Below the pieces are notes generated by a model that saw nothing but the letters and a program-made list of their open reading frames with translations, made no database searches and was not told the origin of the DNA. Positions 1 through 37,174 of a stretch of DNA of 37,174 bases are shown piece after piece. Position 1 is the stretch's first letter, and each line of letters opens with the position of its first letter. The DNA is taken from positions 1 to 37,174 of the forward strand of contig JAEEII010000166.1 of assembly GCA_016281295.1 (NCBI GenBank), given 5' to 3'. The translations under genes and the position numbers were made by a program. Origin of the DNA: Bacteroidales bacterium (GTDB taxonomy: Bacteria; Bacteroidota; Bacteroidia; Bacteroidales; F082).

Positions 1-1
1 A

Positions 2-448
2 GAACCGGAGCCGGAACAAAAGCCTATCACCACCGTATCCCTGGACTTTGATGACTGGGACGATGACTACTACTATGGAGAGAGCCGGAACATAAGGACT
101 GTGGCCGGGTTTGGCACCTTCACAAGCCTGGTGAAAGAAAGTGTCGATAGACTCACCGTCAAGTACGACAAGAAGGCCCTGGACTACTGCAGGGACAAAC
201 TGAAGAAAGCGGCGGGGAGCCTCGACTTCAAGGACATAGTGGAGGTCGTGGATGAAGAGGAGACCACCCTTGTGGACTACCTGACCGGGATTGCAGAAGA
301 GTATCTGGAGAACACCAAGATAGAACTCAACGGGAAGGAACTCAAGAACAATGGCGATGAAAAGCACATCCTCAAGCAGGCGAAGAAACTCTTTGCGCAC
401 GAAATCGCCAAGGAACTCATAGAGGAGATAAAGAAAGAAAACCAGTGA
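2..448 (+). CDS. Hypothetical protein, C-terminal part (5' end outside window)
   Basis: The frame is open from base 2 with no stop, so this is the 3' part of a gene that enters from the left. A GTG at 101 could start a shorter 115-aa product, but the upstream codons read as plausible protein (an acidic stretch with DDWDDDYYY), so truncation by the edge is more likely. The visible part is hydrophilic, rich in Lys, Glu and Asp, mostly helical in character, with no signal peptide or membrane segment. I do not recognise a family. It lies 6 nt upstream of the next gene and was probably co-transcribed with it. Function unknown. Confidence 0.6.
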   Translation, partial: EPEPEQKPITTVSLDFDDWDDDYYYGESRNIRTVAGFGTFTSLVKESVDRLTVKYDKKALDYCRDKLKKAAGSLDFKDIVEVVDEEETTLVDYLTGIAEEYLENTKIELNGKELKNNGDEKHILKQAKKLFAHEIAKELIEEIKKENQ

Positions 449-454
449 TGCCCT

Positions 455-940
455 ATGAAGAAGTTAAGTGAAATCCTTTTAAAGCAGCGTTCGATAGAGG
501 ACCAGACACCTCCGCTACACCCCACCCCGACACTGGTCCTTTTCAATGACGTCCTGGATCCGGACAAAGTGATCAACTCCCCGGAGATAGGAAAGCTGGC
601 CGGATACTTCTTTGCGAGCACCACACTTTCCGTTGCCCGGGTGGAGGATCCGGAGAAACTGCATGACTGGCTCAGGGATGAACAGTACAAGGCGGACGTT
701 CAGGGGCGTGCAATGATTTATCCAGTGAAGGCCAGGTTCGAGGACTGGACTTTGGAGACGCACGGCGATGAGTATTCCGGACCGCTATATGTCCAGGTTC
801 TCTCTACTGATGAAGCAACTCTTAACATCCTCACCATCACCTGTCAGTGGTATAACGGACTTTTCCGAAATGACTATTATGTGGTGGGGGCGATTGTTAG
901 TGCAGATGATTTGGAGAGAATCATTAAAACAAGAATCTAA
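455..940 (+). CDS. Hypothetical 161-aa protein
   Basis: A complete frame that begins six bases after the previous stop, which suggests an operon. The product starts MKKLSEILLK and has no leader peptide or membrane segment. The second half alternates hydrophobic and polar residues (YVQVLSTDEATLNILTITC), suggesting a beta-rich cytoplasmic domain, and it ends on a charged helix. I recognise no catalytic motif or family. The minus strand is also open here, but codon quality and the spacing to the upstream gene favour the plus strand. Its partner and role are unknown. Confidence 0.6.
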   Translation: MKKLSEILLKQRSIEDQTPPLHPTPTLVLFNDVLDPDKVINSPEIGKLAGYFFASTTLSVARVEDPEKLHDWLRDEQYKADVQGRAMIYPVKARFEDWTLETHGDEYSGPLYVQVLSTDEATLNILTITCQWYNGLFRNDYYVVGAIVSADDLERIIKTRI

Positions 941-963
941 CAAGAAAGAGTTTATTCCCCAAT

Positions 964-1017
964 TGTCCCGCATGTCCCATTTGTCCCTGTAAATCTTGGG
1001 ATGGGACAAGCGGGACA
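964..1017. repeat. Inverted repeat with GTCCC modules
   Basis: The arms 964-980 (TGTCCCGCATGTCCCAT) and 1001-1017 (ATGGGACAAGCGGGACA) are reverse complements apart from one base. Each arm holds two copies of the TGTCCC core. It lies just after the stop at 940. There is no T-run, so it is not an obvious terminator. A related GTCCC inverted repeat is at 21831-21880 beside the recombinase genes. Confidence 0.7.
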
Positions 1018-1022
1018 GAAGA

Positions 1023-1163
1023 GGTCATATTCCCGTTGGCGTCGTAGGTGAATGACAGACTATTCTCCAGGCCGGAGTTCCCGTATCTTTTCAGAGCCGT
1101 GATGTTGCTGTTGCGGTCATAGACGACCTCTCGTTCAGTGTCGGTCAGAGACGGGGTCTGCGC
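1023..1163 (-). pseudogene. RHS/YD-repeat protein fragment 1
   Basis: On the minus strand this stretch encodes about 47 residues with the signature of Bacteroidales RHS/YD-repeat proteins: TPSLTDTE, then VVYDRNSNIT, then LSFTYDANGNMT. RHS proteins are large secreted toxins or wall-associated proteins of well over 1000 residues. Here only an internal scrap survives, with no start, leader or toxin domain. It is a remnant of deletion or recombination. A second fragment with the same blocks lies at 1387-1464. Confidence 0.75.
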
Positions 1164-1209
1164 CGCATATCCTCTTCAAGAAAACTTATCTTCGCTCCCA
1201 ATCCCTCGC

Positions 1210-1320
1210 CTACTTGCCCTCCTCTAGGTCGATATAGTTCTGATCGTCTTCGGTTCGACCGCGGATGATAAATGCAATCCAGACACTAGGCACGAGAAAG
1301 ACCTTGTAAGTTGCTGAGTT
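1210..1320 (-). pseudogene. Possible gene-tail remnant next to RHS scraps
   Basis: Between the two RHS fragments the minus strand stays open for about 35 codons. It encodes a hydrophobic segment (VFLVPSVWIAFII) followed by a charged tail ending DLEEGK and a stop at 1210-1212. This looks like the C-terminus of a small membrane protein, perhaps an immunity-type partner lost with the RHS gene. There is no start codon in context and the family is not recognised. It may be chance. Confidence 0.25.
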
Positions 1321-1347
1321 TTAAGCACTTTACAAGGTCTTCTTTTT
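1298..1347. terminator. Hairpin with T-run
   Basis: The perfect 12-bp arms AAGACCTTGTAA (1298-1309) and TTACAAGGTCTT (1330-1341) enclose a second short stem, TGCT/AGCA. A T-run follows at 1343-1348 on the plus strand. It fits a rho-independent terminator reading plus-ward. It may also mark an integration boundary, because phased GGTCAC repeats follow at once. Confidence 0.6.
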
Positions 1348-1364
1348 TGCAATTCCCCAAATTT

Positions 1365-1410
1365 GGTCACTTTTGGTCACCACTTTTCATTTTCGGACAC
1401 TTTCGGTCAT
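1365..1410. repeat. Phased GGTCAC/GGACAC repeats (10-20-10 spacing)
   Basis: The hexamers GGTCAC (1365), GGTCAC (1375), GGACAC (1395) and GGTCAT (1405) start 10, 20 and 10 bp apart, so all face the same side of the helix. The last two overlap the end of RHS fragment 2. The same spacing recurs at 24949-24994 after the tyrosine recombinase. Protein-binding (integrase arm-type) sites are an inference. Confidence 0.5.
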
Positions 1411-1464
1411 ATTCCCATTGGCGTCGTAGGCGATGCCCAGCTCCGTGTCCGTCAGAGAGGGAGT
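1387..1464 (-). pseudogene. RHS/YD-repeat protein fragment 2
   Basis: The minus-strand codons give TPSLTDTE, GIAYDANGNMT and a stop at 1387-1389. They repeat the two conserved blocks of fragment 1, but the spacer between them is deleted. Two scraps of the same protein type within 450 bp, separated by unrelated sequence, point to decay of one RHS gene or a tandem array. It lies 40 bp from the 3' end of the response regulator gene. Confidence 0.65.
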
Positions 1465-1503
1465 CAAGGCCCGCGTTGCCCCTGATGGACCATCTCGGAA
1501 TTT

Positions 1504-2322
1504 TCAGCCTGGCAGGAGAGAGGCGAGGAGACGTTTCTTGCTGTCGGCGGTGATGGAGAAGGAGGCGGTGTCATAGGGGGCTTTCAGGTGAACCAGGGTA
1601 TCACGGCCGGGGCCCGGGGTGAGATGATCTACCTGGTCCAGGCGGAGGATCACCTGGCGGCTGATCCGTTGGAAGCGGTCCGGGTCCAGGCTTTCGGACA
1701 AGGCGCCCAGCGATCCCGGGTAGTCCGCCCATTCGCTGTCGCAGAGATACACGCGCACGCCGCCCTCGTCCAATTCGGCGTAGCAGAGATCCTTCGTTTC
1801 CCGAACCACCTCGCCCTGCCCTTTGTGCAGCAGGATCCTGCTGCGGTATACCGGCCGTCCCGCGCCCAGATCGGCATACACGCCGCCAAGAGCCGCGGTG
1901 ACTTGAGAACCCGGCCATTCTGAAATAGGCTCTTGTGCCGACGCCGGATCCGAAGCCGCCCGCCGCCCCAGGATACGCTCGCACTTCTCGAGCGCCCGGG
2001 TCAGAGCCTCCTCGCGATAGGGCTTGAGCAGATAGTCAATGCAGTTGTAGTCGAAGGCTTTCAAGGCATATTCGTCGTAGGCCGTCGTGAAGACAACCAG
2101 GGCCTCCGTGCGCACCCGCTCGAAGATGGCGAACGAGAGCCCGTCTTCCAGCCGGATGTCCGCGAAGATGAGGTCCAGTTCCGGATGGGCCTCCAGGGCC
2201 GGGAGGGATTCCACGATACTGCCTGTCCGGCCGAGGACGTCCCAGTCCGGGCGCAGGCGGGTCAGAAGCCGCTCCAGGGAACGGGCGGCCGACGCTTCAT
2301 CTTCAATGATCCAGATCTTCAT
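1504..2322 (-). CDS. LytTR-family response regulator
   Basis: A 272-residue response regulator of the AlgR/LytR type. Residues 1-115 form the receiver: acidic pair E7-D8, phospho-acceptor Asp55 (FADIRLEDG), Thr80, and Lys100 in the LLKP motif. Residues about 160-270 form a LytTR DNA-binding domain, recognisable by the LHKGQGEVV beta strand, the FQRISRQVIL helix-strand region and the TADSKKRLL tail. LytTR proteins bind pairs of about 9-bp direct repeats one or two helical turns apart. Exactly such pairs occur in front of 3603, 6216 and 7221, so these are the likely targets. The gene overlaps its kinase by 20 bp (translational coupling) and is clearly more GC-rich than the lipoprotein genes. 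A copy of its C-terminal codons lies at 6917-7030. Confidence 0.93.
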   Translation of the reverse strand: MKIWIIEDEASAARSLERLLTRLRPDWDVLGRTGSIVESLPALEAHPELDLIFADIRLEDGLSFAIFERVRTEALVVFTTAYDEYALKAFDYNCIDYLLKPYREEALTRALEKCERILGRRAASDPASAQEPISEWPGSQVTAALGGVYADLGAGRPVYRSRILLHKGQGEVVRETKDLCYAELDEGGVRVYLCDSEWADYPGSLGALSESLDPDRFQRISRQVILRLDQVDHLTPGPGRDTLVHLKAPYDTASFSITADSKKRLLASLLPG

Positions 2323-3412
2323 GGCTTTCGCTCTTTAGGAGGGGAAGGCTGACGCAGAATTCCGTCCCGTCATCCACGACCTCGATGTCGCGGCCGGAGA
2401 CGAGGCGATAACGGTCCTTCAGGGTCCGGAGGCCCGTGCCGGCCGAGGGGATGGGAGAGACGAGGGGCAGGATATTATTGGACACCACGATCCGGTCGCC
2501 GTCGAGCCGGAGGCGGATCCGGAGGGCGTCTGCACGGCCGTGGCGGTTGTGCTTGACCGCGTTCCCGACCAGCGACTGCACAGCGACCGGACAGACCCAG
2601 CCGTCGGATGCGTCCAGCGCCGGATCGATCTCGACGCTGACGCCGCCGTAGCGCTGACTCAGGTTGCGGGCGTAGTCCCGCACGAAGCGCAATTCGTCCC
2701 GGAGCGGGACACGCTCTTTGTCGGCATACAGAAGCAGATAACGGTAAGCGTCGGTCAGGTCCCCGAGAAAGCGCCGCGCCTGGTCCGGGTCCTCTTCGAT
2801 CAAGGAGTCAAGGGTGCTGAAACTGTTGAATACAAAATGGTTGTCGGTGCGCAGGGCCTGGTTCTGCACGCGGGAGCGTAGCAAAGACAATTCTTTTTCC
2901 TGCGCCTCCGATTCGGCCCTTAAGCGGGATTCTTCCTCATCGCGGTAGCGGTTGATCAGGAAGGAGACAAGATACGCGGTCGTGAGGACGGACAGGTCCA
3001 CGTAATCCGTGAAAAGAATGCGGAAGAACAGGCCTTCCTTCTCCGGGAAAATGGCCTGGTACGCAGCAGCCATGCCCGTGGAAGCCAAGCCGTTGAGCAC
3101 GGCCAGGATCATGACCTGCAAGATCAGCTTGCCCATCGTCTTTTCCGCATCCCAGAAGGCGGCCACGACTAGCCGGCAGTACAATAGGGAAAGCTCCAGC
3201 AGCAGCGTGATCTCGACCACATGTTCCAGCAGCTCCCGCCCGATCTCCAGCCACAGGGCCCGCCCGCTCAGCGAGCGGTACACCGGCCAGTTGACCAGCG
3301 TCCACAGCACCCAGCTGAACAGGATGGCGATGAACAGCAACAGCCCGTGCCGAAGTCGCTGCTCCCGCCGGGCTGTCTGGTATGTATCGAAGAGATGTAC
3401 TTTGCGGACCAT
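2303..3412 (-). CDS. Membrane sensor histidine kinase (LytS/His_kinase type)
   Basis: A 369-residue kinase partner of the LytTR regulator. There are four predicted membrane helices at about 22-41, 62-85, 97-119 and 137-154, and no large extracellular sensor domain. A short coiled coil (160-185) leads to the His_kinase motif DNHFVFNSFSTL with phospho-acceptor His192. A HATPase domain follows with an N-box (GNAVKHN) and G-box (GTGLRTL). I place the start at the ATG at 3412, after GGAAGG. The longer in-frame start at 3439 would lie inside the promoter box at 3437-3444. The stimulus is unknown; such short membrane sensors often respond to envelope state. The gene is transcribed divergently from the lipoprotein at 3603. 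Confidence 0.9.
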   Translation of the reverse strand: MVRKVHLFDTYQTARREQRLRHGLLLFIAILFSWVLWTLVNWPVYRSLSGRALWLEIGRELLEHVVEITLLLELSLLYCRLVVAAFWDAEKTMGKLILQVMILAVLNGLASTGMAAAYQAIFPEKEGLFFRILFTDYVDLSVLTTAYLVSFLINRYRDEEESRLRAESEAQEKELSLLRSRVQNQALRTDNHFVFNSFSTLDSLIEEDPDQARRFLGDLTDAYRYLLLYADKERVPLRDELRFVRDYARNLSQRYGGVSVEIDPALDASDGWVCPVAVQSLVGNAVKHNRHGRADALRIRLRLDGDRIVVSNNILPLVSPIPSAGTGLRTLKDRYRLVSGRDIEVVDDGTEFCVSLPLLKSESHEDLDH

Positions 3413-3436
3413 AAGCCTTCCATAGTCTCTGTGCCA

Positions 3437-3444
3437 CAAAGATA
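3437..3444 (-). promoter_or_regulatory. -7 box of the kinase/regulator operon
   Basis: The minus strand reads TATCTTTG, a perfect match to the Bacteroidota -7 consensus TAnnTTTG. Transcription would start near 3431, leaving a leader of about 20 nt before the ATG at 3412. The LytTR-type repeats at 3501-3537 lie about 60 bp upstream, so autoregulation is possible. Confidence 0.7.
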
Positions 3445-3500
3445 CGAAAAATAAACCATCGAAGGCTTCGAATTACTCTGCCATCTCCAAAAAAACGGAA

Positions 3501-3576
3501 AATGTCAGGTTCACGGCCAAAAATGTCGGGTTCACGGAAATAAAATTGCTCTGACCGCCAATCGGAGCTATCTTCG
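3501..3576 (+). promoter_or_regulatory. LytTR-type operator and promoter P1
   Basis: There are two direct repeats, AATGTCAGGTTCACGG (3501-3516) and AATGTCGGGTTCACGG (3522-3537), with a 21-bp period. Then come TTG at 3546-3548, a 20-nt spacer and the -7 box TATCTTCG at 3569-3576. The second repeat ends exactly 31 nt before the -7 box, as at 6113 and 7104. It drives the operon starting at 3603 and is probably bound by the adjacent regulator. Confidence 0.8.
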
Positions 3577-3602
3577 TCGCCCTAAACCAAAACAATGAGT
3601 TT

Positions 3603-5222
3603 ATGTACAAAAAAGTTGTATTTTTCTTGATTCTGTCTTTTGCAGGATTGTTTTTTTTCTCTTGTGATAAGCAAGAGCCGATAAACAGCGTGTCCGAATT
3701 ATCTTATCCAAAAGAATGGAGCTCCTCTTTGGAGGAATTTGCCATTATTCTTTCCCGCGCTGTAACAAATGAAGAGTCCTTGCGCTCTTTTCTCAAAACA
3801 GAGGCAGCAAAGCAGGTGGATAGAGATAATGATGTTTTCTATCCTTGGACGAGAAACTCTCAGGTAAAGGACAATCTGTCTTTCTCTCGTTTATTGGCCT
3901 TATATGACACTAAAGGTGCTATGCCTTTTATAGAAAAGGACGTTCCGACACTAACCGTTCTTGTCCCAGATTGGACGTGGATAAATGACGGTTGCTTTAG
4001 CATCAACAGATGGGATACATCCGACCCGGAGATAGCTGTAGGATACCAAACGGATTCGTTAACATTATCTCTTTATGTCGACGGTTCTTATGCGGGTAGC
4101 CTAGAATATGGAGAATTTCCGAGTTTTCCTGTCCTTGTCGTAAAGGCTAATGAACGAATAAAGGTGTCTCCTGTACAGACAAGAAATGGAGAATTGTCTT
4201 ATGAGTTTGTTAACGATGTCTTTGATGGAAGCAAACATCTCTTAACACGGAGCGAGGTTTATACTCAGGAGTGGGATTACATCAAAGATGGTAGTTCTGA
4301 TTTTGTTCCGGAAACCGACCTGAATAATCTTGTTATTACGGCATATGATGAGTTTACCCCGGGGAGCGTCAACGAGATGCAGAGAGATTATATATATTAC
4401 GGTATGACAAAGGTAAACTCTACAAATGGGGTACTGAATCAAAATATTAGGGAACGCTTATATCGATTTAAGGTGTCTGCTGCTGCAGCGGGTGGCCTTC
4501 TTGATTCAGCAGATCCACAGTTTCAGAAAGAACTGATCAAGTGGAGAAATAAGAATGCGTATGAAGGAAATGAAATCCAACCTTTTCTCTGGAGCGACGG
4601 GGCCCTTGAGATTCACATTTCCATGTATAAAGGGGATAAGCATCCTAATTCAATGATCTCCGCTCCAGAAATGGTTTTCCATGTAAAGCCAGAAGATTTG
4701 TGGCAGCTCAAGAAAAGTCAGGTTTTGAAGGAGTGGAAATTCTTTAGTTGGATGCAAAATAAGTACACATATACCAACTCATTGAATGATTTGACATATA
4801 GATGGTATTATCCTGAAAGCAATGTAGATCTTCCGTTATGGGACATTTCTAAAGAATCTACAGAGTTATGGTTTCATGCCTTTGAGTATGACGATTCACA
4901 AACTATTACAAAGCAAGAATCAAAAACATATAAGTATACCAATAATATCAAACAGACTCCCGGAATAACTTTAGGAGATAAAGTGAAAGTTTCATTGGGA
5001 TTTGAATTTGGAGAGTCAGAAGAGTCGTCCATTACTTCAGGAACTACAATTGTAACATCTCATGGTTCAAATCAACTTGGTGACATACATTATTCATTTT
5101 CTACTCCGATCATCATTTCTGATAAGCAATACAAAGATGGCGTAGGAGGCTATAATGTTCGCTCTGTATCTAACGGGACACTGACGATGACGCTTATTCC
5201 ATATGACATTAATTCCAAATGA
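3603..5222 (+). CDS. Large surface/periplasmic lipoprotein, unknown function
   Basis: A 539-residue protein with a lipoprotein leader: basic start MYKKV, hydrophobic core, lipobox FFSC with Cys21. It is therefore anchored in the outer or inner membrane after processing. The mature part is mostly beta-like and rich in Tyr, Trp, Ser and Asp. The last about 110 residues hold long runs of alternating Ser/Thr and hydrophobic residues (SITSGTTIVTSHGS) that resemble amphipathic hairpins of pore-forming or adhesive proteins, but I cannot assign a family. It is the first gene behind P1, followed after 16 bp by a small lipoprotein, so the two are probably co-expressed under the LytTR regulator. It is clearly more AT-rich than the regulator genes, hinting at a different origin. 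Confidence 0.85.
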   Translation: MYKKVVFFLILSFAGLFFFSCDKQEPINSVSELSYPKEWSSSLEEFAIILSRAVTNEESLRSFLKTEAAKQVDRDNDVFYPWTRNSQVKDNLSFSRLLALYDTKGAMPFIEKDVPTLTVLVPDWTWINDGCFSINRWDTSDPEIAVGYQTDSLTLSLYVDGSYAGSLEYGEFPSFPVLVVKANERIKVSPVQTRNGELSYEFVNDVFDGSKHLLTRSEVYTQEWDYIKDGSSDFVPETDLNNLVITAYDEFTPGSVNEMQRDYIYYGMTKVNSTNGVLNQNIRERLYRFKVSAAAAGGLLDSADPQFQKELIKWRNKNAYEGNEIQPFLWSDGALEIHISMYKGDKHPNSMISAPEMVFHVKPEDLWQLKKSQVLKEWKFFSWMQNKYTYTNSLNDLTYRWYYPESNVDLPLWDISKESTELWFHAFEYDDSQTITKQESKTYKYTNNIKQTPGITLGDKVKVSLGFEFGESEESSITSGTTIVTSHGSNQLGDIHYSFSTPIIISDKQYKDGVGGYNVRSVSNGTLTMTLIPYDINSK

Positions 5223-5238
5223 TAAATAGACAGAAACA

Positions 5239-5895
5239 ATGAATAACATACAAGGATTCGTATTCTTAGCCTGCTTGATAAATGTCGTTGCATGCACGCA
5301 GTCAAATCTTGAGGTGGAACATTTCAACGATGATAATGCTGGGGAGTACGCCTTGGCATCTGCACAATTAAAGAGCATGCAGTTGGACTTGAATGGTGAT
5401 GGTCTTTGCAGCTCAAATCTCCTGGATGAACTGACATTAAAAGGAAGTGGCAATGGCAATCTTGGCAGGATAAGCAGTATCTACGGGCAGGCGGGAAGTA
5501 TCCAGAAGGCGGACTACCCTGATATGCCGTATAAGATTGTTCTGGCCTTTCCGATGCAACATGTCGATAAATATGTTAAAACTCAGGAGGTCACTATGCG
5601 AGATGCCGATCATCGAGATTTCATATTCGAATATGTTATTTCCCAAGACGGCAGTTACAAGATCAACCTTACTCCCGAGGCTGACTGGAGTATTTTCCCA
5701 CAGCCTTATATGGCAGGTGGTACGCAATGGGATTTCAATTATCTGAACTATGCCGGCCCTCAGGTTTATAATATTGATATTGATAACGGCTGGATCAGGG
5801 CGACGGCAGATCTTCCCTTCTATGATTTTGCAACGGACAAGTGCTTCATTCTACCTGTAAGATTGGAATACAAGCGTGTCGCTTGGTCTAAATAG
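5239..5895 (+). CDS. Small lipoprotein with DLNGDG motif, paralog A
   Basis: A 218-residue protein with a leader ending in the lipobox VVAC (Cys19). Near residue 50 it has LDLNGDGLCSSNLLDEL, a DxNxDG loop like a calcium-binding or dockerin-type loop. The C-terminal half is beta-rich and ends on strands around LPFYDFATDKC. It is clearly homologous to the product of 6216-6893: the same lipobox position, DLNGDG motif, AFP/SFP strand and PFYD/PYYD ending. It follows the 539-aa lipoprotein by 16 bp and is probably translated from the same mRNA. Function unknown; a surface-exposed partner of the large lipoprotein is a guess. Confidence 0.82.
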   Translation: MNNIQGFVFLACLINVVACTQSNLEVEHFNDDNAGEYALASAQLKSMQLDLNGDGLCSSNLLDELTLKGSGNGNLGRISSIYGQAGSIQKADYPDMPYKIVLAFPMQHVDKYVKTQEVTMRDADHRDFIFEYVISQDGSYKINLTPEADWSIFPQPYMAGGTQWDFNYLNYAGPQVYNIDIDNGWIRATADLPFYDFATDKCFILPVRLEYKRVAWSK

Positions 5896-5911
5896 TCCGG
5901 CCTCAGCCGGA
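5896..5911. terminator. Short GC hairpin after the first lipoprotein operon
   Basis: TCCGGC (5896-5901), loop ctca, GCCGGA (5906-5911), then AAAA. It lies directly at the stop codon of the small lipoprotein gene and is followed by the larger hairpin at 5922-6022. There is no T-run, so it is a weak terminator at best. Confidence 0.4.
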
Positions 5912-5921
5912 AAACCCATAG

Positions 5922-6022
5922 AGAGGCTGACTAAAAAGAGATTCTTCGGCAGGCCTTACCTGCCTCAGAATGACATCAGGCTGTCATTCTGAACGTAGTG
6001 AAGAATCTATTAGTCAGCCTCT
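5922..6022. repeat. Large interspersed hairpin element (HSERSEES type)
   Basis: Nested arms: AGAGGCTGACTAA (5922-5934) with TTAGTCAGCCTCT (6010-6022), AGATTCTTC (5939-5947) with GAAGAATCT (6000-6008), and CAGAATGACA (5966-5975) with TGTCATTCTG (5982-5991). The plus strand reads CHSERSEES when translated, the tell-tale of a widespread intergenic repeat often mis-called as protein. It separates two transcription units and may stop transcription in both directions. A partial copy (CAGAATGACAC) is near 7067. Confidence 0.75.
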
Positions 6023-6112
6023 TTCGTTTGTAGAGGAGAGAAACGACCATTTTTTCTCCAGAAATCGGGGAAAAGCAGAAAAAGGGGAGAAAACAAGCTG
6101 GATTGTCTCCCC

Positions 6113-6187
6113 ATGTCAGGTTCGCGGTCAAAAATGTCGGGTTCACGGAAACAAAATTGACTCGGTCACAAATCGGAGTTATTATTG
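6113..6187 (+). promoter_or_regulatory. LytTR-type operator and promoter P2
   Basis: Direct repeats ATGTCAGGTTCGCGG (6113-6127) and ATGTCGGGTTCACGG (6134-6148), with a 21-bp period. TTG is at 6157-6159, then 20 nt, then a -7-like box TATTATTG at 6180-6187, weaker than at P1 and P3. The repeat-to-box distance of 31 nt is identical to P1. It drives the lipoprotein gene at 6216. Confidence 0.75.
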
Positions 6188-6215
6188 CCACCCAAACAAA
6201 AATACAATTAATGAT

Positions 6216-6893
6216 ATGCTAAGAAACAAAGAGAGAATGCTTTTAGGCTTGGCAATAGTAGGAGCCTTGACCGCATGCCAGAGAGAAAGCCTTGTGAGAG
6301 AGTCCTGGAATGACCAGTCTGCGGGATCCTATGCCCTTGTTTCTGCTACTTGGAAGGGCAGCGAGATAGATCTGAATGGAGATGGAGTCCCCAGCTGTGA
6401 CATACTGGAGGAATTAGAGGGGATTGAAGATCATGGAAACTTGTCAATGATAGTAGATGGCCCTTGGGGCGGAACAGTTTCTCCGATTCAAGGTCAGGAA
6501 AGTTCTTCTGTCATCTTGCTCTCTTTCCCTATTCAGCGGATTAATTATAGTTTCAGGGAGACGACCCCTCGTGTGTTTCGCAACTGGGTTGATTTCGTTA
6601 TGTGTGGTTTCGATTATTCTGTTACCAATGCGGGCTCTTGTACTGTTAATTGTGAGCCAAGATTCAATAGCGGGGAGTATCCTGAACCTGTCGTAACCCC
6701 TGGGGTGCAGATATTGGATTATTGCTTTACCGGAATAAGTCAGCCTCGGCGACCTCGGGTTTATTCTATAGAAGTTGCCGTAGACCAGATACGTGTTGAA
6801 GCTTCGGTACCCTATTATGATTATAAAACGGATACCCGCTGTGCGAATCCTGTTATTTTTGTGTATGATAGGATAAAGAGTGCGGCCAGATAA
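6216..6893 (+). CDS. Small lipoprotein with DLNGDG motif, paralog B
   Basis: A 225-residue lipoprotein with leader MLRNKERMLLG and lipobox LTAC (Cys21). The frame is open upstream to 5970, but those codons come from the interspersed hairpin repeat and from the operator/promoter at 6113-6187, so the ATG at 6216 is the real start. The motif IDLNGDGVPSCDILEEL and the closing VPYYDYKTDTRC match the paralog at 5239. Extra Cys residues (PSCD, VMCG, TVNC, TRC) could form disulfides in the exported protein. It is a single-gene unit under P2, so the two paralogs are controlled separately by what looks like the same regulator. Function unknown. Confidence 0.85.
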   Translation: MLRNKERMLLGLAIVGALTACQRESLVRESWNDQSAGSYALVSATWKGSEIDLNGDGVPSCDILEELEGIEDHGNLSMIVDGPWGGTVSPIQGQESSSVILLSFPIQRINYSFRETTPRVFRNWVDFVMCGFDYSVTNAGSCTVNCEPRFNSGEYPEPVVTPGVQILDYCFTGISQPRRPRVYSIEVAVDQIRVEASVPYYDYKTDTRCANPVIFVYDRIKSAAR

Positions 6894-6916
6894 AACTGGC
6901 CAGGGGAAATTGCTTG

Positions 6917-7030
6917 GGCCCCGGTCGTGATACCCTGGTCCACCTGAAGGCCCCCTACGGCACCGTCTTCCTCTCCATCACCGCTGACAGCAAGAAGCGT
7001 CTCCTCGACGGGCTCCTGCTCATTTGGTAG
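6917..7030 (+). pseudogene. Orphan C-terminal fragment of a LytTR regulator gene
   Basis: Thirty-seven codons and a stop at 7028-7030 encode GPGRDTLVHLKAPY followed by SITADSKKRLL. This is nearly the same as the end of the regulator encoded at 1504-2322, but on the opposite strand and with a diverged tail (DGLLLIW). There is no start or receiver domain. It is best explained as the relic of a second regulator copy that once ended here, or of a recombination event that moved the 3' end. It lies between paralog B and operator P3. Confidence 0.8.
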
Positions 7031-7103
7031 GGGATGCCCTCCCCCCCCTCGCCAGACAGGATTCCGTCAGAATGACACACCGAAACGGTCAAGGAAAGCC
7101 CCC

Positions 7104-7178
7104 ATGTCAGGTTCACGGTCAAAAATGTCGGGTTCACGGAACTTGATTTGCTCCGGTTTTTATGCGCTTTTATCTTTG
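7104..7178 (+). promoter_or_regulatory. LytTR-type operator and promoter P3
   Basis: Direct repeats ATGTCAGGTTCACGG (7104-7118) and ATGTCGGGTTCACGG (7125-7139), with a 21-bp period. TTG is at 7148-7150, then 20 nt, then a perfect -7 box TATCTTTG at 7171-7178. It is the best-conserved of the three operator/promoter modules and drives the C10 peptidase gene at 7221. Confidence 0.82.
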
Positions 7179-7220
7179 CATAGCAAATTCAGAAAACCAA
7201 TAAGTACAAATTAAACAGTT

Positions 7221-8690
7221 ATGAAACAACTAAAACCATTTTCTTCATTACATCTTGTTTGCTGCGCTCTTTTTTTGATCGTAGGCGGTACAATTTCTTG
7301 TACAAAAGGATTAGATCAACCGCAGTCAATACCTTCAAAATCAGACTTTAATGAAGTTGATATTATCTCTGTGGAAGATGCTATCACTACTTTAAATAAC
7401 TTTCTTTCGCACAATAACTTGACAAGATCTGAAGCAGGAGAAGAAAGAAGTATTACCTCTGTGGAAACGCACTATAGCGCTACACTTAAAACAAGGGCAG
7501 GAGAGTCCATTCCAGATGCATATTTGGTAAATTTCGATAAAGATGCTGGTTATGCTGTTTTAGGTGCAAACTCCAGCATAGATCCTATTGTTGCTGTAAT
7601 TGAACAAGGTAACACGGATTGGGAAACGCTTCTTCCGTCAATCACAGTGTCGCTCAGCGATGATCTCGACATAAAGTATGAGGAGGGCCCTGTACGTGAG
7701 TACTTAGGTCCAGGAATCGCCCCAGACAACCTAGTATCGCTCTGCGTTCGAGGCGCCTTATATGGAAATGATGAAGAAGAGATTAAGACAAAAGCGGGTT
7801 CTACAACTAATATTCTTTTGAATACATTAGATTTTGGTCAAAATGCAACTTATTGTCACAACGGAAGTCATCATTTTGTAACAAATGGATGCGCATCTAC
7901 CGCCCTCTCAATAATCGTCGCCTATAATAAATACCCTAAATTATTGGTCGATGATGAATGGCTTGATTTAGACAAGTGTAATTATTGTGATGGGAATGCC
8001 TACAAATATCAGTTCCCAACTGGTGAAGAAATATTTGTCAAAATTAGTGACTATTTTACAAATCCAGATGCTATTCCTTCAAGCCTCACAGAATTACAAA
8101 AAAGGGCTTTGTTAACTAAAATAGACCCACAGGTCACAACACACGGATCATTCATTGTTTCCGATGCAGAAGTTCCATATTATCGGACCAGATACAAAGT
8201 TACTTCGGCCAACTTTTATTCCTTAAACAATATCATTAAGGGGTGGGATGCAACAGGGACTATGCCATCTGCAGCAACAGCAGGGCTTAAGAATTTAGGA
8301 TATACCGGGGTTCAAAGCCAATCATATAGGTTTATTACTGACAAGCAAACTTCGGCAATTCTTTATATGTTGAGTTTAGGAAAGCCTGTCCTAATGTGCG
8401 GTTGGACACTTTCAGAGCTCTCAGATAGTCACTATTGGGTCGTTGACGGCATTAATATTACCGATGATCAAACATTATTCCATTGCAACTGGGGGTGGAA
8501 TGGCACAGGAAATGGTTGGTTCGCAAGGCATTGCTTGAGATCAGACTCTCCAGTTCCTCTCACAAAGTCTTCCGATCCCGAAACCAATAATGGTTGGAAT
8601 CATCTTATTGTATATCAATATAGTATGGAAACGACTCTTCCTCAGAAAAAGTTTACTATTTTTAAGTTGAAACATAGAGCAACATACTAG
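7221..8690 (+). CDS. C10-family cysteine peptidase (streptopain/Spi type), lipoprotein
   Basis: A 489-residue exported peptidase. The leader ends in TISC (Cys27), suggesting lipid anchoring. Residues about 45-130 are the Spi-like inhibitory prodomain (AYLVNFDKDAGYAVLGA), which keeps the enzyme inactive until cleaved. The catalytic domain has nucleophile Cys224 in TNGCASTAL, His404 in DSHYWVVDG, and the FHCNWGWNGTGNGWF block just after it that is typical of C10 enzymes. Relatives include SpeB, interpain and the Bacteroides fragilis bfp proteases, which degrade host or competitor proteins. Length fits zymogens of the family. It is first in the operon behind P3 and is followed after 29 bp by a small envelope protein. 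Activity looks intact. Confidence 0.92.
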   Translation: MKQLKPFSSLHLVCCALFLIVGGTISCTKGLDQPQSIPSKSDFNEVDIISVEDAITTLNNFLSHNNLTRSEAGEERSITSVETHYSATLKTRAGESIPDAYLVNFDKDAGYAVLGANSSIDPIVAVIEQGNTDWETLLPSITVSLSDDLDIKYEEGPVREYLGPGIAPDNLVSLCVRGALYGNDEEEIKTKAGSTTNILLNTLDFGQNATYCHNGSHHFVTNGCASTALSIIVAYNKYPKLLVDDEWLDLDKCNYCDGNAYKYQFPTGEEIFVKISDYFTNPDAIPSSLTELQKRALLTKIDPQVTTHGSFIVSDAEVPYYRTRYKVTSANFYSLNNIIKGWDATGTMPSAATAGLKNLGYTGVQSQSYRFITDKQTSAILYMLSLGKPVLMCGWTLSELSDSHYWVVDGINITDDQTLFHCNWGWNGTGNGWFARHCLRSDSPVPLTKSSDPETNNGWNHLIVYQYSMETTLPQKKFTIFKLKHRATY

Positions 8691-8728
8691 AAACCGAATA
8701 GTTCCGAAACAAATAAACGATGATACAT

Positions 8729-9247
8729 ATGAAAAACAAGAAATTATTTTTGATCATCCTGTCACTTTTTGTTTTGACTGTCAGTTTGAATGCCCAGAAT
8801 GAAATCCCGGCTTACCGGGCTCCGGGATATAAAGGCAGCGTGTCAGTGACCGATATGGGCCTCCTTTGGAACGGCGTGGAGACTTCACAAGGATATATGC
8901 TCAACGACCGGATCTATCTGGGTGGCGGGGCAGGAATGCTCATCGGAGCCGTAGGGAAAGTTGCCTATGCGGGCCGCGTCTTTGCGGATGTCCAATCTTA
9001 CTGGTTCCCCCACAAAAGCACGCTGACTTCCGGAATCCGTGTGGGATATCTGCGGAATTTTTCCGGAGAAACCGATAATCTGGAAGCGGACATCACCGTC
9101 GGTTGGAGTTGGGGGCTTGCCTCGGGACACGGACTCTCTGTGAATGCCGGCCTGTGTGCCGTATTTCCGGCAGGCATTTCATACGTAGCCATCAATTTGC
9201 CTCACGTGAGTCTGGCTCCGGTTCTCTCAGTTGCATTTGAATTCTAG
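8729..9247 (+). CDS. Small outer-membrane beta-barrel-like protein
   Basis: A 172-residue protein with a Sec signal peptide (MKNKKLFLIILS..., likely cut after SLNA). The mature part is Gly-rich with alternating strands (YLGGGAGMLIGAVG, SGIRVGYLRNFSG, ADITVGWSWGL) and ends in Phe (AFEF), as many outer-membrane barrels do. I start it at the second ATG (8729), since the ATG at 8720 only adds three residues before the leader. It follows the peptidase gene closely and is probably in the same mRNA. It may be a small barrel that retains or assists the peptidase, but that is inference. Confidence 0.75.
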   Translation: MKNKKLFLIILSLFVLTVSLNAQNEIPAYRAPGYKGSVSVTDMGLLWNGVETSQGYMLNDRIYLGGGAGMLIGAVGKVAYAGRVFADVQSYWFPHKSTLTSGIRVGYLRNFSGETDNLEADITVGWSWGLASGHGLSVNAGLCAVFPAGISYVAINLPHVSLAPVLSVAFEF

Positions 9248-9259
9248 ACTTCGGTAAAA

Positions 9260-9282
9260 GGGAACGATTTACCTGTTTACAC
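9260..9282 (+). repeat. Left terminal inverted repeat of the IS1595-like element
   Basis: 23 bp starting GGGAACGA and ending TTTACAC. It matches the reverse complement of 11779-11801 at 21 of 23 positions. Confidence 0.8.
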
Positions 9283-9303
9283 CAATAATCTCGTAAAATA
9301 TTG

Positions 9304-9331
9304 AAGTCCAGCACGAAAATGCTGGACTTTT
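9304..9331. terminator. Rho-independent terminator at the left end of the IS
   Basis: AAGTCCAGCA (9304-9313), loop cgaaaa, TGCTGGACTT (9320-9329), then TTTT. It lies inside the left end of the element, where it would block transcription entering from the peptidase operon. Confidence 0.8.
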
Positions 9332-9383
9332 GTGTAAGAAAACCATAGTTTTAAGGTATAAGTAGATAGAAATACCTTGAACT

Positions 9384-10364
9384 ATGAGACTTGCACTTGA
9401 ACACTTCAATTCCCTTATCTCCCTCGTCAACCATTTCAATAACGACAAGCGTTGCCGTGATTTCATTACCGAGCAGCGTTGGGGCAACGTGGTAGTGTGC
9501 CCGTTCTGCGGTTGCACCCATATCTATGAGTGCGGTAACGGTGACAATCAGTTCAAGTATGCCCATTGTCACAAGCGCTTCTCCTGCCTTGTGGGAACCA
9601 TCTTTGAGAACACCAAACTGCCGTTGCAGAAGTGGTTTATGGCTATATACCTTATCAGCAGCCACAAGAAGGGCATTTCCTCCCGTCAGTTGAGCCGTGA
9701 CATTGATGTGACGCAGAAAACCGCATGATTCATCCTCCATAAGATTCGCACCCTCTTCGCACAGGAGGATGTGGTTCTTGATGGCGTAGTGGAGTGTGAC
9801 GAGATGTATCTCGGCGGCAGGGAGACCAACAAGCACGACTGCAAGCGGACGGAAAAGACTCAGGGAAGAAGCACCAAGACGAAGACTCCCATCTTCGGTA
9901 TGACGATGGTGTGGAAAACCGAGGATGTGGACACCGAGACGGGTGAGGTGCGTGTGAAGACGCACACCTATGAGATTGCGAAGAAGGTGGTTGACACCAA
10001 GGCTGCAACCCTAATCCCCATCATTGAGCATTTCGTTGCCGAAGGCAGTTCCGTTGTAACCGATGAACTGTCCGCATACAACGGACTTGACAAGAAATAC
10101 AACCATATCTTCGCCCGTCACGGGGAGCGTGAATTCACCGTCGGTTCCTATTCAACCAACGGCATTGAGGGCTTTTGGGGACACTTCAAGCGTGTCATCT
10201 TCGGTACATATCACTTCGTCAGCAAGGCATACCTTGAAAGGTACATTGACGAGGCGGTGTTCCGTTTCAATACGAAGAAGATGAAAGAAGCCGATAGGTT
10301 CTCCATAATGTTTGAGAAGTCTATCGGCAAGGTTCAGTATGAGGATGTGAAGATGGTGGCTTAA
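9384..10364 (+). pseudogene. IS1595-family (ISXO2-like) transposase with in-frame stop
   Basis: The frame encodes about 326 residues but is interrupted by TGA at 9726-9728, where the context VTQKTA-stop-FILHKIR shows that Trp (TGG) is expected. Before the stop is the zinc-ribbon (CPFCGC ... CHKRFSC). After it comes the DDE-type core: ECDEMYLGG, VVTDELSAY, and NGIEGFWGHFKR with the closing helix YIDEAVFRFN. Both halves are in one frame and otherwise well conserved, so a single G-to-A change inactivated it recently. The carboxy half has its own ATG at 9771, but a product lacking the zinc-ribbon is unlikely to transpose. Confidence 0.88.
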
Positions 10365-11173
10365 TCCTGTCCCGAATAGAAACTATCGTAGTAATCTACA
10401 TTGACGGTTCTATCAAGTCGGTACATAAGCGCACTGATTTGTTTTATTAGTTTAGAAACCTCATCGTTTCCTTGCCCTGGATTAAAACCGACTTGTGTTG
10501 CGGCATCAGATACCTTCTTGCGTATTGAGAGTATTGCTTGTATTGCATCATCTACAATCTGCTGATTATAGCCCACCTTCAACACCTTCTTCACGCTCTC
10601 AGCAACAATCTGCCTGAGGGTGTTTTCGTTTATCTTTACTACATTTTTCTTCATATTCTTGTTTGTTTTTGATTCTTCTATTGATGAGTCCATTCCGTGT
10701 CCACCGGCAGGAATAGCCCTTCCGTTCGCCGTAGTTTCAATGTTCATATAGTCAGGCTTAACGGATATCCTATCAAACCGCTCTCCTTTACCAGTTGGCT
10801 CACTGAATATGTTTGTCGTCATCATTTGCTGAAGACTGCCGACAATCATCTTGATGTCTTGTTTAGACAACGAGGCAGATTTGAAAACATATTCAGTAAC
10901 TCTTATAGGTTTCCTCCTTTCTGTTACGGTAAACAAACACTCCTCGGTATATGTATCTTCTCCATCTTCAAATACAAGACTGAGGATATTTCGCTTCTCA
11001 TCTTGTGGGTTCTTTTGAAGATAGTTGTCCCATATCTTCATCCATGTGCAATGGTTTGAAACACGAACCAAGGTGTTCCCCAAAACGGTATAATGAGAGT
11101 CAGCCTCTTTCTCTGCTTGTTGGAACCGAATCTTCTGCTTGATTGCAATGAATAATTCTCTTGCGTACGCCAT
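10361..11173 (-). CDS. IS passenger gene, 270-aa hypothetical protein
   Basis: Encoded convergently with the transposase; the two stops overlap by four bases. The product has no leader or membrane segment. Residues 1-165 look like a compact alpha/beta domain with no motif I recognise. From about residue 173 it reads MKKNVVKINENTLRQIVAES, a short helical motif that I associate with small Bacteroidota phage or mobile-element proteins. The product may be a fusion of two such modules, or the internal ATG may start a second, shorter product. Because it lies between the terminal repeats it moved with the element. Function unknown. Confidence 0.6.
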   Translation of the reverse strand: MAYARELFIAIKQKIRFQQAEKEADSHYTVLGNTLVRVSNHCTWMKIWDNYLQKNPQDEKRNILSLVFEDGEDTYTEECLFTVTERRKPIRVTEYVFKSASLSKQDIKMIVGSLQQMMTTNIFSEPTGKGERFDRISVKPDYMNIETTANGRAIPAGGHGMDSSIEESKTNKNMKKNVVKINENTLRQIVAESVKKVLKVGYNQQIVDDAIQAILSIRKKVSDAATQVGFNPGQGNDEVSKLIKQISALMYRLDRTVNVDYYDSFYSGQD

Positions 11174-11197
11174 AACTTATCATACAATAAATATCAC

Positions 11198-11205
11198 TAT
11201 CTTTG
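11198..11205 (+). promoter_or_regulatory. -7 box of the second IS passenger gene
   Basis: TATCTTTG, a perfect Bacteroidota -7 box, 14 nt before the ATG at 11220. The expected transcript start near 11210 leaves a leader of about 10 nt and rules out the longer in-frame start at 11139. Confidence 0.7.
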
Positions 11206-11219
11206 CAAAAAACAGAGAA

Positions 11220-11759
11220 ATGGAGATTATTTCTACACGCTTGATTTATCACAAGTACTCACGGGGCTATCTTGAGGATAATTGTCCTATTGACACTTTG
11301 AAAGACACTAACCTTGAATGGAACAAGGAAGAACATAAGAATCATCCCTACAAAATAGATATTGAACAATCAGACATTGCTTTTGTAATTAAGGATTTGG
11401 ACAAAAAAGAGGAATTTGGTTTCTTCTTTTTCAAAACTGACACGGCGTTGGAGGGTAATGTGATGTACACATTAACAAAAGTAGTATTGGATGAGAATCT
11501 GCCGATTGATTATATTAGAACAACGGTTAAAAATGCTGTTGGACTGCTTAACAATGGCGAATTCTTGAGAAAAGACAGAATAGTTGCCAATGACAATTAT
11601 CCTTTAATTAGGCACACATTAGTAGAAACTGCTGAAAAGGTGGCTGATGATGTTGTCAAGGCATTCTTGTCCAAAAAGAACAACGGAATCGTAAAGATTC
11701 CTTCCGATATGGAAGATAGGCTTAAGAAGGCTGCACAAAAAGGTAACGCACCCGAATAG
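11220..11759 (+). CDS. IS passenger gene, 179-aa hypothetical protein
   Basis: Divergent from the other passenger gene and driven by the box at 11198. It starts MEIISTRLIYHKYSRG. The first half is beta-rich with a run of five consecutive Phe (GFFFFF region near residue 66), and the second half is helical, ending on basic residues (MEDRLKKAAQKG). No signal peptide and no catalytic motif I can name. It ends 20 bp before the right terminal repeat. Passenger genes of IS1595 elements vary (resistance, methyltransferase, hypothetical), so no function is proposed. Confidence 0.65.
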   Translation: MEIISTRLIYHKYSRGYLEDNCPIDTLKDTNLEWNKEEHKNHPYKIDIEQSDIAFVIKDLDKKEEFGFFFFKTDTALEGNVMYTLTKVVLDENLPIDYIRTTVKNAVGLLNNGEFLRKDRIVANDNYPLIRHTLVETAEKVADDVVKAFLSKKNNGIVKIPSDMEDRLKKAAQKGNAPE

Positions 11760-11778
11760 GATGCGTTTCTTTCATTTA

Positions 11779-11801
11779 GTGTAAACAGGTATGTCGTTCC
11801 C
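11779..11801 (-). repeat. Right terminal inverted repeat of the IS1595-like element
   Basis: 23 bp from GTGTAAAC to CGTTCCC, the complement of 9260-9282 with two central mismatches. It marks the right boundary; the GTPase operon begins 127 bp further on. Confidence 0.8.
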
Positions 11802-11927
11802 TAATAGAATGGAGCATCTGAATATGATTGGGGTTTTTTTGTCCCTTGATGGGGAAGGATAAATCAAGTCGAGAATCCTACAACAGGGCAAAAATAAGTA
11901 TATAATAACAAGGATAATAACAAGAGA

Positions 11928-13166
11928 ATGAAGATACTACAAATATCTGATATACATTGGACGAAGCGAAAGCATTGGGATGCAGATTTCCCAGGAATGA
12001 AAGCAAGACTTCTTGTGGATATCAAAGAGTTTATTGAAGCAGGAAACGAGATAGACTATATCTTCATTTGTGGTGATATAGCCTTTAAAGGAATAAAGGA
12101 AGAATACGAAAAGGCCCTGGCGTACATCGACGAGATTTGCAGAATAATAGGGCGGACTAGAGAAGATGTCTTTGTCGTACCGGGGAACCACGACCTGAAC
12201 AGAAATGCGCTTGGTCATCAGACAAGAGAAATGATTGACGCATCGTTGGCATTCGAGCCCAACAATGAGGCTGTTCTTGATGAAGTACTGCTTAAGAACG
12301 GAGTATTGCGGAAAGACCTGTTCGCAGCATTTACGGACTACAATGCTTTTGCTGATAATTTCTTCTGTAAAGAGGAGGTGATGAACAAATGTATTACGGG
12401 TAAAGAATCTGACACTATAGATGATAGCGACAAACTATATTATGAGGCGAAACTACCGAAGAAAGTGGGTGACATTGATGTCACTATCAGGGGCGTGAAT
12501 ACTGCTTTGAACTGCGATGGTTGGGACTGGAACGAAGAGTATCGAAAAGGCCATAAACAAATGTTGCCCCATAGAGCCTATGTGATGGAGAAGGAAGAAA
12601 AGCAAGTGCTGAGAATTATCATGGGCCATCATCCGCTTCCATTCCTGACATCCAGCGACGAGGTGAAGGACTATCTGGATAACCATTATCACATACAACT
12701 GTTCGGACACGTACATTTCCAGTCGATAGGTGATGGAAACAGCGTGGTGGTGCAATCAGGAGCGTTAGACCCTCCCAAGGTAGAAAAGGGGGATAAATAC
12801 CTTCCGGTGTATAACATTATTGATATTAGTCAGAAAGATGCAACCCACGTAGTAGTTAAAGGCATATCCCAAATATGGGACAAGAATAGGTTCATAAATA
12901 ACAATGCAGGTAGTTTTGAGAAAGTAATTACAGTCGAACGAAACGTTAACAAATGGGGAACGCCAAGAATGGGAACGCCGGAAATAGATAAAAGATCGGT
13001 TAAATTCAAGTTCATGAAGCAAGATGACCGAACGAGCTATTTTAACAGGATTGCAGGTGTGGACTTTGAACCGTCAGGTGACAATGATTATGATAATTGC
13101 CTGGAATTTCTATCCGTGTTGGAAAAAATGGATAAATTAGCTAAATTGAATGAACTTCTGAAATAG
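11928..13166 (+). CDS. Calcineurin-like metallophosphoesterase of a GTPase system
   Basis: A 412-residue cytoplasmic enzyme with all metal ligands of the calcineurin-like fold: Asp8 and His10 (SDIHW), Asp50 (CGDIA), Asn87-His88 (GNHDL), His234 (GHHPLP) and His261/His263 (GHVH). The family cleaves phosphodiesters or phosphomonoesters in nucleic acids, nucleotides or proteins with two metal ions. After about residue 330 comes an extra about 80-residue C-terminal part rich in Lys, Asp and Asn, which could bind a partner or substrate. It heads an operon of five genes with gaps of at most 7 bp or with overlaps. In the known double-GTPase conflict systems an enzymatic protein acts as effector, so this enzyme is the natural candidate for attacking nucleic acid or nucleotides. 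The effector role is inferred. Confidence 0.88.
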   Translation: MKILQISDIHWTKRKHWDADFPGMKARLLVDIKEFIEAGNEIDYIFICGDIAFKGIKEEYEKALAYIDEICRIIGRTREDVFVVPGNHDLNRNALGHQTREMIDASLAFEPNNEAVLDEVLLKNGVLRKDLFAAFTDYNAFADNFFCKEEVMNKCITGKESDTIDDSDKLYYEAKLPKKVGDIDVTIRGVNTALNCDGWDWNEEYRKGHKQMLPHRAYVMEKEEKQVLRIIMGHHPLPFLTSSDEVKDYLDNHYHIQLFGHVHFQSIGDGNSVVVQSGALDPPKVEKGDKYLPVYNIIDISQKDATHVVVKGISQIWDKNRFINNNAGSFEKVITVERNVNKWGTPRMGTPEIDKRSVKFKFMKQDDRTSYFNRIAGVDFEPSGDNDYDNCLEFLSVLEKMDKLAKLNELLK

Positions 13167-13173
13167 AAAGCAT

Positions 13174-14142
13174 ATGGGAGATTTGTTGCAAATACTATTG
13201 AATGGTGTAGTGGTCACACCTTTCGATCCCAACATCACAAGTCGCTTAGCGGCGGTGTGTGATGAGATGGCGGCCGAAGTGAAGGTTGATACAATTGACC
13301 GCTATATAGCGTCGTTTGTATTCAATAAACCTGACTGGGTTTTTAAACAGGAAGTGGAGAAAAAGTATGCCGAGACTTATCCAGACGAAGAAGGTTTAGT
13401 GCTGCCTCCACTGTTTGCCATCGTATTAGCCCAGACTATTACGATAGATGCCATCACTAACAAATTGAAAGGTAGGGATCAAGCAGTAGCCTCACTTATA
13501 TTGATGAACTATATGCTTTATAGAAAAGGTTCTTTAACAAAGCTTATCCTTCCTGATTATATATCCGCAATGTATTATAAGATGGATAGCTATATTGATG
13601 GAAAAGATAATCTTGACATTACAGGGAACAAAAAGCATTTAGCGAGTATTCTTTCCAATCCAAATTTCTTAACGGAGAATTATAATGACGAAAGGGTAAG
13701 AAGAGAGGTCCGGGAATTGGCAAAAATGGCCGTTCTTTATAAGAGACAGGCGATTACGGACAAATACAAACAAAGGCAAGGAGAAAACGTCTTCGTCAAG
13801 GTTTATGAATACCTTTGTGAAGTTATAGAGGAGGGAAAGTGGCCTTTCTTGAAGAATGACATTAAAGAAATTCTTTTGGATGTAACCACTGAAGCAGAGC
13901 AGAAAAAACAAGCTACCATCGAGGGTATTATAGGCGAGCTGACTAAGGCAAAAGTTGACCTACCATACGAGAGTCTGGAAGAATCGTCATTGATTTTGAA
14001 GTATATTGCTAGAGACGAAGAGATACCGGTTGAGCTAAAAAGCAAGAGGTTGACGGTGATGGAGTTTGGCGTATATGTATATTATGAGCTTTTGTTGGAA
14101 CATATAATTAGTGAATACTATGGCAGCAGAGAATCAGAATGA
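13174..14142 (+). CDS. Helical GTPase-system protein (possibly GASH domain)
   Basis: A 322-residue, almost wholly helical protein with no leader or membrane helix. A central basic stretch (about residues 175-215: NDERVRREVRELAKMAVLYK) is followed by acidic helices. I see no catalytic motif. Its place between a phosphoesterase and two GTPases fits the helical adaptor domain described for GTPase-associated systems (GASH), but I cannot confirm that match by eye. It begins 7 bp after the phosphoesterase stop, and its own stop overlaps the next gene by 23 bp, so all are translated from one mRNA in fixed ratio. It may link the GTPases to the phosphoesterase effector. Confidence 0.75.
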   Translation: MGDLLQILLNGVVVTPFDPNITSRLAAVCDEMAAEVKVDTIDRYIASFVFNKPDWVFKQEVEKKYAETYPDEEGLVLPPLFAIVLAQTITIDAITNKLKGRDQAVASLILMNYMLYRKGSLTKLILPDYISAMYYKMDSYIDGKDNLDITGNKKHLASILSNPNFLTENYNDERVRREVRELAKMAVLYKRQAITDKYKQRQGENVFVKVYEYLCEVIEEGKWPFLKNDIKEILLDVTTEAEQKKQATIEGIIGELTKAKVDLPYESLEESSLILKYIARDEEIPVELKSKRLTVMEFGVYVYYELLLEHIISEYYGSRESE

Positions 14143-15046
14143 GGAGAAGAAGGGTCTAACAAACTTTTTTGAAGACAGCCCGGAAAGTGTAGATAATGGT
14201 TTTACCCCGGCTATCCCTGACACCTCGCAGTATTACTGTGACGCAATGAACGATGGGAATATCAATATGGTGCTCAATAATGTGAAGCCAGAGTTGATAG
14301 TGCTGATAGGGTTTTCGGATTATGGTAAATCCACTTTCGTGGGCTCGCTTTATTATTATTTGCTTACAAAAGGTCAGGTAGGAGGGTACGAATTATATGA
14401 TTCTGACACCTTTGCCGGATTTGAACGCAGGCTATATCTTAGGAACATCAAGAACGACGAATCAGCTAAGTCAAAAACCCTAAGAACAGAGGAGGGTGAT
14501 GGGTATTTGCTGACACTCACATTGTTCAACCGTTCCATGAGAGAAAAGAAACAGCTTATCTTTTCGGATAGAGCAGGAGAGGCATATAGGAATTATGTGA
14601 ACGTCAAGGAAGTAATCAAGAAAGATGAGTCGCTGCCAAAGGCACAAAGAGTTCTTATTATGATAGATTCTACACAATTGCATACATGTTGGGATATACA
14701 GGAAGGGAGATACCGTCAGTTATTTGACGGACTGAAGGAGTGTGGCAAGATGCCGAAGAACGCGACATTTACCTTGCTGTTTAACAAGATTGATCTGGTG
14801 AATGCCAGAGCAGACCTCAAATCAGCATACGAAAGCGAAAAACCGCATGTGGTGGAATTCTTCTGCTCAGAGCTGGAACAGGAAGAAAGCTCATTGGATG
14901 TAAGAGAGATTGACTCTAAGCACATACATGGAAACACTGGGTTTGAGACCTTGGTCAATGACCTTATTAAAAAGGATGATACTTCGAAAAATGAGGAGAT
15001 GAAATTGAAAAGGGTACTGGACTGGGTTGGAGAAAAACTGAAATAA
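14120..15046 (+). CDS. TRAFAC-type GTPase (double-GTPase 2-like)
   Basis: A 308-residue GTPase. Visible motifs: P-loop GFSDYGKST at 64-72, a Walker B/G3 motif DRAGE at 150-154 (preceded by hydrophobic LIF), and NKID at 222-225 as the G4 guanine-specificity motif. The first 50 residues are polar and probably flexible. The text around the P-loop (SLYYYL, then DSDTFAGFERR) resembles the DO-GTPase2 family of predicted bacterial conflict systems. I use the ATG at 14120; a GTG at 14111 would add three residues. It overlaps the upstream gene and lies four bases before a second, different GTPase, the hallmark of double-GTPase operons. The two probably act as a switch pair or heterodimer. Confidence 0.88.
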   Translation: MAAENQNEEKKGLTNFFEDSPESVDNGFTPAIPDTSQYYCDAMNDGNINMVLNNVKPELIVLIGFSDYGKSTFVGSLYYYLLTKGQVGGYELYDSDTFAGFERRLYLRNIKNDESAKSKTLRTEEGDGYLLTLTLFNRSMREKKQLIFSDRAGEAYRNYVNVKEVIKKDESLPKAQRVLIMIDSTQLHTCWDIQEGRYRQLFDGLKECGKMPKNATFTLLFNKIDLVNARADLKSAYESEKPHVVEFFCSELEQEESSLDVREIDSKHIHGNTGFETLVNDLIKKDDTSKNEEMKLKRVLDWVGEKLK

Positions 15047-15050
15047 GGGT

Positions 15051-15884
15051 ATGGAAAAGAAATGTTTTATTGCGGGATTGCCTGATGCTGGCAAAACGAC
15101 ATACATAGCCGCCTTGTGGGATATTATCAAGCGACGTGGCACAGAGTTGGAACTCCAATTTACAATGAATCCAGATGATACGACATACCTTAACGAGATA
15201 TGGGATTACTGGGTGAGTATGATTAAAATTGAGCGCTCAAAGACACCTGTACCCGACGATATTACTATCAACGTGAAAAGAAATGCAGACGGAGAAGAAC
15301 TAACTTTGGATATTCCGGATTTTATGGGTGAACAGTTTCAGAGAATAATTGATCACACACTGCCGTCGAGTATTCAAAGTTGGATAGCACAGTCAGACCG
15401 TATGCTGTTTCTGATAAACAAGTTGAGTGATAGCTTAAAAGATGATTTAGAAGACGAGGCTGTACAGGCAGATGATGCTATAGATAGGACAAAGGAAAAG
15501 GAAGAAGCGCCCCGTTTAGCACCAGAGAAGATGCTTCTTGCGTCTCAGAATATGATGGTGTTGAAATATATCGCCAACCATGCGAAAATGAAAAAAGTTG
15601 CAATCGGACTATCTGCTTGGGATGTAAAGATGGCAGAGGGAAAGAGCCCAGAAGAGTTCCTGAAGCAGAAATCTCCAGTATTGTATAACTTTATCAAATA
15701 TCATTTTAATGAGTGCGTTTTCTTTGGAGTTAGTGCTCAGGGTTTCGACTACAAGGATTTGGCAGAAAAAGGGGCAGAGATGAGACAGAAAGCCCGTAAT
15801 AGCGACAGAGCCTTTATAGTGTTTGACAAAGAAAAAGATCCTTCGCCAGATTTGACGAAGCCATTAAACTATTTGATATCATAA
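15051..15884 (+). CDS. TRAFAC-type GTPase (double-GTPase 1-like)
   Basis: A 277-residue second GTPase, distinct from its neighbour. P-loop GLPDAGKTT at 9-17, followed by the YIAALWDII helix; G3 DIPDFMGE at 87-94; and SAWD at 188-191 in the G4 position instead of NKxD, a substitution I associate with the DO-GTPase1 family. The N-terminus through YLNEIWDYW fits that family closely. An acidic, Lys/Glu-rich insert at 130-160 may be a flexible regulatory loop. Spacing is 4 bp to the previous gene and 5 bp to the GAP1 gene. The altered G4 motif could mean weaker or different nucleotide preference. The role in a stress- or phage-triggered switch is inferred from family and context. Confidence 0.87.
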   Translation: MEKKCFIAGLPDAGKTTYIAALWDIIKRRGTELELQFTMNPDDTTYLNEIWDYWVSMIKIERSKTPVPDDITINVKRNADGEELTLDIPDFMGEQFQRIIDHTLPSSIQSWIAQSDRMLFLINKLSDSLKDDLEDEAVQADDAIDRTKEKEEAPRLAPEKMLLASQNMMVLKYIANHAKMKKVAIGLSAWDVKMAEGKSPEEFLKQKSPVLYNFIKYHFNECVFFGVSAQGFDYKDLAEKGAEMRQKARNSDRAFIVFDKEKDPSPDLTKPLNYLIS

Positions 15885-15889
15885 CAGAC

Positions 15890-17881
15890 ATGCATATAGA
15901 TCAATTCTTGCATGGTTATAATAATGGCCATCACTTGATAGCCAGTTCAGCATCTTTGCCTTTGAAGGATGCGGATCGGATGTCGTATCTGAGTGACTGG
16001 TCTGGCTACGTGAATCCTTACGACAAGGACACGAGTTATATTACGGCCTATCCTCTGGCAGAATCACAGTGTTATGTGATAGCCAAAAGTTGGTATGCGG
16101 ATGAGATGAGCCGTCCAGGTTGTGTTTGGACACATTCTTTGGTGGTGAAATTAGACGCTTTGGGGCAAAAAGCTAATTTCTATGATTTGCTGAAACTGTT
16201 TCGACGGCCAAACAGGGAAGGGGATGATTTTATGTCCTATACAAAGCCCATCGAACAGAAAGAGGAGGACACACATGAGGGTAGGCTACGTCTGCAGGGG
16301 GTTGACCGTACTAGGTTTATGTATATGGCCGCATTGCTCTTAGACCGCCATAAGCCTGCTATATATGCTGTTGAGAAAGAGGGAGAGGTTTACGAGGAAT
16401 TGTGTATGCGACTTGTTCAGAATATGCCCTATGGTATATTGAAAGAGTTGTCTATCTGTTCTGGCAGTGCAGCAGTTAGACAATTCGAGGGTGGATTCTA
16501 TAATCTCCAATTCGTGGTAGGTAAGGGTGTTTCTTTGATGGAACCATATCCGCCGAATGTCAACAAACCGAAGGCTGATGCTGGATTTCAGTTTTGGATG
16601 GATGCTGTTCTGGATGGGAGGAACGATGTGGCGCAGATGTTACATCGATTCTCGGGAGACATAGGTAACGACTCAAATCAATTCCTAGCAACATTGAACC
16701 TGTTGAGATTGCTTGACGAAAGAATAAAGGGTAATGGAGATGCTGCCACTATTTCCGAGATTCTGAACTATCTTGTGAATGGGTTTGCTGAAAAAACAAG
16801 CGGGGCTTTCCTGAAACGCTCATTTTTAGGAGAACAGATAAGCAAATACTTCTGCGATGAAAAAACTTTTATCTACACTCTTGCAACTATCCAAGAGTGG
16901 GAATCGCTGGATTATGATGCCTTCGCATATTACGAGCGCGTGGAATCTTTCAAAAAGGGACATCCTTTGGAGGACTATCTGTCCTTGTTAGTTAATCTGA
17001 GCAAGGCGGATTACTTGAATGATAAAGGTAAAGTTTTGTTGTCGAATTCACTTGAAGGACTGACCAAAGAGGAAGTGGCTATGCTGCTTAATCAGGACTG
17101 GGGCTTGTTCAAGTCGATTGTGACTATGAACAATCAAGTTCTGGCGGGTGATTTCTGGCTTGACTTGATGCCTCCACAATTTATATCGTTGTTCGCTATT
17201 TTCCAAAGAAATGAACCGAAAGGGTTTGTAGCATGGGATAAATTGTACTATAGATTGTTGACGATAGATACTTTCGTGACTGACAATATCCTGTCTGAAT
17301 TTGCCAAGCATGAGCCTGATTATGTTGCTACTGCACTGAACGAGTGGAATGGCCGAGGAAAGTCCCCAATGAATAGGATTATTCTGGATCAGTGTATGAA
17401 ACAGAAATCGAGGGTATTATTGTGGATGAGGCAACAAATGGCCGTCAATAATGATTTGAGAGCTGCTATCAAGCGATGCATCATGCCGGATGATTCTGCA
17501 GTGGTAAGCTTTGGAAGCAGGACTTGGAAGGGGTTCGTAGATAGTGAACTTAATACGCAAAATGATGCCAATGAGTTAGTGTATATTTATGTGTTGGCAT
17601 TCAATTGGCGGGATTGTTTTGCGCTTGATTACCTGAAGAGGGTGCTTCCTTATATTTATGAGGCTCTTTCGGTTGAGAGCTTGAGTTATCTGGCCTGGAA
17701 AAGGATAGAGCATTTCACGGGGAGTGTGCCATTTTGGAGATCCTGGGATAATTGCAGGAAAGTACTGATTGGGGTAAAAGATTACTGTAAGAGTATGAAT
17801 CTGACAGATTTAGAGGTTGAAAGCTTTACCACCAACCAGAAGTTGAATAGAGAGCTGATGGAGTTGTGGAGAAAAGAGTGA
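15890..17881 (+). CDS. GAP1-like GTPase-associated protein
   Basis: A 663-residue protein with no leader or membrane helix. The N-terminus carries the pattern of the GAP1-N domain: FLHGYNNGHHLIASS at 6-20, then YITAYPLAESQCYVIAKSW and RPGCVWTHSLVV (75-86). The remaining about 450 residues are helical and would correspond to the GAP1 middle and C-terminal parts. In predicted NTP-dependent conflict systems this protein always accompanies paired GTPases and is thought to regulate them or relay their state to an effector. Its direct biochemical activity is unknown. It is the last gene of the five-gene operon, followed by a terminator at 17905. The match is strong at the N-terminus and only by length and context beyond it. 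Confidence 0.85.
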   Translation: MHIDQFLHGYNNGHHLIASSASLPLKDADRMSYLSDWSGYVNPYDKDTSYITAYPLAESQCYVIAKSWYADEMSRPGCVWTHSLVVKLDALGQKANFYDLLKLFRRPNREGDDFMSYTKPIEQKEEDTHEGRLRLQGVDRTRFMYMAALLLDRHKPAIYAVEKEGEVYEELCMRLVQNMPYGILKELSICSGSAAVRQFEGGFYNLQFVVGKGVSLMEPYPPNVNKPKADAGFQFWMDAVLDGRNDVAQMLHRFSGDIGNDSNQFLATLNLLRLLDERIKGNGDAATISEILNYLVNGFAEKTSGAFLKRSFLGEQISKYFCDEKTFIYTLATIQEWESLDYDAFAYYERVESFKKGHPLEDYLSLLVNLSKADYLNDKGKVLLSNSLEGLTKEEVAMLLNQDWGLFKSIVTMNNQVLAGDFWLDLMPPQFISLFAIFQRNEPKGFVAWDKLYYRLLTIDTFVTDNILSEFAKHEPDYVATALNEWNGRGKSPMNRIILDQCMKQKSRVLLWMRQQMAVNNDLRAAIKRCIMPDDSAVVSFGSRTWKGFVDSELNTQNDANELVYIYVLAFNWRDCFALDYLKRVLPYIYEALSVESLSYLAWKRIEHFTGSVPFWRSWDNCRKVLIGVKDYCKSMNLTDLEVESFTTNQKLNRELMELWRKE

Positions 17882-17904
17882 CAATCCCTACATATAATTG
17901 ATTC

Positions 17905-17935
17905 GGGCTAGCAGACTCGGTAGGGAGGCTGGCCC
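17905..17935. terminator. Terminator hairpin after the double-GTPase operon
   Basis: GGGCTAGC (17905-17912) pairs with GCTGGCCC (17928-17935) with one wobble. It has the same core and loop style as the hairpin at 28401-28435 (CGGGCnAGCA ... GGCTGGCCC), so the two may be copies of one mobile or shared terminator. A short AATTT follows. Confidence 0.6.
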
Positions 17936-18110
17936 AATTTGAGTTTACTTCAATGTGACAGGGTTCAGCCAAGATTCATCTGGCTTAGCAATCAGTCTGG
18001 CATCATGAGATACTGTCTCCAAAAGAAAGCAGAGTATTCCATGGAGAATCTTTCCCTATAACCGTATTATTGTATCATGCATGCCAATGTTACTTTGTGT
18101 GCTATTATTC

Positions 18111-18140
18111 TCCGTAAAATTTTTACGGAAGTTTTTTTTT
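18111..18140 (+). terminator. AT-rich hairpin with T-run upstream of the ATPase gene
   Basis: TCCGTAAAA (18111-18119) and TTTTACGGA (18121-18129) are perfect complements, followed by nine T at 18132-18140. It would stop readthrough from the GTPase operon just before the promoter at 18144. The rest of 17936-18110 holds nothing I can support. Confidence 0.65.
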
Positions 18141-18143
18141 TAT

Positions 18144-18151
18144 TATATTTG
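18144..18151 (+). promoter_or_regulatory. -7 box of the ATPase/TOPRIM pair
   Basis: TATATTTG matches the Bacteroidota TAnnTTTG box. It ends 20 nt before the ATG at 18172, giving a leader of about 14 nt. Confidence 0.6.
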
Positions 18152-18171
18152 GACACTAAATAGAGATTTGT

Positions 18172-19269
18172 ATGTTGACAAAGTTTGCTGTGTCGAATTA
18201 CCGAGGGTTTAAGGACAGAATCGAGTTAGACCTGTCCGATCCTAATGGCTATTCATTCAATTCTTTCGCTATCAAAGATGGTTTGGTGAAAGATTTGATG
18301 ATTTATGGCCCTAACGGGTCTGGTAAATCCAACTTGGGCTTTGCTTTGTTCGACATTGTGAATCATTTGACCCAGAAGAATAAGCAAGCTTTTCCCTACG
18401 CAAATTTTACATATGCGGGTAATGATCATCCCGTAGCATTTGAGTATTGTTTTATGCTCGGGGGCAAACCACTTCGGTATGAATACACCAAGTCCCCAAT
18501 GGGAATTCTCCTGTCTGAAAAGTTGGAATCCGAGGGTATAGTTTTTTTTGACCGCCAGCAGAGGCATATCCATATCAATGAGGATTTATTTCCTCTGCAA
18601 AAGTCCGTCAAGGATAGTTTGCTGCGCCAAGCGAACAATGTCTCGCTGATTTCCTACCTTCTCAATGTTTTCCCGATGGCGAAGGATCACCCGTTGGTCC
18701 TCCTTAATGGTTTCGTGGACAAGATGCTATGGTTTCGCTGCCTGCAAGATCGAGGGTATATTGGTTTTGAATTGGGAATAACGGATTTGGAGGCCTATAT
18801 CATTGAAAGGAATCTGTTGGATGATTTTACGGATTTCGTTTATTCCGTGAGTGGACAGAAGTTTACATTTGCAAAGCCACAACGCGGAGATCGGTTTCTG
18901 TTTTGTTTAATCGACGGGAAGAAGATTGCCTTCTCCGCAATTGAATCGACAGGAACGGCTTCTCTGACTCTTCTATACTATTGGCTTTCAAAGCTTTATG
19001 ATGTTTCTTTCGTTTTTATCGACGAGTTTGATGCCTTCTATCATTATGAGTTGGCTTTCGAGGTCTGCAAGCGTTTGTTTGATAAATCGTGCCAGGTCAT
19101 TTTGACGACGCACAATACTTCGCTTATGACCAATGACTTATTGCGACCGGACTGTTATTTCCTAATCGATGGGAAGCAGGTGAAACCATTGAACAAATGC
19201 ACGTCCAAAGAATTACGTCTAGGACATAATCTGGAGAAGCTTTATCGAGGGAACGGGTTTATGATATGA
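18172..19269 (+). CDS. AAA15/RloA-like ATPase of a two-gene defence module
   Basis: A 365-residue ABC-type ATPase in the SMC/OLD/RloA group. It starts with the usual FAVSNYRGFKD. Walker A is GPNGSGKS at 46-53. The signature region is degenerate (ESTGTASLTLLYYW). Walker B ends in Asp284-Glu285 (FVFIDEFDAF). The switch His is His314 (ILTTHNTSLM). Such ATPases sense invasion and control a nuclease or toxin partner encoded next door. The stop overlaps the start of the next gene by four bases, so the products are coupled. The likely match is an RloA/AriA-like sensor of an RloAB- or PARIS-type system; the exact family needs a profile search. It has its own promoter between two defence operons. Confidence 0.87.
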   Translation: MLTKFAVSNYRGFKDRIELDLSDPNGYSFNSFAIKDGLVKDLMIYGPNGSGKSNLGFALFDIVNHLTQKNKQAFPYANFTYAGNDHPVAFEYCFMLGGKPLRYEYTKSPMGILLSEKLESEGIVFFDRQQRHIHINEDLFPLQKSVKDSLLRQANNVSLISYLLNVFPMAKDHPLVLLNGFVDKMLWFRCLQDRGYIGFELGITDLEAYIIERNLLDDFTDFVYSVSGQKFTFAKPQRGDRFLFCLIDGKKIAFSAIESTGTASLTLLYYWLSKLYDVSFVFIDEFDAFYHYELAFEVCKRLFDKSCQVILTTHNTSLMTNDLLRPDCYFLIDGKQVKPLNKCTSKELRLGHNLEKLYRGNGFMI

Positions 19270-20012
19270 TTCTGTTTGTATTGGAGGGAGAGCGTCCTGA
19301 TTTAAAATTGTACAGGACAATGATGGAGGTATGCGGCGTCGTAGGAGATACGATTGCTGTAGTATATGGATGTAATATCGATGCGCTTTACCATGAAATG
19401 ATTGATTTGGGTGACGGGGCTGATATCGTAGAACTCCTAAGAGATAAATACGAAGGAACGCCATCGAATCCTTTCGAAGGGGTATCCCGCTCAGATCAAT
19501 TCTCGGAAGTATACTTATTCTTTGATTACGATTTCCACGACGTCAATCGGTCACCACAAGTGCTTAATGGCCAACTTGAGTACCTGCTGGATTTTTTCGG
19601 GGAGGAGACGGACCATGGCAAATTGTACATTAATTATCCGATGATTGAGTCGATCCGGTATACGAAGGAACTGCCTGATAGCAACTATTACCAGTATACT
19701 GTTTCTCGTGAGGATTGCCGTTCTTTCAAGAGGGTGACGGCTAGTTTCTCTTTTTATCCCAATATGGACTTCGTGCTGAAAGGAGACGCACATAGCCGAG
19801 CTCGATATTGGGAGTTGTTGAAAATTCAGAATGTAGCGAAAGCGAATTTCATTTGTAATGGTGTGAACGAGTATCCACCTGTGGAAATGGAAAGTATCTC
19901 TCAACGTACGATTCTTCAACATCAAATCGATGAGTTTGAGTCATTGCCCGATTGTAGACTCTCTGTCTTGTCTTCTTATCCGATTATGATGTTTGAATGG
20001 TTGGGTAAATGA
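19266..20012 (+). CDS. TOPRIM/RloB-like partner protein
   Basis: A 248-residue protein coupled to the ATPase by an ATGA overlap. It opens with a strand and acidic turn MILFVLEGERPD (Glu7) and later has FFDYDFHD (Asp87 and Asp89) followed by PMIESIR (Glu128). This order of Glu, then DxD, then Glu is what TOPRIM-fold nucleases of the OLD, RloB and AriB kinds show. No leader or membrane helix. In PARIS the TOPRIM partner is a toxin freed by the ATPase; in OLD it is a nuclease domain. By analogy this is the effector. Overall similarity to named families is too faint by eye to choose one. Confidence 0.72.
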   Translation: MILFVLEGERPDLKLYRTMMEVCGVVGDTIAVVYGCNIDALYHEMIDLGDGADIVELLRDKYEGTPSNPFEGVSRSDQFSEVYLFFDYDFHDVNRSPQVLNGQLEYLLDFFGEETDHGKLYINYPMIESIRYTKELPDSNYYQYTVSREDCRSFKRVTASFSFYPNMDFVLKGDAHSRARYWELLKIQNVAKANFICNGVNEYPPVEMESISQRTILQHQIDEFESLPDCRLSVLSSYPIMMFEWLGK

Positions 20013-20097
20013 GGTTTTTTCCTCTTCCTGCTTTTTATTTGAGAACTACTTTTCCAGTGCAACTCCCTTGTTTCGTCGCCACCGACTCGCGCAATTT

Positions 20098-20202
20098 CTA
20101 TTTTTCTTCATAGATCCATTCGCACCCATCCTGCCGGGGCAAATCCCGCTTCCGGTCGAGGTTCTGGTCCTGGAGGGAGACTCGAGCATATCCGACTTTC
20201 AT
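20098..20202 (-). pseudogene. Resolvase (serine recombinase) N-terminal remnant
   Basis: On the minus strand an ATG at 20202 starts MKVGYARVSLQDQNLDR and continues through GCEWIYEEK to a stop at 20098-20100. This is the conserved start of small serine resolvases, with the catalytic Ser in ARVS. The family normally has about 190 residues; here only 34 remain and no downstream frame resumes. It is a dead fragment marking a former mobile element, and it explains most of the gap between 20013 and 20338. It is distinct from the intact recombinase at 22225. Confidence 0.72.
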
Positions 20203-20241
20203 TGATTTTTGTCTTTTAAAGGGTAATAGTGGTACTTTGAT

Positions 20242-20289
20242 AAAAACACCGATTGCGGGATTGTTTCCGGTTTACGAACCGGTGTTTTT
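20242..20289. terminator. Bidirectional terminator downstream of the coiled-coil gene
   Basis: AAAAACACCG (20242-20251) and CGGTGTTTTT (20280-20289) are perfect complements with a 28-nt loop. They have an A-run on one side and a T-run on the other, so the hairpin can end transcription from either direction. It separates the ATPase/TOPRIM unit from the minus-strand gene ending at 20339. Confidence 0.7.
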
Positions 20290-20338
20290 GGTTTTCATCC
20301 TTCACCTTCCCATAAACGAAGGTTTCAGGGACGGGGAC

Positions 20339-20848
20339 CTACATCTTCAGACCGCCCTTCTTCTTGGGCAAAGGCTTGCTCTGGTTGGCGGCAACCTCGC
20401 GGGCGCGCTCCAACTGGGCCGTGGTCCGGAGGCTCCGGGCGATCCCGTTGCCCTCGAGGATCCGGACCTTCCAATCGTTTCCGTTCAAGTGGTCGACGAA
20501 GAAGGCGAGCACATCGTCCTTCTTGAACCCCTTGACATTCTCGTCCTTCAGGCCCATGATGAGTGCGTGGGTGACGAGGGTGGTCGCATAGGAAGACGAC
20601 TCGAGCTTCTCGATCTGCTCGTTCGTCCCCTGCAGTTCCTTCTGGAACTTTGCAACCCTGCCGTTCTGTTCCGCCGTGGTCCGGGTGATGTACTCCTGCA
20701 CCTTCTGCTCGATGGCTTCCTTGGTTTCCCGGACCGCCTTCCGTTCGGCCCTCTGCTCGGCTTCGCGAATTTCAAGCTCCTTCTTCCGCTTTTCATCGGA
20801 CAGGGCCTGGCGGACGGCGGCCAGTTCGGCCTTGTTTAGTTGTTCCAT
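20339..20848 (-). CDS. Coiled-coil mobile-element protein, unknown function
   Basis: A 169-residue, highly charged protein. Residues about 5-90 form a long amphipathic helix or coiled coil rich in Glu, Lys, Arg and Gln (DEKRKKELEIREAEQRAERK). The C-terminus is basic (PLPKKKGGLKM), which could contact nucleic acid. No signal peptide. It is markedly GC-rich compared with the defence genes to its left and is encoded on the same strand as the radC relic 11 bp upstream. Such small coiled-coil genes are common in Bacteroidales integrative elements, but I do not recognise this one. Confidence 0.72.
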   Translation of the reverse strand: MEQLNKAELAAVRQALSDEKRKKELEIREAEQRAERKAVRETKEAIEQKVQEYITRTTAEQNGRVAKFQKELQGTNEQIEKLESSSYATTLVTHALIMGLKDENVKGFKKDDVLAFFVDHLNGNDWKVRILEGNGIARSLRTTAQLERAREVAANQSKPLPKKKGGLKM

Positions 20849-20859
20849 GATTTGAGTGT

Positions 20860-21276
20860 TTAGTATGTGAATACCTTCTCTTCGATAAAGCTATAGAAGG
20901 ATTTCTTTGAGGTTATGACGTGATCGACAAGACGGATGTCTATCAGGAGACAGGCTTTCCGGAGCTGATCCGTGAAATGAATGTCCTGTTGACTTGGCTT
21001 AGGATTGCCGGAAGGATGATTGTGCAATAGAATCAGCGCTGTAGCATTATGGAGTAGAGCATGGCGGAGCACTGTCCTGCAATCGATGGATGTCTCTGTA
21101 AGAGTTCCTTTGGAGAGCATATCGGTTCCGATAGGGATGAAGATGGAATTGAGATAGATGATCTAGACTTCTTCGTGATCCAGATCATGCATCTGTTCGT
21201 GAAGCATGGCAGCAGCAACCCGATGGACTAAGAAAAAGTAAAAGAAGTCATCACGACAACCCTCTCTCTTGAGCAT
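20860..21276 (-). pseudogene. radC: RadC/JAB-domain gene with in-frame amber stop
   Basis: Reading from ATG at 21276, the frame gives MLKREGCRDDFFYFF, then HDLDHEEV, a TAG stop, then IIYLN and the rest of a RadC domain. RadC proteins have Trp, Phe or Tyr at the position of the stop, so TGG-to-TAG is the simplest explanation. After it the metal-site motif HNHPSGNPKPSQQD is intact. The total, about 138 codons, fits the short mobile-element RadC forms. An internal ATG at 21120 could start an 86-aa piece with the JAMM motif but without the first strands. RadC-like proteins of this type travel with integrative elements and have no proven function. Confidence 0.82.
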
Positions 21277-21330
21277 CTCTTCTTCCTAAGACTGTGTTTT
21301 GTTGGATTACTGGCGGATCGTAAATAAAGT

Positions 21331-21708
21331 ATGAGACCGCTAGAAAACATTATCAGCTTAGATCAATTCACTCAAATGAGGGAGGGGAACGTCATTTCCT
21401 TCGCCCGTAGTCCTTGGTGGACAGACTGCATCAATCAAGTCAAGACATTGATATTCCAGGACCGTACGACAACGAAAGATAACCTTCGCGAAAAGGCGGA
21501 GAGTTATGCAAGAAACTATCTGTGCACAATCCCGGAACTGCCGTCAGTTGACAAGGATGGTGTGGTGAAAGAAATCGCCGACAAGGTGGAACATGACCTC
21601 AAGGAGGCCTCTTTTGACCAGAGACCTCCTGCATTTGTTGTAGCGCAGAAGGAGAGAAACAAAATTCCGGAAGACCCAGAGAAGAAGTTTATCAGATTGA
21701 GTCCATAA
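21331..21708 (+). CDS. Hypothetical 125-aa mobile-element protein
   Basis: Divergent from the radC relic. The product starts MRPLENIISLDQF and is soluble and mostly helical, with a Trp pair (SPWWTDC near residue 30) and a proline-containing C-terminus (IPEDPEKKFIRLSP). I recognise no family. It is followed by a strong terminator at 21798, so it is a single-gene unit. Codon use resembles the recombinase module to its right, so it is probably cargo or maintenance of the same element. Confidence 0.6.
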   Translation: MRPLENIISLDQFTQMREGNVISFARSPWWTDCINQVKTLIFQDRTTTKDNLREKAESYARNYLCTIPELPSVDKDGVVKEIADKVEHDLKEASFDQRPPAFVVAQKERNKIPEDPEKKFIRLSP

Positions 21709-21797
21709 GCCTTGCGGTTGTCGGTATAAACGGCTAGATTCGCTTATCTTGCTTTTATACCCTGACCGTCTCTTCAGGGTCGAGATCTCGAAACATT

Positions 21798-21830
21798 AGG
21801 AGCCTCTTCTGGTGGGGCTCCTTTCTTTTT
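21798..21830 (+). terminator. Rho-independent terminator
   Basis: AGGAGCC (21798-21804) pairs with GGCTCCT (21816-21822), then TTCTTTTT. It ends the 125-aa gene. It lies in the 415-bp gap before the next recombinase, together with the repeat at 21831. Confidence 0.8.
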
Positions 21831-21880
21831 GTCCCGCTGTCCCACAAAAAAACATTAGAACAGGTGGGACAACCTGGGAC
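21831..21880. repeat. Second GTCCC inverted repeat
   Basis: GTCCC (21831-21835) and TGTCCCAC (21838-21845) face GTGGGACA (21864-21871) and GGGAC (21876-21880). The architecture, two GTCCC cores per arm, is the same as at 964-1017. Downstream, CTATGAC (21888-21894) and GTCATAG (21940-21946) make a further stem-loop before the small gene at 21969. These may be recombinase or regulator sites. Confidence 0.6.
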
Positions 21881-21968
21881 AAAAAGTCTATGACAAGACG
21901 TCGTATCGGTTCGTTACGGCGCAGTTCGCGCTACTATAAGTCATAGAGTAAAACTAATCAACGACATT

Positions 21969-22136
21969 ATGAAAGAACCAATCAGCCCCCAAGAGTTCCG
22001 CTTCCTGGCCGTGATCATCCTATCAGGTCTCTGCGCCAATTCCCGCTACTCTTATTCTCCCGAGTTTCACGTCGTGGAATCGGTGAAGCTTCTGACCAGA
22101 CTTCTCACCACCCTGGACAAGCCCGATGAGGTATAA
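21969..22136 (+). CDS. Small protein (55 aa) upstream of the serine recombinase
   Basis: ATG at 21969 to TAA at 22134-22136 encodes MKEPISPQEFRFLAVI and then LTTLDKPDEV. Residues 10-25 are hydrophobic (LAVIILSGL) but flanked by helical charged residues, so this could be a small helix-loop protein rather than a membrane peptide. The good start context (acgacattATG) and the position directly before the recombinase support it. Short accessory genes of this size are common beside Bacteroidales recombinases. No family recognised. Confidence 0.5.
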   Translation: MKEPISPQEFRFLAVIILSGLCANSRYSYSPEFHVVESVKLLTRLLTTLDKPDEV

Positions 22137-22224
22137 TCAGTCAAAGAGAGAATACACCTCGGAAATCGGCGTGGTGAAAACGCATTATAGACTTAAAACA
22201 ACTCAAAACAAAAACAACCCAAAA

Positions 22225-22872
22225 ATGAAGGCAGTAATCTATGCACGCGTGTCTTCGACAGGCGACAGACAATCGACAGAACGTCAGATTCTCGATTTGG
22301 TGGCATATGCCGACAAGAACGGCATTACCGTGGAGAAGAAATTTGAAGAACATATAAGCGGAGCCCGAAAGAACAAGGATCGTTTCATACTCAATGAATG
22401 TCTCGCTTATGCGGTGGAGAATGGGGTCGACATAATCCTCATCAGTGAACTGTCCCGCCTGGGACGAAACGTGGATGAGGTCTTGGCGAACATCCGCTTC
22501 TGCAAGGACAACCACCTGAACATCTATTTCCAGAAGGAGGGGTTCTCTATATATGATAAGGACAACAAGGAGAACCCATTCGCCACCATTATGTGCGCCG
22601 TGCTCGGCACCTGTGCTCAACTTGAGCGTGATGCGATCTACTTCCGCCTATCCAGTGGCCGAAAAGTCTATGTGGACAAGCATCTCAAGGAGACGGGCAA
22701 GTCAGGTCTTGGACGCAAGCTCGGTTATAAGAAACCCAAGGAGGTCTATGAGGAGGCGTACAAGGAAGTCATCAAGCTTCTCCGGCGAGGATACCCAATT
22801 CGCCAGACTGCAAAACTGGCGGATGTCAGTGAAAGTACGGTGAAGAAGGTTAAGGCCATGTTCGGGCTATAG
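22225..22872 (+). CDS. Serine recombinase (resolvase/invertase)
   Basis: A 215-residue serine recombinase. Catalytic Ser10 is in YARVSS, the arginines of the active site are in SELSRLGR (Arg78, Arg81), and the long E helix runs to the C-terminal helix-turn-helix (RQTAKLADVSESTVKKVKAMF), which binds the crossover site. Residue counts match Hin/resolvase enzymes. An upstream ATG at 22126 would add 33 unrelated residues, so I use 22225 (preceded by an A-rich run), where the family begins. It could invert a promoter or resolve element copies; no inverted promoter is visible nearby. It is followed by small DNA-binding genes and a tyrosine recombinase. Confidence 0.9.
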   Translation: MKAVIYARVSSTGDRQSTERQILDLVAYADKNGITVEKKFEEHISGARKNKDRFILNECLAYAVENGVDIILISELSRLGRNVDEVLANIRFCKDNHLNIYFQKEGFSIYDKDNKENPFATIMCAVLGTCAQLERDAIYFRLSSGRKVYVDKHLKETGKSGLGRKLGYKKPKEVYEEAYKEVIKLLRRGYPIRQTAKLADVSESTVKKVKAMFGL

Positions 22873-22883
22873 GAGGATGAGGG

Positions 22884-23141
22884 ATGGAAAAAAGGAAAGG
22901 ACCTGATACCAGAAGGAAGTGTCCCATCTGTCATAAAAGATATGACGGGTTTGGACACGACGCGCTACCGGTATGGCCAGGACGCTGCTGTGACAGGTGT
23001 AATCGAGACTATGTCATTCCGATGAGACTGCGTCTTATGCAACAACAGATGGAGAAAGAAAAAGGCGGAGAAGGTGGCGAAGATGCTACCTCCGCAGATC
23101 CGGGTGATCCTTTGTTATTTTTAATGGGAATGTATAATTAA
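22884..23141 (+). CDS. Small zinc-ribbon-like protein
   Basis: An 85-residue basic protein with CPICHKRYDGFGHD and then CCDRCNRDYV, two Cys pairs that could hold one zinc. The tail is charged and Gly-rich (EKEKGGEGGED) and ends in FLMGMYN. It begins 11 bp after the recombinase stop. Similar tiny Cys-pair proteins accompany Bacteroidales recombinase modules; nucleic-acid binding is plausible. No defined family. Confidence 0.65.
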   Translation: MEKRKGPDTRRKCPICHKRYDGFGHDALPVWPGRCCDRCNRDYVIPMRLRLMQQQMEKEKGGEGGEDATSADPGDPLLFLMGMYN

Positions 23142-23154
23142 AAATTGTTGATAT

Positions 23155-23517
23155 ATGAACCAAATGAATCAAACAGAAATGGACCAGGTCCCGATTCCAA
23201 TGGACCTTATCCTAAATGAAAAGACAGCAGGAAGCATAAACTATCTTCTGCTGGGACTACGCTATGCAATGAAGAGCATTGTAAAGGAGGCCGTTAAAGA
23301 AGTAATTAATGAGCAGAACTACAAAGCACAGGAAGAGGACAAAACTCTCACAGCAAAAGAACTCTGCGCCAGATGGAACATTTGTCCAAACACACTTCGC
23401 ACTTGGGAGATTGATAAGAAAATTGCTCCCCTTCCTCTTAATGGAAGGAAGAAGATTTACTCTATGAAAGATGTCCTTGCCGCTGAAGCACAGGGGTATA
23501 TTAGAATTGTATCATAA
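23155..23517 (+). CDS. Helix-turn-helix (MerR/excisionase-like) protein
   Basis: A 120-residue protein. Residues about 62-120 form a winged-helix or MerR-like DNA-binding domain: LTAKELCARWNICPNTLRTW followed by the wing NGRKKIYSMKDV. The N-terminal 60 residues are helical. It is located directly before the tyrosine recombinase, with which it shares one base (TAATG), so the two are translationally coupled. That is the arrangement of excisionase-type directionality factors in Bacteroidales elements (helix-turn-helix domain 17). Role as an Xis-like factor is inferred from position. A second ATG at 23164 is possible. Confidence 0.8.
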   Translation: MNQMNQTEMDQVPIPMDLILNEKTAGSINYLLLGLRYAMKSIVKEAVKEVINEQNYKAQEEDKTLTAKELCARWNICPNTLRTWEIDKKIAPLPLNGRKKIYSMKDVLAAEAQGYIRIVS

Positions 23518-24878
23518 TGAATCTACTGGTTAGGACAAAGAAGATAGAAGGGAAGACAACCCTCTATACAAAACTGAGGATGGGAGATAAGGTCTCATGG
23601 GTAAATCTTATGCTCTCCGTTGACATTGAGAAGTGGCGTGCCGCATCCAGCAGTGAAAGAAAAATCAGTAATCTCCTTGATAAGTTGGGCTATACAAGAA
23701 AGATTCAAGAGATTGAGTTTGCCATCAAAGACTTGAGAAGAAGGCACCGGCTGACCGAAGAAAACGTTATCGCGGCTATTGATAACGTCGTGCTTGCCGA
23801 TCAAAGGGCTGTTCTTATAGAAAAAGAGAAACAAAAAGAGCAAGTTGTGCGCTCAATCAAACACAATTTCAAGAATTCCTTGAAATACTATGTTGATAGT
23901 GCTGTCCAAGGGACAAGACGCCACTCTTTTGGGAAAAGATTTGCGCACTTTTCATTGAACATTCTCAAGCAGTTCAAACGAATAATGTGCGAGTACCTTG
24001 TGAATCATCCTTTTGATTGGAACGATATCGATGAACCTCTTGTTGACAGATTCATTGCTCATCTGGAGAATTATGGATATAGCAAGAGTTCCATCCAGAG
24101 ATACATCCGTGCATTTCACGCATTTGTGGTTTATGCGGAGAACCAGGGATGGCACACCAACACGAGAGCGAAGGCGTTTATCAAGTACGCCACTCCCCGG
24201 GATGATGAGATGAAGGATCGAATCTATTTGACCAAGGAAGAGATTCAGGCACTCTATGATATGAAACTCACCGGATTTGATGAGGAAGTACGAGACATTT
24301 TCTTGATAGGTTGTTATACGGGTCTGCGATATAGCGATCTCTGTAGGATAACTGAATCCTGTATTGGAGAAACTGCCAATGGGACACCTGTAATCCGCAT
24401 CATTCAGAAGAAGACCAAAGACCAGGTTATTATCCCTATTCTGGACAATAACCTCATTGTTCTCCTTAAGAAGTACGGTTACAACGTTCCGACCATCTGG
24501 GATGAAAGTCTTAACAGGAACATCAAGAATACTCTGGAGCGTCTTTCTCATTCCGTGCCTTCTTTGGCAAAGAAAGAGAGAACGATCCTCACTGTCCAGG
24601 AAAAGAAAATGGAGAAAGAACGTCGCAAGAAGGGGTTTGAATCATTTGAATATGATGAAGAAGGACACCCCATCAAGGCAAGATGGGAGATGGTCTCTCT
24701 TCACACGGCGCGCAGGACATTCATCACCAATGTCTATCTGTCAGGAAAGTTCTCGATAGAGTTTATGATGAAGCTGAGCGGTCACAAGAAATATGATACC
24801 TTCAAGAAATACGTCAGACTGTCTCTGGACGAATACGCCGATGACATTGCCAAAAATGCGGATAACTGTCTCTTTTAA
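23517..24878 (+). CDS. Tyrosine recombinase (phage-type integrase)
   Basis: A 453-residue integrase. The N-terminal arm-binding part and SAM-like core-binding region (about 110-200, with YGYSKSSIQRYIRAF) precede the catalytic domain. Catalytic residues: Arg271 (GCYTGLRYSD), His396 and Arg399 (SLHTARRTF), His423 (LSGHKKYDT) and nucleophile Tyr432 (FKKYV). It integrates and excises the surrounding element at a specific site; phased repeats with integrase-like spacing start 71 bp after its stop. The size and organisation match Bacteroidales conjugative-transposon integrases. It is coupled to the helix-turn-helix gene before it. All catalytic residues are present, so it should be active. Confidence 0.93.
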   Translation: MNLLVRTKKIEGKTTLYTKLRMGDKVSWVNLMLSVDIEKWRAASSSERKISNLLDKLGYTRKIQEIEFAIKDLRRRHRLTEENVIAAIDNVVLADQRAVLIEKEKQKEQVVRSIKHNFKNSLKYYVDSAVQGTRRHSFGKRFAHFSLNILKQFKRIMCEYLVNHPFDWNDIDEPLVDRFIAHLENYGYSKSSIQRYIRAFHAFVVYAENQGWHTNTRAKAFIKYATPRDDEMKDRIYLTKEEIQALYDMKLTGFDEEVRDIFLIGCYTGLRYSDLCRITESCIGETANGTPVIRIIQKKTKDQVIIPILDNNLIVLLKKYGYNVPTIWDESLNRNIKNTLERLSHSVPSLAKKERTILTVQEKKMEKERRKKGFESFEYDEEGHPIKARWEMVSLHTARRTFITNVYLSGKFSIEFMMKLSGHKKYDTFKKYVRLSLDEYADDIAKNADNCLF

Positions 24879-24948
24879 TTGTTCCCCAAACAAAGAATGT
24901 CAGTATAGGTTCGATTCCCAACGAGGCTACTTTATTGAAATCATTTCT

Positions 24949-24994
24949 GGACACATTTGGACACATCCCTGGAAAAACGGACACGATCGGACAC
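24949..24994. repeat. Phased GGACAC repeats after the integrase (10-20-10 spacing)
   Basis: GGACAC starts at 24949, 24959, 24979 and 24989, so the steps are 10, 20 and 10 bp. The last two lie in the loop of an imperfect stem (GGAAAAACG ... CGTTTTCC). The same step pattern occurs at 1365-1410. They may be arm-type sites for the integrase that ends at 24878. The 380-bp gap 24879-25258 also holds two copies of TCACCGATGA (25022, 25064) and the terminator and repeat listed next. Confidence 0.5.
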
Positions 24995-25128
24995 GTTTTC
25001 CGGGGATTATTCGATAGGGGCTCACCGATGAGATAACTCATTAATAACTACCTATTTGATTAGTCACCGATGAACTCTCGATGAATACCAACAGCCACCG
25101 ATATGGCAGCACCCGCCCGAGGCACCCT

Positions 25129-25170
25129 AAAAAGAGCTAACTGTCTGATTTTCAACGGTTAGCTCTTTTT
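25129..25170. terminator. Strong bidirectional terminator
   Basis: AAAAAGAGCTAAC (25129-25141) and GTTAGCTCTTTTT (25158-25170) are perfectly complementary over 13 bp with a 16-nt loop, with A-run and T-run. It separates the integrase module from the minus-strand radical SAM gene. Confidence 0.85.
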
Positions 25171-25180
25171 GTGTCTCAAT

Positions 25181-25201
25181 TTTTGGCGACATTTTGGCGA
25201 C
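25181..25201. repeat. Direct repeat TTTTGGCGAC x2
   Basis: TTTTGGCGAC at 25181-25190 and TTTTGGCGAC at 25192-25201, an 11-bp period, following a terminator hairpin. It has the same layout as the hairpin plus TTTGGTCACTTTTGGTCAC at 1298-1380. It may be the attachment or arm-site footprint of another integrase. Speculative. Confidence 0.4.
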
Positions 25202-25258
25202 TTAGAGTCAACAAATATGGAAAGACTTAGAGATTGATCTTGTTGTGACCGATAAAAT

Positions 25259-26680
25259 TTAAGAGTGTCTGTTCATAGCGTATAATCTCTTCATTCTTGC
25301 AATTTCACAATAATATGAATTAATACGTTTATAATCACCAGATTTGCTCTCGTTAGCGTTCCTTATCAGGCAGATGGAACAGAAATCCTTGTCTTTGCAT
25401 ACACGGCATTTTGGGAAGTCATCATAAGAGAGTGACCTCAGTTCATGGATGCCAGAGGATTTTTCCCATATCTGTTTCAAGGGCGCATCTTTTATATTAC
25501 CAAGAGAAAGGCTCTGCCATCCCTCACAAGGATACACATTGCCTTTATTTGAGATGCAAACTGAACTTACGCACACTGGGCATATGGTATAATCACGCCG
25601 TCCCATATTGCGATTCTCTTTCTCTTTGCTTTCTCCCGATTCTAATTCCTTAACGATGAAAGGCTCAAGCTCAGACAATTCCAGTCGATACTTCAAATTA
25701 TCGCATGAGCCATCAAAGCAACCGAATAGCATATAATCGCTATCTGCTTCAATATTCATTCCTCTGGCCCAATTGAGCACATCCTGATATGTCTCTTTAT
25801 TTTGCTTCATAATCGGGCAATTGATTTGCATCGGGATATCGTGCTGGTATAATGTCTCTATTGCTTTTTTAGTCTTCTCAAAACTACCCTTTACCGTCGT
25901 AATCGAATCATGCACGTCGGCATTCATAGAGTACAATGAGGTCTGAATACTAAGCAACGGCGTTTTCACAAACTCCTGAAGCATCTCATCCGATAGAAGA
26001 GTAAGATTTGATAGCAGATTAACAGAGATATTGTTCTTACGACACTCTTTGATGAAGAACAGCAAATTAGGGTTGAGCATTGGTTCCCCACCACTTATAG
26101 TAATACTCAAAACATTACATTCTTTGCACTGATCAAGAATCCGGAGGAACAATTCCCTAGACATGACTCCTTTCCGATAGTTCTCGGGAAAATAGCAATG
26201 AATACATCGTTCATTACAAGGCGCAGAGACTTCGAGATGGACACGGGACAAATGATAATTCTGTCCCCACTTTTCATAGAAGTCCTCTTCTTCGATTGTT
26301 TTCTCTATTTCATCTTCATGCAGGGTCTTTGGCGACTTATCTGCATAGGAGAAACAGACAGGATATACGACCTCACCTTGGCCACATCCAACGAAGCCAT
26401 CCCTCGCTAACTCTTGAAAAAAAGCTACAACATCTTTCTCTATCTCAGTCGCCGTAACGCCAACGAACATTTCAAGTAAGCGAAGGGTAATTTCTTCAAC
26501 GGTTTGAGGGGTTTCCGTTAAAACCGAGTAAAACATACTCCCGGTCTTCGACAAAACCCGATCACCGACCTTGACACGGCTCTTAGACGCCGTGTCATAC
26601 CCAAAATTTCGATTATCAGTCAGATAACCGAAATCAAGATAATCTCGATACAGAATATATGGTAACTTGTAATATGACAT
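25259..26680 (-). CDS. Radical SAM/SPASM peptide maturase
   Basis: A 473-residue enzyme. Residues 1-105 look like a PqqD-type RiPP recognition element (winged helix) with linker. The radical SAM core has Cys155, Cys159 and Cys162 (CNERCIHC) for the SAM-binding 4Fe-4S cluster, and ISGGEP at 195-200. The SPASM part holds auxiliary-cluster cysteines at about 367, 370, 375, 385, 425, 428, 434, 437 and 458. Such enzymes make thioether or C-C crosslinks in ribosomal peptides. The only small peptide gene beside it, 40 bp upstream, has three evenly spaced Cys. I use the ATG at 26680; the earlier TTG is unlikely. It is expressed with the precursor from the promoter at 26869. The exact bond formed is unknown. 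Confidence 0.9.
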   Translation of the reverse strand: MSYYKLPYILYRDYLDFGYLTDNRNFGYDTASKSRVKVGDRVLSKTGSMFYSVLTETPQTVEEITLRLLEMFVGVTATEIEKDVVAFFQELARDGFVGCGQGEVVYPVCFSYADKSPKTLHEDEIEKTIEEEDFYEKWGQNYHLSRVHLEVSAPCNERCIHCYFPENYRKGVMSRELFLRILDQCKECNVLSITISGGEPMLNPNLLFFIKECRKNNISVNLLSNLTLLSDEMLQEFVKTPLLSIQTSLYSMNADVHDSITTVKGSFEKTKKAIETLYQHDIPMQINCPIMKQNKETYQDVLNWARGMNIEADSDYMLFGCFDGSCDNLKYRLELSELEPFIVKELESGESKEKENRNMGRRDYTICPVCVSSVCISNKGNVYPCEGWQSLSLGNIKDAPLKQIWEKSSGIHELRSLSYDDFPKCRVCKDKDFCSICLIRNANESKSGDYKRINSYYCEIARMKRLYAMNRHS

Positions 26681-26685
26681 AACCA

Positions 26686-26714
26686 AGTGCGGTAGCCTAG
26701 AACGCTACCGCACT
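26686..26714. promoter_or_regulatory. Stem-loop between precursor and maturase genes
   Basis: AGTGCGGTAGC (26686-26696) and GCTACCGCACT (26704-26714) form a perfect 11-bp stem with a 7-nt loop. In the minus-strand mRNA it lies six bases after the precursor stop and five bases before the maturase ATG, with no T-run. It probably protects the 3' end of the precursor message or lowers maturase translation, so that precursor exceeds enzyme. This is inferred. Confidence 0.65.
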
Positions 26715-26719
26715 AAGGA

Positions 26720-26833
26720 TTAATGCTTACCCGAAGGTTTTGAGGAGCAGGAGGGTCTTCCACAGGGGCCCTTCTTACAATCGGCCATCTGGAGGTGGCT
26801 CTTTACTAAAACTTCTGGTTTTTTGTATTCCAT
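26720..26833 (-). CDS. RiPP precursor peptide, 37 aa, Cys-rich core
   Basis: A small gene upstream of the radical SAM maturase. The product has leader-like residues MEYKKPEVLVKSHLQMAD and a core CKKGPCGRPSCSS followed by KPSGKH. Cys19, Cys24 and Cys29 are separated by four residues each. Leader and core style match Cys-rich peptides modified by SPASM enzymes (ranthipeptide or sactipeptide type), where thioethers link Cys to other residues. A perfect -7 box at 26869 and AAAGAG before the ATG support expression. It is not covered by common annotation because of its length. No peptidase or transporter gene is visible beside it, so export or cleavage would rely on a distant protein. Confidence 0.8.
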   Translation of the reverse strand: MEYKKPEVLVKSHLQMADCKKGPCGRPSCSSKPSGKH

Positions 26834-26868
26834 AACTCTTTCGTTTTAGAATTCTGTCATTTCACTCG

Positions 26869-26876
26869 CAAAGATA
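26869..26876 (-). promoter_or_regulatory. -7 box of the RiPP operon
   Basis: The minus strand reads TATCTTTG, a perfect Bacteroidota box, 36 nt before the precursor ATG at 26833. The palindrome at 26914-26935 lies about 38 bp further upstream. Confidence 0.72.
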
Positions 26877-26913
26877 AGGGGAAAAGGAGAATTATACAAA
26901 TAAAAAACACGAA

Positions 26914-26935
26914 AAATTATCAAGTTTGATAATTT
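26914..26935. promoter_or_regulatory. 22-bp palindromic operator between RiPP and toxin genes
   Basis: AAATTATCAA (26914-26923), centre GT, TTGATAATTT (26926-26935): a perfect 10-bp inverted repeat. It lies five bases before the -7 box of the toxin gene (26941), so a bound HigA-type repressor would block that promoter. It may also affect the divergent RiPP promoter at 26869. Confidence 0.75.
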
Positions 26936-26940
26936 GGTAT

Positions 26941-26948
26941 TATCTTTG
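26941..26948 (+). promoter_or_regulatory. -7 box of the toxin-antitoxin operon
   Basis: TATCTTTG, a perfect Bacteroidota box, four bases before the ATG at 26953. The message would be leaderless or nearly so, and this start excludes the longer frame beginning at 26926. Confidence 0.72.
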
Positions 26949-26952
26949 CCAA

Positions 26953-27291
26953 ATGAAAGTTCAAACACTCATTATAGAATATGCCGATATCGCAATTGAG
27001 GAGGTAATTACCTACGGCAAGAGCGACGACAAACGTTACCGAAAATTGAAAGGTAATAAGACCTTCTGGCGAGATCTGAGTAAAGTGATGGCGATTATCA
27101 GGGCTGCCACTAACACATCAGATCTTAAACCCTACACTAGCTTACACTACGAAAAGCTCAAGTATGACAAAAGTGGGCTGAGCAGTGTAAGAATTGGATA
27201 TAACACAAAGTACAGACTTATTTTTGAAGAATTCGATGGCGGAATTCGGATCAAGCTAATCGAAATCAATGAACACTATGGCGACAAATGA
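26953..27291 (+). CDS. higB: HigB-like toxin (RelE/ParE superfamily)
   Basis: A 112-residue basic protein. Motifs resemble HigB: KGNKTFWRDLSKVMAIIRAA helix region, the strand SSVRIGYNTKYRLIFEE and the final ikLIEINEHYGDK. The family cuts mRNA in the ribosome A site and halts translation. Typical toxin size is about 95-115 residues, and the downstream gene encodes an antitoxin-like HTH protein, overlapping by 14 bp. The order toxin-then-antitoxin is characteristic of higBA. The catalytic residues cannot be fixed by eye, and activity is not shown. Confidence 0.85.
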   Translation: MKVQTLIIEYADIAIEEVITYGKSDDKRYRKLKGNKTFWRDLSKVMAIIRAATNTSDLKPYTSLHYEKLKYDKSGLSSVRIGYNTKYRLIFEEFDGGIRIKLIEINEHYGDK

Positions 27292-28396
27292 CACAAACAA
27301 CACCCCTTTCAGGGCCGTTCATCCTTCCGAGATTATCAAAGATGAAATCAAGGCAAGGTCTATGACCCAGAAAGAGCTGGCTGAACGTATGGGGATGCAA
27401 GCTCCAAACGTGACCAGGCTGTTGAAAGGAGAAAACATCACCGCATCCATCGCACAAAAGTTGGAAGACGCATTAGGCATTCCGGCCGACTTTTGGATGA
27501 GATTGCAGACCCAGTACGACAGAGATGTCAAAGACATCGCCGTACGGGACGAGAACGAGAAAGCGGCTATCGTTGCTGAGAACATGCTCTCCAGTACCCT
27601 AAATCTGGCAGAGCTCTACAAACGGCTAAAGATCAGTGCCGTCCTGTATGTGCAGGAAAAACTGCAGAAACTGGAAGAATTCCTAGGCTTCAAGCCGCTT
27701 GAAATCAGGAACCAGGAATTCGCCCAGAAATTGAACTATAATTACAAGAAGAGCGATAAGAGTGATGTGGATGAGAAGAACCAGACCACATGGCTGACGC
27801 TTGCCTACATTGAATCCAGGGCGAACTCTCCCCAAAGCCAATTCATTCAGGGCAACGCGCAAATAGCTGCACACGACATTGCGGTGCGCGCGCATACAGG
27901 AGAACTTCGTGAAGCTGAAATCCACGACATTTTAAACAAGTACGGCATTGTTTATTCTGTGATTCCCAAGTTGGACAAAACACCTATTGATGCGGCTTCT
28001 ATGAAGGTTGGTGAGCACCCTGCCATTATCACGACACACCGTTTTAACGATATGAGCAGGCTGGTTTTCAATGTGCTCCATGAACTCGGGCACATTGAAA
28101 AGCACATGTATAATGATAATAATGAAATCTTTGTATCCGGTGACACTTACTCAATAGATTCGCCCAAAGAACGAGAGGCTAATTTGTTTGCCCAAAATAT
28201 GCTCATAAGTCAAAGACTATGGGATACAATGATGAACAGTGGCCCTATTAATAGCCTTAGGTTCGGAAACATCGTAGACCGGTTGAGAACCCTATCAACC
28301 GAGAATAACTTAGACTTTAATATAGTTGTGTGGCGATGGAAGTATGAGAGCCACAACTATCAGTTAAGAGGGACAAGACCAGCCCCCATCCAGTAG
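27278..28396 (+). CDS. higA: HigA antitoxin fused to ImmA/IrrE-type metallopeptidase
   Basis: A 372-residue two-domain protein. Residues about 15-75 form an XRE helix-turn-helix (PSEIIKDEIKARSMTQKELA, then MQAPNVTRLLKGEN), which binds the operator at 26914 and neutralises the toxin. Residues about 200-350 contain a zinc-peptidase motif HELGH (His268, Glu269, His272), followed by the acidic zinc-ligand region (KEREANLFAQNML), as in ImmA/IrrE. Such peptidases cleave repressors or antitoxins on stress, so this fusion could control its own stability. ATG at 27278 is used; 27269 is three codons longer. It overlaps the toxin gene and ends 5 bp before a strong terminator. Confidence 0.9.
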   Translation: MATNDTNNTPFRAVHPSEIIKDEIKARSMTQKELAERMGMQAPNVTRLLKGENITASIAQKLEDALGIPADFWMRLQTQYDRDVKDIAVRDENEKAAIVAENMLSSTLNLAELYKRLKISAVLYVQEKLQKLEEFLGFKPLEIRNQEFAQKLNYNYKKSDKSDVDEKNQTTWLTLAYIESRANSPQSQFIQGNAQIAAHDIAVRAHTGELREAEIHDILNKYGIVYSVIPKLDKTPIDAASMKVGEHPAIITTHRFNDMSRLVFNVLHELGHIEKHMYNDNNEIFVSGDTYSIDSPKEREANLFAQNMLISQRLWDTMMNSGPINSLRFGNIVDRLRTLSTENNLDFNIVVWRWKYESHNYQLRGTRPAPIQ

Positions 28397-28400
28397 ACAA

Positions 28401-28435
28401 TTCGGGCCAGCACCTCGTTAGAGGGCTGGCCCGAA
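28401..28435. terminator. Strong terminator after the higBA operon
   Basis: TTCGGGCCAGC (28401-28411) and GCTGGCCCGAA (28425-28435), 11 perfect base pairs. It closely resembles 17905-17935. There is no long T-run, which is usual for bidirectional Bacteroidota hairpins. The convergent genes meet here. Confidence 0.75.
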
Positions 28436-28478
28436 ACGGTTCTGATGCCAAGCAACCATGGTAAAAACAGAAATGTCG

Positions 28479-28703
28479 CTAGTTCTGGTACTCCCGAACT
28501 AGCTCTTCGACGATGTAATTATCCCCGTAAAGGTATAGACCAGTCTTCTCGTCATGAAAACGCCGGCAGGTATTGCTTTTATAGAAGATATCCAGCGCAT
28601 CCGTCAATGAAATGTGGAAGCGCTCGGACATTTTGACCACGATACAACCTATTCGATTCCATGGAATAATATTGCGTACTTGTATACGTTCTTCTGCACT
28701 CAT
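28479..28703 (-). CDS. Small protein of the DUF3791/DUF3990 cluster
   Basis: A 74-residue protein that overlaps the DUF3990 gene by four bases and is last in a three-gene minus-strand operon. It reads MSAEERIQVRNIIPWNRIG, then a helical segment DALDIFYKSNTCRRFHDEKTGLYLY. Small partners of this size regularly flank DUF3990 genes and may be antitoxin or chaperone. It is different in sequence from the 79-aa protein at 29179, which I assign to DUF3791. No motif proves a function. Confidence 0.7.
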   Translation of the reverse strand: MSAEERIQVRNIIPWNRIGCIVVKMSERFHISLTDALDIFYKSNTCRRFHDEKTGLYLYGDNYIVEELVREYQN

Positions 28704-29182
28704 AATGCAATCACCTCCTTGAAAGAAAGATACTTTTCAATGACTTCCTGATTCAGGATACAGATCTGGTTGTTCGGTTGATGCTCGGAGAGACGGGAAA
28801 GCGCCGTCTCTTCGTCCATCAAGCCAAGGGAAAACAAGTTGACAGTATCAACGACGCGATCATTTGCAATACCGCCCTCGATAATGTCATAGTCTGACCA
28901 AGGCTTCAAACGGTTCCTGCTATCAACAATGAAATGAAGCCAATCCCTATCGTATGCCGGAAATAGCAGATAGCGATATTCCTTAATGGCTGACTCCCGG
29001 TCAAACTCATAAACGTTCAACACGCCAGGTTCTTTACGAGAGTCAGCCTGACGGGCAGCCTATTCCTCGGCCTGTATCTTCAAATCCGTCAAATAGAATC
29101 TCCGGCCGAAATCTAGGTCCGGCCTGCCGAAATCACATAGCGGGTGCTCAACCCGCACGGTTGCTCCATGATAAAGAATCAT
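28700..29182 (-). pseudogene. DUF3990 (ART-like) gene with in-frame amber stop
   Basis: From ATG at 29182 the frame gives MILYHGATVRVEHPL, DLDFGRRFYLTD, QAEE, then TAG at 29060-29062, then AARQADSRKEPG and the rest to NVYEFD ... SRLSEHQPN. The DUF3990 family has Trp after this QAEE, so TGG became TAG. The full length of 160 codons fits the family, which belongs to the ADP-ribosyltransferase-like clan, with LYHG as the NAD-site start. The remaining piece (28700-29023) could still be made from a later start, but without that start it should be inactive. Possibly a toxin whose loss is tolerated; its neighbours remain intact. Confidence 0.78.
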
Positions 29183-29418
29183 TTCTGTCCCTCCCAGCGC
29201 TTTAAGGTTTCAATCATTCCAGCGGTCACATTTGCGCGGCTCTCCGTATGAAGCACAGCATAATGAGGAATAATATAGTTCTCAATCATTCCGACGGCTT
29301 TCATCCGCTCGTAAACCTCCGCATAATCCATATTATACTTATCCGCGACATCTTCGATACAAGATGCCACGAAACTCATCAGGATTTCCTGGTCTGTGCG
29401 TTGAATCAACGTGCTCAT
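29179..29418 (-). CDS. DUF3791-like small protein
   Basis: A 79-residue helical protein, first gene of the minus-strand cluster, overlapping the DUF3990 start by four bases. It reads MSTLIQRTDQEILMSF, ASCIEDVADKYNMDYAEVYERM, and NYIIPHYAVLHTES, the pattern I know for DUF3791. The family is always found beside DUF3990 in Bacteroidota and Firmicutes and probably acts as antidote or partner to the ART-like protein. Intact here although the partner is broken. The T-rich region after it (29419-29444) is the gap to the PIN gene. Confidence 0.78.
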   Translation of the reverse strand: MSTLIQRTDQEILMSFVASCIEDVADKYNMDYAEVYERMKAVGMIENYIIPHYAVLHTESRANVTAGMIETLKRWEGQK

Positions 29419-29444
29419 AACAATGCAAAGTTAAAATAAATACA

Positions 29445-31577
29445 TTACTCGAGAGGCAGGAACTCCTCTGGAATACAAAGATTCTTCTTGAAGTATTCTA
29501 TAAGTTCGGGATTATTTTTTCTCTCAAATAAAAGTTTGATGAGATACCCATCCAGAAATAAAGAAGCTAGACTTATCAACACGGGAATTATAACCGAATT
29601 ATTGAATGCTTGATCTTCCCCAATAAACCCCGTTCTAATCATCCACAATACTCCTCCTACTAACACCAAAAGAAAGATAACGATTCCAAGAATTGGCCGG
29701 TTCTGCCACTTTTTGAGCTTTTTATCGATATACTTTCCCTTTTGAAGTTGCCGCCTTTCATTTTCAGCAATGATCGTTGACTGTAATTGTTGAGACTTTT
29801 TTTGTTCTGCTTTGTATTTGTTTTCAGATTCTGAAAGTCGTTTCGAAGAGCTATCTTCAAGTTCAGTTTTCTCTTTACTAAGTTTTTGAATAGTATCTTC
29901 TTTTTCTTTCAACTGTTGTCTGTTCCCTTGAATTGCAAATTCTAAAGATTTATAATTCTTCTTTACTTCCTGAATGTCGGCCTCCATCTTTTGATAGTGT
30001 TCCTGAATAGCTTCTTGCCTCTGTATCTCCTTGTCAATCTCCGAGGTCAAGGAAGAATTGAAACGCGTTGAATCAGTGTTGGCAAGCGCATTAAGCCCTT
30101 CAATATCGTCTATTTGTCTGCTTGCTATTCTTGAGGAGAGTAATACAATATCACGATCAGTCAAATCCTCTTTAGAGTATTTTTCAATATTCTCCTCTAA
30201 TTCACGAATAACCCTCTTCCTCGGTAGCGATTGACTAATTGTATAGGCGGCCAAAGAAGTTAATCCAATTTCAGCGATTGAATTTGCTTGTTCGATATCT
30301 ATTCCGGGGGAAGAGAGCCATATTATACTAAGCAAGTCATCTGCTTTAATGAATTCCGGCTGATATGAGTTGTCTGATGAAAAGACAAGAGAATCCCTAT
30401 GCTTTTCATCCTCATAATGTGATATAGTATTATTTACAAACCAACAATTAACATCTTCGAATCTTTGTATTCTTTTCCCACCACGAAAATCTCTGACATA
30501 CTGGATAGCTAGCGCATCATGAAGTGCTGCGCTTTGCGATCTTCTAATTGTTCGGAACTGTTCATACTCTTTAGAGAACTTTGCTTTGTTTCGCTGCTTT
30601 GAAAGGTCTTTTATAATGCTTATTCCATAACTACCAAGACTATTCTCTAAATTATCCGAAACTCGTAATAAATCGGCGGCATTTAACTTCCTTCGAGAGC
30701 AAGCATTGAGGATGTCTTCTTTATAAATAGCTTTTGACAAATAATTGGATTCAAAAGTTGATGCTTTTGCTGAGAATAATGCCCTTATCTCGTCAATTGT
30801 ATCTGACATTACATGAAAAGTATACCCAAGATTCCTACAAACATCAAGCAGCATTCTGCATGTCATCGTTGATTCTGGGGTATTTAAATCAAGAAGACTA
30901 ACCACAAAATTCGTATCTAATAAAAGAGTAACAGACATTCTTGCTTCACTAGGATTATATCCTAGATAGCAAGTAAGCATTGACCCCAAATAAAGGTTGC
31001 GAAGTTGATCATATGAAACTGGATCTTTCTTGCAATAATTAATAAATTCAGCTGCTATTACATCCGAAGATTGAATATCATCGGTTTCATGAGTAAGATA
31101 CCGTGAAACAGAAGCCCGATTCTTTTCAATCAAATCAACAACAGACGAATAAGGTCTTTCTGCATACCCAAAAAGATAACAAAAGTTGTTAAATTTATTC
31201 TCGAGTTGTTTATAGCTATCATGGCAACGAGAGATTTCTTCGTCATAATCCTCAAAAGAGAACTGTTTTATGTGAAAACTACCATCTGAATAAACAGTCA
31301 ACCTTCGTTCTGGCTCATTAATATCCTGAGCAATTCTCCTCAGAATAGTACTCAGTACAGGTGTTGGCATATTTATGCCATATAATTCGGAAATGACCTC
31401 GGCTAGTTCTGAAAGGCTCTCTGCGCCAGTGTTCTTTCTCTCTGCCAAAAACACGTGAAGCGCTTTTTTTACTAGTGGGGCAAATATGTCTAATGGTCCA
31501 CCGCTTAAGGTCCGTGAAGAATTAATATGCGCCAGTAAACTATAGGTTATAGCTCGGTTCTGTGTTTTTGTGTTCAT
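29445..31577 (-). CDS. PIN-like nuclease with coiled coil and two membrane helices
   Basis: A 710-residue protein of unusual build. Residues about 215-385 resemble a PIN domain: VTLLLDTNFVVSLL (Asp221), HVMSDTIDEI (Glu263) and SAALHDALAIQYV (Asp354), the acidic spacing of metal-dependent RNases. Residues about 525-620 form a long coiled coil (EKEDTIQKLSKEKTELED). Two membrane helices follow (about 625-646 and 657-682), then a short tail. It is thus a membrane-tethered protein with its nuclease part in the cytoplasm, an arrangement expected of abortive-infection effectors. It is 73 bp downstream of hsdR on the same strand, so it may belong to the restriction operon. Family not recognised; nuclease activity is inferred. 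Confidence 0.72.
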   Translation of the reverse strand: MNTKTQNRAITYSLLAHINSSRTLSGGPLDIFAPLVKKALHVFLAERKNTGAESLSELAEVISELYGINMPTPVLSTILRRIAQDINEPERRLTVYSDGSFHIKQFSFEDYDEEISRCHDSYKQLENKFNNFCYLFGYAERPYSSVVDLIEKNRASVSRYLTHETDDIQSSDVIAAEFINYCKKDPVSYDQLRNLYLGSMLTCYLGYNPSEARMSVTLLLDTNFVVSLLDLNTPESTMTCRMLLDVCRNLGYTFHVMSDTIDEIRALFSAKASTFESNYLSKAIYKEDILNACSRRKLNAADLLRVSDNLENSLGSYGISIIKDLSKQRNKAKFSKEYEQFRTIRRSQSAALHDALAIQYVRDFRGGKRIQRFEDVNCWFVNNTISHYEDEKHRDSLVFSSDNSYQPEFIKADDLLSIIWLSSPGIDIEQANSIAEIGLTSLAAYTISQSLPRKRVIRELEENIEKYSKEDLTDRDIVLLSSRIASRQIDDIEGLNALANTDSTRFNSSLTSEIDKEIQRQEAIQEHYQKMEADIQEVKKNYKSLEFAIQGNRQQLKEKEDTIQKLSKEKTELEDSSSKRLSESENKYKAEQKKSQQLQSTIIAENERRQLQKGKYIDKKLKKWQNRPILGIVIFLLVLVGGVLWMIRTGFIGEDQAFNNSVIIPVLISLASLFLDGYLIKLLFERKNNPELIEYFKKNLCIPEEFLPLE

Positions 31578-31649
31578 ATTATAACGTTCTCAAATAATCC
31601 AATATGTCTTATTATCCGACCAGTATCATATCTGTAATAGAAATTCCGG

Positions 31650-34586
31650 CTATACCATAGTCCTAGCTTGCTGGAAGACGCGGGTGTTGACGAAGTTGCG
31701 GAAGGTCTCGTTGTCGAGGTAGTTGCGGGCAAATTCAGTGTGCTCGGCCATCATGTTGATCACGATCTGGAAGAGGTCAGTGTTGCACTGGATCTGGGCG
31801 GTGTCGCTGTCGGAGTTGCGGACGGCGTTGACGAAGGCTTCGCTCTGTGCCAGGAGGTCCGGGAGCTGCTGGATCTGGGCGCGGACGGTGTCGGCGTGTT
31901 CCCATTCGATGCCGCCGTAGAGGGTGTTAAAGTCGTCAATGATTCTGGAGAGGGCTTCCATTTCAGGCTCTGACTTTCCGCCGCCAGTGCCAACGGGCAC
32001 GGGGTCAATCTCAGTGTTTTTATCTGTCAGGGAGATGTTGACCTCTTCCTGCTCGACTACACGGTATTTGTCGAAGTCGATGGCTTCGATGAGGCCTTCT
32101 GTCCAGTCGTCGATGGCCAGCTTAGGCAGCTTGGTACCCAGGTAATAGTAGAAGTGGTAGAGTTTCTCCCATTCTACGCTGATGAAGGGCATCACGGCCG
32201 CCAGGAAGGGATATGTGCGGACATAGCTCTTGATTGCGCTCTTGCATTTGATCTGCTGGTCTTCGTTCAGTTCCGTCTTGAAACGGGCCACGCAGCGGTT
32301 CATGATGACATCCAGCTCCTCACGTGGTGCTGCAGTCCAGTAGAGTTTGTTGAACTCCTGGACATCCTCCTCCGTGTAGATGTTGGCACCCTCAACGATT
32401 TCAATCAGGTCGTTGAGCTTGTTGGGATCAGTTTCGTGAGAGAGCGAGGTGCCCTTGTAGTAAGTCTGGAATGCACGCTGGATGTCTTCCGGCTCATTGG
32501 CGAAGTCCAGGATAAAGGTGTCCTTCTTTTTGGGGTGGCAGCGGTTGAGGCGGGAAAGCGTCTGGACGGCTTTCACATCAGAGAGCTGCTTATCCACGTA
32601 CATCGTGTGCAGTAACGGCTGGTCGTAGCCCGTTTGGAACTTGTTGGCCACCACAAGGATGCGGTAAGGGTCGGTCTCAATCTTCTTCTCTATTTCTGAT
32701 GAAGGGAATCCGTTGATTGTGGCTTCTGTGACCATCTTGCCACCATACTCTTTCTCGCCGGAGAATGCCACCACGGCCTTGTAGGGGCTGTGCATTTCCT
32801 CCAGCTGCTTGCTGATGGCGTAGTAGAACTCGATGGCGCGGATGATGCTGGAGGTGACCACCATAGCGCGAGCCTGACCACCGACCTTATGTGCGCCGAT
32901 GACCTTATCCAGGAAGTGGTTGACGATAATCAGAGACTTTTCCTGAATGGTCTGCGGCTGGCGCTCCACAAAAGCGCGAATCTTCTTGGGAGCCTGTTTC
33001 TTATCGAACTCCGGATCGGCCTCAATTGCCTTAAGAATCTTGTAGTAGCTCTTGTATGGCGTGTAGTTACGCAGCACGTCCATGATGAAGCCTTCCTCGA
33101 TAGCCTGCTTCATCGTGTACTCGTGGAATGGCTCGTGGCCAATCTTGCCGTCAGGACGCTGGACCGGCTTTCCGAACATCTCCAGCGTCTTGTTCTTTGG
33201 TGTGGCGGTGAAGGCGTAGTAATTCACATTGGGAGCCATCTTACGCCCCTTGATGATCTTCAGGATGCGGTCTTCGATGTCCTCTTCTTCTCCTTCTGCA
33301 TTGCCGGAGACCACGAGGTTCATGTCGGCCGACATTGAGCCGCTCTGGGAACTATGGGCTTCATCGATAATGATAGCGAAATTGAGATCAGCCAGGGAGC
33401 CTCCGATGGCATCCAGGATGAACTGGAACTTATGGATGGTAGTGATGATAATCTTCTTGCCTCCCTGCAGGGCTTCCCGCAGCGTAGCGGAGTCTTCTGC
33501 CCAGGCGACAATGTTGGAGAGGCGCTTGAATGCCGTAATGTTGTTGCGGATCTGTTTGTCCAGATTGACGCGGTCTGTGACTACGATGACGGAATCCACG
33601 ATGTTCTCGTCATTTTCCACCAGCGTGACGAGCTGGTACGCCAGCCAGGTGATGGTGTTGCTCTTGCCGGAGCCTGCACTATGCTGAATTAGGAAGCGCT
33701 GGCCGATGGTATTCGCACGGGTTTCAAAGAGGAGTTTCCGGACGCAGTCTAGCTGGTGATAGCGAGGCCAGATGACCTTTTTGACCGGTTTGGGCTTGCC
33801 CTCTTCCTCTTTCTCGATAACCTGCGCGTAGTTCTCCAGGATGTCAGCAAGAGAGTCTTTCTGCAGGATTTCCTGCCAGAGATATTCAGTGAGGATCTTG
33901 GACTCTTTCCAAGGGTTGCCGGCACCTCCGTTCACACCCTTGTTGAACGGGAGGAACCAGCTGTCTTTGCCCTTCAGCTCAGAGCACATCCAAATTTCAT
34001 CGTCATCCACGGCAAAGTGGACAGCGCAGCGGCGCGGAGCGAAGAGAGGATCTGTGGCCGGCCGGTCTTCCAGGTACTGCTTGATGGCGTTCTTGTAGGT
34101 TTGGCCAGTATAGCGATTCTTGAGCTCCACCGTGATGATGGGGAAACCGTTGAGGAAGATACAGACATCCAGGGCATCCATGGTCTGCTGCGCCGAGTGA
34201 TGAAGCTGGCGTGTGATGCTGAAGATGTTCTTCTGGTAGAAGTCCAATGCTGACGGGTTCATCTCCGACGGGATGGGATAGTACAGGTCGAAAAGGAGTC
34301 CGTTGAAGCGGAACCCTTTCCGGAGGACATTAGTAATGCCATCCTGTGCTATCTTTTCCGACAGGCGCCGGAAGAAACTCTTCTTCTGGCTTTCCACGGC
34401 AAAGCACATTGTCTGCTCTACCTTATCCGGCTGAGTGGCACGAATAAAACGCTCCACGCGGGCCGGGTCAAGGGTGTACTCCCGGTCAAAGTCTGAAGAC
34501 TGGCCCTGCTCGTAACCGTTATGGTCACGCAGGTATTCTACCATGATGGTCTCAAGACCTTTCTCTGTCATGTCTGTGTGTGGCAT
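31650..34586 (-). CDS. hsdR: Type I restriction enzyme R subunit (HsdR)
   Basis: About 978 residues. N-terminal HSDR_N nuclease with the DVCIFLNG ... ITVELKNR core (about residues 145-160), then an SF2 helicase/translocase: Walker A QHSAGSGKS (about 300-308) and DEAH box IIDEAHSS (about 405-412), with motif VI region QTLSRLNRCHP. It translocates DNA and cuts it when blocked, together with HsdM and HsdS. An in-frame ATG at 34616 overlaps hsdS; the ATG at 34586, four bases after the hsdS stop, matches the usual start (HTDMTEKGLE), so I use it. The third gene of an M-S-R operon. No frameshift seen, so the complex looks functional. Confidence 0.93.
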   Translation of the reverse strand: MPHTDMTEKGLETIMVEYLRDHNGYEQGQSSDFDREYTLDPARVERFIRATQPDKVEQTMCFAVESQKKSFFRRLSEKIAQDGITNVLRKGFRFNGLLFDLYYPIPSEMNPSALDFYQKNIFSITRQLHHSAQQTMDALDVCIFLNGFPIITVELKNRYTGQTYKNAIKQYLEDRPATDPLFAPRRCAVHFAVDDDEIWMCSELKGKDSWFLPFNKGVNGGAGNPWKESKILTEYLWQEILQKDSLADILENYAQVIEKEEEGKPKPVKKVIWPRYHQLDCVRKLLFETRANTIGQRFLIQHSAGSGKSNTITWLAYQLVTLVENDENIVDSVIVVTDRVNLDKQIRNNITAFKRLSNIVAWAEDSATLREALQGGKKIIITTIHKFQFILDAIGGSLADLNFAIIIDEAHSSQSGSMSADMNLVVSGNAEGEEEDIEDRILKIIKGRKMAPNVNYYAFTATPKNKTLEMFGKPVQRPDGKIGHEPFHEYTMKQAIEEGFIMDVLRNYTPYKSYYKILKAIEADPEFDKKQAPKKIRAFVERQPQTIQEKSLIIVNHFLDKVIGAHKVGGQARAMVVTSSIIRAIEFYYAISKQLEEMHSPYKAVVAFSGEKEYGGKMVTEATINGFPSSEIEKKIETDPYRILVVANKFQTGYDQPLLHTMYVDKQLSDVKAVQTLSRLNRCHPKKKDTFILDFANEPEDIQRAFQTYYKGTSLSHETDPNKLNDLIEIVEGANIYTEEDVQEFNKLYWTAAPREELDVIMNRCVARFKTELNEDQQIKCKSAIKSYVRTYPFLAAVMPFISVEWEKLYHFYYYLGTKLPKLAIDDWTEGLIEAIDFDKYRVVEQEEVNISLTDKNTEIDPVPVGTGGGKSEPEMEALSRIIDDFNTLYGGIEWEHADTVRAQIQQLPDLLAQSEAFVNAVRNSDSDTAQIQCNTDLFQIVINMMAEHTEFARNYLDNETFRNFVNTRVFQQARTMV

Positions 34587-34590
34587 AGGC

Positions 34591-35859
34591 TTATGCAATT
34601 TCTTCACCCCTGACATCAACTTGTCCAGTCACGACATCTGATATCAAGCGTTGTTTATATTCGGTAAGACGTTCAATTTCAGCCGTAAGAGCGTCTATCA
34701 TTTTATCTATCTTGGAGTTCTTTGATTCGATATACTCAACAATCGCATCTTGTTCTTCAATAGGTGGAATTGGGATAAGAATCGTCCCCACTTTTCCCCA
34801 ACTTCTAAAGTCGCTTGTATTTTGACGTACGCCGTTAGAAATTAGCTTGAATACCTTTTGATACGCCATATTCCTTAGATACAATGCGATATACTTTTTG
34901 TTTTGAGTGCTATCACATACGTGCACTACAGGAGTGCACATCCCATCATAATCTGAGACCGCGATGGCGCCGTGCCATGTATCCATTCCATGAATAAGCA
35001 AATCTCCACGCTTAACACCTTGATAAATCTCGTCAGAGTCAGCCACTAATCCCAATTTGGAATCACCTCGTTTCTTTACTTCTCCAGAATTGGAACAAAC
35101 CAACAATTCATCTTCAGGTTGACGAGGTCTATCTAATTTTGACAAAACATGCTTTAATTTTGTAACAGTCCAGTTATCGGGAATCAATGGCTGCCAAAAT
35201 ATTCCACTGTCCTTCATCGGGACATTGGGGTTGAGACCTCGGGTGACGACGGAGGCTATTTCTGCTTGTTTTAATTCGTTAAGAGTTTGTAACTCTCTCT
35301 CTCTCTGGCATTTACAAGATTCAATTAAAGTGATTTTCTTATCAAGATAGGCAACAATCTTTTCCTGCTCCTCAATAGGAGGTATAGGGATTGATATTGC
35401 CATGAACTTGTCTTTCTTTACAACCTTTCGCAAACCCGTATAGTAGGGACGTAGCGCTTTTATATCATCAACTGCCGTGTAATAGTAATTGATAAAACGA
35501 GGATTAACGGTATCTGCAATAGAGAACGCATCATAGGCACCAGTTAGCATCCCATTCAAAGAAGAAAGACCAACAGTTCGTGGCGTTTCATCTACATCGA
35601 ACAAACAAAAAACAATATCGTTTGACTCAACGACCTGATACGAGTCAAAGTCTTTGGGGAACTTCCCTTTTCCACTCTCTACATCACGTAAGATAATACC
35701 ATTAGTTGTGAGGGAAAGAAGAGAATACTTACTTGCATCCTGTCCTACTGAGATAAACTTTGGATGCAGAAAGACTCGATTCCGCTTCATTTCCCAATGA
35801 GAAGGGATCTCATTTGTTAACAGGTTGCTAACAAGTGAATAGTGTTCGTACCTTTTCAT
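34591..35859 (-). CDS. hsdS: Type I restriction specificity subunit (HsdS)
   Basis: A 422-residue protein with two target-recognition domains and two conserved spacer helices. TRD1 spans about 1-165, with the spacer starting ISIPIPPIEEQEKIVAYL. TRD2 spans about 215-370 (beginning IPDNWTVTKLKHVL), with the second spacer starting ILIPIPPIEEQDAIVEYI. Each TRD reads one half of a bipartite DNA site, so these domains fix the methylation and cutting target. TRD regions are clearly more AT-rich than hsdM and hsdR, as usual for shuffled specificity modules. It starts 3 bp after the hsdM stop. No invertible partial hsdS copy was found in this window. Confidence 0.92.
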   Translation of the reverse strand: MKRYEHYSLVSNLLTNEIPSHWEMKRNRVFLHPKFISVGQDASKYSLLSLTTNGIILRDVESGKGKFPKDFDSYQVVESNDIVFCLFDVDETPRTVGLSSLNGMLTGAYDAFSIADTVNPRFINYYYTAVDDIKALRPYYTGLRKVVKKDKFMAISIPIPPIEEQEKIVAYLDKKITLIESCKCQRERELQTLNELKQAEIASVVTRGLNPNVPMKDSGIFWQPLIPDNWTVTKLKHVLSKLDRPRQPEDELLVCSNSGEVKKRGDSKLGLVADSDEIYQGVKRGDLLIHGMDTWHGAIAVSDYDGMCTPVVHVCDSTQNKKYIALYLRNMAYQKVFKLISNGVRQNTSDFRSWGKVGTILIPIPPIEEQDAIVEYIESKNSKIDKMIDALTAEIERLTEYKQRLISDVVTGQVDVRGEEIA

Positions 35860-35862
35860 AAC

Positions 35863-37174
35863 CTATCTCCCAAGAATCTCACTTAAAAGCCCATCTGTGC
35901 TCTTTTCGATATCCCGGATATCAACCGTAATATCTGCAATTGAGCGAAGCTGAACAGGTTTGTAAAAGTATTTTGTGAAGCTGAGCTCATAACCAATGGT
36001 GGGCTCACCAAAGACTTCCTCAGGCTCATAAGGCAGGACTTCGTTCTTATGGAAAGCCTCGATGCCACCAGGGTAGGTGAACGGAATCTGTTCCACCTCT
36101 CCCTTTACCTTGGCCATCTTTACACGGCCTTTCTTGTCCTTAATGATGTTGCCATCCTCATCCTTGGCAGGTTTAAAGAGTTCTACTTCCCAGTAGCCGA
36201 ATTCCTCGTTCGGGAAGATCTTACTATACTCATTCTCCTCAAAAGCCATCAGGAGATCCAGGATCTTCTTGCGGTCGGCCTCGTTGGTCTCACAGTTCTT
36301 TTCACCCAGATTCTTGCGAAGCGGAGTCTTAATGGACGTAGCATCAATGAGCTGGACCTTGCCTTTTCGCCGGGCTTCCTTGCGGTTGGTGACAATCCAG
36401 ATGTATGTGCCGATGCCGGTATTGTAGAAGTCTTTCTCAGGCATGGCAACGATGGCTTCCAGCATATCGTTCTCGATGATGTAGCGGCGCAAGTTGCTTT
36501 CGCCTCCACCAGCATCACCGGTGAAGAGAGAGGAGCCATTATGAACCTCAACGATGCGGGTGCCCAGTTTGGTGCCGTGCTTCATACGACTGACGTTATT
36601 GGCCAGGAAGAGCATCTGAGGGTCTCCAATGCCAGGGATTACGTTGAACTCCGGATCATCGTCATAGACAAACTTGAAGCGATGGTCGGAGATCTTCTTT
36701 TTCTCGCTCTCGGCCAGGCCCCACTTCTTTAGGTCTTCCTTCCAGGGCGTGCCAAACGGAGGATTTGAGATGCAGAAGTCGTAAGTCTCGCCCTTGTGGC
36801 CATCCTCGGAGATGGTGGAGCCAAAGGCGATATACTGACGGGATGAGCCGTTGAGGATATAATCGAAGGCACGGCGCTCACCGGAAATCATCAGGTCGGC
36901 CTTACAGGTTGCGAAGGTCTCCGGCTGGAGTTCCTGACCGAAGATATTGATGTTGATCTTGCGACCACGCTCCTTGGCCAGGCGCTTCATTTCCTCTTCG
37001 CTGATGGTAAGGATGCCGCCGGTACCGCAGGCGCCGTCGTAGATGCTATAGGTGTTGTCCTCGATCTGATCGGCAATGGGGATTATGGCCAGGTCGGCGA
37101 GCAGCTTGACATAGTCACGCGGGGTGAAGTGCTCACCAGCTTCGGTGACGTTGTTCTCTTCATTGAATTTCCGG
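35863..37174 (-). CDS. hsdM: Type I restriction methylase (HsdM), 3' part of gene
   Basis: The gene runs off the right edge; about 436 codons are visible and the start lies outside. The frame is open beyond the internal ATG at 36990 to the last base. Motifs: GEHFTPRDYVKLL near 37130, SAM-binding YDGACGTGGIL near 37030, and catalytic NPPFGTPW near 36750, the N6-adenine methylase motif IV. HsdM methylates adenine in the target chosen by HsdS and protects host DNA. Coding is intact in the visible part. It ends 3 bp before hsdS. Confidence 0.93.
   Translation of the reverse strand, partial: RKFNEENNVTEAGEHFTPRDYVKLLADLAIIPIADQIEDNTYSIYDGACGTGGILTISEEEMKRLAKERGRKININIFGQELQPETFATCKADLMISGERRAFDYILNGSSRQYIAFGSTISEDGHKGETYDFCISNPPFGTPWKEDLKKWGLAESEKKKISDHRFKFVYDDDPEFNVIPGIGDPQMLFLANNVSRMKHGTKLGTRIVEVHNGSSLFTGDAGGGESNLRRYIIENDMLEAIVAMPEKDFYNTGIGTYIWIVTNRKEARRKGKVQLIDATSIKTPLRKNLGEKNCETNEADRKKILDLLMAFEENEYSKIFPNEEFGYWEVELFKPAKDEDGNIIKDKKGRVKMAKVKGEVEQIPFTYPGGIEAFHKNEVLPYEPEEVFGEPTIGYELSFTKYFYKPVQLRSIADITVDIRDIEKSTDGLLSEILGR

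Follow-up and report, generated by a model that had tools for sequence, protein, structure and literature searches.

A GAP1-N1-type double-GTPase operon in a Bacteroidales genome, with a predicted longin-like fold and a candidate arginine finger in GAP1

The five genes packed on the plus strand at 11928-17881 of the window (the whole stretch of 37,174 nucleotides of a Bacteroidales contig that was analysed) form a GAP1-N1-type double-GTPase conflict system, whose GAP1 protein is predicted to begin with a longin-like domain carrying an invariant arginine at the place of an arginine finger. They encode, in order, a metallophosphoesterase (MPE), a helical protein, DO-GTPase2, DO-GTPase1 and a GAP1-N1 protein, with spacings between the ORFs of +7, -32, +4 and +5 bp, and all five lie where an earlier reading of the DNA (hereafter the sequence-only reading) had placed them. 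That reading had also recognized a metallophosphoesterase with all its metal ligands, two distinct P-loop GTPases and the GAP1 N-terminal pattern in the 663-residue protein; the Pfam matches to Metallophos, DO-GTPase2, DO-GTPase1 and GAP1-N1, every one of which exceeds the curated cut-off, bear out these assignments (Table 1).

Table 1. Features of the operon and its surroundings, in positions of the window.
Feature	Position	Strand	Size and evidence
Slot 1, MPE: calcineurin-like metallophosphoesterase, effector	11928..13166	+	412 aa; Pfam PF00149 1.6e-12, metal ligands present
MPE C-terminal region, probable diverged GAAD adaptor	12984..13163	+	residues about 353-412; hhalign
Slot 2, diverged GASH protein	13174..14142	+	322 aa, nearly all helical; profile-profile comparison and slot
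DO-GTPase2, third ORF	14111..15046	+	311 aa; PF19993 8.5e-23
DO-GTPase1, fourth ORF	15051..15884	+	277 aa; PF19975 5.4e-51
GAP1	15890..17881	+	663 aa; PF20012 (GAP1-N1) 1.1e-31, residues 3-104
GAP1 longin-like domain (predicted)	15890..16267	+	residues 1-126; b-b-a-b-b-b-a-a
GAP1 Arg75 codon, candidate arginine finger, beta4-beta5 loop	16112..16114	+	conservation and AF2 strands
Terminator-like stem and T-run, downstream of operon	18111..18129	+	consensus scan only (the region has 8 sites of this kind, 3.8 being expected)

The five-gene combination is already known and not new, because the accessible part of Kaur et al. (2020; PMC7159879) names the calcineurin-type phosphoesterase as the commonest effector of the GAP1-N1 conflict systems predicted there. 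The window operon resembles those systems in its two DO-GTPases, the downstream GAP1-N1 protein, the GASH slot and the phosphoesterase effector, and their hosts include Bacteroidetes, as here; it differs from what that part of the paper describes in that its GASH and probable GAAD components have diverged past Pfam detection and the GTPase zinc ribbon is missing. The division of roles previously suggested, with the GTPases as switch, GAP1 as regulator and the phosphoesterase as effector, agrees with the same source, and overall the sequence-only reading was partly supported; none of the outcomes it had named as grounds for its rejection was observed.

The AF2 model of GAP1 (mean pLDDT 91.2, pTM 0.75) showed an N-terminal longin-like domain, a small alpha/beta region and then a long helical remainder. 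In a fold search with this model, chains of GATOR1 made up three of the five best rows, and the model points to a longin-like fold of the N-terminal domain, with Foldseek alone not significant. Conservation analysis revealed that Arg75 is the sole invariant arginine of GAP1, being R in 118/118 covering homologues (120 listed of 190 found by word search, two of them not covering the position) and in 196/196 members of a larger, pattern-biased set; within the 80 loci studied of the 144 found, Arg75 counts are biased because the search patterns included RPGCVWT and AK-WYA-E. In the model, Arg75 lies between strands 61-69 and 79-87, i.e. strands 4 and 5; an arginine conserved at this point, between beta4 and beta5, has been proposed as the hallmark of DENN GAPs (PMC12803157). 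By this modelled placement Arg75 would sit at the arginine-finger place of longin-type GAPs, making it a candidate finger.

The beta4-beta5 arginine and, if the model holds, the longin-like fold would be shared with the longin-type GAPs GATOR1 (NPRL2/NPRL3), FLCN-FNIP, C9orf72-SMCR8 and the Avl9 family, and GAP1 would resemble the Rag-acting members in having a heterodimeric GTPase partner. Unlike the eukaryotic proteins, GAP1 is bacterial, has one longin per protein and a helical C-terminal half, and its GAP activity is predicted; no sequence similarity to eukaryotic longin-type GAPs was detected. The MglA/MglB pair, a bacterial GTPase with a longin-related roadblock GAP, offers a further likeness, by description only as regards MglB, with a GTPase family that differs from the DO-GTPases. 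According to the accessible part of PMC3521125, longins derived from roadblock domains, relative to which the longin order is circularly permuted; the modelled GAP1-N has the longin order. Beyond GAP1-N1, no further Pfam match was obtained in GAP1 at E 10 with a Pfam copy that may not hold N1-type GAP1-M and GAP1-C models, and profile-profile comparison with 16 sequences of TagF, which regulates type VI secretion, gave no similarity (E 0.18-0.58). PDB sequence searches with GAP1, the GASH protein and both GTPases returned no telling relatives. The words longin, DENN, roadblock, Rag GTPase, GATOR and TagF are absent from the main text of PMC7159879, and a link between GAP1 and longins was found neither there nor among the literature matches listed.

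These features can be read in two ways. We tentatively propose, at clearly less than even probability, that GAP1 proteins are bacterial longin-type GAPs that use an Arg75 finger on a heterodimeric GTPase pair, so that the switch logic of GATOR1/FLCN and Rag would also exist in bacterial immunity, where it controls exchangeable effectors that destroy nucleotides. It is somewhat unlikely that, within the same system, GAP1 is instead a longin-like platform, either a scaffold to which the GTPases bind or a GEF-type loader, with Arg75 stabilising the loop; DENN proteins were known first as GEFs. Against this reading, chains of GAP complexes are among the best longin rows and the conserved arginine corresponds to the feature proposed to mark DENN GAPs.

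Both GTPases proved distinct in their motifs. DO-GTPase2, which starts at a GTG with an in-frame ATG 9 bases later, contains the P-loop GFSDYGKS, the G3 DRAGE and the G4 NKID, and DO-GTPase1 contains GLPDAGKT, DFMGE and SAWD, respectively. W190 and D191 of DO-GTPase1 were invariant in 22 aligned sequences, and the SAWD-type G4 is, judged from the alignment, a trait of the DO-GTPase1 family and not a decayed motif. A zinc ribbon is absent from the window DO-GTPase2, which has a single cysteine ahead of the P-loop in the alignment; the pattern test, which covered DO-GTPase2 only, detected the ribbon in 31/71 loci overall and in 0/15 loci of the window's clade, and the operon falls outside the zinc-ribbon-bearing GAP1-N1 subset.

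The helical slot-2 protein (AF2 pLDDT 90.0) did not match the Pfam GASH model even at E 10. In the profile check that the sequence-only reading had suggested, the models for DO-GTPase1, DO-GTPase2 and GAP1-N1 matched and the GASH model did not, the GASH relationship being seen by profile-profile comparison only. The slot-2 profiles A2 and A3 aligned over nearly their full length (probability 95.6, E 1.2e-8), and two remade comparisons gave probabilities of 81-84 with E 1.2e-5 and 8.3e-6, against 0.17 or worse in controls. In the same slot outside the clade, Pfam GASH was found in 37/37 proteins scanned (of 56). On these profile comparisons the slot-2 protein is a diverged GASH beyond Pfam detection.

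With regard to the MPE, the metal-ligand residues D8, H10, D50, N87, H88, H234, H235, H261 and H263 were invariant among the 30 sequences that the alignment took in from 52 MPEs (the window's and those of 51 loci). The protein matched NCBIfam DS8_antiphage (1e-24, residues 5-339 aligned to positions 1-303 of a 994-position model), DS9_1 (3.3e-15) and PADLOC PDC-S60 (2.4e-24), falling far below the equivalog cut-offs of DS-8 (86.4 bits against a required 790) and DS-9 (55.9 bits against 420). As described in the accessible part of the DefensePredictor paper (PMC13092281), DS-8 and DS-9, whose MPP proteins are proven against phages, share the MPP catalytic domain with the window MPE; DS-8 is a single protein with a NACHT domain and DS-9 pairs with a HAD phosphatase, whereas the switch in the window is a separate GTPase pair. 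A PDB profile search placed the phosphohydrolase 2zo9 and its kin first, and Mre11/SbcD exonucleases were weaker.

In the MPE C-terminus the Pfam GAAD model had no match. Profile comparison of 16 clade MPE C-termini gave E 1.5e-5 and 3e-6 with 36 other MPE C-termini, and E 1.4e-6 and 7.8e-7 with 16 C-termini of non-MPE effectors, against 0.19 or worse in controls, and residues about 353-412 are probably a diverged GAAD adaptor.

The order GTPase-GTPase-GAP1 was kept in 73/80 relatives, found via GAP1. An MPE occupied slot 1 in 51 of the 67 readable relatives, the rest having PNP, SEFIR/TIR, a hydrolase or an unassigned protein, which answers the proposed neighbourhood survey for a conserved phosphoesterase and makes slot 1 an interchangeable enzyme slot; the accompanying tree is a quick one, with 13/80 loci lacking a readable slot 1 excluded and 19/63 inner branches open. 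The sequence-only reading had let the phosphoesterase attack nucleic acid or a nucleotide. Of the two, the nucleotide appears the likelier target, because the slot is common to PNP and SEFIR/TIR domains and the relatives that have been put to the test are the MPP proteins of DS-8 and DS-9. It is improbable that the MPE is instead a regulator, destroying a nucleotide alarm or keeping a messenger low while the harm comes from the GTPase pair or from GAP1. Such a role is suggested by the likening of the DS-8 MPP to SMPDL3A, a cGAMP cleaver (PMC13092281, accessible part), and by the calcineurin-superfamily phosphodiesterase cleaving cyclic nucleotides proposed for VMAP systems (PMC7159879, accessible part), but the same slot also holds PNP, SEFIR/TIR and hydrolase enzymes that have a GAAD tail in common, which is the pattern of interchangeable effectors.

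Analysis of the flanks confirmed the previously noted insertion sequence (IS) upstream, with an IS1595-type transposase domain (Pfam) and inverted repeats at 9259-9285 and 11776-11802, and the recombinases, which are accompanied by a type I RM set. Visual inspection of the sequence beside the IS gave no target-site duplication. The idea that the operon forms a cassette with an upstream boundary of its own was rejected; similarity to locus L004 begins at 11807, beside the IS edge at 11802. The neighbouring gene pair matches PADLOC PDC-M12A/B, and the TOPRIM label given to its second gene did not hold, there being no Pfam match but only PDC-M12B.

Around 26 relatives, 59 PADLOC defence families were counted (families, several of which can match one protein) vs 7 in paired control stretches, a comparison made on long-contig loci, with control stretches placed at round coordinates by the analyst and proteins > 800 aa removed from both sets. 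RmrA models account for 9 of the 25 matches listed of these 59 families, and TniQ, not itself a defence gene, is among those listed; the pair L076/L129 was left out because its operon is broken. The defence-island setting that had been proposed, as against a plain housekeeping context, is consistent with these counts, and we infer a defence role for the operon.

The distribution of the system is sporadic (tallies of 3/296 and 2/61 count the centre genome). A distant DNA search of E. coli genomes with the GAP1 gene gave no relative, and 18 stretches of viral contigs fitted a pattern with no true relative among them. There is a low probability that the system, rather than defending against phages, guards against mobile elements such as plasmids, or serves in a stress response or in addiction. 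GAP1 relatives occur in 29/72,556 plasmid records, none of which has 80% of GAP1 covered and the 20 listed of which match under half of its length, and in 0/50,697 phage records by protein and none by DNA, and among the open-licence literature matches listed there is neither a mechanism nor an experiment, anti-phage activity included, for the double-GTPase class; against this stand the higher PADLOC family count near relatives than in the control stretches, the sporadic distribution and the MPP kin proven against phages (PMC13092281, accessible part).

Taken as a whole, a reading we place just short of an even chance is that GAP1 is a GAP for the DO-GTPase pair, gating an MPE that cleaves a nucleotide or derivative, with abortive infection as the outcome. 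GAP1 would act on the DO-GTPase1/DO-GTPase2 pair as GATOR1 or FLCN-FNIP acts on the Rag pair, and sensing and scaffolding would fall to the helical part of GAP1 together with the GASH protein. Infection would alter the hold of GAP1, and the GTPase pair would shift its nucleotide state; the MPE, docked via its GAAD-like tail, would then be released or activated, and its cleavage of a nucleotide or nucleotide derivative would halt the growth of the infected cell.

Double-GTPase systems have reportedly been described from sequence since 2020. What is new here is the predicted longin-like fold and the invariant finger-position arginine in GAP1, which suggest a testable mechanism and narrow the role of this GTPase-associated protein to a single well-defined question, namely whether GAP1 stimulates GTP hydrolysis in an Arg75-dependent manner. 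By predicted fold, GAP1 resembles the proteins with which human cells turn off GTPases that control growth. If the proposal is true, a regulatory device familiar chiefly from eukaryotic nutrient sensing and membrane traffic would also operate in the immunity of bacteria; the effector slot would offer a set of enzymes, MPE included, whose nucleotide targets can be sought.

Five ORFs on the forward strand make up the operon at 11928-17881 (spacings +7, -32, +4 and +5 bp); Pfam recognised four of them, as Metallophos, DO-GTPase2, DO-GTPase1 and GAP1-N1, each scoring higher than the curated cut-off. The ORF coordinates and Pfam matches bore out the motifs and gene order of the sequence-only reading, as well as its expectation that GTPase and GAP1 profiles would match; the helical protein of the second slot gave no Pfam match to GASH, even at E 10. 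The operon's membership of the GAP1-N1 class is near certain, and this kind is already known from computational prediction: the GTPase-centric systems described by Kaur et al. (2020; PMC7159879) combine a pair of DO-GTPases with GAP1-N1 and with a GASH protein. Because the same source states that the commonest effector domain there is a calcineurin-superfamily phosphoesterase, the phosphoesterase combination is already published, as a prediction. Experiments on the GAP1-N1 double-GTPase class were not found among the matches listed in the open-licence literature. The metallophosphoesterase (MPE) of the window matched the PADLOC candidate PDC-S60 and is related by NCBIfam, with scores far below the equivalog cut-offs, to DS-8 and DS-9, which were validated in the DefensePredictor report (PMC13092281), metallophosphatase residues being required for phage defence.

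Scanning genomes with an alignment of 25 GAP1 sequences gave 144 loci, and 80 of these entered the analysis. The two GTPase genes and GAP1 were contiguous in 73; among the other seven, L001, L029, L057 and L073 start at, or close to, the edge of the available sequence, a GTPase frame is split in L023, L047 shows GAP1 alone and L076 is broken. The first slot, readable in 67 loci, held an MPE in 51, the conservation that the sequence-only reading had proposed to survey, a PNP in 5, a SEFIR/TIR protein in 4, an alpha/beta-hydrolase in 1 and, in the remaining 6, a protein of 311-316 (about 312) amino acids without known catalytic domain (individual typing covered 10 of the 16 non-MPE proteins, the others being assigned from Pfam counts and likeness). 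GAAD, a C-terminal adaptor, was detected by Pfam in 15/16 non-MPE effectors (E 0.01) and in 17 of 30 aligned MPEs (E 0.1), the MPE of the window having no match at E 0.1. On a quick GAP1 tree, effector type changed five times against a minimum of four, with one hydrolase locus nested within an MPE clade, indicating that effector swapping occurs, yet is rare in this sample. The GAP1s of the six loci with the 311-316-residue proteins form one clade (SH-aLRT 100); the two such proteins scanned singly, from L023 and L078, have a GAAD tail without recognised catalytic domain, and the six may be an unknown effector type.

The window and 15 loci, mostly from gut and rumen Bacteroidales and one from a Eubacterium MAG, form a single clade of 16 rows on the same tree (SH-aLRT 100), with an MPE in 15/15 clade loci. 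Outside this clade, Pfam GASH was present in all 37 second-slot proteins scanned (of 56). By profile-profile comparison (E 1.2e-8; remakes 1.2e-5 and 8.3e-6; controls at least 0.17), the clade's second-slot protein is a diverged GASH, and a diverged GAAD probably forms the tail of the clade's MPE (E 1.5e-5 to 7.8e-7; controls at least 0.19). A DO-GTPase2 zinc ribbon, found by pattern in 31/71 proteins, was absent in the window and in all 15 clade loci.

In the window, the operon is surrounded by an IS, which ends 125 bp before it, the PDC-M12 pair, recombinases, a HigB-like pair, which is likely a toxin-antitoxin, and a type I RM set. A 189-bp stretch of one related locus (L001:2058-2245) had 72% identity to window 20101-20288, past the PDC-M12 pair.

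Features around the operon in the window, and first-slot proteins of 311-316 amino acids in related loci
Feature	Position	Strand	Remarks
C10-family (streptopain-like) peptidase	7221-8690		Spi inhibitor propeptide domain
Insertion sequence	9259-11802		IS1595-type transposase domain; 27-nt inverted repeats, 89%
IS transposase region, two ORFs	9384-9728, 9771-10364		Domain scan covered second ORF
Two further IS ORFs, possible passengers	10361-11173, 11139-11759	-, +	No significant family match
Two-gene ATPase system	18172-20012		Downstream of operon; PADLOC candidate PDC-M12A 2.3e-123, PDC-M12B 5.5e-55
Radical SAM-SPASM protein	25259-26686		PqqD domain; RiPP-maturase-like
HigB-like toxin ORF overlapping HTH protein	26926-28396		HTH protein with M78/IrrE-like domain
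710-aa protein	29445-31577	-	No Pfam match at 0.001
Type I restriction-modification set	31650-36990	-	HsdR-like, HsdS-like, N6 methylase
Six first-slot proteins	L023:6174-7118, L024:6176-7114, L028:5756-6688, L038:5739-6686, L044:5770-6705, L078:613-1545		311-316 aa

Flanks were compared in 26 pairs (of the 80 loci, those on long contigs) with PADLOC at 1e-15. The 137 flank proteins matched 59 families and 137 same-contig control proteins matched 7; as several models can match one protein, the fair count is at least 13 protein names versus 7. The 25 of 59 families listed included LmuA/LmuB, RmrA/RmrT, AbiEi/AbiEii, DrmD and dGTPase models. GAP1-N1 was sporadic, being above cut-off in 2/295 genomes of the phylum to which Phocaeicola vulgatus belongs and in 1/60 of that species' genus (centre genome left out of both). 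The closest relative, L004, was 92% similar in DNA across window 11807-17935, with no further alignment above 150 bp in the 22 kb compared.

The analysis showed the parts, their order, the swappable enzyme slot, a predicted GAP1 model with a longin-like fold, and the invariant arginine. In the proposed mechanism, GAP1 would make one of the DO-GTPases, or both, hydrolyse GTP faster; sensing and scaffolding would fall to GASH and GAP1's helical half; a change of nucleotide state would free the GAAD-tethered effector; and the MPE would destroy a nucleotide and halt growth. The sequence-only reading had allowed nucleic acid or a nucleotide as target; a nucleotide is favoured over nucleic acid, because PNP and SEFIR/TIR proteins share the slot. 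The chance that the full mechanism is correct is about even.

Among the 34 arginines of the window's GAP1, Arg75 alone was kept in every covering homologue (118/118 among the matches listed), and it was also kept in 61/61 of a distant GAP1 group. The model places it between strand 4 (61-69) and strand 5 (79-87). A beta4-beta5 arginine finger of the longin is the proposed mark of DENN GAPs (preprint, PMC12803157); the catalytic arginine of GATOR1 is NPRL2 Arg78, within the longin, with FLCN Arg164 in the analogous loop (PMC7464330), and SMCR8 Arg147 is directed at the ARF1 nucleotide site, according to a report that also records that an arginine-finger role in Rag GAPs had been questioned (PMC8213707). 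Eukaryotic longins have been derived from prokaryotic GAPs (PMC3521125). The loop may have a purely structural role, since P76-T81, next to Arg75, are almost equally conserved. PDB searches with both GTPase profiles gave no Rag-like relatives among the matches listed, so the likeness to Rag is based on the pairing and GAP1, not on the GTPase sequences. What the analysis adds is the proposal, open to testing, that GAP1 acts as a longin-type GAP.
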